Assembly (NCBI GenBank): GCA_036874045.1
Contig: CM072345.1
Location: 5,543,501 to 5,607,500, forward strand
Reading direction: 5' to 3'
Source: Cymodocea nodosa
Taxonomy: Eukaryota > Streptophyta > Magnoliopsida > Alismatales > Cymodoceaceae
DNA length: 64,000 nt
The notes under the pieces are model-generated. The model ran no database searches. It was not told where the DNA came from and saw nothing but the letters and a program-made list of their open reading frames with translations. Positions 1 through 64,000 of this stretch are shown one piece after another. Both the position numbers and the translations under genes were made by a program. The first letter of the stretch is position 1. Each line of letters begins with the position of its first letter.

Positions 1-73
1 GAATAATTTACATTTACATTCAGTAAGATATTTTTTAATACAAATATAAGTATAAGTAGACGAACAATACAAT

Positions 74-1951
74 TTAATCTTTCTTCCTAATGTCATTTAC
101 TTCCTTCTAGAGCTTTTCTAATTATTGCTCTAATTGATTTATTCGATCTATAGCTCCAATAATGTCTCTAGAAGGTACAGATATTTTAGTAGCTGCAACA
201 TTGTAGTTTCTGTATTCTTTTACTAAAATGGTTCTTGATCTTATCATTTTTGATGTACATTTCGTGGAGTCAATATAGTCCACCATTAATATAGGTATCA
301 AATCTCCATAAAATAGTTTCTTCTTTGTAGATTTTATATTAGATAGGAAGACTTGACACCAATTAACTTGGATTTTATTCACAACTTCATATGTGGCCCA
401 TTTGACAAACTGACTTAATTCAATATCATGGCCTTGTCGTTGGTAGACATTTTTAATCAAAATGTTAGCTACCATGTGTGCTTTACCATTCAAATTCTTC
501 AGTCTATTTAATAATGGCACACCAGGATTGATAGCTAAATTGTCCTTGATTTCCTGTTATGTCCACTCAACGATAGTTGTACTTTCCAAAATTTCTTTCC
601 CTTCATTTTTCAATCCTAAAATGTTGTGGAGAAGCTCTGATGTTATCTGTACATCAACTTGCTCCACGTTGGAAATTAATTTTCCTTCTTCCTCTCTCAA
701 ATTTGCATAGAAATAGGGCACTAGATTTTTATATATTACATGCCCTCTCTATTGAGAAATAAATTGCAGTAGACCTTGAAACTCAAATAGATCCTTAATT
801 TCTTACATTCCGTCCTAGTTTACTGGCCTACTATAAATAATATCATAACCCCTAATCTCTTGATATTTATTATATACTAATCTGCATTGTCACTATTCTT
901 TCTGATTCTGTGGTAGATTGGGATGGAGTCACGGGCAAATCAGTTTCTGCCCTAATTTTTGTTTCTTCTGTTTGTATAGGTTGTAGATTAGTTTCAGCCT
1001 ATTTTTCTTCTTCTCTTTGCTCTTGCTGCTACTGCTCTTGCTCCTCCTTAGAATTAGATAGCAGGTCTACAAAAATTGGCTCTACAGGCCCTACTGATAT
1101 TTGCATCTCAGATTTAATCTCTTCTTGATGTTCAAGCACTATCTCTTTTCCTTTCCTTCTTCTAATTAACTGTGTCTAGTCTTCCTCTTCTTCTTCTAAG
1201 ATTAAATCTACTAAAATGGGCTCTGCAGGCCCTCGAGCCATAGATACTGGCTCTTTTTGTTTTACTCTTTCTATAATTATTTCTTTAGCAGTAGGTATGG
1301 CAATGACTTCCTAATGTTGCTCTATTTTAATTTTGTATTAGCCCTTCAACTTTTCTTCTGCCTGCCTTCTCTTTATAGCATCATATAGAATATGTGCCTT
1401 GGCCATAGCCATTTCTTCATTATCTCCTTGGTCTTTTGCTATTTTGACCAAGCTAGCAAACTCTTTATCTTCTTCTTCAGTTCTCGACTAAACAAATGCT
1501 ATTCGTGATAATGGTTCTATTGGCTATTCCTCAGGGACAGGTCTTTCAGCAGTCGATTCCTCTTGTTCTTCAGTTGCATGTTCTTCAGTTCCTTTCCTTT
1601 GTTGTTCCCAGATTGCCCATCGTGCATGTCCACCAATGCATATTTTGAACCATAGTTAGGACTTACATTGGATTAATTCTAGGGCAACTTCATTATTTGG
1701 TTTGATTTGTCTTTCTCTACTTACAACAACTTCTGTTGCTACTTTGATTCTCATTTCCATAATCTGAGGTATTTTTATGCCTAAATCCACTAAAACTTTT
1801 CTCTAGTAGAAAGGTCAGATTCTACCTTTTGTAGTTCTTTTTCCCGTGTTGTATTTTTGATCTTCTTCTTCGTGTGCCATTCTTTAGATTCTTTAAGAAA
1901 TCTTGTCATGTCAACTGCTTCCTCTTAGAACTCTGGTGTCATCTTTGTCAT
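74..1951 (-). pseudogene. Athila env-like ORF (AthA), broken
   Basis: Start chosen at the ATG at 1951, which aligns with the start of the AthB copy (23850). The N-terminal third is charged and Glu/Lys/Gln-rich; the C-terminal third (about 74-560) has the recognisable core: NLNGKA, IANIL-like VANILIKN, QRQGHDIE, ATY, NKIQVNW, KKLFYGDL. This core matches the copia env-like ORFs here at roughly 35-40% by eye and belongs to the family annotated in plants as env-like protein or 'putative plant transposon protein'. The tail ends in a heptad-like Leu/Glu/Lys stretch. Several in-frame stops are present: the frame opens to 520 then hits TAA at 122, and the AthB alignment suggests the original stop was near 74. 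Function is unknown. No signal peptide is visible. Confidence 0.75.
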
Positions 1952-2045
1952 CGTGGAGTAATGGAACGGAACAGAATCGCTCTGTTCTCTTCTGTTCTAA
2001 GTTCTAAATGAGTCTACGGATAATGCCCCCAAATCCTAAGTTTTA

Positions 2046-2054
2046 GTATAAATA
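2046..2054 (-). promoter_or_regulatory. TATA-like box upstream of AthA env-like ORF
   Basis: TATTTATAC on the minus strand, about 95 bases before the env-like ATG. The identical 9-mer sits about 80 bases before the env-like ATG of CopB (36386-36394). AthB has TATTTAAAC at the matching place. That the box works as a promoter is inference. Confidence 0.45.
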
Positions 2055-2089
2055 AACCCTAAGTTTAGGTAGGTAATCAGGTCAGTTTC

Positions 2090-2640
2090 CCACACAAACT
2101 CTCACTCTCTCATTTACCACTCTGTGGAATTACAGTTAACTTCACAGACTAAGTCCATGGACTTAACTACAGTACTCCGTTGAATTACAGTTAACTCAAC
2201 GGCGTAAGTTCGTTAACTTATCCTAGACTCAATGGAGTAAGTTCGCTGAGTTAAGTGTAACTCAACAGACTTTCTGTAAAGTTATAACTAATAAAAATAC
2301 TTATAATAATAATTTTTACTTCGGTCAAGATCGAAGAATTTTCGGTCTAACCGACTCTTAATTTTTTTTCAACATTTTAACATTTCGGTCAAACCGTTAT
2401 ATTCCTCGGTTGAACCGAAATTAAATATTCTGTTTTTTTTTTCTCTTACTAGTTGAACCGATACTATGCTTTAGTAAAATCGACATTTTTACTTAATATA
2501 ATATATAGATTTTTTTATGTTTTTATGTTTCGATCAGATCGATGGATCCTATCGGTTGAACCGCAACGATTTTTTTCTTTTAATATACGTTTCGGTAAAA
2601 CCGATAATTTTTTTCAGTTGAACTATGACTATGCTTAAAT
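2090..2640. repeat. Spacer between pol and env of AthA: short palindromes of two classes
   Basis: No gene. Bases 2120-2275 hold copies of an inverted repeat of the form CCGTTGAATTACAGTTAACT plus its closing CAACGG. Bases 2310-2635 hold copies of a second class, cores TTCGGT(2-4 nt)AACCGA, such as CGGTTGAACCGAAA near 2406. Both classes recur in the same spacer of AthB (24020-24310). Confidence 0.7.
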
Positions 2641-2681
2641 AAGGTTTTTTTTTTTTTTAAACATACTTTGAAAATTTCTTA

Positions 2682-3789
2682 CTAAGTAAAGCTCAAGTAG
2701 TCCTCTACTCTTACTTCTTCTATAATTCCAAAAGAACTTTTTGGTATTTTCAAAATAGGTCTAAGTCTTTGTCCATTTACTTTAAATATATTCTGATTTT
2801 TAGGATTTTCAATTTCAATAGCTCCATAGGAATAAATATTTCGAATTATGTAAAGTCCTACCCACCTACATCTTAATTTTCCTAGATGGTTATGGAATCT
2901 AGTCATGTAAAGATATTCTTCTTGTCCTATTTCAAAGGTTTTTGGAATAATTTTCTTGTCATGCCAAAACTTCATTTTCTCTTTTTCTCTTACAGTTTTC
3001 GAATAAGCTTCATTCCTAAATTCTTCTAATTCAATCAATTGCATTTTTCTATTTTCAGTAGCTTGATTTAAATTAGTGTTCAAAGTTTTTAATGCCCAAT
3101 AAACTTTATGTTCAATTTCAACTGGTAAATTACAACTTTTTCCATATATTAGCCTAAAAGGTGACATACTTAAGCTTGTCTTATAAGCAGTTCTATAAGC
3201 CCAAAGTGCATCTATTAATCTATTAGCCCAATCTGTTCTAGTAGGATTTACTACTTTTTCTAATATTAACTTAATTTGTTTGTTTTCACTTTTTACTTGT
3301 ACACTTGTTTGTAGATGATATGATGTTGCAATTTTGTGATTTACTCCATATTTCTTCATTAAGGCTTCAAAACTTCTATTACAGAAATGAATTCCTCTAT
3401 CACTAATAATAGCTTTAGGTATTCCAAATCTGGCAATTATATTAGTTCTTATAAAATGTATTACCACTTTGTTGTCATTTGTTTTTGTAGGAATAACTTC
3501 TATCCATTTAGATACGTAATCCTCCCCCAACAATATATAATTAAATTGATTAGACATAGGAAATGGACCCATAAAATCTATTCCCCACACATCAAAGATT
3601 TCAACCTCAATAATAGGATTAAGAGGCATCATATCCTCTTTGATATTTTTCTTATTTGTTGACATCTTAAACAACTTAAACAATATTTATGAGCATCTTT
3701 GAATAGTGTTGGCCAATAAAAACCACATTGTAGAATTTTGGCAGCAATTTTCCCTGAACCAAAATGCCCTCCACATGCTTGGTCATGGT
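2682..3789 (-). pseudogene. Athila integrase, C-terminal part (AthA)
   Basis: Integrase joins the DNA copy into the genome. On the minus strand, the HHCC zinc-finger end (CLSCLRCQQ) lies at about 3650-3700, followed by the core with WGIDFMGP (first Asp) and IISDRGIHF (second Asp). The place of the catalytic Glu reads QVKSENKQ, so Glu has become Lys; AthB keeps QVESANKQ. A one-base deletion near 3632 shifts the zinc finger out of frame with the core. The downstream GPY-like region contains the MKFWHDKK motif with its Trp intact. The solo LTR at 3795 separates this from the N-terminal residues of integrase. Inactive on two counts. Confidence 0.88.
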
Positions 3790-4070
3790 AGAAATGTTAG
3801 GAACAAATGGCTTCACTAGAGGGGGGGTGAATGGAGAACAATGTGAATTTAAGCCTATTTTTCACTTTACTAACTAATTTGATTAATCAGTTTGCACAAG
3901 TAATAATCAGATAAAAATATCATGCACAGCGGAAATAAAGGTAAGAAACACAAGAGAATTTTAGGTCGTTCACCAACTCGGCTAGTCCACCCCCAAGGGT
4001 CACTTGGGCTTCACTAAGTGTCTCAACACTTACACACTTGCTTTCAGGTCGAAGCAAGAACCAACCACAC

Positions 4071-4221
4071 AGAAGTTTTCAGGTATAAACTCTAGAAAAC
4101 CAACACTCAGAAGTTTTCAGGTATAAACTCTAGAAACCAACACTCAGAAGTTTTTAAGTATAAACTCTAGAAAACCAATACTCAGAAGTTTTCAGGTATA
4201 AACTCCAAAAAACCAACCTCT
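4071..4221. repeat. Four tandem copies of a 38-base unit in the solo LTR
   Basis: Units start at 4071, 4109, 4146 and 4184, each beginning AGAAGTTTTCAGGTATAAAC. The CopC LTR (near 48868) has a single copy, so the expansion is specific to this LTR. Confidence 0.85.
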
Positions 4222-4574
4222 TGAGTTTTCAGGTCAAAACTCAAACCAACAACTGAATGAAGCTTTTAGGTTGAAGCCACGAACCAAATGATCCTTCTTG
4301 GATCAGACTTTTAGCACATGGAGAGCTTTAAGAATCTTCTTGTAAATCCAGCTTTCAATCGATTCTTTGTTGAACTAAATTTGAGCTTTCTTCTATATCA
4401 ATAATTGATCTGCAATGTATATTGTATCTCTGTATGTAATTGTATCTGTAATCTCACTTGTAAGCTCTTTTTGAATACTGAATGATCTAACTGTATATAT
4501 GCTTGAATATCCAACGATCATATTTTCTCCTCAACGGATTTATTCTACTGTACTTGATTTGACTTCAGTCCCAA

Positions 4575-5440
4575 ATACGATAAGTTACCGTTCAGAAAGA
4601 TATTTCAAGATATCCTTTCGATTTTCTTAACCTTTTAGATAGTTAGCTATGTAACTCTCCGAAGAATGTTTGTAACTCACCAAAAGATCACTTAAGTCTT
4701 TCTACTATGTAGGATTCCAGATCATACAATGCGAGCTATCATTCAATCGGATACTTGTAGCTATAACTTACCGAACTGTTACTTAACTATCGGATAGTTA
4801 GCTATAGTAACTCTCCATTAAGTTTCCAATTGCTTCAATTCAGCACGTGCATAAAAGACTGACTTAAGTTTCGGATGGTTATACCTGTAACTCACCGAAA
4901 CGCTTCAAGATTTCGAATAGTTATCTCCAGTAACTTTCCGATTTTCCTTTTAAGCTTCTGTTTGGATTTCTGCACGTGGGAAATTCAATGACTTAAGTTT
5001 CGGATAGTTAAACTGTAACTCATCGAAACTCTCTTGAAATTTCGGATAGTTATCTAACTCTCCGATTTTTCCTTTTAAGCTTTTAACTGTCGTCTTCTCC
5101 ATTCTACACGTGCGTAATAGGATAACTTAAGTTCCGGAAAGTTATACCTGTAACTCATTGAAAAAGTCGAATAGTTATCTTCTTAACTCTCCAAAAAATC
5201 CTTTAAGCTTCTGTTTTGAATTTCTACACGTGGTTAATTGAATGACTTAAGTTTCAGATAGTTAGCCTTTCTAACTTTCTGATTTTCCTTTTGCTTTCAG
5301 ATAGTTAACTCCTTAATTCTCCGATCATTCAACCAACTGCCTTTCATAACTCTCCAAAGGCTTTATAATTTTGGATAATTATTCTTCTAACTATCTGATA
5401 GTATTGTTGCTGCTTTAAACTTGCTCTTCGGATACTTAGA
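4575..5440. repeat. Palindrome and CACGTG array in copia LTR
   Basis: A degenerate tandem array with a period of about 120-134 bases. CACGTG occurs at 4844, 4973, 5107 and 5227. Each is followed by GACTTAAGTTTCGGATAGTTA-like sequence, then an imperfect inverted repeat CGGATAGTTA...TAACTCACCGAAA, then a second one CGGATAGTTAT...TAACTCTCCGA. CACGTG is the G-box core bound by plant bZIP and bHLH factors; use as an enhancer here is inference. Confidence 0.75.
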
Positions 5441-5609
5441 CCTGTAGTTGTCTGATTTTCCTATAGCTCTATAGCAGTATCTTCTGGAACTTTCTCCATC
5501 TGTTCGTCTACTTTCTGATCTTTTGCTGAGCTATCATATCTGTGAAATACAATTTGGTTTCCTCACATAGGTTTTTGCATTATCAAAATACTAGGGTCCT
5601 AACAAGAAA

Positions 5610-7266
5610 GGCAATATGCTTTGATATTCAGTTTCTGGAACACACCTTCTTAAAACTAAATCAAGACATTTCTTAAATATGTATGGGTCTTCCCAATAGT
5701 AATATTTTACTCTTGAAAAGAACAATTTCTTATCCTGTCTATTCCAATCCTTAGGTGTTAAACCAGTAATTAAGTAATTAACTATGTCTGCATACTAAGG
5801 TATTGTGTTGATGGTCATTAATTGTTCATCAGGAAAATTATCCTTAATGTCAATATTTGATTTTTTTATTTGTAATCTTGATAAATGATTTGCTACTACA
5901 TTCTCACAACCTTTTTTATCTTTAATTTCTAGATCAAATTCTTGTAATAATAATATCCATCGGATCAATCTAGGTTTAGTCTCTTTCTTTGCTATTAGGT
6001 GTTTTAAAGCTGAATGATCTATGTATATTATCACTTTAGCTCCAATCAAATATGATCTAAACTTTTCTAAGGCAAACACAACAACTAACAGCTCTTTTTC
6101 AGTAGTTGTATAATTAACTTGAGCATCATTTAAAGTTTTGCTTGCATAATAAATCACTCTAAGAGATTTTTCTATCTTTTGTCCCAACACTACTCCTACA
6201 GCAAAATCAGATGCATCGCACATTAATTCAAATAGATGGCTCCAATTAGGTGCTTGTATTATAGGACCAATCTAGGTTTAGTCTCTTTCTTTGCTATTAA
6301 GTGTTTTAAAGTTGAATGATCCGTGTATACTATCATTTTAGCTCCAATCAGATATGATCTAAACTTTTCTAAGGAAAACACAACAGCTAATAGCTCTTTT
6401 TCAGTAGTTGTATAATTAACTTGAGCATCATTTAAGGTTTTGCTTGCATAATGAATCACTTTAGGAGATTTTTCTATCTTTTGTCCCAACACTGCTCCTA
6501 CAGCAAAATCAGATACATTGCACATTAATTCAAATGGATGGCTCCAATCAGGTGCTTGTATTATAAGAGTTGAAATTAAGCTAGTTTTAAGCTTGAAAAA
6601 TGCTTCTTTGCAATTTTTATCAAAGTTGAATGAGACATCTTTTAATAGATTAGTTAAAGGTCTAGCTATGTTGCTAAAATCTTTAATAAATCTTCTATAA
6701 AATCCAGCATGTCCTAGAAATGATCTAATATCTTTTACTGATTTAGGTTCTTATAGATTAGAAATTACTTCTATTTTAGCTTTATCTACTTCAAACCCTT
6801 TCTTTGAAACAACATGTCTCAAGACTATTCCTTGCTTAACCATGAAGTGACATTTTTCCCAATTTTGAACTGGACTTTTTTCCACACAACATTTTAATAC
6901 TAGGTCTAAATTGCTTAAATATACTTCATATGAAGTTCCATAAATAGTAAAATCATCCATAAATATTTCTAAAAAATCTTCAGTCATTTTAGTGAATATG
7001 CCTTGCATACACCTTTGAAAAGTGGCTGGTGCATTGCATAATCTGAATGGCATTCTCTTAAAAGCATATGTTCCATTAGGATAGGTGAAAGTTGTTTTCT
7101 CTTGATCCTCTAATGTTACTGGAACTTGGTTATATTTTGAATACCCGTCTAGGAAGCAAAAATATTCTTGCCTTGCTAATTTCTCTAGCATTTGATCTAT
7201 GAAAGGTAAGGGAAAATGATCTTTCCTAGTCATATCATTCAGCTTTCTATAGTCTATACACACTCT
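5610..7266 (-). pseudogene. Athila reverse transcriptase, RNase H and integrase N-terminus (AthA)
   Basis: Minus strand, in order: RT from CIDYRKLN (7263) with [11 protein letters not shown], the catalytic FMDDFTIYG (about 6950) and the Athila linker; RNase H with [10 protein letters not shown] (first Asp), [16 protein letters not shown] (Glu) and DHSALKHL (Asp); then the chromosomal-side N-terminus of integrase with KKLFFSRVKYYYWEDP (about 5690). A 302-base tandem duplication within RNase H (5969-6572) shifts the frame. Stops include one at about 5795 where the family has Trp (PWYADIV), TAA at 6751 in the NLPEPK motif, and TAG at 7267. FMDD instead of YMDD is normal for Athila. Confidence 0.9.
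5969..6572. repeat. 302-base tandem duplication inside AthA RNase H
   Basis: Two direct copies, about 5969-6270 and 6271-6572, each running from the DHSALKHL end to the MCDASDF start of RNase H. They differ at many single bases, so the event is not recent. 302 is not a multiple of three, so the second copy is out of frame. AthB has one copy. Confidence 0.9.
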
Positions 7267-8712
7267 CTAGCCTAATTGAATTCTAGTAGGTATCAGGTCC
7301 TGACTTTCATTCCTAATAACTATTAATCCTAATTTCTTGGGAACTACATGGATTGGACTAACCTATGAGCTATTAGAAATCGGATAAATTATGTTATTAT
7401 CTAACCATTTCATTATTTCCTTCCTGACTACTTCTTGAAGGTTTGGATTTAATCTCCTCTTAGGAATTCTATTTGGTTTAGCATTCTCTTCTAAATATAT
7501 GTGGTGACAGCATAAAGTTACACTTAACCCTTTTATATCAGTCATAGTCCATCCTATTGCTTCTTTATAAGTTTTTACTACATCTTTTAATTTAGCAATT
7601 TGATCCTCTTTTAAATCTGAAGCAAAAATGATTGGACATATTCGTTTTTCTTCCAGAAATATATAGGTTAATTTAGGAGGTAAAGGTTTTAAATCTAAAT
7701 ATTGACCATCAGAAGCTAGAGCTCCTAATTGAACATTTTCATTTTCTTTGTAAATCTCTTCTTGATCTCCTTCTACATTTATGCTTTCACTTTCTTCTAA
7801 AGTTTTAGAATTTAGTTGCCTATTTAATTCTTCTTGAATCACATCATCTAGCATATCTCCTTCATCCTCTAAAAAGTCTATAGTATGTAAGGACATTTCT
7901 AACTCAAACTTTTCTGGTTTGAAAATGTTTAATTGAGTATCCTCATTACCATATGCTAACTTCATTACTCCAGTTTTACAATTTATAATAGCCCCTGATG
8001 TTGCTAAGAATGGTCTTCCCAAAATTAAAGATGTATCATGATTTTGATGCTTAATTTGTTGGGAATCCAAAATCACAATATCAATAGGATATATGAAGTT
8101 TTTGATTTTAATTAAAACATCCTCTATTTTTCCTCTAGGGTATCTTATACTTCTATCAACTAATTGAATAATAGTCCTAGTAGGAATTAAGCCTTCTAAT
8201 CCTAAGGATGCAAATATATCACTCGGCATAACATTTATACCTGCACCTAGGTCTATTAAGGTTCTTTCTAGAATGGTATTTCCAATGGTGCATGATATAA
8301 CAGGAATTCTAGGATCAGATAACTTTTTAGGAATTTGTGGCAGAAATAAGGAACTATTTTGCTCAACTAAAAAGACTTTCCTTAAAACTTTTCGCTCTCT
8401 TTTCTTAGTACACCAATCCTTAAGAAATTTAGCACAAGGTGGTATTTTCTGCAATAAGTCTAACAAAGGAATGTTTACTTGTACTTTTTCAAAAATTTCT
8501 CTAATTTTTTCTTGTTTTTCAGGAAATGTTTGTTGTAATCTTTCAGGATAGGGTGCTAATGATTGTGATTTAAAAGATTCTTTATCTTTCATTTCATTTG
8601 TTTGATCATTTTTAGTCTCATTTTCAGATTCAGATTTTTCTTTATTGATTTCTGTGTTTTCAGATATTACATTTTCATTATCATTTTGAATTTTCTTCTT
8701 ATCTACCTTCAT
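7267..8712 (-). pseudogene. Athila gag-pol linker and aspartic protease (AthA)
   Basis: Long open stretch on the minus strand (7363-8712). An N-terminal Lys/Glu/Asn-rich part is followed by the late gag segment (IREIFEKVQVNIPLLDLLQKI) and a retropepsin-like domain: TLIDLGAGINVMPSDIF with the Athila DLGA active site, then RYPRGKIEDVLIKI and the closing LGRPFLAT motif. The C-terminal part (IFLEEKRICPI to WLDNNIIYPISNSS) leads into RT. The ORF closes at 7363 where the family has Trp (SxW before VSP). It is joined to RT through TAG at 7267 in place of the Trp of the [11 protein letters not shown] motif; AthB carries the same stop. Confidence 0.88.
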
Positions 8713-9430
8713 ATTACTTTCTTTTTGAATTCTTGGTGGTATATCAATTCCAGATCTTAATGTTATACATACATCTTCTAGATTTTCATTACTTTCATGA
8801 TGTTTTTGTATTTATGATCTTCAATTGTTTTTAGTTTTAAATTGCAGTCTTTAAATTCTATTGTATTGGTATTTTCTTTTGTCTATATGTCTTACAAATT
8901 ATGTAAATCTGTAACATTAAATGTTTCATTTATGTTTTCCTATTGCATAACTTGTAATTTCATTGTAAATTCATCCAATGCTTTTAATTTTCTTTCTAGA
9001 TCATCTAATCTCAATGCATTCAATTTTTGATCGATTTTCATTATGATTTTTTAGTTTCGTATATGATATCAATTTTAGGTTTTGAATATTCTTTCCTATA
9101 GTTTAATTGATTAACTTCTTGTTGTTGACACATGTATTGTTCCAGTTGTCCATGTTTTACTCTAAGCTACGCTCTAGTCTATCATACCTATCTCAAACTT
9201 CCTTGTCTCTCAACATATTACACATTCTAAACTGACCATCAGTTGGGTAAATTATAGGATTCTCATACTCAGCTCTATTATATTGAATATAATTCATTTG
9301 TTGTTCATGTGATCTAACCATCTCCAACCGTCTTAGTTTCAAACAATCAGAGATATCGTGACCTTCCAAATTGTAGAATTCACATATGCTAACTACTGGT
9401 TTTAGAAATCTTTGAGCATAGCATATGCCA
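8713..9430 (-). pseudogene. Athila gag remnant (AthA)
   Basis: Only the C-terminal part of gag is left. At 9384-9343 the minus strand encodes CEFYNLEGHDISDC, which fits the CX2CX4HX4C zinc knuckle with the second Cys changed to Tyr (TGT to TAT). It is followed by LRRLEMVRSHEQQ and a coiled, Asn/Glu-rich region. A TGA stands at 9193 where CGA (Arg) is likely. Toward 8713 the sequence is broken by further stops. Upstream the leader begins at once, so roughly the first two thirds of gag are missing. Confidence 0.65.
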
Positions 9431-9606
9431 TATTCTCAATTATAAAATAAAACACACAACACTCTCTCTCTATTAAAACAAAATTGCACTCACAATTGCT
9501 TAGCTTCTCAATCCCTAACAACAGTGCCAGAAGACTTGTATCGATTTGTTAACTTCTATTTGTTAGGTGGCACCAGAGAACTTGATTAGTTCCCCGGCAA
9601 CGGTGA
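9431..9606 (-). other. AthA leader with two primer-binding-site-like sequences
   Basis: Athila elements usually prime from tRNA-Asp (TGGCGCCGTTGCCGGGGA). The minus strand shows two decayed matches: A at 9529-9512 (TGGCACTGTTGTTAGGGA) and B at 9606-9590 (TCACCGTTGCCGGGGAA). Each is flanked by CAAGTCTTCT, so the primer region looks tandemly duplicated with about 77 bases between copies. Confidence 0.55.
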
Positions 9607-11581
9607 TAGAAGACTTGTTTGTGGTTGTTAAGTTAATTCTTAAACTTACTTAATTTGTCTTTATACTTATATCAATAATTACTTTTAGAAGTAAACAAAC
9701 AACCTTTCACACAAATTAGATATTAATTCCAATTTGTGTTTAAACTGCAAGTGCATAGTGTATATTATTTTTGTGTACAAGTACAGGTCGATCCCATAGA
9801 GATTGAGTAAGAATTGTGTACTGTTTCAGTTTTTATAATAGAGTTTATATGTGTTCAGTTAAGCACTCCGTTGAGTTACAGTTAACACAACGGACTTAGT
9901 TTGTTGAGTTATGGCTAACTCAACAGATTGACCTCGTGGACTTAAGTTAACTCCATAAGCCTATCTTTCTAGTTAAATACTGCTATTTACAAAGGAATTC
10001 AGCCAACCATTGGGCGGTTCCACAGATTGTAAATAACATCAATTAAGCTCTTTAATGTTAGTTAATATTAGATTTATCATTAAGCAATACTAACATTCAG
10101 ATATTTCAAATAGTAACCATTAAAATCTTTAAGTATCTATAACGAATCAATTTAAGTAAATTGTAAAACTATTTTCTATTTTCTGAATCAAACAAACATT
10201 AAATATTCACAATACTGACAATGATAACATTAATCACGCTACAAAACAAACAATACAACACTTTAATACTAAATATAAACACAGATAATTTGTTGTTTTT
10301 GGTATTTTTGTTTTGATATGTTCCTGAAGATGAATGAAAGGTGAAATGTAAAAATCTCTATCGATAGTAAAAACTTCTGTCACTACATGTGACACGATTA
10401 CACTACTGAAAACTTAATCACTTACAATCTTGCCTCCTCTCCCTATAGAATCGCGAGTCCAAAATTGTAAGATGATCTCCTCTTCAGCATACTAGCATCA
10501 ACCTAAAACTAAGGCTAGAAGCTTTACGATCTCTTGAGATATGAGTCAGTGCTTGGTGAAAATGGCTTCTCTTCCCACGACGCGATCACTCTTCACAGTG
10601 ATTGTCAAGCACCGTGTTTGGCTCGGAATCGACCCGACATCAGGAAAGTATCCTCATAGACCTCCGATGGTTGGTGATTATGGTGGTGGTGTGGACTTTC
10701 AGGGAACTTCTAACGTTGCCTGTAGTTAGCACGGTTCTCTACACTTTTGCACACACACTTTTTCTTCATCTTTTATATTTATTACAGTGGTAACTACTTC
10801 TGCTTAAATGATTAGTTGGATTTCCTTCATTCATATCAACGATGGTGATTTCTTCTTTATTCCACGAGTGAATTCCTGCATGATATGTGCAATTGTGGTT
10901 TTCCTTCTGTTTCTACAACTACTATAGTGGCAAATTAGAAAATATCTAGTCCGTAGAGTTACAGATAATTCAGCAGACTTACTTCGTTGATTTAACTATA
11001 AAACACATGTAATAAAGAAATAAGTAGTTTAGATGTTTCAGATAGTTATAACTATAAATATCCGAAACTTATATGCATTTTGGATAGTTAGCACCTAACC
11101 TTCCGAAAGATAACTTAAGTCAAGTTTTCAGAATGCATCACATGTCCTCAGGCAGTTTTATGATAAAAAGATATTTCGGATACTTAAAAATCTAACTATC
11201 TGATGCTCAGATTCATTTCGGATAGTTACTAGATAACTTACTGAAAATTCATTTAAGTCATGCATTAAGGTTTCAACACGTGTATTCCAGGAAATAATAA
11301 AATATTCTTTAAGCATTTAAACATAACTATCCAATACATGCAATATAACTCTACGAAATAGCAAAAAATTCGGATACTTAAAAATTAAAAACCTACAACT
11401 TACCAATAGTTCAGAAATGTACTTAATTCACATTAATTCCCTGAAATTATGCAGATTCTTTCATTAAAGCATATAACAGTACAATTATAACATAATAGCT
11501 TAATTCTCATATGATAAGCTAAATATTATGCAATTAATCATCATTTAACCCTTAATATTATGCACTTTTTTATTCTAAACA
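9583..11581 (-). repeat. 5' LTR of AthA
   Basis: Aligns over its whole length with the 3' LTR of AthB (15500-17779). Outer end is TGTTTAGAAT on the minus strand at 11581. The inner end is set by alignment with AthB and overlaps primer-like copy B, so it is uncertain by about 30 bases. It contains TTGAGTTA/TAACTCAA palindromes (9865-9960), a GC-richer patch (10530-10740) with a short antisense ORF that I do not regard as a gene, and CGGATAGTTA-type palindromes (11035-11400). Confidence 0.8.
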
Positions 11582-13074
11582 CATCACTAGTTTCAATTGG
11601 CAAACATGAATTTAAATCAACTACACTAGAAGATAAAAAGAAAATACATACAGAACCTTTTCTTTTAACAATAAACTTATGTTCATCTGTAATTTTATCA
11701 ATAATTTTGCATACATTATCTTCAAACAATACATAGTATCCGTTATTAAATAGTTTTATAACACCCAGTAAATTAAATCCTAGGTTTTCTACATATAGGT
11801 CATTCGAAATAACACAAGTAGGAGTTATTTGAACATTTCCCATACCTATGATTTTATCCTTGCTTTTGTTTCAAGATATTACACTTCCTTTCTTGGTATT
11901 TGTAAAATTTTTCAATAGGCTTTTCTGATAAACTATCCAAAATCCATTTTGATGTTGTTATCTCCCCAAACTCATCTGCCATGAAGCACATATGAGCAAC
12001 ATCTTCTGACTCTTGTTCTTCTTCTAAATGTGAAGATTTTGATGATAATTCCTTAGATTTGGACTCTTCTAATGTGTCATTCCAAGTGACCTTCAAAGTC
12101 TTTTTCTTGTAAAACTTTTTCTAAGTTTTCTGAGCCTTCTTCTTCTAATTTATCCTACTTTGCTTTTCATTTTTCCTTATAGGACAATCTGGAGAAAAAT
12201 ATCCAAGTTTCTTGCAATTGTAATATACGTACTTTTTAGATAAAGAATTCTTTTCATTCAATGACTTTGATGTTGATGGTTTGTCATTTATGTTCCTTTG
12301 TTGTTTCCTAGCTTTCCATGCTTTCTTGAATTTCCTAGTTAGTAAAATCAAATCCTCGTCAAAATCAGTTGATATTTCAGAATCTGAATTAATTTCAAAG
12401 GCTATTTCTTTCTTCATTTTTAATTTGTTGTGACTCAATGAATCATTTAATTGAACTTCATAAGTAGTTAAATTTCCTATAAGTTCATTTATAGTATAAA
12501 CATTTAAGTCTCATGATTCCTCAATTGATGTCACTTTCTGAGACCATTTAGAACTTAGGGATTTAAGAATTTTTCTCACCAAATCCTTCTGTTCAAAATT
12601 CTTTCCTAAGCATTTTAAAGAGTTTATGATATCTAGGAATCTAGAAAACATCTCAAAAATACTTTCGTCTTCATGCATCTTAAAGAGTTCATACTTATGA
12701 AATAACATATTAATTTTAGTCTCTTTAACTTGAGAAGTACCTTCATATGAAACTTCTAATGCATGCCACACCTTATAAGCAAATTTATATGTCAACATCT
12801 TATTGAACTGTTCATAACTCAATGCACAAAATAAGATATTTAAGCCTTTTGCATTTAGAGTTTCATTTTGTTTTTCAGTAACTGTCCAAGTATTATAAGG
12901 AGTAGATAATGGATTATATGGTATAAAAATCATGAACCACAACTTGTGATCAATACTTTGAAGAAATATTATTATCCTATATTTCCAATATTCAAAATGT
13001 ATTCTGTCAAATAAAGGAGGATGGTTAAGATTTTAGCTTTCATACAAAGAAAAATTACCATTTCCAGTAATCAT
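11582..13074 (-). pseudogene. CopA gag to pre-integrase, internally deleted
   Basis: Copia polyprotein on the minus strand, start ATG at 13074 aligned with the CopB gag start. Gag (12942-12145) contains the DKLWxM and KYELFKMHEDE motifs of the UBN2/gag family. The zinc knuckle (about 12230) reads YYNCKKLGYFSPDC, so the first Cys and the His are both Tyr. After VTWNDT the Ser/Glu-rich tail jumps at about 11957 from CFMADEFGE to TTSKWILDS of protease; about 1.1 kb present in CopB (30650-31790) is absent, and the protease active-site segment after DS is also lost. The pre-integrase start (MGNVQITPTCV) continues to 11582, where AthA cuts it. Non-functional. Confidence 0.85.
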
Positions 13075-13204
13075 CTTACCTTAGATTTTTCAACCTATAA
13101 GATTTTAAATAGTTTAAAACTTTCAAAAACAACTTGAGCCTAAAATCAACAAAGTTAAACGTATGCTCAGATATTAATTTTTGTTTAAAAACAAGGAAGG
13201 TAGA

Positions 13205-13249
13205 ACAAGCTCTGATATTAATTAAGTTGGGATCAATTTTATATCAATG
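13205..13249 (-). other. CopA primer-binding region
   Basis: TATCAGAGC (minus strand, 13217-13209), the core of the initiator-Met tRNA primer site used by copia elements. It lies 32 bases inside the LTR end rather than directly at it, so the site is displaced or partly duplicated. Confidence 0.6.
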
Positions 13250-14996
13250 TGTAGGATCGAATGGCTAGACAAGAAAGGGGTGAATTGTGCTTTTCAACAT
13301 ATTTAAATATAATTGAAACTTCAAAAATAAAAACAAGTTGAGACACTATTTTAATCAAATCATTTTATTCAAGGTTTCAATTACAATATACAATTCAATT
13401 CTCCTTAGAAATTGTAGATGCAATTATATAATAATACCATGTTTCATCTAATCAATTTCATAACTATAAACAGAGAAAACTAATTTACGAAATTTAAAAC
13501 ATTTCTCCCTGTTTGAGATTTTTCTTCTTCTTCTTCTACAATTCTTTAGTGACGAATATTTGACTTTCTCTACTTCACCGAATTTGCTTTCTTCTGATTC
13601 TTCAAATCTTCAATGACATGTATTTGACTTTCTCTTTTTCACCAAATTTTCTTATCTGAGAGCTTTTCTCCAAAGAGGTGTTTTGATCTCTAAAAATATT
13701 TTTCGTTTGTTGTGCAAGGATAATTGATCAACGAGAATTCTATGCCTTTTATACTATATCTTCATTTCATGCATATCCTCTACGTTTGATCACTATCAGT
13801 TTTCTACTCTTCACATATTCTTTTTTTCCTTTATCGAAATACATACGTTCTGACCTACATTTTCCTTTCAAATTTTCTTTAACCATCAATCCTAGATCTC
13901 TAAAAAATTTCTTGCAAAATAAACTTTCTAGTCCAAAATTTTTCATCAAGTGTAATAACAAGTCATTGTGTTAATGTTAACTAAATGAGTAAAACAAGTA
14001 GATTTATAACTTAACATAGCTAACTTAATGAGTTCATCATATGCCAAAACACGTGAAAAGTACTATAGGTAACTCAACGAATGAAGTCTGTGGTGTTATG
14101 CTAACTTAACGAACCAACTTCACCTTTCTTTTGGAAGGTTAAATGCTAACTCACCGAAAATAGTTTAAGTATCAGATAGTTAAGTTTTCTAAGTATCTGA
14201 AATATCTTTTTATCATAAAACTAGTGAGACACGTGTCGTGACCTGAAACCGTGACTTAAGTTATCTTTCAGAAGGTTAGATGCTAAATCACTGAAAACAG
14301 TTTAAGTTTTGGATAGTTATGGTTGTAAGTCTCCTAAAAACTTTAACTCACCAATCCAGTAATAAACAAATGTTTTTACAATAAGGTATTTACCACATGC
14401 AATAATAATAACTTTAAGTTTATAACGCTAACCTAACACGTTGCCTTAGTGTTCAATATAGCAACTCAATGCATTTAGTTATGTTAACTTAACGAGTTAA
14501 ACATGTGCGACTCACGTGATATAATATAGTATTCGTAAACTTTAATTTCACCACATGCACAATACTAACTTAACGAGCTCATCTCTTCATTTAAACCTTT
14601 TGCTCACTAACTCAATGAGTTCTCACATGACCTATTTTAACCTTTAAGTCTATAACTCAATGAGTTCTCACGTGACCTTTATACAAATAATGCACTTACT
14701 CAACGAGTTGTCTTAATGTGCACTGTACATGATATAGAAAATATAACTTTAAAACATATCATGCTTTGTAATAAAAACACACATTAACTTAACGTTTAAT
14801 TAAATGAAAAGTTAATATAACTTAATGACTAGTTATTTAACATAGCATATTCTCAGATCCATTACAGACAAGTATTTATCTCAGTAAACTTTTTTTGTAT
14901 TAATTGATGTTCTAAATTTACTTTCACAAATAATAGTAATTGAGTAAATATGATTACATTCGTTTAGCATACATCATCAAAATAAAATACTCAACA
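13250..14996 (-). repeat. CopA LTR
   Basis: On the minus strand it begins TGTTGAGTAT (14996) and ends CGATCCTACA (13250), 1747 bases. The end AATTCACCCC...CGATCCTACA is shared with CopB and resembles Sirevirus LTR ends. It serves at once as 5' LTR for the gag side (primer site below 13250) and 3' LTR for the env side (polypurine tracts above 14996). It holds TTAACGAGTT and TTGAGTTA palindromes (14000-14710) and CACGTG at several places. Confidence 0.82.
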
Positions 14997-15430
14997 ATCT
15001 CCCCTTTTTAATGATGACAAAAACCATATTAAATCAATTATGAAATATGTTTAACTCAACGAAGTACCTCTATTGGGTTAAGTTTTAATTTAACAAATAA
15101 GTTTGTTGACTTAAGTTCGCTTAAACTTATTTCTATTGTTTGCATTAAAAAAACATCTCTTAGAAGTAAAACTTTCAAAAAAATTTCAACAACCACATAA
15201 TCATCTCCCCCTTTTTAATATATATGTAGTTAAACACAAAATCATCTCCCCCTTTTTGTCATTAATCAAAAGATGATTACATAAAATAAAAATCGAGAGA
15301 CAAGTATGTATAGCTAAATTTTCTATAAACAATAATAAGAATGAAAACACTTTTACAATAAAATGTATTGTTCAAATAGTCAAACAATAAATACAAACAT
15401 TACATTTTGTATTCAGAAATCAAGTAAACA
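14997..15430 (-). other. CopA 3' untranslated region with three polypurine tracts
   Basis: No gene. Minus-strand purine tracts AAAAAGGGG(G)AGAT occur at about 14997-15012, 15203-15217 and 15241-15256; the first abuts the LTR. Several polypurine tracts before the 3' LTR are a known Sirevirus feature. Confidence 0.75.
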
Positions 15431-15499
15431 GACAAATGATAGTACATTTATCTATTTCTCTTAATGATATCAATAATAACATTAGAAATTTTATCTCCT
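15431..15499 (-). pseudogene. CopA env-like ORF, C-terminal end
   Basis: Aligns on the minus strand with the last codons and stop region of the CopE env-like ORF (51095-51165). It is cut at 15499 by AthB and continues at 28869. The last five bases, CTCCT, are the AthB target duplication. Confidence 0.85.
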
Positions 15500-17779
15500 T
15501 GTTTGAGTTTTCCCAGCACTACACTAGAAAAACTTGGATTTGGTACTTCTATTTTTACTTAATTAATTTATCTTTATGCCTATTCTTTCTTTTAGAAGTA
15601 AACAAACAACCTTTAATACAATTTAAATATTAATTCCAATTTGTACTTTAACTAAGTGTATAGTGTCTATTGTATCAGTGTGCAAGTACAGGTCAATCCC
15701 ACAGGGAATTGCTGATGAACTTGAGAACTATTTGCTTGTTAAAAATCAAATTTATATATTCAATAAGCTCTCCGTTGAATTATAGTTAACTCAATGGACT
15801 AAGTTTGTTGAGTTATGGCTAACTCAATGGACTAATCTCGTGGACTTATGTTAACTCTACGAGCCTGTCTTTTCTTTTTAATACTGTTATTTATAGAGGA
15901 ATTCGGCCAACCATTGGGTGATTCCACAGATTGTAAATAACATCAATTAAGCTCTTTAATGCTAGTTAACATTGGATTTATCATTGAGCAATACTAACAT
16001 TCAGATAATTCAAACAGTGACCATTAAAATCTTTAAGTCTTTTGAACAAATCAATTTCAGTAAACTGTAAAACTAAAATAAACATAAAACAATCACAACA
16101 CTGACAAAGATAACATTAATCACGATACAACACAAACAATACAACACTCAAATACAACATACAAACATAGATAAATTATTTTTGGTATTTTTGTTTTAAT
16201 ATGAACATGGAAATGGGCGAAAGGTGAAATGTAAAGTAATCTCACTTGACAGTAAATACTTCCGACACTACTTGCAACACGATTACACCACTGAAAATTA
16301 AACCACTTACAATCCTGTCTCCTCTCCCTATAGAATCGCGAGTCTAGAATTGCAAGATGATCTCCTCTTCAGCATATAGGTATCAACCCGAAGCCAAGGC
16401 TAAAAGCTTTACGATCTCCTAAAATATGAGTCGGTGCTTGGTGAAAATGGCTTCCCTTCCTGCGGCGCGATCACTCCTCACAGTTGTTGTCAAGCACTGT
16501 GTTTGGCTCGGAATCAACTCGACATCAGGCAAGTATCCTCACAGACCTTCGATGGTTGGTGATTATGGTGTGGTGATGATGGTGATGATGATGGTTGGTG
16601 TGGTACTTCAGAGAATTGCGACGCTGATCCTCCTCTACACACACTGCTACCCATCGATCACACACGCATTTCTTTTTTTCTTCTTTTCTTTTATATTTCT
16701 TTAGTAGTAACTGCTTCTGCTTGAATGGTCGGTTGGATTTCCTTCATTCATATCAACGGCGATGCTTTCTTCTCCCTACGCGATTGAATTCCTACGTGAT
16801 ACATGCAAACATGGTTTTTCTCTTCCAACTGTTTGTTCCTACAACCGCTATAGTGGCATATTAGAAAATATAAAGAAATAAGCTGCTAACATAACACGTT
16901 ACCTTAGTGTAATATTCATGTAACTCAACGCATACAGTTATGCTAACTTAATGAGTTAAACATGTGCATCTCACGTGATATACTAAAGCATTTAAATTCA
17001 ACACATGCACAAATTTAACTATCCGATGCTCAGGTGCATTTCGGATACTTATAAACTTAACTATTCGATGCTCAGATGCATTTTAGATAGTTACTAATAA
17101 CTCACCGATATATAACTTAAGTAAATCTACCAGATCTCGACACATGTCAACAGTAGTTTAATCATAAAATAACATTTCAGAGAGTTACAAGTCTAACTAT
17201 CCGATGCTCAGATGCATTTTAGATAGTTACAGCTAACTCACCGAAAATCCACTTAAGTCTATTTCCCAGAACATCACACGTGTCCTTAGCTATTTTCTAA
17301 ATAAAAAGAGATTTCGGAGAGTTACAGGGATAACTATCCATTGGCTAGCTGCAATTTCGGATAGTCATAGATAACTCACTGAAAGTTCACTTAAGTCATT
17401 CATTATGGTTTCAACATGTGTACTTCAGGAAATAATAAAATATTCTCTCAAAACATAACTGTTTGACAATTTAAACATAACTATCCGATACATGTTCGGT
17501 CTGTTAAACATAACTGTCCAAATATGTTCGGTATGTTAAACATAACTGTTTGAAATATCAGAAAATTTGGATACTTAAGAATTTCACAGCTTGCAACTTA
17601 CTGACAGTTCATAAATGTACTAAATTAACATTAATTCCCCCACATTAAGCAGATTCTTCAATTAAAGCATATAACAGTGCAATTATAACATAATGGCTTA
17701 ATTCTTATATGATAAGCTAAATATTATGCAATTAACCATCATTTAACTATTAATAATATGCACTTTTTCATTCTAAACA
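15500..17779 (-). repeat. 3' LTR of AthB
   Basis: 2280 bases, starts TGTTTAGAAT on the minus strand at 17779 directly after the polypurine tract, and ends ...CAAACA at 15500. The last 45 bases (15500-15545) align with the primer-like copy B region of AthA, which is unexpected inside a 3' LTR. It contains a GC-richer patch (16420-16600) with a GATGGT microsatellite, and palindrome/CACGTG modules at 16990-17600. Confidence 0.88.
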
Positions 17780-17793
17780 CTTCCCCCATACCT
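17780..17793 (-). other. Polypurine tract of AthB
   Basis: Minus strand AGGTATGGGGGAAG directly before the TGTTTAG start of the LTR; this primes plus-strand synthesis. A second tract of the same kind, GGTATGGGGGGGAGG, lies at 19118-19132. Confidence 0.8.
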
Positions 17794-19582
17794 AAATTTT
17801 GCTAGTCCCTTAGCAAACTAAGATCTAATTAATTGGTCTTTAAAAGTGCTAGAATTAATTCTTCCCCTTTGTTTTTCTTCTATTTAGCATAAAAATAAAT
17901 TATGTATGTTTTAGTAATCAACCTGTAAATATACTTAGAATATATGTAAATTACATACAAAGTATATCATCATCATATAGGTGTTAATTATATTATCGTT
18001 TGTTCTTCTTTTCATCATCTGTCATCCTGAATTTTCCAATAAGATTTCTAGAAGAAATTTCAACAACATACGAATCAAAGTACAATCCAATTCAATCTGA
18101 TTAAGATAAGTAGAATAAAGAATTGTATCTCCATTAAACAACTTCAAAAGTCAATTCCAGATTCATATTTCAGCAATTCTAGATAATAGAAAATATACTC
18201 AATTCATAAGATATCTGTATTTCACAAAACACTTGTATCTTTTCAGAACAGTATGTGTATTTTTTTCTTTTTTTTTCGTACTTTAAAAGTTAATTTGACA
18301 AGCTTGAATCATATAAGAGCTTTCTAATGTACCCATGTAACGAGCTTTCAGTCAACAGTCCCAGATCTGATCAGGATCTTAGGTTGCCAGATTTTAAGAG
18401 TCCTTTTTCAGGTCAACAATCCTTGCATACTTATCTGCTCAAGTACAAAAGGCTCGTGATCAAACAAGTCAATAAACTCTCAAAATTTTCCCCTTTTTTT
18501 TTCTTTTTGTCTTCTTTTTCTCTTTTTTTTTTTTTTTTTTTTACAACATAACTACAAACACAAAACAAAACATTAATCACCTACTATATATGTATGTATT
18601 TCATTAATACAGATGCAGTAAAACACCAATCTCATATAGTTCTACTTCTATCATTTATTGAAAATATGAATCCATCTCAATAAGCTCATACTTTTTCTAT
18701 AGTTTAATAAGATCTACACATAAATCATTCTACAAGTTCAATCAGTCAAATTAAATGTATCTTTAATCATATGTGTTTCATTTAATTTAGAATTCACATC
18801 TAAGCTCTTTCAGGACTTCAGATAATTCATTGATTTTTCATTAAGCATTCTGATTTCATTTTAAGATCGTGAAACTGTTAAACTCATGAAATTCAGAAAA
18901 ACATAAGATACTATATCTAGATTTGCATAACTAGTAAATTCAATAGCATCTTATATAGCCTTCTAAATATAACATTCAAGCAGTTTATAAAAAATTTTAC
19001 AGTCTCAATTATCGGAAAGTTACAGCAAGTTCATAAAAATTTTCAATTTCCTCAAAACTTTGCAGTACTATTTTAATTTCTTTAATTAACAAACTTACAT
19101 GGTTGTTACTTCAATTACCTCCCCCCCATACCAACATTTTGCATTGTCCTCAATGTAAAAGATTTGACAATAAGTATAGTAATTGTAGTAGGCATGAATA
19201 CAGTTTTGCTTGAATTAAAATTCAGGATGAGTAATTAGTTACATACCTTGTTTCATTTGTATCACCTTCTGCATATTTTGATTTTTGATTCTAAAAAACT
19301 TTTCATTCACAGATAAAAGCAAAATATAAAACAAAATAACATTTAACAGATATTAATAAATCAGTGTCTTGTGTGGAACCCAAGCTCTTATGCCTTTGAT
19401 GGCTCACAAGCAAGCCAATTGGTTTCCCAGAACAGATACCAACAAACTAGATTGATATTTTGTTTTTTTTTTTTTTCTTTTATAAAATAAAAATGAAAAC
19501 TATAAAAAAAAAATTTATCTTTTTTTTTTTTTTTAACAATAAATGCAGAATACACACAACATTAAATACACAAAATCACAGC
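17794..19582 (-). other. Long 3' untranslated region of AthB, partly shared with CopB
   Basis: No gene. Bases about 17900-18980 match, in the same sense relative to the element, the region between pol and env of CopB (34970-35960); the best part is 18297-18490 against 35390-35590, over 90% identical by eye. T-rich runs on the plus strand occur at 18494-18542, 19460-19475 and 19520-19534 (15 T). The motif TTTTGCATTGTCCTCAATG at about 19138 follows the upstream polypurine-like tract and is typical of Athila 3' regions. Confidence 0.75.
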
Positions 19583-20749
19583 TTAAGAACATGATTGAAA
19601 AGTAGAAACAAATGGAATAAATGTATCAGTCAAAGCAAACTTTATAGGCATAATTCTTCTTGCTATTAATTCTGTTTTAATGCAGTTCTTGTTCCTTCTT
19701 AATTTGTAAACATGTAATATATTATAAATTCCAAATACGAGTTTATTACCATTAATGATATGTAATGCAGAAAGGGATCCTTTTTGGTTCCAAGGTAATG
19801 TAGTAGTTTCTATTTCTACATCTATTTCAATATACTCCTCTTCCCACTTCCATTCCTTTATGTCTTCCATAATCCATATTTGAAATTTCATTAGTTCATC
19901 CCACCATCTTATCAGACATAAAGTAGGATCATCTTCTTCATTATACCACATTCCTATTTGAATTTCATTAAATTCTGCAGATGGTGGTTTAGCTATTTCA
20001 CTCGGTACAGTTAAAATTTCTATATATTCATCATAACTGTCTATGCTCACTATGTATAAATCAGATCCATATGCTAATGATATCTCCGTGACTAGATATA
20101 TATATCCATCAAGTATGACATGTGTTTGGTTAATTAATGATTTCTGTCCTAAATATATCGTAATATTTTCATTCCAAGATCTGTTCAGAAAATTATACAC
20201 ACTTAAGCGTAAATCTTCACCCCAATTTCTTGTAGGTCTCCAATAATATAATTTGTCAGGAATTGTAGAATTTTTATCAGAAAATATTAAAGCTGACCCA
20301 CAATTTACAGTTGGTGCTTCAAATCTATTAGGTCTTCCTATATTCCATTCTTCTCCTGTTATAGGATTTCTTATCAAAATATCAGGTAATAATAAACTTG
20401 CATACCTTGGTCTCGTCTTGTATATGATTAATCCTTCATCTATCCCCATAATATGATTTATTCCTTCTAATGCATTCGGTGGAATTCCAGTAGTTTCTTC
20501 CATAGCTAGATATTCATGGGTATTTGAACTACGATTAAATGACCTCTATATGAATCCATCTCTAATCTTAGTCATTTTTGCAGCTTGTAGTCCCTAAAAA
20601 TATTTTTCTTCAATACAGTCTTTAATTTCCTTTGATACACAACACAGCCTGCATAGATCTTTAGCTGACAAGTTACTTAGTACTTCCCTTAGTGCATCCA
20701 ACGGTAATTGCATCAATTCCATTTGTCGATTCAGTCTAAAGCTTTCCAT
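19583..20749 (-). pseudogene. F-box protein gene copy captured by AthB, two nonsense codons, no introns
   Basis: F-box proteins are substrate adaptors of SCF ubiquitin ligases. On the minus strand from the ATG at 20749 (alternatives at 20722 and 20713) the frame is continuous for 388 codons. An F-box motif sits near the start (QLPLDALREVLSNLSAKDLC then RLCCVSKEIKDCI), followed by about 330 residues rich in Trp, Tyr and Ile that look like an F-box-associated beta-propeller-type domain (NPITGEEW, DKLYYWRPTRNWG, WWDELMKFQIWIMED), ending near 19583. Two TAG stops, at 20594-20596 and 20546-20548, interrupt it in frame; both sit where Trp or Gln would fit. There are no introns and no frameshift. 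Length is typical of the family. A run of 15 A lies about 50 bases after the stop. It is in the sense orientation of AthB, between env and the polypurine tract, consistent with mRNA capture. I cannot name the parent gene. Confidence 0.85.
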
Positions 20750-21637
20750 TCTATAAATATTTGTTGTTGGATGAAGTTGAATCAGCTGCTTCTCCTTCCA
20801 GTTCCTCCAAAGCATTCTCCTTTCTTTTAAAAGTGCTGGTAACTCGTAAATAACATTTTGTTTTATATATATACAGTGCATCCATAAAGTGAATAAATCT
20901 CATTGCAAGAACGTGGCTTACAACATGCATTGTGGTTCCTATTTTTATGGGTACGTGTACCACTACTAATTTGAAATTTTGGTAACCGCTAAATCGACGA
21001 AGCTTCGTTCGTGGTTAAAAGAATAACCGTTCTGCTTAATCTACGAACTAACCTCGTTGAGTTACAGAAAACTCAACAGAATACAGTCGGTTACTATTGC
21101 TAACTCCATGGACTAACTTCGTTGAGTTACAGATAACTCAATGGAGTGACTTTATATTATATTACTGACCTCGTTGAGTTACGATTAACTCAATGGACTT
21201 ACTTCGTTGAGTTAACACTTAGCAACATCTAAGTTTTACTCTCATAAGTTCCTCTTTGTTCTTTTTTTTTTTTATTCTGCTAACTGTAATAAAGTTAAAT
21301 CTATGTCATTAATGCATCATTCTAATTAAAATACATTTAAATCTGAGCATTATATAAAGATTTAACTTGCAGGTCATTTTATGTTATGCAGAATTTACAT
21401 TTTACCTTATAACATGTAGAAATTTTTAAGCAGTTATCCTATCATTCAGCAAATTGTAAATCTGTTATATATTCATTCATAAAGTTTCACAAATTACATA
21501 ATATTCAATAAATTCCATTCATTTCACATCCAAAACATGTATGAAAATTGCATCTGAAAAATTTACATTCATTAATATGAATCAATTACATTAAAAGTAC
21601 ATCATACAATTTTACACAAGTAGAGGAACAATACAAT
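20750..21637 (-). other. Spacer between AthB env-like ORF and F-box gene
   Basis: No convincing gene. The F-box frame is open upstream to 20881 without further family signal. Bases 21040-21215 hold three TTGAGTTACAGATAACTCAA-type palindromes. The rest is AT-rich and unremarkable; any promoter of the F-box copy would lie here. Confidence 0.6.
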
Positions 21638-23850
21638 TTAATCTCTATGCCTAAGTTCATCTACTTCCTTCTGGAGTTTTTCTAATTGAAGCTCTAATTG
21701 ATTAATCCTCTCTACTACTCCTGTAATTCCTCTAGAAGGTACAGTTAGTTCTGTAGCTACAAAATTTCTGTATTCTTTCATTGAAATGGTTCTTGATCTG
21801 ATCCTTTTTGATGTCCATTTAGTGAAATTGATATAGTCCACCATCAGCAGTGGAATCAAATCTCTATAAAATAATTTCTTCTTCACTATTTTTAGCTTGG
21901 AGATAAAAACTACAGATCAATTTATTTGGATCTTATTTACAACTACATATGTGGCCCATTTGACAAATTGACTTAATTCAATGTCATGGCCCTGTCGTTG
22001 ATAGACATTCTTAATCAGAATGTTAGCTACCATGTGTGCTTTACCATTTAAATGCTTCAATCTATTTAATAATGGCACACCAGGATTGATAGCTAAACAA
22101 TCCTTAATTTGCTGTTCAGTCCATTCAACTACAGTTGTATCTTCTAAAATTTTTGTTCCTTCATTCTTTAAACCAAAAATATTGTGGAGAAGCTCTGGTG
22201 TTATCTATACATCAGCTTCCTCCACGTTTGAAATTAATCCTCCTTCTCCTTCTCTCAAATTTGCATAGAAACAGGGTACTAAATTCTCATACACTGCATG
22301 CCCTCTTTCTTGAGATATAAATTGTAGTAGACCTTGGAATTCAAATAATTCTTTGATTTCTTGCATTCCATCCCAATTTACTGGTCTACTGTAAATAATG
22401 TCGTAACCCCTTATTTCTTGATATTTGGTATAAGCTTCCTAACTACAAAAATGTACTTCATTCAAAATTGTTGTTTCAGTCGGGTCAAGAAGGTGACTTT
22501 GTTGCTCTAGAGGGGTTTGCTCTTGCTCTTCCTCTTCTACAGGCTGCATTTGAATATTTTCTACAAATTTCTGAATTTCTATTTTTGTTTGTGGTGGTGA
22601 GCTGGCAGAACTCTCCACTCTGTCTTGAATTCTCTCCATAAATTGCTGAAGAGTTTCTTGTTCTTCAGTGGAATCTGTGAAATTATTTTTGTCCAAATGG
22701 CTTCTTTCAGCCTCTTCATTTTCTGCTCTTTCTTTTTCCTCCTGACTACCAATCTGTTCTGTTACTATTCTTTCTGATTTTGTAATAGATTGGGATGGAG
22801 TGACGGGCAATTCAGTTTCTACCCTAATTTCTGTTTCTTCTTGTATAGGTTGTAGACTAATTTCAGCCTGATTTTCTTCTTTTCTTTGCTCCTCTTGCTC
22901 CTCCTTAGAATCGGATAGCAGGTTAACAAAAATCTGCTCCACAAGCCTTGTAAAAATTGGTACTTCAGATTTAATTTCCTCATCTTCAGGCACTTTTTCT
23001 TTTCCTTTTTTTTTTCTGATTAGTTGTGCCTGTTCTTCCTCTTCATCTTCTGAAATTAAATCTACAAAAATAGGCTCTATAGGCCTTCGAGCCACAGGTA
23101 CTGGCTCTTCCTATTTAACTTTTCCTATAATTACTGGTCTTGAAGGACTAGCTTCATCTCCTTTTGTAGCAGGTTCGGCAGCAGTTCTGGCAGTAGCTTC
23201 GTGATGCTGTTCCAATTTGATTTTATATTGGGCTTTCAACTTTTCTACAACCCTCTTTTTGTAAAGTGCATCAAACACTAGGTGTGCTTTGGCCACTACC
23301 AAATCTTCTGATTCTCCTTGGTTCTTCCCAACTTGATCCAGTTCTGCAAATTCTCTTATCTCTTCTTCAGTCGAAGGCCCCATCATTTCTGCTCGTGCCA
23401 ACGACTTAAATGGTAGAACTAAAGGTTCAGGCTGCTGCTCCTCAGGAACAGGTCTTTTAGTAGTCGGCTCCTCTTGTCCTTCAATTGCCTCTTGTTGTTC
23501 CTGTCGCCATATTGCCCAACTTCCTCGACCAGCAATGCGTTTCTTAAACCACAATCTGGCTTTACGTTGAATTAGCTCTAGGGCTACTTCATTGTTTGGC
23601 CAGATTTTTTTTCTTTGCTAACTACAATTTCAGTTGCTACTTTGATTCATGTCTCCATTATATGGGGTATTTGTATACCACAATCTACTAATATTTTTCT
23701 TAATCTAAAAAGTTCAGATTCTACCTTTTGTAATTCTTTTTCTCTCGTTGTATTTCTGATCTTCTGCCTTGCGTGCCATTCTTCAGATTCCTTCAGAAAC
23801 TGTGTGATGTCCACTACCTCTTCCCAGAATTCAGGCGTTATCTTCCTCAT
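21638..23850 (-). pseudogene. Athila env-like ORF (AthB), broken
   Basis: Start ATG at 23850 (MRKITPEFW). The N-terminal part is helical and Arg/Glu-rich (WHARQKIRNTTREKELQKVE), followed by a long acidic, Gln-rich middle (22440-23550) and then the conserved core: HLNGKAHMVANILI, QRQGHDIELSQF, ATY, NKIQINW, KKLFYRDL, and a short C-terminal coiled coil (QLELQLEKLQKEVDELRHRD). One frameshift occurs in an A8 run near 23610. In-frame stops: TAG at about 23111 and 22436, TAG at 22205 where AthA keeps CAG, and TGA for Trp in INWS near 21915. Without these it would be about 735 residues. No signal peptide seen; the 'env-like' name reflects position only. Confidence 0.82.
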
Positions 23851-23945
23851 TGTGGAGTTACATAACAGCACGGAATCGCTCTGATTTCTACTGTTCTAAA
23901 TTCTAAATGATTTGTCGGATAATGCCCCCAAAACCCTAGGTTTTA

Positions 23946-23954
23946 GTTTAAATA
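23946..23954 (-). promoter_or_regulatory. TATA-like box upstream of AthB env-like ORF
   Basis: TATTTAAAC on the minus strand, 96 bases before the ATG at 23850; at the same position as TATTTATAC in AthA. Promoter role is inference. Confidence 0.4.
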
Positions 23955-24382
23955 AGTCCTAAGTTTAGGCAGGTAATCGGGTCATTTCCCGAACCAACTA
24001 TTACTATTTTGTCCAAGGTTTTAACTACAGTACTCCGTTGAGTTACAGTTAACTCAACGGAATAAGCTCGTTGATTAACTCAAGACACAACGGAGTAAGC
24101 TCGTTGAGTTAAGCATAACTCAACGGACTCCTCGTACAAGCAAGTATAATAATAATAATATTACAGAGAATAGTTTTTTTTCTTCTTTTTTTCTTTCGGT
24201 TGAACCGATACTATGTTTCGGTAAAACCAATATTTTTTTCTGAAAATTAATATACATATTTTTTATGTTCCGGTCATACCGATGGATCCAATTGGTTGAA
24301 CCACAATGATTTTTATGTTTTATATATATTTTTAATGTTTTTTTTTATATAAATATATATAAACATAAAAACTGATTTCTCA
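23955..24382. repeat. AthB pol-env spacer with palindromes
   Basis: No gene. A perfect-arm palindrome TCCGTTGAGTTA-CAGT-TAACTCAACGGA lies at about 24034-24061, with a second copy near 24085-24125. TTCGGTTGAACCGAT-type palindromes occur at about 24196-24310, followed by a TA-rich run up to the integrase stop. Confidence 0.7.
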
Positions 24383-25501
24383 CTAAGTAAAGCTCAAGTA
24401 GTCCTCTACTCTGACTTCTTCTATAATTTCAAAGGAGCTTTTTGGTGCTTTCAAAATAGGTTTAAGTCTTTGTCCATTTACTTTAAATATATTTTGATTT
24501 TTAGGATTTTCAATTTCAATAGCTCCATAAGGATAAACATTTCAAACTATGTAAGGTCCTGCCCATCTAGATTTCAATTTTCCTAGATGGTTATGGAGTC
24601 TAGCCATATAAAGATATACTTCTTGTCCTATTTCAAAGTTTTTTGGAATAATTTTTCTATCATGCTAAAATTTCATTTTTTCTTTTTCTCTTATAGTCTT
24701 CGAATAAGCTTCATTTCTAAATTCTTCGAATTCAATTAATTGCATTTTTCTATTTTCAGCAGCTTGATTTAAATTAGTGTTCAGAGTTTTTAATGCCCAA
24801 TAAGCTTTATGTTCTATTTCAGTAGGTAAATGACAACTTTTTTCATATACTAACCTAAAAGGTGACATACCTAAGCTCGTTTTATAAGCAATTCTATAAG
24901 CCCAAAGTGCATCTATCAATCTATTAGCCCAATTTGTTCTAGTAGGATTTACTACTTTTTCCAAGATTAATTTAATTTGTTTGTTTGCACTTTCTACTTG
25001 TCCACTTGTTTGCGGATTATATGATGTTGCAATTTTGTGGTTTACTCCATATTTCTTCATTAAGGCTTCAAAACTTCTATTACAGAAATGAGTTCCTCTA
25101 TCACTGATAATAGCTTTAGGTATTCCAAATCTGGCAAATATATTTGTTCTTATAAATTGAATTACCACTTTGTTGTCATTAGTTTTTGTAGGAATAGCTT
25201 CTATCCATTTTGATACATAATCCACCCCTAACAATATGTAATTAAATTGATTAGACATAGGAAATGGACCCATAAAATCTATTCCCCACACATCAAAGAT
25301 TTCAACCTCAACAATAGGATTAAGAGGCATCATATTCCTCTTTGATATTCTTCCTATTTGTTGACATCTTAAACAACTTAAGCAATATTTATGAGCATCT
25401 TTGAATAGTGTTGTCCAATAAAACCCACATTGCAGAATTTTTGTAGTAGTTTTCCCTGAACCAAAATGCCCTCCACAAGCTTGGTCATGATAGAAAGACA
25501 A
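24383..25501 (-). pseudogene. Athila integrase (AthB)
   Basis: Minus strand: zinc finger with HDQACGGHFG and CLSCLRCQQ, then the catalytic core [10 protein letters not shown] (Asp), IISDRGTHFCN (Asp), TSGQVESANKQIK (Glu), so the DDE triad is intact. The C-terminal domain is interrupted by TAG at 24665-24667 where AthA has TGG (FWHDKK) and by TGA near 24548 where Arg is expected. The final stop is at 24383. One frame runs through both stops. The core itself is undamaged, so a recent active source is plausible. Confidence 0.9.
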
Positions 25502-26851
25502 TATGCTCGAATATTCAGTTTCTGGAACACACCTCCTTAAAACCAGATCAAGACATTTCTTAAATTAGTATGGGTATTCCCAATAGTAATATTTTACTCT
25601 TGAGAAAAATAATTTCTTATCCTGTCTATTCCAATCCTTAGGTGTTAAACCAGTAACTAAGTAATTAACTATGTCTGCATACTAAGGTATTGTGTTGATG
25701 GCCATTAATTGTTCATCAAGAAAATTATCCTTAATTTCATTATTTGATTTTTCTATTTGTAATCTTGATAAATGATCTGCTACTACATTCTCACAACCTT
25801 TTTTATCTTTAATTTCTAGATCAAATTCTTGTAATAATAATATCCATCGGATCAATCTAGGCTTAGTTTCTTTTTTCTTTATTAGATGTTTTAGAGCTGA
25901 ATGATCCGTGTATACTATTACTTTAGCTCCAATCAGATATGATCTAAACTTTTCTAAAGCAAACACAACAGCTAATAATTTTTTTTCAGTAGTTGTGTAA
26001 TTAACTTGAGCATCATTTAAGGTTTTGCTTGCATAATGAATCACTCTAGGAGATTTTTCTATCTTCTGTCCTAACACTGCTCCTACAGCAAAATCAGAAG
26101 CATCGCACATTAATTCAAATGGATGGTTCCAATCAGGTTTTTGAATTATAGGAGTTGAAATTAAGCTAGTCTTAAGTCTGAAAAATGCTTCCTTGCAATT
26201 TTTATCAAAGTTAAATGGAACATCTTTTAATATATTAGTTAAAGGTCTAGCTATCTTGCTAAAGTCTTTAATAAATCTTCTATAAAAACCAGCATGTCCT
26301 AGAAATGATCTAATATCTTTTACTGATTTAGGTTCTGGTAGATTAGAAATTACTTCTATTTTAGCTTTATCTACTTCCAACCCTTTTTTAGAAACAACAT
26401 GCTCTAAGACTATTCCTTGTTTAACAATGAAGTGACAATTTTCCCAATTTAAAACTAGATTTTTTTCCACACAACGTTTTAATATTTGGTCTAAATTGCT
26501 TAAACACACTTCATATGAGTTGCCATATACAGTAAAATCATCTATAAATATTTCTAAAAAATCTTCAGTCATTCTAGTAAATATACCTTGCACACACATT
26601 TGAAAGGTAGCTGGCGCATTGCATAATCCGAATGGCATTCTTTTAAAAGCATAAATTCCATTAGGACAGGTGAAAGTTGTTTTCTCTTGATCCTCTAATG
26701 CTACTGGAATTTGATTATACCTTGAATACCTGTCTAGGAAACAAAAATATTCTTGCCCTGCTAATCTTTCCAGCATTTGATCTATAAAAGGTAAGGAAAA
26801 ATGATCTTTCCTAGTCACAGCATTCAGCTTCCTATAGTCTATACATACTCT
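25502..26851 (-). pseudogene. Athila reverse transcriptase and RNase H (AthB)
   Basis: Minus strand: [33 protein letters not shown], the catalytic box FIDDFTVYG (usual FMDD), the linker [20 protein letters not shown], then RNase H with [14 protein letters not shown] (Asp), [15 protein letters not shown] (Glu), TDHSALKHL (Asp) and VADHLSRL. One open stretch of 378 codons. It ends with TAG at 25682 where the family has Trp (PWYADIV), the same stop as AthA. Bases 25502-25681 encode the integrase N-terminal stretch SRVKYYYWEYPY with another TAA near 25567. Confidence 0.9.
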
Positions 26852-27823
26852 CTAGCCTGATTGAATTCTCGTAGGTATCAAGTCTTGACTTTCATTCCTA
26901 ATAACTGTTAATCCTGATTTCTTGGGAACTACATGGATTAGACTAACCCACAAACTATTAGAAATTGGATAAATTATATCATTATCTAACCATTTAACTA
27001 TTTCCTTCCTGACTACTTCTTTAAGGTTTGGATTTAATCTCCTCTTAGGAATTCTAACAAGTTTAGCATTCTCTTCTAAATATATGTGGTGACAGCATAA
27101 AGTTGAACTTAACCCTTTTATATCAATCATAGTCCATCTTATTGCTTCTTTATAACTTTTTACTACATCTTTTAATTTAGCTATTTGATCCTCTTTTAAA
27201 TCTGAAGCAATAATGATTGGACAGGTTCATTTATCTTCTAGAAATATATAGGTTAATTCAGGAGGTAAAGGTTTTAATTCTAAATGCTGCCCATCAGAAG
27301 CTAGAGCTCCTAATTGAATATCATCATTTTTTAAATTAATTTCTTCCCGATCTCCTTCTATATTTATGCTTTCACTTTCTTTTAAAATTTCAGAATTGAT
27401 TTGCCTATTTAATTCTTCTTGAATCACATCATCTAACATATCTCCTTCATCCTCTAAAAAGTCTATGGTATGTAAGGACATTTCTAACTCCTCAAACCTT
27501 TCTAGTTTGAAAATATTTAATTGAGTATCCTCATTACCATATGCTAACTTCATTACTCTAGTTTTACAATTTATAACAGTCCCTGATGTTGCTAAAAATG
27601 GCCTTCCCAAAATTAAAGATGTATCACTATTTTTATGCTTAATTTGTTGGGAATCCAAAATTACAATATCAATAGGATATATAAATTTTTTGATTTTAAT
27701 TAAGACATCCTCTATTTTTCCTCTAGGGTATCTTATACTTCTATTAGCTAATTGAATAACCGTACTAGTAGGAGTTAAGCCTTTTAATCCTAAGGATGCA
27801 AATATATCACTTGGCATAACATT
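26852..27823 (-). pseudogene. Athila protease C-terminus and linker (AthB)
   Basis: Begins abruptly on the minus strand with NVMPSDIFASLGLKG, just after the protease active site, which has been deleted. It continues with RYPRGKIEDVLIKI, LGRPFLATSG, the acidic region and the linker into RT. TGA at about 27224 replaces an Arg codon, and TAG at 26852 replaces the Trp before RVCIDYRKL. 27227-27832 is open. Confidence 0.85.
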
Positions 27824-27839
27824 AAATAACATTTACTTC
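27824..27839. other. Deletion junction with short filler
   Basis: Protease sequence stops at ...CATAACATT (27823) and LTR sequence resumes at TATCAACGGCG (27840, matching 16749). The 16 bases between include AAATAACATT, a near-copy of the adjoining AACATT, as in templated end-joining. Confidence 0.7.
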
Positions 27840-28868
27840 TATCAACGGCGATGCTTTCTTCTCCCTACGCGATTGAATTCCTGCGTGATACGTGCAAACG
27901 TGGTTTTTCTCTTCCAACTGTCTGTTCCTACAACCGCTACAGTGGCATATTAGAAAATATAAAGAAATAAGCTGCTAACATAACGCGTTACCTTAGTGTA
28001 ATATTCATGTAACTCAACGCGTATAGTTATGCTAACTTAACGAGTTAAACATGTGCATCTCATGTGATATACTAAAGCATTTAAATTCAACACGTTCATA
28101 AATTTAACTATTCGATGCTTAGGTGCATTTTGGATACTTATAAACTTAACTATCCGATGCTTAGATGCATTTCGGATAGTTACTAATAACTCACCAATAT
28201 ATAACTTAAGTAAATCTACCAAATCTCGACACGTGTCAATAGTAGTTTAATGATAAAATAACATTTCAGAGAGTTACAGGTCTAACTATCCGATGCTCAG
28301 ATGCATTTCGGATAGTTACAGCTAACTCACCGAAAATCCACTTAAGTCTATTTCCCAGAACATGACACGTGTCCTCAGCTATTTTCTAAATAAAAAGAGA
28401 TTTCAGAGAGTTATAGGGATAACTATCCGATGCCCAGCTGCAATTTCGGATAGTTATAGATAACTCACCGAAAGTTCACTTAAGTCATTCATTATGGTTT
28501 CGACACATGTACTTCAGGAAATAATAAAATATTCTCTCAAAACATAACTGTTCAGCAATTTAAACATAACTATCTGATACATGTTCGGTCTATTAAACAT
28601 AACTGTCCAAATATGTTCGGTATGTTAAACATAACTATCCGAAATATCAGAAAATTCGGATACTTAAGAATTTCACAGCTTGCAACTTACCGACAGTTCA
28701 TAAATGTACTAAATTAACATTAATTCCCCCACAATAAGCAGATTCTTCAATTAAAGTATATAGCAGTGCAATTATAACATAATGGCTTAATTCTTATATG
28801 ATAAGCTAAATATTATGCAATTAACCATCATTTAACAGTTAATAATATGCACTTTTTCATTCTAAACA
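27840..28868 (-). repeat. 5' LTR of AthB, inner half deleted
   Basis: Nearly identical to 16749-17779 of the 3' LTR, ending in the same ATTCTAAACA, then the CTCCT duplication. It contains six or more CGGATAGTTA/TAACTCACCGA palindromes with ACTTAAGT and CACGTG boxes. High similarity to the 3' LTR suggests a fairly young insertion. Confidence 0.9.
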
Positions 28869-29470
28869 CTCCTAGATGCCTAATATCATTTCTGATGTCA
28901 TTTAGCACTACATCTAAGTCAGGAGGTAGCTTGGGTTGTTGTTGTACTTGATCTGAATAGTTTTGTTGTTGTTGTTGTTGTTCTGTAAGGTCAGGTTGTT
29001 GTTGTTGCATTTGTTGGTATTTTTACAAATCTTTTACACTAAATGCTCTCATGCCTTTAGTTTTAGAGGGCCAGTTATATAAGTTTAATTGGCTTGCAAT
29101 AATTTGACATATAGCATCACCAAAAAATAATTTTGAACTCATATGCTGTAGTTGATATATGAAAACATCAAACCAATTTATTTGAATTCTGTGTAGTATG
29201 CCATAAGTTGCATATAAACAACTTCTACTTACTTCTAGATTATGTCTGACTCTCTAAAATATATTTACATGTAGAATATTTCTAATAAACCTAGCTTCTA
29301 CATTCAGATTTTCCATTAATCTCATTTCAATATATACACCTGGAATCTATGATAAAGATTAAATGTCCCATTCCAGTTGTCTAACAACGTCAAATCTGTT
29401 TGTAACAACAACACCTTCATTCCTTAATCCCAAAACTTCCAAAATTAATTTAGGAGATAAAGTTTTACCT
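28869..29470 (-). pseudogene. CopA env-like ORF, central part and poly-Gln tail
   Basis: Minus strand continuation of 15431-15499. From 29470: SPKLILEVLG-like start, RFIRNILHVN, RVRHNLEVSRSCLY, ATY, HRIQINWFDVF, SKLFFGDA, NWPSKTKGMRAF (here Trp is intact), then the Gln-rich tail and LPPDLDVVLNDIRNDIRHLG. Over 70% identical by eye to the CopB and CopE copies. At about 29470 it stops against the CopB leader in opposite orientation. Confidence 0.85.
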
Positions 29471-29533
29471 ACTCCTTTGTTTTAAAGTTTTTAGACTGTT
29501 TAAAATCAAATAGGTTGAAAAATCTAAGGTAAA

Positions 29534-31040
29534 ATGACTACTGGAAATGGTAATTTTTCTTTATATGAAGGCCAAAATCTTAATCGTCCTCCTTTATTTG
29601 ATGGAATACATTTTGAATATTGGAAATATAGGAAGACTGTTTTTCTTCAAAGTATAGATCATAAGTTGTGGTTCATGATTTCTAAACCATATACTTCGTT
29701 AACTACTCCTTATAATACTTGGACAATTACTGAAAAAGAAAATGAAACTCTGAATGCTAAGGGCTTAAATATTTTAATTTGTGCAATGAGTTATGAATAG
29801 TTCAGTAGAGTGTCGGCATATAAATCTGCTTATGAGGTGTGACATGCATTAGAAGTTTCACATGAAGGTACTTCTCAAGTTAAAGAGACAAAAATAAACA
29901 TGTTGATTTATAAGTATGAACTCTTTAAGATGCATGAAGACGAAAATATTTCTGAGATGTTTTCCAGATTTCTTGATATCATAAACTCTTTAAAATGTTT
30001 AGGAAAGAATTTTGAACAGAAGGATTTGGTGAGGAAAATTCTAAGATCCCTAAGTTCTAAGTGGTCTCAGAAAGTAACATCAATTGAGGAATCACGAGAT
30101 TTAAATGTTTATTCTATGAATGAACTTATAGGAAATTTAACAACTTATGAAGTTCAATTAAATGAATCACTAAGTCACAACAAACTAAAAATGAAGAAAG
30201 AAATAACCTTCGAAATTAATTCAGATTCTGATATATCTACTGATTCTAACGAGGATTTGATTTTGCTGACTAGGAAATTCAAGAAAGAATGGAAAGCTAG
30301 GAAACAGGAAAGGAACAAAAATGATAAACCCTCAACGTCAAAATCATTGAATGACAAGAATTCTTCATCCAGAAAGTATGTATGTTACAACTGTAAGAAA
30401 CCTGGACATCTTTCTCTAGATTGTCCTATAAGGAAAAATGAAAAGCAAAGTAGGACAAATCAGAAGAAGACGGCTTAGAAAACTCAGAAAAAGTTTTACA
30501 GGAAAAAGGCTTTGAAGGTCACTTGGGATGATACATCTGAAGAGTTTGAATATGAGGAATCAACATCAAAATCTTCACATTCAGAAGGAGAACAAGAGTT
30601 AGAAGACGTTGCTCATGTGTGCTTCATGGCAAATGAGTCTGAGGTAATATCTGATTCTGAAAGTCATTCAGATTTCAACTTTGATGAATTATTATGTTCT
30701 TATCATGCATTATTACAAAAACTTAAAGTATGTAAACTGGAAAATAAGAATATTAGAAAATCTTCATCCATTATGGAAGAAGAAAATTGTTTCTTGTCTA
30801 CTACTTTAGAAAAGTTTAAATGTGATAATGAAAATCATGTTAGAGATTTGCAAAAATTTAGATTTAATGAATGTATCTTGCATGAACAAATACAGATTAT
30901 AAATGCTGAAAAATTAAAGATAGAATCTAAAAATGAAATGTTGAGAAACAATATAAATGAACTTGAATTAGAGATAGATAAATTAAAACTGAGAGAGCAA
31001 TATTTAAATTCTACCTTTAAGAAATGAAATTTAAGTCAAA
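29534..31040 (+). pseudogene. Copia gag (CopB)
   Basis: ATG at 29534 in MTTGNGNFSLYEGQNLNRPP; the N-terminal motif PPLFDGIHFEYWK is the DUF4219-type gag start. The UBN2-like body has MHEDENISEMFSRF and LGKNFEQKDLV. The zinc knuckle CYNCKKPGHLSLDC (about 30391) is intact. The Ser/Glu linker leads into a long coiled coil (30700-31024). In-frame stops: TAG at 29798 where CopA has CAG, TGA at about 29841 where CopA has TGG, TAG at 30476 and TGA at about 31026. The frame is otherwise continuous from 29534 to 31026. Confidence 0.88.
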
Positions 31041-33234
31041 CTAACTAGTACCCCTACGGTGTCTTATAAATTTGGCTTAGGATTTGATTATCCTGAATCT
31101 CAAGCCAATAAAGGATTTATTAGTTGCAGTTCAAGTAAATCTAAGAAAAAAATTCCTTTTATTATGAAACAAGGTAATAAATATGTAGAAGTAGATACTT
31201 CAAGGGATGAATCATGTAGTAATAATATAAATCAATGTGATTTGTCAAATTGTACTTCTAACATGACTATAAATGTTTCTAAAAATCTTGTTTCTTGTTC
31301 TTGAAATTCAGTTTCTAATGTTTCTAAAATTTCAGATAATTATAGTAAACTGAAAATTCAAAAACCTGAGCATGTAATTCAATACACTGGTATTAGACCA
31401 ATTACTCATTCTGCATGTGATAAAACAAAAAATTCTTGTGCAGAAAAAGATTTTGTATGTACGGAAAGTGTTAATACAAGTATAAAATCTTGGTATGAAC
31501 TTACAGAAATGTATAAGCATGACCAAAATAAATTAACATCTGATAAAAATATGTTTGGTCTTGATTATACTACATCTGAAAACGAAAAGAATGATTGCAA
31601 AAGCAATAATGCTATATGTGAGTATGAAGCTAATGATAAATCAATAGTACTTACAACTAATAAGAATATAAATGATAATGTTAAACTATTTTTAAACAAA
31701 AAGAAGAAATATGCGTTTAATGAACTTGGTCCTCAACAACATTAGGTACCAAGAAAAAGTTTTTCTTAATTTGTGTTGTAAGAGGAAACAACATCAAAAT
31801 GGATCTTGGACAGTAGAGCGTCAAGTCACATGATCGGACAAAAAAGTCTATTACAAAATTTTACAAATATCATGAAAGGAAGTGTAACATTTGGAAACAA
31901 AAGCAAAGATAAAATCATAGGTATGGGCAATGTTCAAATAACTCCTACTTGTGTTATTTCGAATGTACTATATGTAGAAAACCTAGGATTTAATTTGCTG
32001 AGTGTCATAAAACTAATTAAAAATGGATATTATGTAGTGTTTGAAGATAATGTATACAAAATAATTCATAAAAATATAGATGAAATTAAGTTTATTGCTA
32101 AAAGAAAAGGTTCTGTATGTATTTTATCTTTACCTTCTGGTGCAGTTGATTTAAATTCATGTTTGCTAGTTGAAACTAGTGATGCATATCTATGGCATAG
32201 AAGGATTGGGCATATAAATATGAGACTGTTACATAAATTATCTAGAAACATTTAGTGAGAGGTTTACCAAAGATTAAATACTCAAAGAACTTTATGTGTG
32301 ATGCATGTGAGTTAGGTAAACTTCACAAAAACTCTTTTAAATCCAAAACTGATATTTCAAGCAAGTGAGTCTTAGAACTTATACATATGGATCTATTTGG
32401 ACCAACAAGAATCATGAGTCTTGATGGTAAACGGTATGTATTTGTTTTAGTAGATGACTTCTCTAGATACACTTGGGTATATTTTCTAGCATCTAAGACA
32501 GAAGTTTTTGAAAAATTTAAAATGTTTTGCAATTTTGTTCAAAATGAGCAAAGTGTCTCTATTCAAAAACTTAGGAGTGATCATGGAACTGAATTTGATA
32601 ATGATCAAATGGATAACTATTGTAATGAGCATGGCATTGATCACAGATTTTCTTTTCCAAGAGCACTGTGTCAAAATGGTGTTGTTGAGAGAAAGAATAG
32701 ATCACTTCAAGAAATGGCCAGAACTATGTTGAATGAACATAAGTTATCTCAAAATCTTTGGGCTGAAGCAGTAAATACAGCTTGTTATGTTATTAATAGA
32801 AGTCATTTAAGACCTCATGTTAATAAAACTCATTTTGAAATTATATTTAATAGGGTTCCAAAAATTTCCTATATGAAACCATTTAGTTGCAAGTGTTTTA
32901 TTCTTAATACTAAGGATAAAAGGGATAAATTTCAAGCCAAATCGGATGAAGGAATTTTTGTAGGTTACTCTACTAGAAGTAAAGCCTATAGAGTATATAA
33001 CAAGACTTCTAGGACTATTGAAGAAACCCTCCATGTAAGCTTCAATGAAAATTCTCTTAGAGAATCTCAATCTAAAGCTGATAATGATGACTTGATCAAT
33101 TTTCCAAATGAGTTAGAGATCAATAGAGAGATTGATGATTTATCTGAGAAAATCAAAAATATGAACTTAAATGATCAAACTAATGATGAAAGTGATGGAC
33201 TTTCAGATGTTGATGAGAATATTGAGGAAAATTA
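31041..33234 (+). pseudogene. Copia protease, pre-integrase and integrase (CopB)
   Basis: After a frameshift near 31040 the frame runs through a Lys/Asn-rich segment to the protease, KWILDSRASSHMIG (31797): the active-site DSG reads DSR. The pre-integrase domain ends LWHRRIGHINMRLLHKL, and a one-base loss near 32250 shifts the frame. The integrase zinc finger Cys pair (CDACELGK) follows. Core: MDLFGPT (Asp), RSDHGTEFD (Asp), QNGVVERKNRS (Glu), so the catalytic triad is intact, then SDEGIFVGYS. TGA at about 32367 replaces a likely Arg before LELIHMDLF; TAG ends the stretch at 33233. Confidence 0.88.
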
Positions 33235-34888
33235 GAGAAATTGGCGTTATTCTTCATCACATCCCATTACTCAAGTCATTGGTAATATTAATGAGGGAGT
33301 TAAAACTAGAGCTTCAGTAAATTTAAATAGTATGTGTATGTTTGTTTCTATGGTGGAACCAAGGAATATACAAGAAGCATTATCTGATGAAAATTGGATA
33401 GTGGCAATACAAGAAGAACTAAATCAATTCATCAGAAATGATGTATGGGAATTAGTCTCTCCACTAGAAAATCAATCCATAATAGGTACAAAGTGGATCT
33501 TTAGAAACAAAACTAACGAAACTGGTCAAATTATAAGGAATAAAGCTAGATTAGTTGCACAAGGATATACACAGGAAGAAGGATTAGATTATGATGAAAC
33601 ATTTGCTCCTGTGGCTAGGTTAGAAAGTATTAGAATATTATTGGCCTATGCTTGTTATATGGATTTTAAATTATATCAAATGGATGTAAAGAGTGCATTT
33701 CTAAATGGTTTAATTAATGAAGAAGTCTATGTAAAACAACCACCTGGATTTGAAGATATTAAAAATCCTGACTTTGTGTATAAATTGAAGAAAGCCTTAT
33801 ATGGTTTGAAGCAAGCACCTAGATCATGGTATGAAAGATTGTCTACCTTTTTAATAGAAAAAGGCTATATCATGGGAAAAGTGGATCATACTCTATTTAT
33901 TAAGAGAGATGGTAAAGATCAGATTGTTGTTCAAATATACGTGGATGATATAATCTTTGGAGCAACCTCTGATAAGTTGATAGAAATATTCTCTAAAGAG
34001 ATGACTAATCAGTTTGAAATGAGTATGATAGGAGAACTTTCATATTTTCTAGGACTTCAAATTAAGCAAATGGATAAAGGTATATTTTTAAATCAGGAAA
34101 AATATGCAGATGAAATGCTTAAGAAATTTAATTTTAATGATACAAGGATTCGAGGAACTCCTATGAGTACTACTTTAAAGTTAGATATTGATGACATAGG
34201 AAAATCTATAGATCAAAGAAAATACAGAAGTATGATTGGTTCTTTACTTTATTTGACTGCTAGTAGACTTGATATTATGTTTACTGTGTGTGTTTGTGCT
34301 AGATTTCAATCTAATCCTAAAGAATCACACTTAATTGCAGTTAAAAGAATATTTAGATATATACAAGGAACTAAAAATTTTGGACTGTATTATTCTAAGG
34401 ATAGTTCAATAGATCTTATAGGATATACTGATGCTGATTATGTAGGATCTAAATCTGATAGAAAGAGTACCAGTGGCACATGTCAATTATTGAGAAATAA
34501 TTTGGTGTCATGGTTTAGTAAAAAGCAAAACTGTGTAGCACTTTCTACTACAGAAGCTGAATATGTTGCTGCTGCACTGTGTTGCACTCAGATTCTGTGG
34601 ATAAGGCAAACTTTAGAAGATTTTGGATTATCTTATGATACAACTAAGATTTATTGTGACAGTAGTTCTGCAATAAATCTTTCCAAAAATCCTGTATTAC
34701 ATTAAAGAGCAAAGCATATAGAGGTTAGACATCATTTTCTAAGAGATAACGTAATTAAAGGAAAAATTAAATTAGAATTTGTGTCTAGTAAAAATCAATT
34801 AGCTAATATATTTACAAAACCTCTAGACGAAAATACATTCTGCAACATTAGATTAAATTTAGGTATTTGTAGGCTATGTGATGTGTAA
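33235..34888 (+). pseudogene. Copia reverse transcriptase and RNase H (CopB)
   Basis: RT motifs in order: [50 protein letters not shown], the catalytic [10 protein letters not shown] (about 33940), [17 protein letters not shown]. RNase H: YTDADYVG (Asp), [10 protein letters not shown] (Glu), CDSSSAI (Asp). An almost full frame: the only break is TAA at 34703-34705 in the LHSRAKHIE motif, probably from a Ser codon. The natural stop is TAA at 34886-34888. Catalytic residues of both enzymes are intact. Confidence 0.92.
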
Positions 34889-36385
34889 AATGCTTAAACT
34901 CCACATAAAAAGATAAATATTATTGATGATGTTGTTCACCTCATAGATATTATATACTTGTTATAAATATCTAAAGTAATATCTAAACTGTTGCTTAAGA
35001 TACTATGTATTTATTGTAAAATCATAGTAGTATCTTATTGATTTTAAGCAGTTTATCAATTTTAATGGTTTTTACGATTTTAAGTGGAAGTGTAAATGAA
35101 AAACATTAAATACTTCTGACATTCTGAAATTTTGATTAAATGTTTTCTTTGAATCAAGGAAAATGCATATGATCATGCATAAATTTGACTTAATTGATTA
35201 AACTTGTAGAATAAGTTATATGTAACTCATCTTAAACTGTTAATCAAAAGTATAAGCTTATTGAAACTGATTCATATTCTCAGTACAATCATAGAAGTAA
35301 AAATTGTATGAGATTTGTGTTTTATTGCATTTGTATTAATGGAATACATATATACTGTGCTTAAAATGAAAAGTGCTTACAAAGTGAAAATCTTTGAGAG
35401 TTTATTGATTAGTTTGATCATGAGCCTTTTGTACTTGAGCAGATAGGTATGTAAGGATTGTTGTCTTGAAAAAGGATTCTTTAAATCTGGCAACCTAAGG
35501 TCCTGATCAGATCTGGGATTGTTGACTGAAAGCTCATTACACGGGTACATTAGAAAGCTCTTGTGTGATTCAAGCTTTTCAAACTAACTTTTAAAGAAAA
35601 TTATCAATATTTACTGTTTTGGAAAGAAAAAGTTGTTTCATTAATTACAGATATCTTTGAATCGCATATAGTTTATACTAATATGATTACTGATTTATTG
35701 AATCAACATTAGTACTTTTGAAAACGTTTATTTGAGATACATTCTTTTATTCTCCTTAAATTAATCGAATTGAGTTCAAAGTTGTGTTTTGATTCATATA
35801 CAGTAGGAATTGATTCTGGAAATCATTTTTGATGCTGTCAAGATAACGGAAGTCTCTGAAAATAAAATGTAAAAGTATAGTTATACTTAACATCTATTGT
35901 CACTACAAGTATATTTTGTATTTTGATTGAATATATTTGAAGTATATTTGTAGGGGGAGCATTAACATTGTCAAAAACAGATTAATATAATTTAAAATAC
36001 AAATCTTAGTTAATCTGAATTAATGTTCTCTTAAAATCTTGATGAAATAATTTAAAAAGACAAATAAACTATTCTAGATTCAAAAGACAAACTGTTCAAA
36101 TAGTTTACAATGTTCTCAAGATAATGTTAAGTTTAGCATGTGTGTTGTTTTCGGAAGGTTTTAGTTGGAAGCATCCGAAACTTGTTTAAGTGTACTAACT
36201 AGATGTTGTATTAGATAAGGTAACGTGTAAAACTACCTCTAGATAGTGTTTTACTCGTTAGGTTAGTTAACTCAACGAGTTATACTTGAATATTTCAAGT
36301 ACCTTGATTGAATAAACTTTATTCAATATTTATTTAATTTCTAAACCCGACTTATCTTCATGTTGAGTTATATACCTAAAAACTC
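34889..36385 (+). other. CopB pol-env spacer, largely Athila-like
   Basis: No gene. About 34970-35960 matches the 3' untranslated region of AthB (18980-17900) in the same sense, ending at an Athila-type purine tract TGTAGGGGGAGCA (35949-35961). The same 13-mer lies in the CopF spacer (56650-56638). Bases 35962-36385 are AT-rich with a decayed CGGAAGGTT...CATCCGAAACTT palindrome (36150-36190) and GTTAACTCAACGAGTT (about 36266). Confidence 0.75.
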
Positions 36386-36394
36386 TATTTATAC
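36386..36394 (+). promoter_or_regulatory. TATA-like box upstream of CopB env-like ORF
   Basis: TATTTATAC, 79 bases before the ATG at 36473; identical 9-mer to that of AthA at the same place. Promoter role inferred. Confidence 0.45.
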
Positions 36395-36472
36395 ACTTAT
36401 AACACGGGGACTTAGGTTATTTGTAAACTTTGTCAAGAAAATCTTTCCCGCTTGTTGCTGTTACAACCTGCG

Positions 36473-38746
36473 ATGATGGTCTCCAAGTTCTACAAAGGTC
36501 GTGGCAGAGGAAAAGTCAAAAGTAGAAGAGATGCAAAAGGAAAAGAAATAGAGAATGATGAAGTTCCACGTACTTGGTTTAAGAAAATATTTCGAGTGGA
36601 CAAAATGTTAGAAGAACTTTATAGAGATTACTTCTTTTCTTAGGATATATTAGATGAAGTTAGACAAGAACTTCAACATACTGATGCAAGTATTACATAC
36701 ATGGGTATTCGAAGTAAATATGATAGAGAATACAAAATGAAATGTGCTGAGATTGCATTTTTGGAATAGTATGCAAAATATTTGGAAAAAGGTGTAGGTT
36801 CATCAAATAGAACTCCTCAAACTCCTATAAACGGTACAAGACTACATGCATTTGACGAAGAGCATGAATCAGCTATTCCTACTCCTTTATATTCAAAACA
36901 AGTAGAATCAGATATTGCTATAGACAAAACAAAAGTTGATAGTCTTCGAAAGGCCGTTGCAATAGAAAGTGCCTTAGAAGAAATAAAGTAGAAAACTTTT
37001 ATGGAGCAATTTGAAAAGAAAACAGCTATACTTGAAAAGGAGAAACAAAAATGTTATAGAAGAAGGAAAGTCAGAAAAATTATGTCTAAGGAAACAAAGT
37101 CTATTGAAAAAGGAAAATCAGATGAAAATTTATTTTCAAAGGACAATGTATGTCTAGACATTGTACCTTATTGTGCATCTGATAAACTCATCAGTTCCGA
37201 ACACACTGAAATTGATGAAGATAATGAGACTTTATTTTCCCTTGCTAGAAAGCTTGAGAAGAAATCCAAGTCAAATATAAGCTCAAGTTTTTCTATTAAT
37301 ACAAGTCCTGATGATGAAGAAATTGACAAATCAGAGCATTAGACACCTAACATTGAACAAGTTATTGTAGATATAATTGATAATGTTGAGGTAGTAACTA
37401 GTTCAAAGGCTGAATTGTTTGGAGTAGCAGATATTGAAATTGTTAAGACTCTAGAAGAGCTAAAAGTTAACCAGCCTTCTACGGAATCTATAGAAGTAGA
37501 GTCTGAGAATTCACAGCATGAATCAATGGAAATATCTGTTGAACAAAATGAACAATTACAGCCAAATACACCGACTGTAGAATTTGTAGAAAAATTGTAC
37601 TCTGAACATTCTATAGAGACTAAACAGATGAATGTTGAGCATATTGACAATGTTTCTAACACTGTTGAAGCTGAAGAATCAAGCTTACCTGAGTAGCTTG
37701 AAGATAATATTTTGGAAGAGGAACAACATGACATTCATTTTGAAGAAGAGGTTCCTAAAGATTAATTAAACTCTGAATCACAGCTTCAGGTATCACCTTC
37801 TTTGTGTACAATGTTAAACATTCAAGGTAATACAATTCATTTTAGATCTGAAGAAGCATTGTAGAAATACAATAATCTAATTACATGTCAGATTCTGCAT
37901 GCTCATCCAATAAAATTCAGAAATTTGATGGACATAAGAGATTTGTTTGAGTTTCAATGCCTCATTAAATTCTTGCCAGTAGGAATGAAATGGAAGCAAT
38001 AGACAAAGCTTATTGTAGCTTTTTATAGCAATCTGGTCAAGAATGGAAATTTTCTAAAAACTCAAATAAATGAACAGGAGTTTATATTGTCTCCTGAGTT
38101 AATTTTTGAAGTTTTAGGATTAAAGAATGAAGGTGTTGTTGTTACCAACAGATTTGACATGATAAGACAACTGGAATGGAACATTCAGTCTTTATCAAAA
38201 ATTCCAGATGTATATTCTGAAATGAGATTAATGAAAAATCTGAATGCAGAGGCAAGGTTTATTGCAAATATATTGCATGCAAATTTATTTCAGAGAGTTG
38301 GACACAATATGGAAGTTAGCAGAAGTTGTTTATATGCAACTTATAGCTTGCTGAATAGAATTCAAATCAATTGGTTTGATGTTTTCACTTCTCAACTACA
38401 GCATATGAGTTCAAAATTATTTTATGGTGATGTTGTATGTAGACTCATTGCAAGCCAATTGAATTTATCCGACTAACCCTCTGAAACCAAAGGCATGAGA
38501 GCATTTAGTGTCAAAGATTTGCAAAAATTCCAAGCCATGCATAAACCTCAACAACAACAACAACAACAACCTGATACAGACCATATACAACAACAACAAC
38601 AACAAAGTTATTCAGTTCAAGCAGAACAACAAACCCAGCTACCTCCTGACTTAGATGTAGTGCTTAACGACATCAGAAATGATATTAGGCATCTAGGAGA
38701 TAAAATATGTAATGCTATAAGTGATAAACTTAGGAGGGGTCGATAA
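36473..38746 (+). pseudogene. Copia env-like ORF (CopB), nine nonsense codons and no frameshift
   Basis: ATG at 36473 (a second at 36476), natural stop TAA at 38744: 757 codons in a single frame. The N-terminus is basic (YKGRGRGKVKSRRD), then an acidic middle rich in Glu and Ser (36780-37740), then the core LNAEARFIANILHANLFQRV, GHNMEVSRS, ATY, NRIQINWFDVF, SKLFYGDV, and a Gln-rich tail closing with LPPDLDVVLNDIRNDIRHLG. Premature stops: TAG at 36641, 36767, 36989, 37340, 37694, 37862, 38000; TAA at 37763 and 38474. The last replaces a Trp that CopA retains. The position after pol is that of Sirevirus env-like genes. No signal peptide or clear membrane segment seen. Function unknown. Confidence 0.88.
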
Positions 38747-38937
38747 CTGTTTTTGTTTGTTTCTGAATACAAAATGTAATGTTTGTATTACTTGTTTGAT
38801 TCATTGAATAATACATTTTTTTGTAAATGTGTTCAATTATTATTCTTGTTTACAGAAATTATTGTTGTAATTCTCTTATATATGTATATATATTCTTTGT
38901 AATTATCTTTTTGATTAATGACAAAAAGGGGGAGAAA
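38747..38937 (+). other. CopB 3' untranslated region and polypurine tract
   Basis: No gene. Conserved with CopE (51161-51350). Ends in ATGACAAAAAGGGGGAGA (about 38919-38936). Confidence 0.75.
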
Positions 38938-40141
38938 TATTCTTTTTGAGTTTTTAAGTTTCAATTATATTTCAGAAAATATTAAAAATACACAATTCAC
39001 CCCCCTCTTGTGTAGCCATACGATCCTACAAGAATAAGTTACGAATGTTATATTGTATCACGTGAGGTGCACATGTTTAACTCGTTAAGTTAACATAACT
39101 AAACACGTTGAGTTGCTATATTAAACAGTAAGGCAACACTTTAGATTAGTGTTATAAACTTAAGTTGTTATTTTTGCAGGTGGTAAAATTCTTATTATAA
39201 AAGCATTTGTTTATTACTAGTTCGTTGAGTTATTGTAACACCACAGACTTAGTTCGTTGAGTTAGCTATAGTACTTGTCATGTGAATTGGCACATGAGGA
39301 ACTTGTTAAGTTAGAAACGTTAAGTTATATATATACTTGTGTTACTCATTTAGTTAACATTAAAGTAACAACTACTTATTACACTGATGAAAAATTTTGG
39401 ACAAGAAAGTTTATTTTATAGGAAATTTTTCAAAGATCCAAGACTGATGATTAAACTCAAAATGTAAACGTGGGTCAGAACATGTGTATTTCAATGAAGG
39501 AAAAAGAAAAGACGTGAAGAAGTGGAAAACTGGTAGTGATTAAACATGGACGATATGCATGAATTGAAGATACAGTATAAAAGGCATAGAATTCTCATTG
39601 ATCAAACTATCCTTGCACATTAAACGAAAAATCTTTTCAGGGATCAAACTATCCCTGCACACTAAAAGAAAAATCTTTTTAGGGATCAAAAACACCTCTT
39701 CAAGGAAAAGCTCTCTTGTGGAAGAAAGTTCAGTGAAGTATAAAAAGGTATGATTTATGTCACTAAAGATTTGAAGTATTAGGAGAAAGCAAATTCAGTG
39801 AAGCAAAGAAAGACTATATATTCATCATTGAAGAATTGCAGAAGAAGAAAAAGAAAAAGATGAAGAAAGATCTCAAACAGGGAGAAATGTTTTAAATTCT
39901 GCAAATTAGTTTTCTCTGTTTGTAGTTATGAAATTATTTAGATGATACATGGTATCGAGATATAATTGCATCTACAATTTCTGAGGAGAATTGAATTGTA
40001 TATTGTTATTGAAACCTTGAATAAAAATGATTTTATGAAAATAGTGTCTCAACTTGTTTTTATTTATTGAAGTTTCAATTATAAACGAAAATGTTGAAAA
40101 ACACAATTCACCCCCCTCTTGTGTAACCATACGATCCTACA
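38938..40141 (+). repeat. CopB 3' LTR, rearranged
   Basis: An LTR tail (about 38965-39031, ...AATTCACCCCCCTCTTG...CGATCCTACA) comes first, then an LTR body beginning about 470 bases into the CopA LTR equivalent (39032) and running to a second tail ending CGATCCTACA at 40141. The LTR head is missing. It contains CACGTG at about 39060 and GTTGAGTTA palindromes. Confidence 0.7.
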
Positions 40142-40198
40142 ACCATCAAACAGGGGAGGACGATAGATGTTCTGACCCTCTCTATAAAAAGATGTCAT
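40142..40198 (-). pseudogene. CopC gag, first 19 codons
   Basis: ATG at 40198; the encoded peptide ends YRPPLFDG, matching the gag start of CopD. It is cut at 40142 by the end of the CopB LTR. The rest of the gene is not in the window. Confidence 0.8.
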
Positions 40199-40236
40199 GA
40201 TCTCAGATGGTTAAATCTATAAAAAGAGATCAACCT

Positions 40237-40250
40237 GCTCTGATACCAAT
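40237..40250 (-). other. CopC primer-binding site
   Basis: ATTGGTATCAGAGC on the minus strand directly inside the LTR end: the initiator-Met tRNA primer site of copia elements, undamaged. Confidence 0.85.
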
Positions 40251-40430
40251 TGTTAGTAGCGTATGGCTTCACTAGAGGGGGGGGTGAATGGTGATCAGTG
40301 TGTAATTAAAACTTTTTACTAACTAATTTGATTAATTAGTTTGCACAAGTACTAAAAATGCACAGCGAAAATAAAAGTAAGAAACACAAGGGAATTTTAG
40401 GTGGTTCACTAACTTGGCTAGTCCACCCCC

Positions 40431-42089
40431 TGTTAGGACCTTAAGGCTTACCAGAGGGGGGTGAATGGTAAATATTCGTTTCTTAACCTTTTAGAAGTAG
40501 TTTAATGTAAAGTGATAGCAAACATATAATAAAAGAAATCACACAGAGATTTTTAGGTGATTCACTACTAATGGCTAGTCCACCCCCAAGGGATACTTGG
40601 GCTTCACTAAACTCTTGTAAACTTACAATCACTTGCTTTAAGGTTTAAGCAAGAACCAATTAACCATTCACTTGAGCTTCCTTGTCGAAGCTTCAATCAA
40701 TCCTTTCTCTAAAGTTTTAATCCGTGTACTTCAGTAAACACTATCTTGTGAACAACAGAGTTGAATGCGTGATGAGCTTCTGAAATTTGGTCTATAAGTG
40801 TTGAAGATGATTTGATCTCTAAAGCTTTTCTTCTGTTGAGCTTGGTGTAAGTATATGTATCAGTAAAGCGCTACTTAAATCTGTTGTCTGTATCTTGTAT
40901 ATATACCTAACATGTGCAACAATCATATTTTCCTCCAACGGATGTATTCTTCTGTACTTGATTAGACTCCAATCCCAAATACGGTAAGTTACCATTTAGA
41001 AAGTCATTTCAAGATGTCTTACCGATTTTCCTCCTTTCGGATAGTTAGCTGTGTAACTCTCCGAAGAGTATCTATAACTCACTGAAAGATCACTTAAACT
41101 TTACTGCTAGGTAAGATTCTAGAATATTTAGTATGAGCTGTCATTCAATCGGATACTTATAACTGTAACTCACTGAACAGTTATATAACTATCGGATAGT
41201 TGGTCTCTGTTAACTTTCCGATTGCTTTAATTCAGCACATGCATAAAAGGTTGACTTAAGTTTCGATGGTTATCCCTGTAACTCACTGAAATGCTTCAGG
41301 ATTTCGGATAGTTATCTTTCTAACTCTCCGAAAACTTATTTGAACTTCTTTATGGAATTCTGCACGTGGGAAATTCAATGACATAAGTTTCGGATGGTTA
41401 TCCCTGTAACTTACCGAAACACTTTAGGATTTCGGATAGTTATCTTTCTAACTCTCCGAAAACATATTTGAGCTTCTTTCTGGAATTCTGCACGTGGGAA
41501 ATTCAATGACTTAAGTTACGGAAAGTTATACCTATAACTTACCGAAAAACTCAAATAGTTATCTAACTCTCCTAAAAGAAAACTCGGATAGTTATCTAAC
41601 TCTCTAACAAGTACTTTAAGCTTCCGTTCTGTATTTCTGCGCATGATTTATTGAATGACTTATCTTTCAGATAGTTATACCTGTAACTCTCCGTAAAACT
41701 CAAATAGTTATCTAACTCTCCGAAAAGAAAACTCGGATAGTTATCTAACTCTCCGACAAGTCTTTTAAGCTTCTGTTCTGTATTTCTGCACGTGATTTAT
41801 TGAATGACTTAACTTCCAGATAGTTATACCTGTAACTCTCTAAAAAGTCCTTTAAGCTTCCGGATAGTTAACTCCTTAACTATCTGATCATTCAATCCTC
41901 CTTAACCTGAGAAATACACTTCTTAACTGTTCGATTTTCTACAGCAGCATATTCTGAGATTTACTACCACCTGTTTGCTGCTTCGATTTGTCTGTCTTCT
42001 GATCTTTTTGCTGTACAGACTAATCCTGATAAATACAATTCAAAACCTTACATTGATTTTTGCATTATCAAAATCTAGAGGTCCTTTCA
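40431..42089 (-). repeat. 3' LTR of CopD with palindrome/CACGTG array
   Basis: TGTTAGGACC...GGTCCTTTCA. Array of CGGATAGTTA...TAACT(C/A)(A/T)CCGA inverted repeats from 40980 to 41900, with CACGTG at 41363, 41491 and 41789 and decayed copies between, spacing about 130-150 bases. Confidence 0.92.
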
Positions 42090-42434
42090 ATCTCCCCCTT
42101 TTTGATAATGGCAAAAACCTTACAATGTATTACTTGTATTTCTCTCCCTATATATCTATACAGAAAAGCACATGAGAAATATAGAATAATGTAAATTTAA
42201 AGACTCCCCCTGATTTTCTGAAATCACTCCCCCTGAATTTCTCCCCATACTTTACTACAGCTTTGCTTACCAAACTATGATATTTCTACCCCTTTTTTGC
42301 CAATTGTCAAAAAGAAGTGAGAAGACAGATAGTGAGTTGGTGGAGCAATTATAGCTGAGTATCAAAATGTCTAAGTTGCTGCAAAATAGAGAAGTTAGTA
42401 GAACAAGCTCCTAGTTGTGAGCTTGGAGAGTAGA
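42090..42434 (-). other. CopD 3' untranslated region with polypurine tracts
   Basis: No gene. Minus-strand ATCAAAAAGGGGGAGAT abuts the LTR (about 42090-42106); further AGGGGGAG tracts lie at about 42205 and 42227. Confidence 0.8.
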
Positions 42435-45400
42435 TTATAAATCATATAAAGAACAAATCCCTAAATTTCGTCTAATATGATTAAATGCAGCTTCAGATAA
42501 TGGTTTGGTGAAGATATCTGCAAGTTGTTCTTTAGTAGAGACATATTCTAAGGAAATATGAATTTTTTCAACATGGTCTCTTAAAAAGTGGTGCCTAATC
42601 TCGATATGTTTTGCTCTAGAGTGTAGAACTGTGTTTTTGGAGAGATTGATGGCACTGCTACTATCACAGTAAATAATGGTATTCTGAAAATTTAGCATAT
42701 AATCTGCCAAAGTTTGTTGCATCCATAAGATCTGTGCACAACATAGGCCTGCTGCCATATATTCAGCTTCAGTGGTGGATAGAGCTATAGAGTTTTGTTT
42801 CCTGCTGAACCAAGAAACAAGTGAATGACCAAGCAACTGACATGTCCCACTAGTGCTTTTTCGATCTGATTTGCATCCTGCATAATCTACATCACTATAT
42901 CCTGCTAAAGTTAATTGATTCTGTGAAGAATAAAATAAGCCAAACTCCTTGGTACCCTGAAGATATTTAAATATATGTTTAACTGATTTTAAGTGTGATG
43001 CTCTTGGAGAGGCTTGATATCTTGCACAAGTATAAACACTAAACATTATATCTGGTCTACTGGCTGTTAGATACAGAAGTGATCCAATCATGCCTCTATA
43101 TTTCTTTTGATCTACTAGAATGCCAGAAATGTCCTTATAAAGTTTTTCATTTGAGTTCATTGGAGTACTTGCTGCTTTGGATTTATCCATACCAAATTTC
43201 AAGAGAATCTCTTTGCAAAATTTTTCTTGATTCAGGAAAATGCCATGCTTAAGTTGATGAATTTGCAATCCTAGAAAGAATTTTAATTCTCCCATAAGAC
43301 TCATCTCAAATTCATTCTTCATTAAGATTTGAAAATCATGACATAGATTCTCATGTGTGGCACCAAAAATGATATCATCCATGGAGATCTGAATAATTAA
43401 CATATGAGAACCTTCAGATTTGATGAATAAGGTGTTGTCCGCAGTTCCTATGTTAAACTGATTCTCAAGAAGAAAACTCTTCAGTTTATCATACCATGCA
43501 CGTGGTGTTTGCTTCAAACCATAGAGAGCTTTATTTAGTTTGTATACATGGTTTGGATTTTCTTCATCTTCAAAACCTGGTGGTTGTTTTACATATATTT
43601 CTTCTTATAAAATGCCATTAAGAAATGCACTTTTAACATCCATCTGATAAAGCTTGATTTTCATACTACTTGCAAAGGCAAGTAACATTCTAATTGCTTC
43701 AAGTTTTGCAACAGGTGCAAAAGTTTCTTCATAGTCAATTCCTTCCTGTTGGTTGTATCCCTAAGCAACAAGTCTAACTTTATTTCTGATAATACTACCA
43801 TTATTGTCAAGTTTGTTCTTAAACACCCATTTAGTACCAATAATTGATTTTTCGATGGGCCTTTCAATCAAGTTCCAAACCTCATTTTTCTTGAACTGAT
43901 TTAGTTCCTCTTGCATGGCCATGATCTGGTATTCATCATTGTAGGCATCTTCAACTGTTGAAGGTTCAAGTTCAGACACAAAAGCACAATAATTACAAAT
44001 ATTTTGAATTTTGCTTCTTGTTTGAACACCTTGATTTATATTCCCAATAATTTGCCTAATGGGATGTTCAGACTTTGTCTTCCATGCTTTTTCTGTCTCA
44101 ATAGGTGTAGGTAGTGTTGAACTATCCTTTTTCTAAGGAAATTTCTGATTTATTACTTCACTTTCACTTTCACTGTCTATTGTTAGCCTCTTCAATTTTC
44201 CTACCATGTCTTCATCAAAGAATACGTTTATTGACTCTTCTACTCTTCTTTCATGTTCAAAATAGATCCTATAGGCTTTACTTCTTGAAGAGTATCCAAC
44301 AAGTAGAGCAGGATCAGATTTTGCATCAAATTTGTCCTTTTGATCCTTTGTATTAAGCACAAAACATCTTGATCCGAAGACCTTAAAATATCTAACATTT
44401 GGTATTTTACCATACCATAGTTCAAAAGGTGTCTTATGTAGGATAGGTCTAAGGTGAGTTTTGTTTATAGAATAGCATGCAGTATTTACAACTTCAACCC
44501 ATAGAGACTTTGGTAGATCAGATGCATTAAGAATTGTCCTTGCCATTTCTTGTACTGATCTATTTTTCCTCTCTACAACTCCATTCTGAGCAGGAGTTCT
44601 TGGACATGAGAATTCATGCAGTATGCCAAAAGAATTGAATAATTCTTCAAATTCTAAATTTTCAAATTCACCTCCATCATCACTTCTGATCTTCTACACA
44701 GTTGAATCTTTTTCATTTTGAATTCTAATACAGAGATGTTTGAATTCATCACAAGCTTCATTCTTGTGTGTTAAGAAAATAACCTAAGTGAATCTTGTAT
44801 AATCATCAACTACCACTAAGGTATATTTTCTTCCTCCTAAATTGGCTGTCTGTGTAGGATCGAATAGGTCCATATGCAATAGATTCAATAGTTGACGTGT
44901 GGCAATGTCTTCAATACTCTTGTGTGCTGATTTCTTTTGTTTTCCAATTGTACAGTCACTACACAATTTATCTCTCTTGAATTTGAGCTTAGGCACACCT
45001 CTAACAAGATCATGTTTGGTCAATTTTCTTATAAGTCTCATGTTTGCATGATTTAATCTTTTATGCCATAACCATTCATCTTCATTAGAAGCAACTAAAC
45101 ATGCATCACTAGATATAATATCATATGGAAATTCCAAAGTATAAATTGAATTATTTCTATATCTAGTAAATTTAATTTCATGTGTATCCTGTTGTAATAT
45201 AAAACAGTTTTCTGCAGTAAAAAGTATATTGTAACCTTTGTCACATAATTGACCTACACTTAGCAGATTTTGTTTTAAACCATTTACATGAAGGACATTT
45301 TCTATTTTTCCATTTTCAGATGCAACATTTCCTATAGCAGTAATTCTACATTTTTCATTGTTACCAAACTTAACAGATCTTGAATTTATTGATTTAATAG

Positions 45401-45500
45401 ATTCCAGAAGTTTTTTCTTATCTATCATATGCTTTGAGCAACCACTGTCAATGATCCACTTGGACGTTTGAGCTTTCTTGTCCATGTAGTCTTGCAAGTC
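42435..45500 (-). pseudogene. Copia pol: protease, integrase, reverse transcriptase, RNase H (CopD)
   Basis: One minus-strand frame. Protease KWIIDSGCSKHMI (45450) has an intact DSG. Pre-integrase WLWHKRLNHANMRLIRKL, zinc finger CSDCTIGKQ. Integrase core: HMDLFDPT (Asp), IRSDDGGEFEN (Asp), QNGVVERKNRS (Glu). [26 protein letters not shown]; the catalytic box reads SMDDIIFG where YVDD is usual, keeping both Asp. RNase H: YSDVDYAG, STTEAEYMAA, CDSSSAI. It ends GICSLYDL at 42435. Nonsense codons: TAG at about 44784 (Trp), 44700 (Gln), 44133 and 43761 (Gln in LVAQGY), TAA at about 43605. No frameshift in pol. Confidence 0.93.
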
Positions 45501-47048
45501 ATGTTGAAATTAAGACTTTTGGTACCCATATCTTCTTGGGTCCATCACTGTTAGTCCTCTGTATATTAAACCTGTTGCCTTTTGGTAGCTATATAGACGT
45601 AGATCTCTTCTTAATGACAAACACAGTGGTGCCATCTTTGTAAGATCTAATTTTTCCACCATAGTAAGGGGTTTCCTGTGGTACAGTATACCCTAGGCCA
45701 AATTTACTTTTTCCTATTCTTTGAGATCCTATGATTTTGTTTAAACTATTTTCACCCTTAGTAAATTTACATACAATTTTCTTTAAATCAGTAACTTCAG
45801 ATAATAGATTTTTATTTTTTTCTTTCAGATCAAAATTTTTACAACTATAGCTATCCATTTTAGTTTTCAATTCCCTATTATCAACTAGGGCTTTTTCTAG
45901 TTCAGCAAAAACATCTTCTAGATAGGAATTTAAACTCTTTAATTCTTTCTTGTACTTCTTACATTTTACATATAAGTTATCTACTGTATAGAGAAGACTA
46001 TCTATATCTACATCATCATTTTCTTTTTCCGAGCAATAGGGAGATGTAGAGCATACCTCTTGTGCAGCAAAGCACACGTTTCAGATGCCTCCTCATCTGA
46101 GTCTGATGAGCTGCTGGATGAACTGCTGTCATCCCAAGTGGCTTTCAATGCCATTTTCTTCTTATTCTTCCTTTTCCATTTCTGTTTGTCCTCCTCTTGT
46201 TGAAAAGGACAGTAAAGTTGAATGTGTCCTAGTTTCTTGCACTTGTAGCATGTAGGGACTTTTGATTTTGAGGAGCTGGCTTTGCCTCCTTGTCTCATCA
46301 TCCTTCTGAAGTTCCTGGCTAGCAGTAACACTTCATCCTCATCTAAGCTTAGTTGATCCTCTATTGAGGGAAAAGCTAGTTCTTTCTTTTTCTCTACTTT
46401 TCTTTTAGTGACTCCTTCTTCTTCTTTCCATTCCTTCATTTGGACTTCATGGGCTAGAAGGTTTCCCAACAGATCTTCAATTGAATAGTTATTCAGATCC
46501 TTTGAATCCTGTATGGAAGTAGACTTCTAGTTCCATTCGACTGTCAGGCTCCTTAGGATCTTTTGTACCTATTCACAATTAGAGAAACTCCTCCCAAGGC
46601 CTCTTAGTTCATTCACAATTTCTGTGAATCTAGAAAACATTTCAGTGATACTTTCTTTTTCAAGCATTTTGAATAATTCATATTTTCTTAACAAAATGCT
46701 TATTTTAGTATCTTTAACTTGGCTGGTTCCTTCATATGTAATTTAAAGGATCTTCCAAGCTTCATGGGAGAATTTACAAGCAGATATTTTATTATACTGT
46801 TCACCAGTTAGTGCATAGTAAATGGAATTAAGCCCATGAGCATCCATCTGGATGATTCTTTCATCATCCTCAGTCCAGTCACTTTCATGACTGATTGGAG
46901 TTGATGTACCATGTACAACCATTCTCCAAAGTTTCACATCTGTACTCCTGAGAAAGTACTCCATCCTATTTTTCCAGTAGCTATAATTGCTACCATCAAA
47001 GAGGGGAGGTCGATGGATATTTTGACCCTCTACAGTGTGGAAAGCCAT
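45501..47048 (-). pseudogene. Copia gag (CopD)
   Basis: ATG at 47048, then GQNIHRPPLFDGSNYSYWKN (gag start family). The body continues past TAA at about 46743 and TAG at about 46567 and 46530, all at probable Gln codons. Zinc knuckle CYKCKKLGHIQLYC (about 46250) is intact; a Ser/Asp tail follows. The coiled-coil segment (46077-45589, KCKKYKKELKSLNSYLED) lies in a different frame from the gag before it and the pol after it, so two frameshifts bracket it. Confidence 0.88.
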
Positions 47049-47085
47049 GATCTCAAATGGTTAAATCTATTAACGAGATCAACCT

Positions 47086-47100
47086 TGCTCTGATATCAAT
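47086..47100 (-). other. CopD primer-binding site
   Basis: ATTGATATCAGAGCA on the minus strand directly inside the 5' LTR; one base off the usual TTGGTATCAGAGC initiator-Met primer site. Confidence 0.8.
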
Positions 47101-48751
47101 TGTTAGGACATTAAGGCTTACCAAAGGGGGGGTGAATGATAAAAATTCATTTCTTAACCTTTTAGAAGTAGTTTAATGTAAAGTGATAGCAAGCATACAA
47201 TAAAAGAAATCACACAGAGATTTTTAGGTGGTTCACCACTAATAGCTAGTTCACCCCTAAGGGATACTTGAGCTTCACTAAACTCTTGTAAACTTACAAT
47301 CACTTGCTTTAAGGTTTAAGCAAGAACCAACTAACCATTCACTTGAGCTTCCTTGTCGAAGCTTCAATCAATCCTTTCTCTGAAGTTTTTATCCGTGTAC
47401 TTCAATAAACACTATCTTGTGAACAATAGAGTTGAATGCGTGATGAGCTTCTGAAATTTGGTCTATAAGTGTTGATCTCTAAAGCTTTTCTTCTATTGAG
47501 CTTGGTGTAAGTATATGTATCAGCAAAGTGCTACTTAAATCCGTTGTCTATATCTTGTATATATACTTGACATGTGCAACGATCATATTTTCTTCCAACA
47601 GATATATTCTACTGTACTTGAATAGACTCCAGTCCCAAATACGGTAAGTTACCATTCAGAAAGTCATTTCAAGATGTCTTACCGATTTTCCTATCCTTTG
47701 AGATAGTTAGCTGTGTAACTCTCCGAAGAGTATCTGTAACTCACCGAAAGATCACTTAAACTTTACTGCCAGGTAGGATTCCAGAATATTTACTATGAGC
47801 TGTCATTCAATCGGATACTTATAACTGTAACTCACCGAATAGTTATATAACTGTCGGATAGTTGGTCTCTGTTAACTTTCCGATTGCTTTAATTCAGCAC
47901 GTGCATAAAAGGCTGACTTAAGTTTCGATGGTTATCCCTGTAACTCATCGAAACACTTCAGGATTTCGGATAGTTATCTTTCTAACTCTCCGAAAACTTA
48001 TTTGAACTTCTTTCTGGAATTCTACACGTGGGAAATTCAATGACTTAAGTTTCAGATGGTTATCCCTGTAAATCACCAAAATGCTTTAGGATTTCAGATA
48101 GTTATATTTCTAACTCTCCGAAAACATATTTGAGCTTCTTTCTGGAATTCTGCACGTGAGAAATTCAATGACTTAAGTTCTGAAAAGTTATACCTGTAAC
48201 TTACCGAAAAACTCGAATAGTTATCTAACTCTTCGAAAAGAAAACTCGGATAGTTATCTAACTCTCTGACAAGTCCTTTAAGCTTCCGTTATGTATTTCT
48301 ATACGTGATTTATTGAATGACTTATCTTTCGGATAGTTATACTTGTAACTCTCCGAAAAACTCGAATAGTTATCTAACTCTCCGAAAAGAAAACTCGGAT
48401 AGTTATCTAACTCTCCGACAAGTTTTTTAAGCTTCCGTTCTATATTTCTACACGTGATTTATTGAATGACTTAACTTCTAGATAGTTATACTTGTAACTC
48501 TTCGAAAGGTCCTTTAAGCTTCCGGATAGTTAACTCCTTAACTATCCGATCATTTAATCCTTCTTAACTTGAGAAATACACTTCTTAACTGTTCAATTTT
48601 CTGCAATAGCATATTCTGAGATTTACTGCCACCTGTTTGCTACTTCAATTTGTCTGTCTTCTGATCTTTTTCTTGTACAGACTAATCTTGATAAATACAA
48701 TTCAAAACCTTACATTGATTTTTGCATTATCAAAATCTAGAGGTCCTTTCA
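47101..48751 (-). repeat. 5' LTR of CopD
   Basis: TGTTAGGACA...GGTCCTTTCA, 1651 bases. It lacks an 11-base segment present in the 3' LTR near 40805. Palindrome/CACGTG array at 47640-48560. Confidence 0.93.
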
Positions 48752-50061
48752 CCCCCAAGGATCACTTGGGCTTCACTAAGTGTCTCAACACTTACACACA
48801 CTTGCTTTCAGGTCGAAGCAGGAACCAACCATTCACTTGAGCTTTCTGGTCATAGCTCTAACCAACAACATAGAAGTTTTCAGGTATAAACTTCAGTAAA
48901 CCAACCTTTTGAGTTTTCAGGTCAAAACTCAAACCAACCACTTGAATGAAGCTTTAAGGTAGAAGCCACGAACCAAATGATCCTTCTTGGATCAGACTTT
49001 CAGTACGAGGAGAGCTTTAAGAATCTTCTTGTTAATCCAACTTTCAATCGATTCTATGTTGTAGTCAATCTGAATTGAGCCTTTCTTCTGTACCAGTAAT
49101 TGATCTGCAATGTATACTGTATCTCTATATGTGATTGTATCTATAGTCTCACTTCATAGCTCTACTGAATATTGAATGATCTGTCTGTATTTATGCTTGA
49201 ACTACCAACGATCATATTTTCACTTCAATGGATTTATTTTGCTGTACTTGCTAAGAAATCAGACCTAAATATGGTAAGTTACCATTTGGAAAGGTGTTTC
49301 AAGATAACCTTCTGATTTTCTCAAGCTTTCGGATAGTTATCTATGTAACTTTCTAAAGGACAGTCGTAACTCACTGAAGATCCACTTAAGTTCTTTTGGT
49401 CTACGTCACGTGAGAATTTAAGTCATATACGTGAAGTATTTAAAGTTCGGATACTTACAATTGTAACTCACCGAAATTCTCCTAACTATCGGATAGTTAA
49501 CTACAGTAACTCTCCGATTTTCTTCTTCTAAGCTTCTGTCAGTTGTCTTCTCATTTCTTCATGTGCATAATAGAATAACTTAAGTTTTGGATGGTTATAC
49601 CTGTAACTCACCGAAACTCTTCAAATTTCGGATAGTTAGCTACAGTAACTTTCTGATTCTTCTTTTAAGCTTCTATTTGGATTTTTGCCCATAGGAAATT
49701 CAATGACTTAAGTTTCGGATAGTTAGCTACAGTAACTTTCTGATTCTTTTTTTTTTCGGATAGTTAACTTTCTAACTCTTCGATTTTCCATACAACCATC
49801 TTTCTAACTCTCCAATTGAATTCCTATTGCTTTAAACTGCCTTTCGGATACTTAGACTTGGTAACTCACCGAAAATACATCTCTTCTAGATAATTAAGCC
49901 TAGTAATCTTCTAATATCTTGTTTATCTCTTGCAGCCCATTCTGAACTATCTGTAATGACTTTATCTACCTTTTGCTCTTCTGCTGAGCTATCTTAACTG
50001 TGAAATACAATTTGTTTCCTCACACAGGTTTTTGCATTATCAAAATACTAGGGTCCTAACA

Positions 50062-50146
50062 CTAAAGAACGTAGAGACAAATTTAGAGCCAAATCAGATG
50101 AGGGTATTTTTGTTGGTTATTCCATTAGAAGTAAGGCATATAGAAT
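50062..50146 (+). pseudogene. Copia pol fragment between CopC and CopE LTRs
   Basis: Encodes KERRDKFRAKSDEGIFVGYS then RSKAYRI, the end of integrase as in CopB (32910-32995). Only 85 bases survive; the left side is cut by the CopC LTR and the right by an LTR start TGTTAAG at 50147. Confidence 0.8.
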
Positions 50147-50484
50147 TGTTAAGTATTTTGTTTTGATGATAAGTGCTGAATGAAAGTAATCATATTTGCT
50201 CAATTACTATTGCTTGTGAAAGGAAATTAAGAACATCAATTAATATAGAAAAAGTTTAAAAATATAAATACTTGTCTATATTGGATCTGAAATTATATTG
50301 TTAAATAACTAGTCGTTTCGTTGCAATAATTTCTCATTTAACTAAATGTTAAGTTAACGTGTGTTTTTTTTTTGAAAAACATGATATGTTTTAAAGTTAT
50401 ATTTTCTATATCATGAACAGTGCACGTTTAGACAACTTGTTAAGTTAGAGTTTTATTCGTATAGAGGTCACGTGAGAACTCATT
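50147..50484 (+). repeat. CopE LTR head
   Basis: TGTTAAGTATTTTGTTTTGA onward matches the start of the CopA LTR (14996 downward). It stops at about 50484 where env-like sequence begins. Confidence 0.8.
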
Positions 50485-51160
50485 AAAATCAACAAGAGTT
50501 CATATTGTCTCCTAAATTAATTTTTGAAGTTTTGGGAATAAAAAATGAAGGTGTTGTTGTTACAAATAGATTTGACATGGTTAGACAGTTGGAATGGGAC
50601 ATTCACTCACTATCAAAGATTCTAGATGTATATAGTGAAATGAGATTAATGGAAAATTTGAATGCAAAGGCAAGGTTTATTGCAAATATATTGCATGAAA
50701 ATTTATTTCAGAGAGTCGGACATATCTAGAAGTCAGCAGAAGTTGTTTATATGTAACTTATGGCCTGCTGAATAGAATTCAAATCAATTGGTTTGATGTT
50801 TTCATTTCTCAACTACAGCATATGAGTTCAAAGTTATTTTCTGGAGATGTTGTATGTAGACTCCTTGCAAACTAATTAAATTTATCCGACTAGCCCTCTA
50901 AAACTAAAGACATGAGAGCTTTTAGTGTAAAAGATTTGCAAAAATTCCAGGCTATGAATCAACCACAACAACAACAACAACAACTTGACTGTATAAAACA
51001 CATACAACCACAACAGCCAAGTTATTCAAATCAAGTACAATAGTAACCCCAACTACCTCCTTCCATAGATGATGTGCTTAACGAAATCAGAAATGATATT
51101 AGGCATCTAGGAGACAAAATATGTAATGCTATAAGTGATATACTTAGGAGAAATAGATAA
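50485..51160 (+). pseudogene. CopE env-like ORF, C-terminal part
   Basis: Starts mid-gene at INKSSYCLLN-like sequence, then the core (FEVLGIKNEGVVVTNRFDMV, LNAKARFIANILHENLFQRV), a frameshift near 50727, INWFDVF, SKLFSGDV, TAG at 50891 in place of the Trp that CopA retains, and the Gln-rich tail ending LPPSIDDVLNEIRNDIRHLG. Stop TAA at 51158. Gag and pol are wholly deleted between the LTR head and this point. Confidence 0.82.
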
Positions 51161-51624
51161 ATGTCTGTTTGCTTGTTTTCTGAATACAACATGTAATGTT
51201 TGTATTTATTGTTTGATTATTTGAATAATACATTTTTCTGTAAATGGTTCAATTCTTATGTATGTTTATAGAAAGTTTAGCTGTAAATATATCTCTCGAT
51301 TTATATACTATGTAATCATCTTTTTGATTAATGACAAAAAGGGGGAGAAATGTTATAAATTCAAAAGAAGAAGATGATTATGATTTTAATTGCATATATT
51401 ATAAAGGGAGATGATAGTTATGTGGTTATTGTAATTTGACAGATGATAATGTAATATGAAAGATAATTATATGGTTATTCAATATCTGAAGATACTTATG
51501 TAATTATTGACATTTGAAAGTTTTATTTCTGAGAGGTGAATTTTGCACAAACAATAGAAATAAGTTTAAGTGAACTGAAGTCAACAAACCTGTTTGTTGA
51601 ATTAAAAATTAACCCAATGAAGGT
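51161..51624 (+). other. CopE 3' untranslated region
   Basis: No gene. Polypurine tract ATGACAAAAAGGGGGAGA at about 51332-51349, then about 280 bases matching the CopA 3' region (15250-15000). It ends at AACCCAATGAAGGT where CopF is inserted; AAGGT (51620-51624) is its probable target duplication. Confidence 0.75.
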
Positions 51625-52830
51625 TGTAGGATCGTCTGTATCACAAGAGGGGGGGTGAATTGTGTCTTTAGTAATTAAACTAGCGGATAAAACAAGAGCA
51701 CAAAACACTCGTAAGATGAAATTCTATTCTTTTATTTCAAGACAGAATTTACAATATCTTTTCAGCTCAATTCCTTTCTTGACGGTTTTGATACAGTAAT
51801 TTTTGATATACAATTCAAATAGGAAAACAAAGCTCTTTTTCCAAACTAATTTTGAATTGTATAAAACCTGATCTTTATGCACACAGCTCTTTTCTTTCTC
51901 TTTGCTCAGCTTCTGTATCTCTTCTTCTCTAGTTGTTGAATTTCCAGACTTCTTATGTTTGCAGCTCCTTTTCTAAAATTACTTAGAATTTCGAACTTCT
52001 TCTGATGTTGGAGAACTTTTCAAAATATGAATATTCAAACTTAACTTTTTAGTTAGGGATTCAGATTGAATATTCAGACTTGGTTTTTTTTTTTGAGATT
52101 GGGATGCACTGTTGTAATGTAGCTCGTACTCTCTATTAGTAGTCGAACTCTGTTGTCTTTCATGTTCAGCATGTTCATCCACTTAATCCACAATCCATAA
52201 TCCACGTACTAATTTTCTCTTTAATCTAAATTACTTTCTATTTAAATTTCCACTTTCTTCACTAACTATTTGAGTTTCCATGATCTCCACTCGTAGATTC
52301 ACCGAAACTTTATCTTCTTGGAGTCTTGTAGAATATCTTCTAAGTCTTCTATTTAGTCGAACATTTATCCTTTAACTCCTGTAAAAACTCGAACACTTAT
52401 CCTTTAACTCTTCAAGTTTTTGCACCTGCAAAACACGTGACTAAACAAAGAAACTTATATGTTCATTAGTCCTTTTATAAAACTCGAACAGTTATCTATC
52501 CATGCGTATAAAAACTCAAACAGTTATCTAACTATTCGATTTTTCATTACCGAACACACATGGAAAACACGTGATAACTTAAAACATTAAAAACACACGT
52601 GTAGATAACTTAACTATAAAAGTTTTTAACATAAAGTATTCGACAAAAATGAAACGTTAACTATCTGAAAGTTTAACTATTGCAAATCTAGCTCTTCGGA
52701 AATCTTTAATTTATCCGACATAAAAATGAAACTTTCCGATAATCTGTTAACTATTATACTTAGAGAAGATTATGTAGACTTATTTAAATACGTTAATAAA
52801 GCATATATCATCAAAATTAAATACCTAACA
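51625..52830 (-). repeat. 3' LTR of CopF
   Basis: 1206 bases: on the minus strand it starts TGTTAGGTAT (52830) and ends ACGATCCTACA (51625). A purine tract abuts 52830. It contains CTCGAACAGTTATCTAACTATTCGA-type palindromes at 52370-52560, and ACACGTG boxes. Confidence 0.88.
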
Positions 52831-53156
52831 ATCTCCCCCTTTTTGATAATGTCAAAACCTAATAAGTCACATAATTTATATCTCCCCCTTTTTGGCATTA
52901 TAAAAAAGTAAACAAACTATTTTCTCCCCCTTTAGGAAGGTAAGCAAGTTAAATGTAAGGAAGGAAATTTTACTAAGTATATATTAATCAAAACGATAGT
53001 TTCAAACATTAATAGGATTTATGGATTAAGCATAAACTGTTTAATATCATAAACTATGAAAAATAATCACGTAACATTAAAATCAGTAAACAGTTTACAT
53101 AATATTTTTGGTTACAAATTACAAAAAATAAATCATGTAATACATAATTTGTATAA
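52831..53156 (-). other. CopF 3' untranslated region with three polypurine tracts
   Basis: No gene. Minus-strand tracts AAAAAGGGGGAGA at about 52831-52846 and 52880-52894, and AAAGGGGGAGAAA at about 52920-52933. Confidence 0.8.
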
Positions 53157-55715
53157 TCACAAGCCTCTTTGTCTTCGAAAAATATCAATCAAAGTATCTA
53201 AAATTTTCTTTGCAATATCTGTACTAACTCTATTTATCTGATCAAGTACTGCTTGATCTAAATCATTTTGAGAAACTTGTGACAGTTGCTGTAAAAATTC
53301 AGTATGTATGTTTGTATCTATACCTGTATGTATTTCTCTATGTATACCTTGTATATCTGTATGTATATCTTGTTGTATATCTGTATGTTGCTGTGTTTGC
53401 CGATCCTGTTGATGTTGTGTCTGAGAATAGGTGTGTCTGCCACCTGGTACTTTTGGAATTCCTTTGTAGAGAAAGATCTTGACTTTAATCTTTTCTGTGG
53501 CCAATGTGTAATATCTGTTTGACTTACCACAATTCTCAAAATTGTATCACCATAAAATAATTTACTCTGCAAATGTAAGATATGAGAAATAAAAATATCA
53601 TACCAATTCACATATATATGGTTTATTAATGCGTATGTAGCATAAAGACAACATCTGCCAACTTCTGCCTCATGACCAAACCTCTGAAACAATGTAGCAT
53701 GCAATATTTTTGCAATAAAACGTGCTTGGCCATTTAAGTCATTTAGTAATGTCAATGGTTTGTTGGTAGTTGGATTTTTGGCTAAACTTGTAATGTCTCA
53801 TCCCAATCGATAAATCTGTTTTCTTTCTGATAATTTAACTCCTTCATTTTTTAGACCAAGTACCTGATGAAGTAAATCTGGAGTTAAATATATGTCATTT
53901 TCTTGTATATTAGAAACAGGAATACCTTCTTCCACTGTTAAGTTTGAGTAAAAACAACTAAGAAGTTTAAGTATAGCAAGATGGCCTAGCTGTTGTAGAA
54001 GTAGAGTCAACAAGCCTTGAAATTTAAACAGTTCACGTATGTTTGTCATCCCTTCAAACTTAACTGGTCTTGAATATAAAACTGTAAAAGTTTTATTTGT
54101 CTGAAATTTGTCATAACAGGAATTATTTCTGAACCATAATAATGTATTTGCATCTAAACTCTATTCAGGATTAGGTATTTTCCTGTCATGATGTTCGGAT
54201 CTAGGACTTGTTTCAATATTATCAGCAGCATCTATATTGTCAGATCTTTCAGAACTGGTGGAATTTCTTTCAAAACTAGTATAAATGTTTGAAATATCTG
54301 TTATTGTCGTATCAATAATCTACTGAATTTCTTCTGTTTGTTCTTCTGGAAACATTTCAGTAGCAATAGTCTCTGTAACAATCGGTATATCAGCAACATG
54401 TATATCTATATGTGATCTATACAACTATCTCTGTATGAAAGAATGTTCTATATCTGTTAGTGGAATAGAATCATCCTGTATTTTTGAAATTTGTATGTGT
54501 GAGACATTGGTAGTATCATATTCTATTTGTAACTGTGTATGTTGTTGATTATATACATTTATCAACAAGTATACAATGTATTGTAACAAACATAACCATA
54601 TATATAAAGTGTAGTATAAGCAACTATACCAAAATTCAAAAGTCTCTATTCGAGATACAATAAGAGGAAGAATATCTGTACATTCCTCTTCAGATGAAAT
54701 ATCGTCAAAATTTATAGACTCAATGTCTATGTTATCAAAAATATCATCAAATTTGGATATCATCTGTATGTGTATCATCAAAATTTCCTACATTCTCTCT
54801 TTCCATAGGAAAGGAATGTGTGCTTGCAACATTGTGTGAAAAACTGTCCATTGTATTAAAAGATACATTATGCACTAATGTGACACAATACCTTAGAGTA
54901 TATGCTTGTAAGCCAATATTTGCCACATCTGCTGGGATTCCTAACAAAAATGTCTGTCCAGCTTTTGCAATGGAGCATAGTTTTCCATTTTTCACTGATT
55001 CTTCTTTTTACTGCAATATTCCTTGTACACCTGCAGTTATTCCAAAATATTCAATTGTCTTTTTCTTTTTCCGACTATATGTCTGTAGTGTTTCAGGTTG
55101 TTCAGGAGGTTCTAAAATTGTCTTAATTTCTCCTATTAAAGGCACCTATTGTCTTGATGGTCCTTCTCCATGATGCCTAGGTGGTAATAATGGAATATAG
55201 AGTTTTAAGCTCTCCACCTCTGCCATTTTGAGTTGATAAACTCTTTGTCCTTCACTTCAAAGGCCCATTTTGCTAATGGCAGTTTTCTGTTCATCGATAT
55301 ACTATTTAATATCATCTAAAACAGCTGGGGGAAAATAATGTTGGGAATACAAGGATTGTAATTCTTTGTTTGCATTTTCGATCATTGGTCCCCACTTCTT
55401 TCCATAATAAGTGATAAACTGTACCGATGTCTTTGGTACATGTCCAGAACTTACAACCGTAGGGTTAGGTTGTAACTTTCTTTTCCATAAATGCAATTCG
55501 GAAAGTTCAATCTGTTTTAGTCTAAACTGTGTTTCAGAATGATTTCGAATAAATTTCCAACAAAAATTTTTCTCATCTTGAACAGCTTTTCTGATTTCGT
55601 GTAGTGCTTCATTTGAAAAAGTGTACCTAGAGTAAATGTCATTGATTTCACTTTGGATTTTCTGAATTTCCAGCTCTCTTTTCTACAATTTGGTCATTCT
55701 ACCACATCTTGACAT
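53157..55715 (-). pseudogene. CopF env-like ORF, broken
   Basis: ATG at 55715, natural stop TGA at 53157; about 850 codons before damage. The N-terminus is helical (RELEIQKIQSEI), then KRKLQPNPTV and the middle region. The core is at 53760-53520: LNDLNGQARFIAKILHATLF, GHEAEVGRCCLY, ATY, NHIYVNWYDIF, SKLFYGDT, and the tail is His/Gln/Asp repeats from a TGTATA-like microsatellite (53300-53400). A 26-residue hydrophobic stretch (54551-54631, LYIWLCLLQYIVYLLI) could cross a membrane; the other copies lack it. Stops: TAG near 55685 and at 55302, others in the middle; frameshifts near 54760 and 53450. Homologous to, but clearly diverged from, CopA/B/E. Confidence 0.8.
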
Positions 55716-57808
55716 TGTTGATTAATCTTCGCTTTGCACTGTAGAACTTAGTGGAAGGAAATATTATGAAGCTAGGGTTTTACTAAGGTAGAAACATGAA
55801 AGGTTATTAGTAAAACATTTATAACTCTTTAAGTTTATAAATGGATAAACAGATTCAATCATTGAAATCATAAATATAAGATCCGTTATTGATAAATAAC
55901 TCGAGTGCTTGCAATAATTGTACAAGTTTTACAATCAACAATTGCAAAATACTTAGCGTAACTGTTCATATAAAGAAAATAACTTCAGGCTAAGTGAAAA
56001 AGTGAGAAAACTCGAAGACTTATGATAACTATTCAAGTTTCTCGAAGGAATAGGTGTGAAAAGTCAAAGAGTTAAACATAACTGTTCGAGTTTCAACTGA
56101 GACATTATAAAGCACTGAAATTCAACACGTGCACAATTTGAACTTAAAGTATTCAGAAAGTTTTGGAGACTTATAAACCTAACTATCCGATGCTCAGATG
56201 CATTTCTGAGAGTTACAGATAACCTTCCAAAAGATAACTTAAGTTAATTGTCCAGATCACGACACGTGTACTTAAGTAGTTTTATAATAAAGAGATGTTT
56301 CAGACAGTTACAAATCTAACTTTCCGATGCCCAGACGCATTTCAGAGAGTTACAAATAACTTATCAAAAATCCACTTAAGTCATGCATTATGGTTTTGAC
56401 ATGTGTACTTCAAGAAATAATAAAATAGTCTATTGAACGATTTAAAACACAACTGTCCGATACTTGCAATATAACTTGCCGAAACAATAGAAAATTCAGA
56501 TACTTAAGAATTAAAATACTTGCAAGTCACCAACAGTTTAGAAATGTACTTAATTAAAGTGTATTTCCTGAAATTATGTAGATTCTTTCATAAAAACATA
56601 TAATAGTTCATAAGAGATGAATTATTATATGAGAAATTGCTCCCCCTACATAAATGTAGTGTAAAGAATCTATGGCGTACTTAATCTGGGTTGCCAAGCC
56701 CTAAGTAGATTTGGCTTTAAAAGGTTAAATAGCTTACTTAAAGAGGATGCTAAGCCTTAAATACTTAATCTAGGTTGCCAAGTCCTAAGTAGATTTGGCT
56801 TTAAAAGGTTAAATAGCTTACTTAAAGAGGATGCTAAGCTTTAAATAGATTTTAGTCTCTTTTTTTTTTTTTAATTTGATTAAAATACAGAAATAAGTAG
56901 TAGAGTTAAAAATTTAGACTTTTTGGCTTTTATCTTATTCAGTTTACAAAAGATAATTCATAGAGATATACCTTCAGAAACTTAAAAGAATTCAATAATG
57001 AGTACACAAACTTAAGACAATAAATATCGTACATTATGTGTAAATAGTAGATAATAACAAAAAAAAAATAAGGATTATATGCACAGATTATGGCAGGATT
57101 GTTATAACACCTTGAAAGATAAATTAAGCTTGAGTACATTGCCCCTTTTTTTTTCTTTTTTTTTAATTGGAATGAAATATATATATTTTATGTATTACCT
57201 CCCACAATATCATCTTTTTACGTGATCACAATCCCTTGCTTAGGAGAAAGATAACCAGTTACTCAATGACAAGTGAGAACATGCAATTTTTTTTTTTTTT
57301 AACTATAATCTGAATTACTTGCAAAATGAGTTTTCAGTCAGCACATCTCAAACTAGTTGGCTTAAGTGACTAGGGTTTAAAATCCCCTAACGGACTTAAT
57401 TACTCAAGTAATTACAAACAAAAAATAAAAAAAATAGAACAAGATAGTAAATTAAATTAGAGGCAACTGCAAGACATAATTTTTCTAACAGAATGTTAAT
57501 AACTTTCCTTTAATAAAAAGTACATACTTTCTATGTATTTTCCTGTTAAAATCTCTATAATAGCATATACATAAGTAACAAAAATATAGTTGGCACTCAC
57601 ATTGAATCAATTTAACTTTTCCTTAAGTAATCTTTTCTGAATTTTTCTTAAATAAATTGACTTCAATAAAAATCAAAATTTCATAAATTCTTAACTACTA
57701 GAAAACTATAATTCGAAAATAGATATTTTGTTTTGTTTTTTTTAATAATAAAGGTATTAAATTCTAAAACTACCTTATAACAAACCAAAATACAATGAAC
57801 ATGACCAT
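55716..57808 (-). other. CopF pol-env spacer containing an Athila polypurine tract and half LTR
   Basis: No gene. TATA-like CATTTATAAAC (55832-55843) lies about 120 bases before the env ATG. Bases 56110-56637 match the start of the Athila LTR (compare 11035-11575) in the same sense, and TGTAGGGGGAGCA (56650-56638) stands where an Athila polypurine tract should. Bases 56860-57800 are AT-rich with T runs on the plus strand, and contain GCTGACTGAAAACTCATT (about 57340), faintly like the shared AthB/CopB region. Confidence 0.7.
56678..56845. repeat. 84-base tandem duplication in CopF spacer
   Basis: Units 56678-56761 and 56762-56845, each from TACTTAATCT to GCTTTAAA or GCCTTAAA, with only a few differences. 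Confidence 0.9.
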
Positions 57809-59185
57809 TTAAATATCAGATAACCTATAGATACCAAGTTCTAATCGTAATTTTGAGAAAGTATTTTCATCTAAGGGTTTTGTAAATAGATCTGCTAATT
57901 GTTCTGTGGTAGGAATAAAATTTAATACTATTTTTCCTTTTATAACATTATCCTTTAGAAAATCATGTCGAACTTCTATATGTTTTGCTCGTGAATGTAA
58001 GACAGGATTTTTAGATAAACTAAATACAGAATTACTATCATAGAAAATCTTAGTTGGTTCATAGTCTAAATTAAAATCTTTTAAGGTTTGTCTGATCCAT
58101 AGGATTTGAGCACAACAAAGTGTAGCAGCTATATATTCAGCTTCAGTTGTAGATAATGCTACACAATTTTGCATTTTGCTAAACCATGACACTAAAGAAT
58201 TACCTAACAATTGACAAGTGCCACTGGTGCTTTTTCTTTCAGACTTACATCCTACGAAATCAGCATCACTATAACCTACTAAGTTTAAAGAACTGTGTTT
58301 AAAGTAAAACAGTTTAAAGTTGATGGTTCCTAATAGATATTTAAAAATTCGTTTAACAGCAAGTAGGTGTGATTCCTTAGGATTTGATTGATATCTAGCA
58401 CAAGTACACACACTAAACATAATATCTGGTCGGCTAGCTGTTAAATAGAGTAATGAACCAATCATACTTCTATATTGTTTTACATCTACAGTTTTTCCAG
58501 AGTCATCTTTATCCAACTTGGTGATAATACTCATTGGTGTATTCTTTGTTTTAGTGTTGTCTAAACCAAACCTCTTTAATAAATCTTGAGTATATTTTTC
58601 TTGTGAAATAAAAGTACCCTGATCTAATTGCTTAATTTGTAAGCCTAGGAAAAATGATAGTTCACCCATCATACTCATTTCAAATTGATTAATCATGTCT
58701 TTCGAAAAAGACTCAACTAATTTATCATTTGTTGCTCCAAATATGATGTCATCTACATAGATTTGAACTACTAATATATCTTTTTCAATCTTCTTGATAA
58801 AAAGAGTGTGATCTACCTTTCCCATAGAATACCCTTTTTCCATAAGAAATTTAGATAATCTTTCATACCAAGACCTAGGAGCTTGTTTAAGGCCATATAG
58901 TGCCTTCTTAAGCTTGTAAACATACTCAGGATGTTTTGAATCTTCAAAACCTAGAGGTTGTTTTACATACACTTCTTCTTTTATATATCCATTTAAAAAA
59001 GCAGTCTTAACATCCATTTGATATAACTTGAAATCCATATAACAAGTATATGCTACCAAAATTCGTATTGATTCTGGTCTAGCAATAGGAGCAAATGTTT
59101 CATCATAGTCAATTCCTTCCTCTTGCTTGTAACCTTGAGCAACTAACCTAGCTTTATTTTTAACTATATGTCCATCCTGATCTAT
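57809..59185 (-). pseudogene. Copia reverse transcriptase and RNase H (CopF)
   Basis: Uninterrupted frame from the junction at 59185 to the stop at 57809. Motifs: [32 protein letters not shown], the catalytic [10 protein letters not shown] (about 58745), [17 protein letters not shown]; RNase H YSDADFVG (Asp), [10 protein letters not shown] (Glu), YDSNSVF (Asp, with Cys changed to Tyr). End GIYRLSDI. Catalytic residues of RT and RNase H are intact. The piece before ARLVAQ and the whole integrase core are missing, removed at the CopG junction. Confidence 0.92.
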
Positions 59186-59187
59186 GT

Positions 59188-60373
59188 TCAGATATATGTT
59201 GATGATATAGTCTTTGGAGCCACTTCAGAAGATCTCTGTCATGAATTTCAGAATTTGATGAAAAATAAATTCGAAATGAGCATGATGGGAGAATTGAAGT
59301 TTTTCTTGGGATTACAGATTCATCAAATGCATAATGGTATCTTTGTCAATCAAGAAAAATACTACAAAGAGATGTTGAAGAAATTTGGTTATGAAAACAT
59401 CAAATCCGCAAATACTCCAATGAGTTCAAGCATTAAAATAGAAATGGATGATTCAAGTGTTGCAGTGGATCAAAGGCAATATAAAGGTATGATTGGATCC
59501 CTGTTATACCTTTCAACTAGCAGGCTAGATATTATGTTCAGTGTATGCTTGTGTGCTAGATTTCAAGCATCACCAAAGGTATCACATTTGAAATCAGTCA
59601 AAAGGATTTTCAGATATCTACAAGAAACAAAAGATTTCGAATTATTCTACTCAGCTGACAGTAGTTTGATTTTAACAGGTTATAGTGATGCAGATTATGC
59701 AGGCAGCAGATCTGATAGAAAAAGCACTAGTGGTACTTGTCAACTACTTAGATGTTCTTTAATCTCATGGTTCAGTAGGAAACAAAATTGTATAGCTTTA
59801 TCTACTACAGAAGCCAAGTATATTGTAGCTAGATTGTGCTGTGCACAAATCCTTTGGATGCAGCAAACTCTAGCAGATTACAGACTGAAAATTCAGAATT
59901 CAATCATATTTTGTGATAACAGCAGTGCAATCAGTCTATCTAAGAATACAGTACTTCATTCCAAAGCCAAGCATATCAAGATCAGACATCATTTTCTAAG
60001 AGATCATGTAGAGAAAGGGAACATTTCACTTAAGTTTGTGCCAACAGAAAATCAACTTGCAGATATTTTCACCAAACCTTTAAATGAATCAACTTTTAAT
60101 CATATTAGACGAAATCTAGGAATATGTTCTTTACAAGATCTTTACATATTTTTTTTCATCAAGCTCACCATATGGGAGCTTGTTTTTCTACTAACCTACT
60201 CGTGCAGGATACAGTCAATATCAGTTTTACAGAAACTTAGTTTTACAGTCCTCACCTTGTTATATAATGACAAAAAGGGGGAGAAGAATTTGGAAATTTG
60301 GTCACTTACAGTATTTCCAGCAAGCATTGAAAGAGAATCATTAAAAGAGAAGAAAAACTCAACACATAGATAG
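59188..60373 (+). pseudogene. Copia reverse transcriptase C-terminus and RNase H (CopG)
   Basis: Opens at [16 protein letters not shown], so the RT fingers and part of the palm are gone. It has [20 protein letters not shown], then RNase H YSDADYAG (Asp), STTEAKYIVA (Glu kept, next Glu changed to Lys), CDNSSAI (Asp), ENQLADIFTKPLN and NLGICSLQDL. The usual stop after this motif is lost and the frame runs about 80 codons into 3' untranslated sequence to 60373. Closest in the window to CopD. Confidence 0.9.
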
Positions 60374-60543
60374 GGGGAGAAGTTAGCTCAAAGTTAGGGG
60401 GAGGAATCCCTTCTCATCAATATAGTATTGATAAATTCCTGTTTTATTTTTCTCTGTGTGACTGATTGTATAGTAATACACTAGGGAGTGAAATACATGT
60501 AAATAAATGTAAAGGTTTTTGTCATTATCAAAAAGGGGGAGAT
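60271..60543 (+). other. CopG polypurine tracts
   Basis: Four tracts: CAAAAAGGGGGAGAAG (60271), TAGGGGGAGAAG (60371), TAGGGGGAGG (60395) and ATCAAAAAGGGGGAGAT (60527-60543), the last abutting the LTR. Multiple tracts are a Sirevirus hallmark. Confidence 0.85.
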
Positions 60544-62385
60544 TGTTAGAACCCGAGTATTTTGATAATGCAAAACCTATGTAAGGAAACATATTGTATT
60601 TCATAGTTAAGTCTGTACTGCTTTAATTCAGAAGGCTGTTAGAACAATTTCCAAGCAGACGAACAGATTGAGAAGGCTCCAAATGATAATACTTTCAAGT
60701 TACAGTAAAATCGGACAGTTACAGGTTCAAGCATCTGAAGAATAAAATAGCAACAAGACTATCGGACAGTTAGAAGGATAACTATCCGAATTTTACAAAG
60801 CCTTCGGAGAGTTATTATATCAGATAGTTAAGTTGGTTGAATGTTCGGAGAGTTATGGAGTTAACTATCCGAAAGAAAAAGGAAAATCGGAAAGTTAGAA
60901 AGGCTAACTATCCGAAACTTAAGTCATTCAATAAATCATGTGCAGAAATATAGAATGGAAGCTTAAAGGACTTATCGGAGAGTTAGATAACTATCCGAGT
61001 TTTCTTTTCGAAGAGTTAGATAACTATTCGAGTTTTTCAGTAAGTTACAAGCATAACTTTCCGGAGCCTAAGTCATTTTATTACGCACGTGCAAAATGGA
61101 GATGCCGGCAGTTGAAAGATTAAAAGAGAAAAATCGAAGAGTTAGTTAACTATCCGAAATTTCAATGAGAGTTTCGGTAAGTTACAGTTTAACTATCCGA
61201 AACTTAAGTTATTGAAATTGCCACGTGCAGAATTCCAGAAAGAAGATCATTTAAGTTTTCGGAGAGTTAGAAAGATAACTATCCGAAATCTTAAGAGAAT
61301 TTTAGTGAGTTATGGTTTAACTATCTGAAACTTAAGTTAGTGATTTTCCCACGTGTAGAATTCCAAACAGATGTTCAGATGGGTTTTTCGGAGAGTTAGA
61401 AAGATAACTATCCGAAATCTCAAGAGAATTTCGGTGAGTTATGGCTTAACTATCCGAAACTTAAGTTATGTTTTTATGCACGTGCAGTTTTGAAGGAATA
61501 GCTGTCAGAGGCTTAAATAAAAGTTCGGTAAGTTACAGTAGTTAACTATCCGAAAATCAGGAGCTCTTTCGGTAAGTTAAATACAAGACTCCGAACACTT
61601 AACTTTACACGTGAGCAACTTAAAATCCTCACGTGACTCAGAGAACAGAACATGAGTGATGAATCGGCAAGTTATGGATGCTTTTCGGTAAGTTATTTTT
61701 ATAACCATCCAAAAGCCTGAGATTTTCAGAAGGTTATTTACTATATATCAGATAGAATGGTAACTTACCATATTTAGGTCTGATTATTTACCAAGTACAG
61801 CAGAATACATCTGTTGAAAGAAAAATATGATCGTTATACCTTTAGCTTATATATAAGGAGTTTAAGAGAAGAAGATACACAACAGATATAATTTATACAG
61901 TGAGCTACACCCCAATTTCAAATACACTCAAGTCTACAAACAGTGAAGTATACTCTAAAGACTTATTGCAGAAAAAGCTCTGTGCGCCAAACTCTGATTG
62001 AAAGATTCAAACTGTTGGTTCGTGGCTTCAACCTAAAAGCTACATTCAGTTGTTGGTTTGAGTTTTGACCTGAAAACTCTAGAGGTTGGTTTACTGAAGT
62101 TTTTACTTGAAAACTTCTGTGTTGTTGGTTCTTGCTTTGACCTGAAAGCAAGTGTATAAGTGTTGAAACACTTAGTGAAGCCCAAGTGAATCTTGGGGGT
62201 GGACTAGCCAAGTTGGTGAACCACCTAAAACTTGCTATGTGTTATCTTTCTTTACTGCTTTGCATTCGTTTAAATTCATCTCATTTCACTTCTATTTGAA
62301 TCATTTGTTTCAACAATCAAAAGAACTTAAAAATTACACACTTTCACCATTCACCCCCCCTTTGGTGAGTCTACCGATCCTAACA
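60544..62385 (+). repeat. CopG 3' LTR with palindrome/CACGTG array
   Basis: TGTTAGAACC...GATCCTAACA, 1842 bases, same family as the solo LTR at 3795 but opposite orientation. The array at 60700-61700 has many near-perfect copies, e.g. CGGAGAGTTAGATAACTATC then CGA at about 60976, and ACTTAAGTTATTGAAATTGC then CACGTG at about 61202. The end AAACTTGCTATG...CATTCACCCCCC is Sirevirus-like. Confidence 0.9.
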
Positions 62386-62881
62386 ATACTAGGTAAACCT
62401 CTAACTAGATTCTTTTTAGACAGCTTTTGTAACAATTTTAAGTTTGAGTGTCCTAGCCTTCTATGCCATAAAATGACTTCATCTGATTTTACAATTAAGC
62501 AAGCGTTGTCTTTAATAATATCAGAATGCAAATTTAGAATACAAACAGATCATTTCTTGTATGCAGTGAATAAAGTTTCGTTTGTAGACATGTCCATAAT
62601 TTTACAGGAATCTTTTTCAAAAATTACTCTATAAATCTTCATTAAAACAGGAACACTCAATAAATTAAAACCTAAGTTTTCCACTAATAAAACATTATTT
62701 ATAAAACATTTCTCAGTTACCTAAACCTTGCCAGACCCAAGGATATTTGTTTTTCTTTTATTTCCAAAGGTAACTTGTCCGTTCTTGGTCTTTGTTATTT
62801 CTGTAAGTAATCGTATATCTCCAATCATGTGGCTGGATGCTCTACTATCCATTATCCATTTTGATTTGTGTACCTACAAAA
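62386..62881 (-). pseudogene. CopF protease and pre-integrase domain
   Basis: Minus strand: KWIMDSRASSHMIG at about 62860, with DSR in place of the active-site DSG as in CopB. Then VTFGNKRK, a TAG near 62722, ENLGFNLLSVPV, and the pre-integrase motif LWHRRLGHSNLKLLQKLSKK then LVRGLPSI. It is cut at 62386 by the CopG LTR; the frame also contains a stop before the domain. The integrase zinc finger and core are not found elsewhere in the window. Confidence 0.85.
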
Positions 62882-64000
62882 TAGTCAAAAAGAGATTTTA
62901 TCTCTTGGAACCCATTTTGAGTGGGTCAAAGAATTTTATAGAGAGTCATATCAAAATAATCCATATTTTTAGACTTCAACTTATCTATTTTCTGATAATT
63001 ATTTTTGCGTTTCTTTCTCTTAGTGTTATAATTATCAGAATATTTATCTCCATGTAAACCAAAGTTGAAATTTTCATTTTTGACATTATTTGATTTCCAA
63101 TATCCAATATTTTTTAAATATGAAGAAAATTGATCAAGAATATTAAAATTTTCAAATGTCTTAGCTTGATTTTTCTGAAAATTTCTTTTAAAATTCTTAC
63201 GTCGTGTGTTATCATCTGTATGCTGCATTTTATCAACTCGCACATTTTTCTCCCTTTTTAATCACACATAGAATAGTTTTTCTCTTACTATTCTTAGTAC
63301 TAGAAATAAAGACATTATTTTTGGTAGTACCATCATGCAATATATAATTTTCAGAAGATGCATCGTGTAAACCAATACCATGTTTTTCTACATTTGATAT
63401 CTTACTACTAAGTTCATTTGTTAAAGTTTGACTATTATTCCATTTACTTAATATAGCCTTTTGATCGTAGACTTTAATCTTTAACACATCAATTTTTGAA
63501 TTTAAATCAGTAATAGTCAATTCCAGTTTTTCAATTTCATAGATCATTTTCTTCTTACAAGCAATTAAATTTTCACAATCAGCATGCAATTTTCTTTCTA
63601 TAGTAGTGAACTTTAAAATTTCTTATGCATGCCTTTGATTTTCTTCCTTAAATTTATTCAATGTAGTGTTCAGAAAATCAATCGTATTTTCAAATTCATC
63701 TAGCATTTTCCTAGTGTCCTTTCTTTCTATTTTGACTTTTTTATATTTTCTGGCCAATCTATTGTATTCAACAAGTAATCCATCAAAACTATCAAAATTA
63801 GCATTTTGATCAAAGGATACCTCACTGGATTTTGCCATAAAGCATACATTTGCCAGATTTTCTTCTGAATCTGATGTTGATGAGGATTCGTTGTCTAATG
63901 TTGAATCCTTTGTTTCTTCACTTTGTGAAGCTGAAGAGTCATCCCATGTCACTTTAAGCCCCCTTCTCTTTCTAAATTTCTTATTCTTGAAATTCCTCCT
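62882..64000 (-). pseudogene. CopF gag C-terminal region
   Basis: Enters from the right edge. VTWDDSSASQSEE opens the Ser/Asp/Glu tail after the zinc knuckle (the knuckle itself lies outside), followed by NVCFMAKSSEVSF, a long coiled coil (63780-63440: YNRLARKYKKVKIERKD) and the Asn/Lys-rich segment before protease (63243-62926). Frames change near 63600 and 63240, with a TAA near 63622. Same layout as CopB 30500-31790. Confidence 0.8.

Follow-up and report, generated by a model that had tools for sequence, protein, structure and literature searches.

What kinds of additional gene do plant LTR elements and other selfish genomes carry? Extra frames in Ty3/gypsy elements are said to have been surveyed in 2012. 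In EVD/Copia, splicing yields a short GAG RNA (shGAG), and in the poleroviruses the P0 protein is an F-box protein. P0 is also a silencing suppressor (PMC7582759). In plant LTR elements, aORFs are found between pol and the 3' LTR, and splicing is known for such frames, as in Bagy2 (review PMC7264820); aORFs have also been reported from sunflower Athila elements (PMC11728184). The aORF products described in the available parts of these two papers are env-like, Transposase_32-like, transmembrane or unknown, and transduced genes are described as remaining at a copy number of one or a few (PMC7264820, PMC11728184). Host genes, for example NLRs, can be retroduplicated inside LTR elements, in which case there is a multi-exon host parent (PMC5664825). 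TaChr6G576 of Thlaspi arvense is an F-box 'LTR-gene', a single gene that was later tandemly duplicated (PMC8764390). In the accessible portion of the literature, we came across no description of an F-box gene that resides in a lineage of LTR elements.

Here we describe an F-box frame in AthB, an LTR element within the 64,000-nucleotide stretch of Cymodocea nodosa DNA that was analysed (the window). F-box genes tag proteins for breakdown. As in EVD/Copia, splicing would decide which element protein is made, but in EVD/Copia it makes GAG, whereas here it would remove the capsid and leave the F-box frame. Like the aORFs, the F-box frame reads in the sense direction, lies between pol and the 3' LTR and recurs across copies; unlike the aORFs described, it encodes a recognisable F-box protein, is present in more than 100 copies and has a capsid frame in its intron (PMC7264820, PMC11728184). 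It shares with TaChr6G576 the tie of an F-box family gene to an LTR element, but TaChr6G576 is a single gene and the frame described here appears to be resident in an element lineage (PMC8764390). As with the retroduplicated NLRs, the gene lies inside an LTR element and its intron has been lost, but the NLRs have a host parent, whereas the intron-bearing form found here is the element (PMC5664825). Like polerovirus P0, it is an F-box protein encoded by a selfish genome, a likeness in the kind of protein and not in sequence (PMC7582759). Additional genes of plant LTR elements are mostly without recognisable function; this one specifies an F-box protein with a testable pathway, signs of past selection and a capsid gene in its intron.

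Results

AthB has LTRs, a 5-bp target duplication, a polypurine tract (PPT) and an integrase, features that are general to LTR elements (Table 1). Athila is the name that we assume for the lineage of AthB-type elements. Because the capsid was found in the F-box intron and not at the three 5' ends read (AthA, L027 and L028), the lineage is called Athila-like by resemblance and is not filed as a standard Athila member. The 5' LTR of AthB breaks off after about 1 kb, at 27823-27840, directly abutting the protease region, and two PPT-like G runs are separated by about 1.3 kb. In the region called env, three frames within 21638-23554 gave no Pfam family above the cut-off. The LTR pair (16751-17781 versus 27840-28870) is 94.6% identical over 1031 bp (K2P 0.057), which would correspond to about 2 million years at 1.3e-8, a rate that may not be that of the host (PMC5664825).

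Table 1. Positions of AthB features in the window, ordered along the forward strand
Feature	Position	Strand	Basis
target duplication CTCCT, copy 1	15495..15499	.	5-bp match at both element borders
LTR element AthB	15500..28868	-	LTR pair, target duplication, integrase
3' LTR	15500..17779	-	similarity to 5' LTR
polypurine tract adjoining 3' LTR	17780..17789	-	sequence reading
second PPT-like run	19120..19133	-	sequence reading
15-A run in A-rich tract of aligned copies	19520..19534	-	alignment of copies
exon 2: F-box domain and C-terminal part resembling the F-box-associated domain, two TAG	19583..20731	-	Pfam/NCBIfam matches, frame reading
exon 1/exon 2 junction, site of exactly missing intron of about 1.5 kb	20731..20732	-	comparison with intron-bearing copies
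exon 1 coding end (MESFRL)	20732..20749	-	exon 1 homology, then GTATGT in intron-bearing copies
TATA-like stretch upstream of exon 1 (putative promoter)	20861..20873	-	in segment common to 12 aligned copies
region called env in first-pass annotation; short open frames	21300..24178	-	open-frame listing
integrase frame	24665..25501	-	Pfam rve 3.1e-16
protease/RT region (label presumed)	25500..27823	-	collinear with AthA, L027, L028
truncated 5' LTR abutting the protease region, without PBS or 5' gag remnant	27840..28868	-	LTR comparison
target duplication CTCCT, copy 2	28869..28873	.	5-bp match at both element borders

The F-box frame (20749..19583) runs on the minus strand from an ATG at 20749 to a TAA at 19585-19583 and comprises 388 codons. 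This is element sense, the integrase also being on the minus strand, and the frame is broken by two in-frame TAG codons (20596-20594 and 20548-20546). The Pfam F-box profile (PF00646) matches it with an E value of 4.1e-11, and three other copies with 6e-11 to 8.2e-11. The C-terminal part resembles NCBIfam F_box_assoc_1 (TIGR01640; E about 5e-7 to 6.5e-7) at 29 bits against a curated cut-off of 37.9, and in the Pfam profile comparison it did not reach the FBA_3 threshold. The AlphaFold model of the protein (pLDDT 36) is too poor for a fold search or for an SKP1/SCF reading. The first-pass annotation was right in describing a 388-codon frame with an N-terminal F-box and two TAG codons, in placing the gene inside an element with a target duplication at its borders (CTCCT on both sides), and in reporting no intron in it, an absence that points to splicing.

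A PDB sequence search with the F-box protein gave no matches. Two F-box queries of a protein database drew 372 and 1522 candidates, none of which reached E 1e-3, in a word-based search of a kind that misses distant relatives; an integrase query run as a control scored 7665 of 7995, with plants among the matches listed. Viral contigs yielded 135 stretches fitting the pattern and no relatives among them.

How widespread is the F-box in the host genome? A PF00646 scan of its 374.6 Mb gave 4219 first-look candidates, 150 of which were scored, and the DNA was read at 58 of these: the first 8 of the ranking, 20 of the 22 that follow, 20 from further down and 10 chosen because of their long open frames. 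All but one of the matches examined (57/58) are homologous to the AthB F-box over the part read, the short stretches covering about 200 codons or less. Many of the best F-box domain matches are thus element genes, and in genomes of this kind the size of the F-box family may be overestimated. The sole examined match outside the family, L005 (C19:2183534-2186650), is an open 452-aa frame and possibly a cellular F-box gene.

Element segments flank the F-box in 18/18 family copies with longer flanks (L009-L026), the segments matched being one or more of the integrase, the env-called region, the upstream segment, the downstream region, the PPT region and the LTR; several of these copies are interrupted by other insertions. 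The search for the F-box at the same place in other element copies, raised with the initial annotation, found it there as part of the element in the one genome searched, which is much of the result that the annotation had set, for distant species, against its own reading. A protein search of the host genome (7045 candidates) scored at least 108 full-length copies, query included, with 92-100% identity; 36 of the 108 contain no stop and 72 contain at least one. By its place in these sequences, the F-box appears to be an accessory gene that resides in an Athila-like lineage of LTR retrotransposons.

Six copies were read across both intron borders. In each, exon 1 is followed by GTATGTAATTAATC, which provides a GTATGT donor (6/6), and exon 2 is preceded by ACAG, or by ACAA in L024; AthA has the donor GTATGTAATTAATC as well, beyond the left edge of the window. 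The exon matches are separated by a stretch of 1456-1613 bp, the lengths for L011 and L021 including two exon-like bases after the AG. AthB, L016 and L025 are without exactly this stretch, AGACTG being joined directly to AATC. An intron end was found in 36 of 40 further matches and the spliced join in the other 4, the corresponding numbers being 17 and 3 in 20 copies picked by similarity. When up to 2 mismatches are allowed, the genome contains the spliced join at 207 places, against 0 for the reversed-pattern control. A tree of 15 copies groups the spliced L016 with the intron-bearing L018 (ultrafast support 92), and the spliced L025 with the intron-bearing L019 and L024 (support 100), AthB falling outside the latter group. 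The seven spliced copies in a tree of 55 are seven separate tips, with node supports of 0.09 to 0.97. Judged from these trees, exact intron loss is on separate branches; recombination between RNAs could inflate the number of splicing events counted. L016 and L025 keep the integrase and upstream regions, so the spliced RNA would be otherwise long. The AthB copy most likely arose by reverse transcription of an RNA from which the intron had already been spliced, and spliced genomic copies of this kind would constitute a datable fossil record of splicing.

Of the 12 aligned copies, 7 have the exon 1 ATG (MESFRL), whereas L010, L011, L012, L021 and L026 lack it; in these five, the ATG of exon 2 would serve as the start, for a frame of about 380 codons. 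Splicing would then be needed to remove the upstream capsid frame and not to build the F-box frame. The upstream segment common to the 12 aligned copies includes a TATA-like stretch, where an internal promoter is possible, though the box itself is variable among them.

The intron of L024 contains an open 354-aa frame that matches Retrotrans_gag (2.6e-20). This capsid frame matches upstream of the F-box in 14/16 longer unspliced copies, L024 counted, the exceptions being the rearranged L014 and L015, and it is absent from the spliced L016 and L025 (0/2). Stops or breaks interrupt it in most of the other copies inspected, with 3-5 stops in 4/5 gag frames counted. In L024 the capsid frame is open, yet the acceptor reads ACAA instead of ACAG. 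The capsid frame was also sought at the three 5' ends read (AthA in the window, L027 and L028), with no match; the shorter frame there we take to be a gag remnant without capsid. The order of parts is LTR, remnant, protease/RT, integrase, env-called region, exon 1, capsid within the intron, F-box exon 2, PPT and LTR.

Selection was assessed against a null in which the same base changes were moved to sites with the same base and neighbour. The set consisted of AthB and nine L copies (L010, L016-L019 and L021-L024); L009, L011, L020 and L025 were dropped because their length cannot be divided by three. The choice of copies, by F-box score or by an open frame, favours intact ones, and pairs share branches and are not independent. 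All 17 pairs with L021 or L010 gave a relative non/syn of 0.48-0.65 (p 0.002-0.007, 400 shuffles), and L017/L022 gave 0.55 (p 0.005); the remaining 27 pairs ranged from 0.59 to 1.12, with p below 0.05 in 4. Codons 46-380 alone, with the F-box codons left out, gave 0.50-0.63 in seven older pairs (p 0.0005-0.025) and 0.83-1.15 in three closer pairs, and the F-box codons alone gave 0.28-0.47 in four pairs. Eight tests in shifted frames gave 0.87-1.53. Internal-branch NG86 omega on the fitted tree was 0.60 (95% 0.37-1.04). The older pairs show past purifying selection on the F-box frame relative to this null, and the non/syn pattern fits selection during lineage activity followed by decay after insertion. 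Raw NG86 was rejected as proof of selection, the value being 0.48 in frame but 0.48 and 0.67 in shifted frames, and was replaced by the context-matched null.

Discussion

The best overall explanation, to which we assign a probability of about 0.8, is a resident two-exon F-box gene with the capsid in its intron and a retrovirus-like splice switch, AthB being derived from spliced RNA. The place of the gene, the borders of its intron, the capsid frame inside that intron, the exact intron losses on different branches and the past selection are read from the sequences themselves. From these we infer splicing, expression from the spliced RNA, a promoter at the TATA-like stretch, SCF-type action on a host factor and capsid supplied in trans. 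The unspliced RNA would give capsid, and in the spliced RNA the F-box frame would be brought beside the leader and give the F-box accessory protein, with MESFRL added in part of the copies. The switch would sit downstream of pol, in a retrovirus-like arrangement. An RNA without the intron, but keeping pol and the rest, would have been reverse-transcribed and integrated as AthB, its capsid coming from other copies. Having neither capsid nor 5' end, AthB would depend on such copies.

What might the F-box protein do? A tentative proposal is that the lineage has its own SCF substrate adaptor and a splice switch between capsid and adaptor, and that the adaptor would send a host defence protein of the silencing or DNA-methylation machinery to destruction, as a P0 counterpart in an endogenous element. 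A defence factor as target is our favoured guess, by analogy with polerovirus P0.

The first-pass annotation took the F-box for a host mRNA captured by this one Athila copy. An intronless frame followed by an A-run would be in keeping with such a capture, but the F-box is present in 18/18 copies with longer flanks, at the same site, and the claim is not borne out. A form with an intron does exist, as a search for an intron-containing parent would have it, but it sits inside the element and is the element itself. The 15-A run is likewise real, 48 bases past the stop where about 50 had been given, but its reading as a copied mRNA tail was rejected: an A-rich, length-variable tract is found in 13/13 other aligned copies, and homology continues past it. 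Capture by one copy is therefore scarcely credible, and a cellular parent could still lie behind the first origin of the F-box in the lineage. Loss of the intron at the DNA level, through deletion or gene conversion, in place of splicing ahead of reverse transcription, is also very improbable. A single loss could be passed among copies by gene conversion, but the loss is exact between the GT and AG borders and appears on separate branches.

A passenger F-box, acquired once and amplified with the element without being of use to it, would be in keeping with the closer pairs, most of which are indistinguishable from neutral, and with the stops in 72/108 of the best-scoring copies. We consider it unlikely, since older pairs have fewer amino-acid changes than the context-matched null, in the C-terminal part too, and the out-of-frame controls do not. 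A different kind of alternative concerns origin and is compatible with a resident two-exon gene: the lineage might be a fusion, its 5' part containing pol and its 3' part, with leader, splice donor, capsid, acceptor and F-box, having been supplied by another element. In that case the F-box may occupy the former env place of the second element. The order leader, donor, capsid, acceptor and gene does resemble a retrovirus minus pol, and the 5' part keeps the presumed gag remnant without capsid, but no donor element, and between the two parts no second set of ends, came to light in the copies read, and we regard such a fusion as possible but doubtful.

Several minor observations concern the neighbourhood and relatives of AthB. 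AthA (window 54-9610 plus L026) is a second element of the same lineage in the same orientation, its intron-bearing F-box, L026, being just left of the window. Near 9600 it has a PBS-like CCGTTGCCGGGGAA, of presumed meaning for the lineage. At the 5' end of AthA, at about 9300 in the window, the residues are spaced much as in a zinc knuckle, but Tyr takes the place of the second Cys (CEFYNLEGHDISDC), and L027 starts alike (CEFYNS). L012 and L013 (C12, near 13.0 and 12.8 Mb) have a like layout and an F-box interrupted at one common point by about 2.3 kb, either through local duplication or as a sub-lineage with an insert. Two inverted repeat arms, at 11959-13128 and 29480-30649 of the window, are each 1170 nt long, 89% complementary and 16 kb apart.
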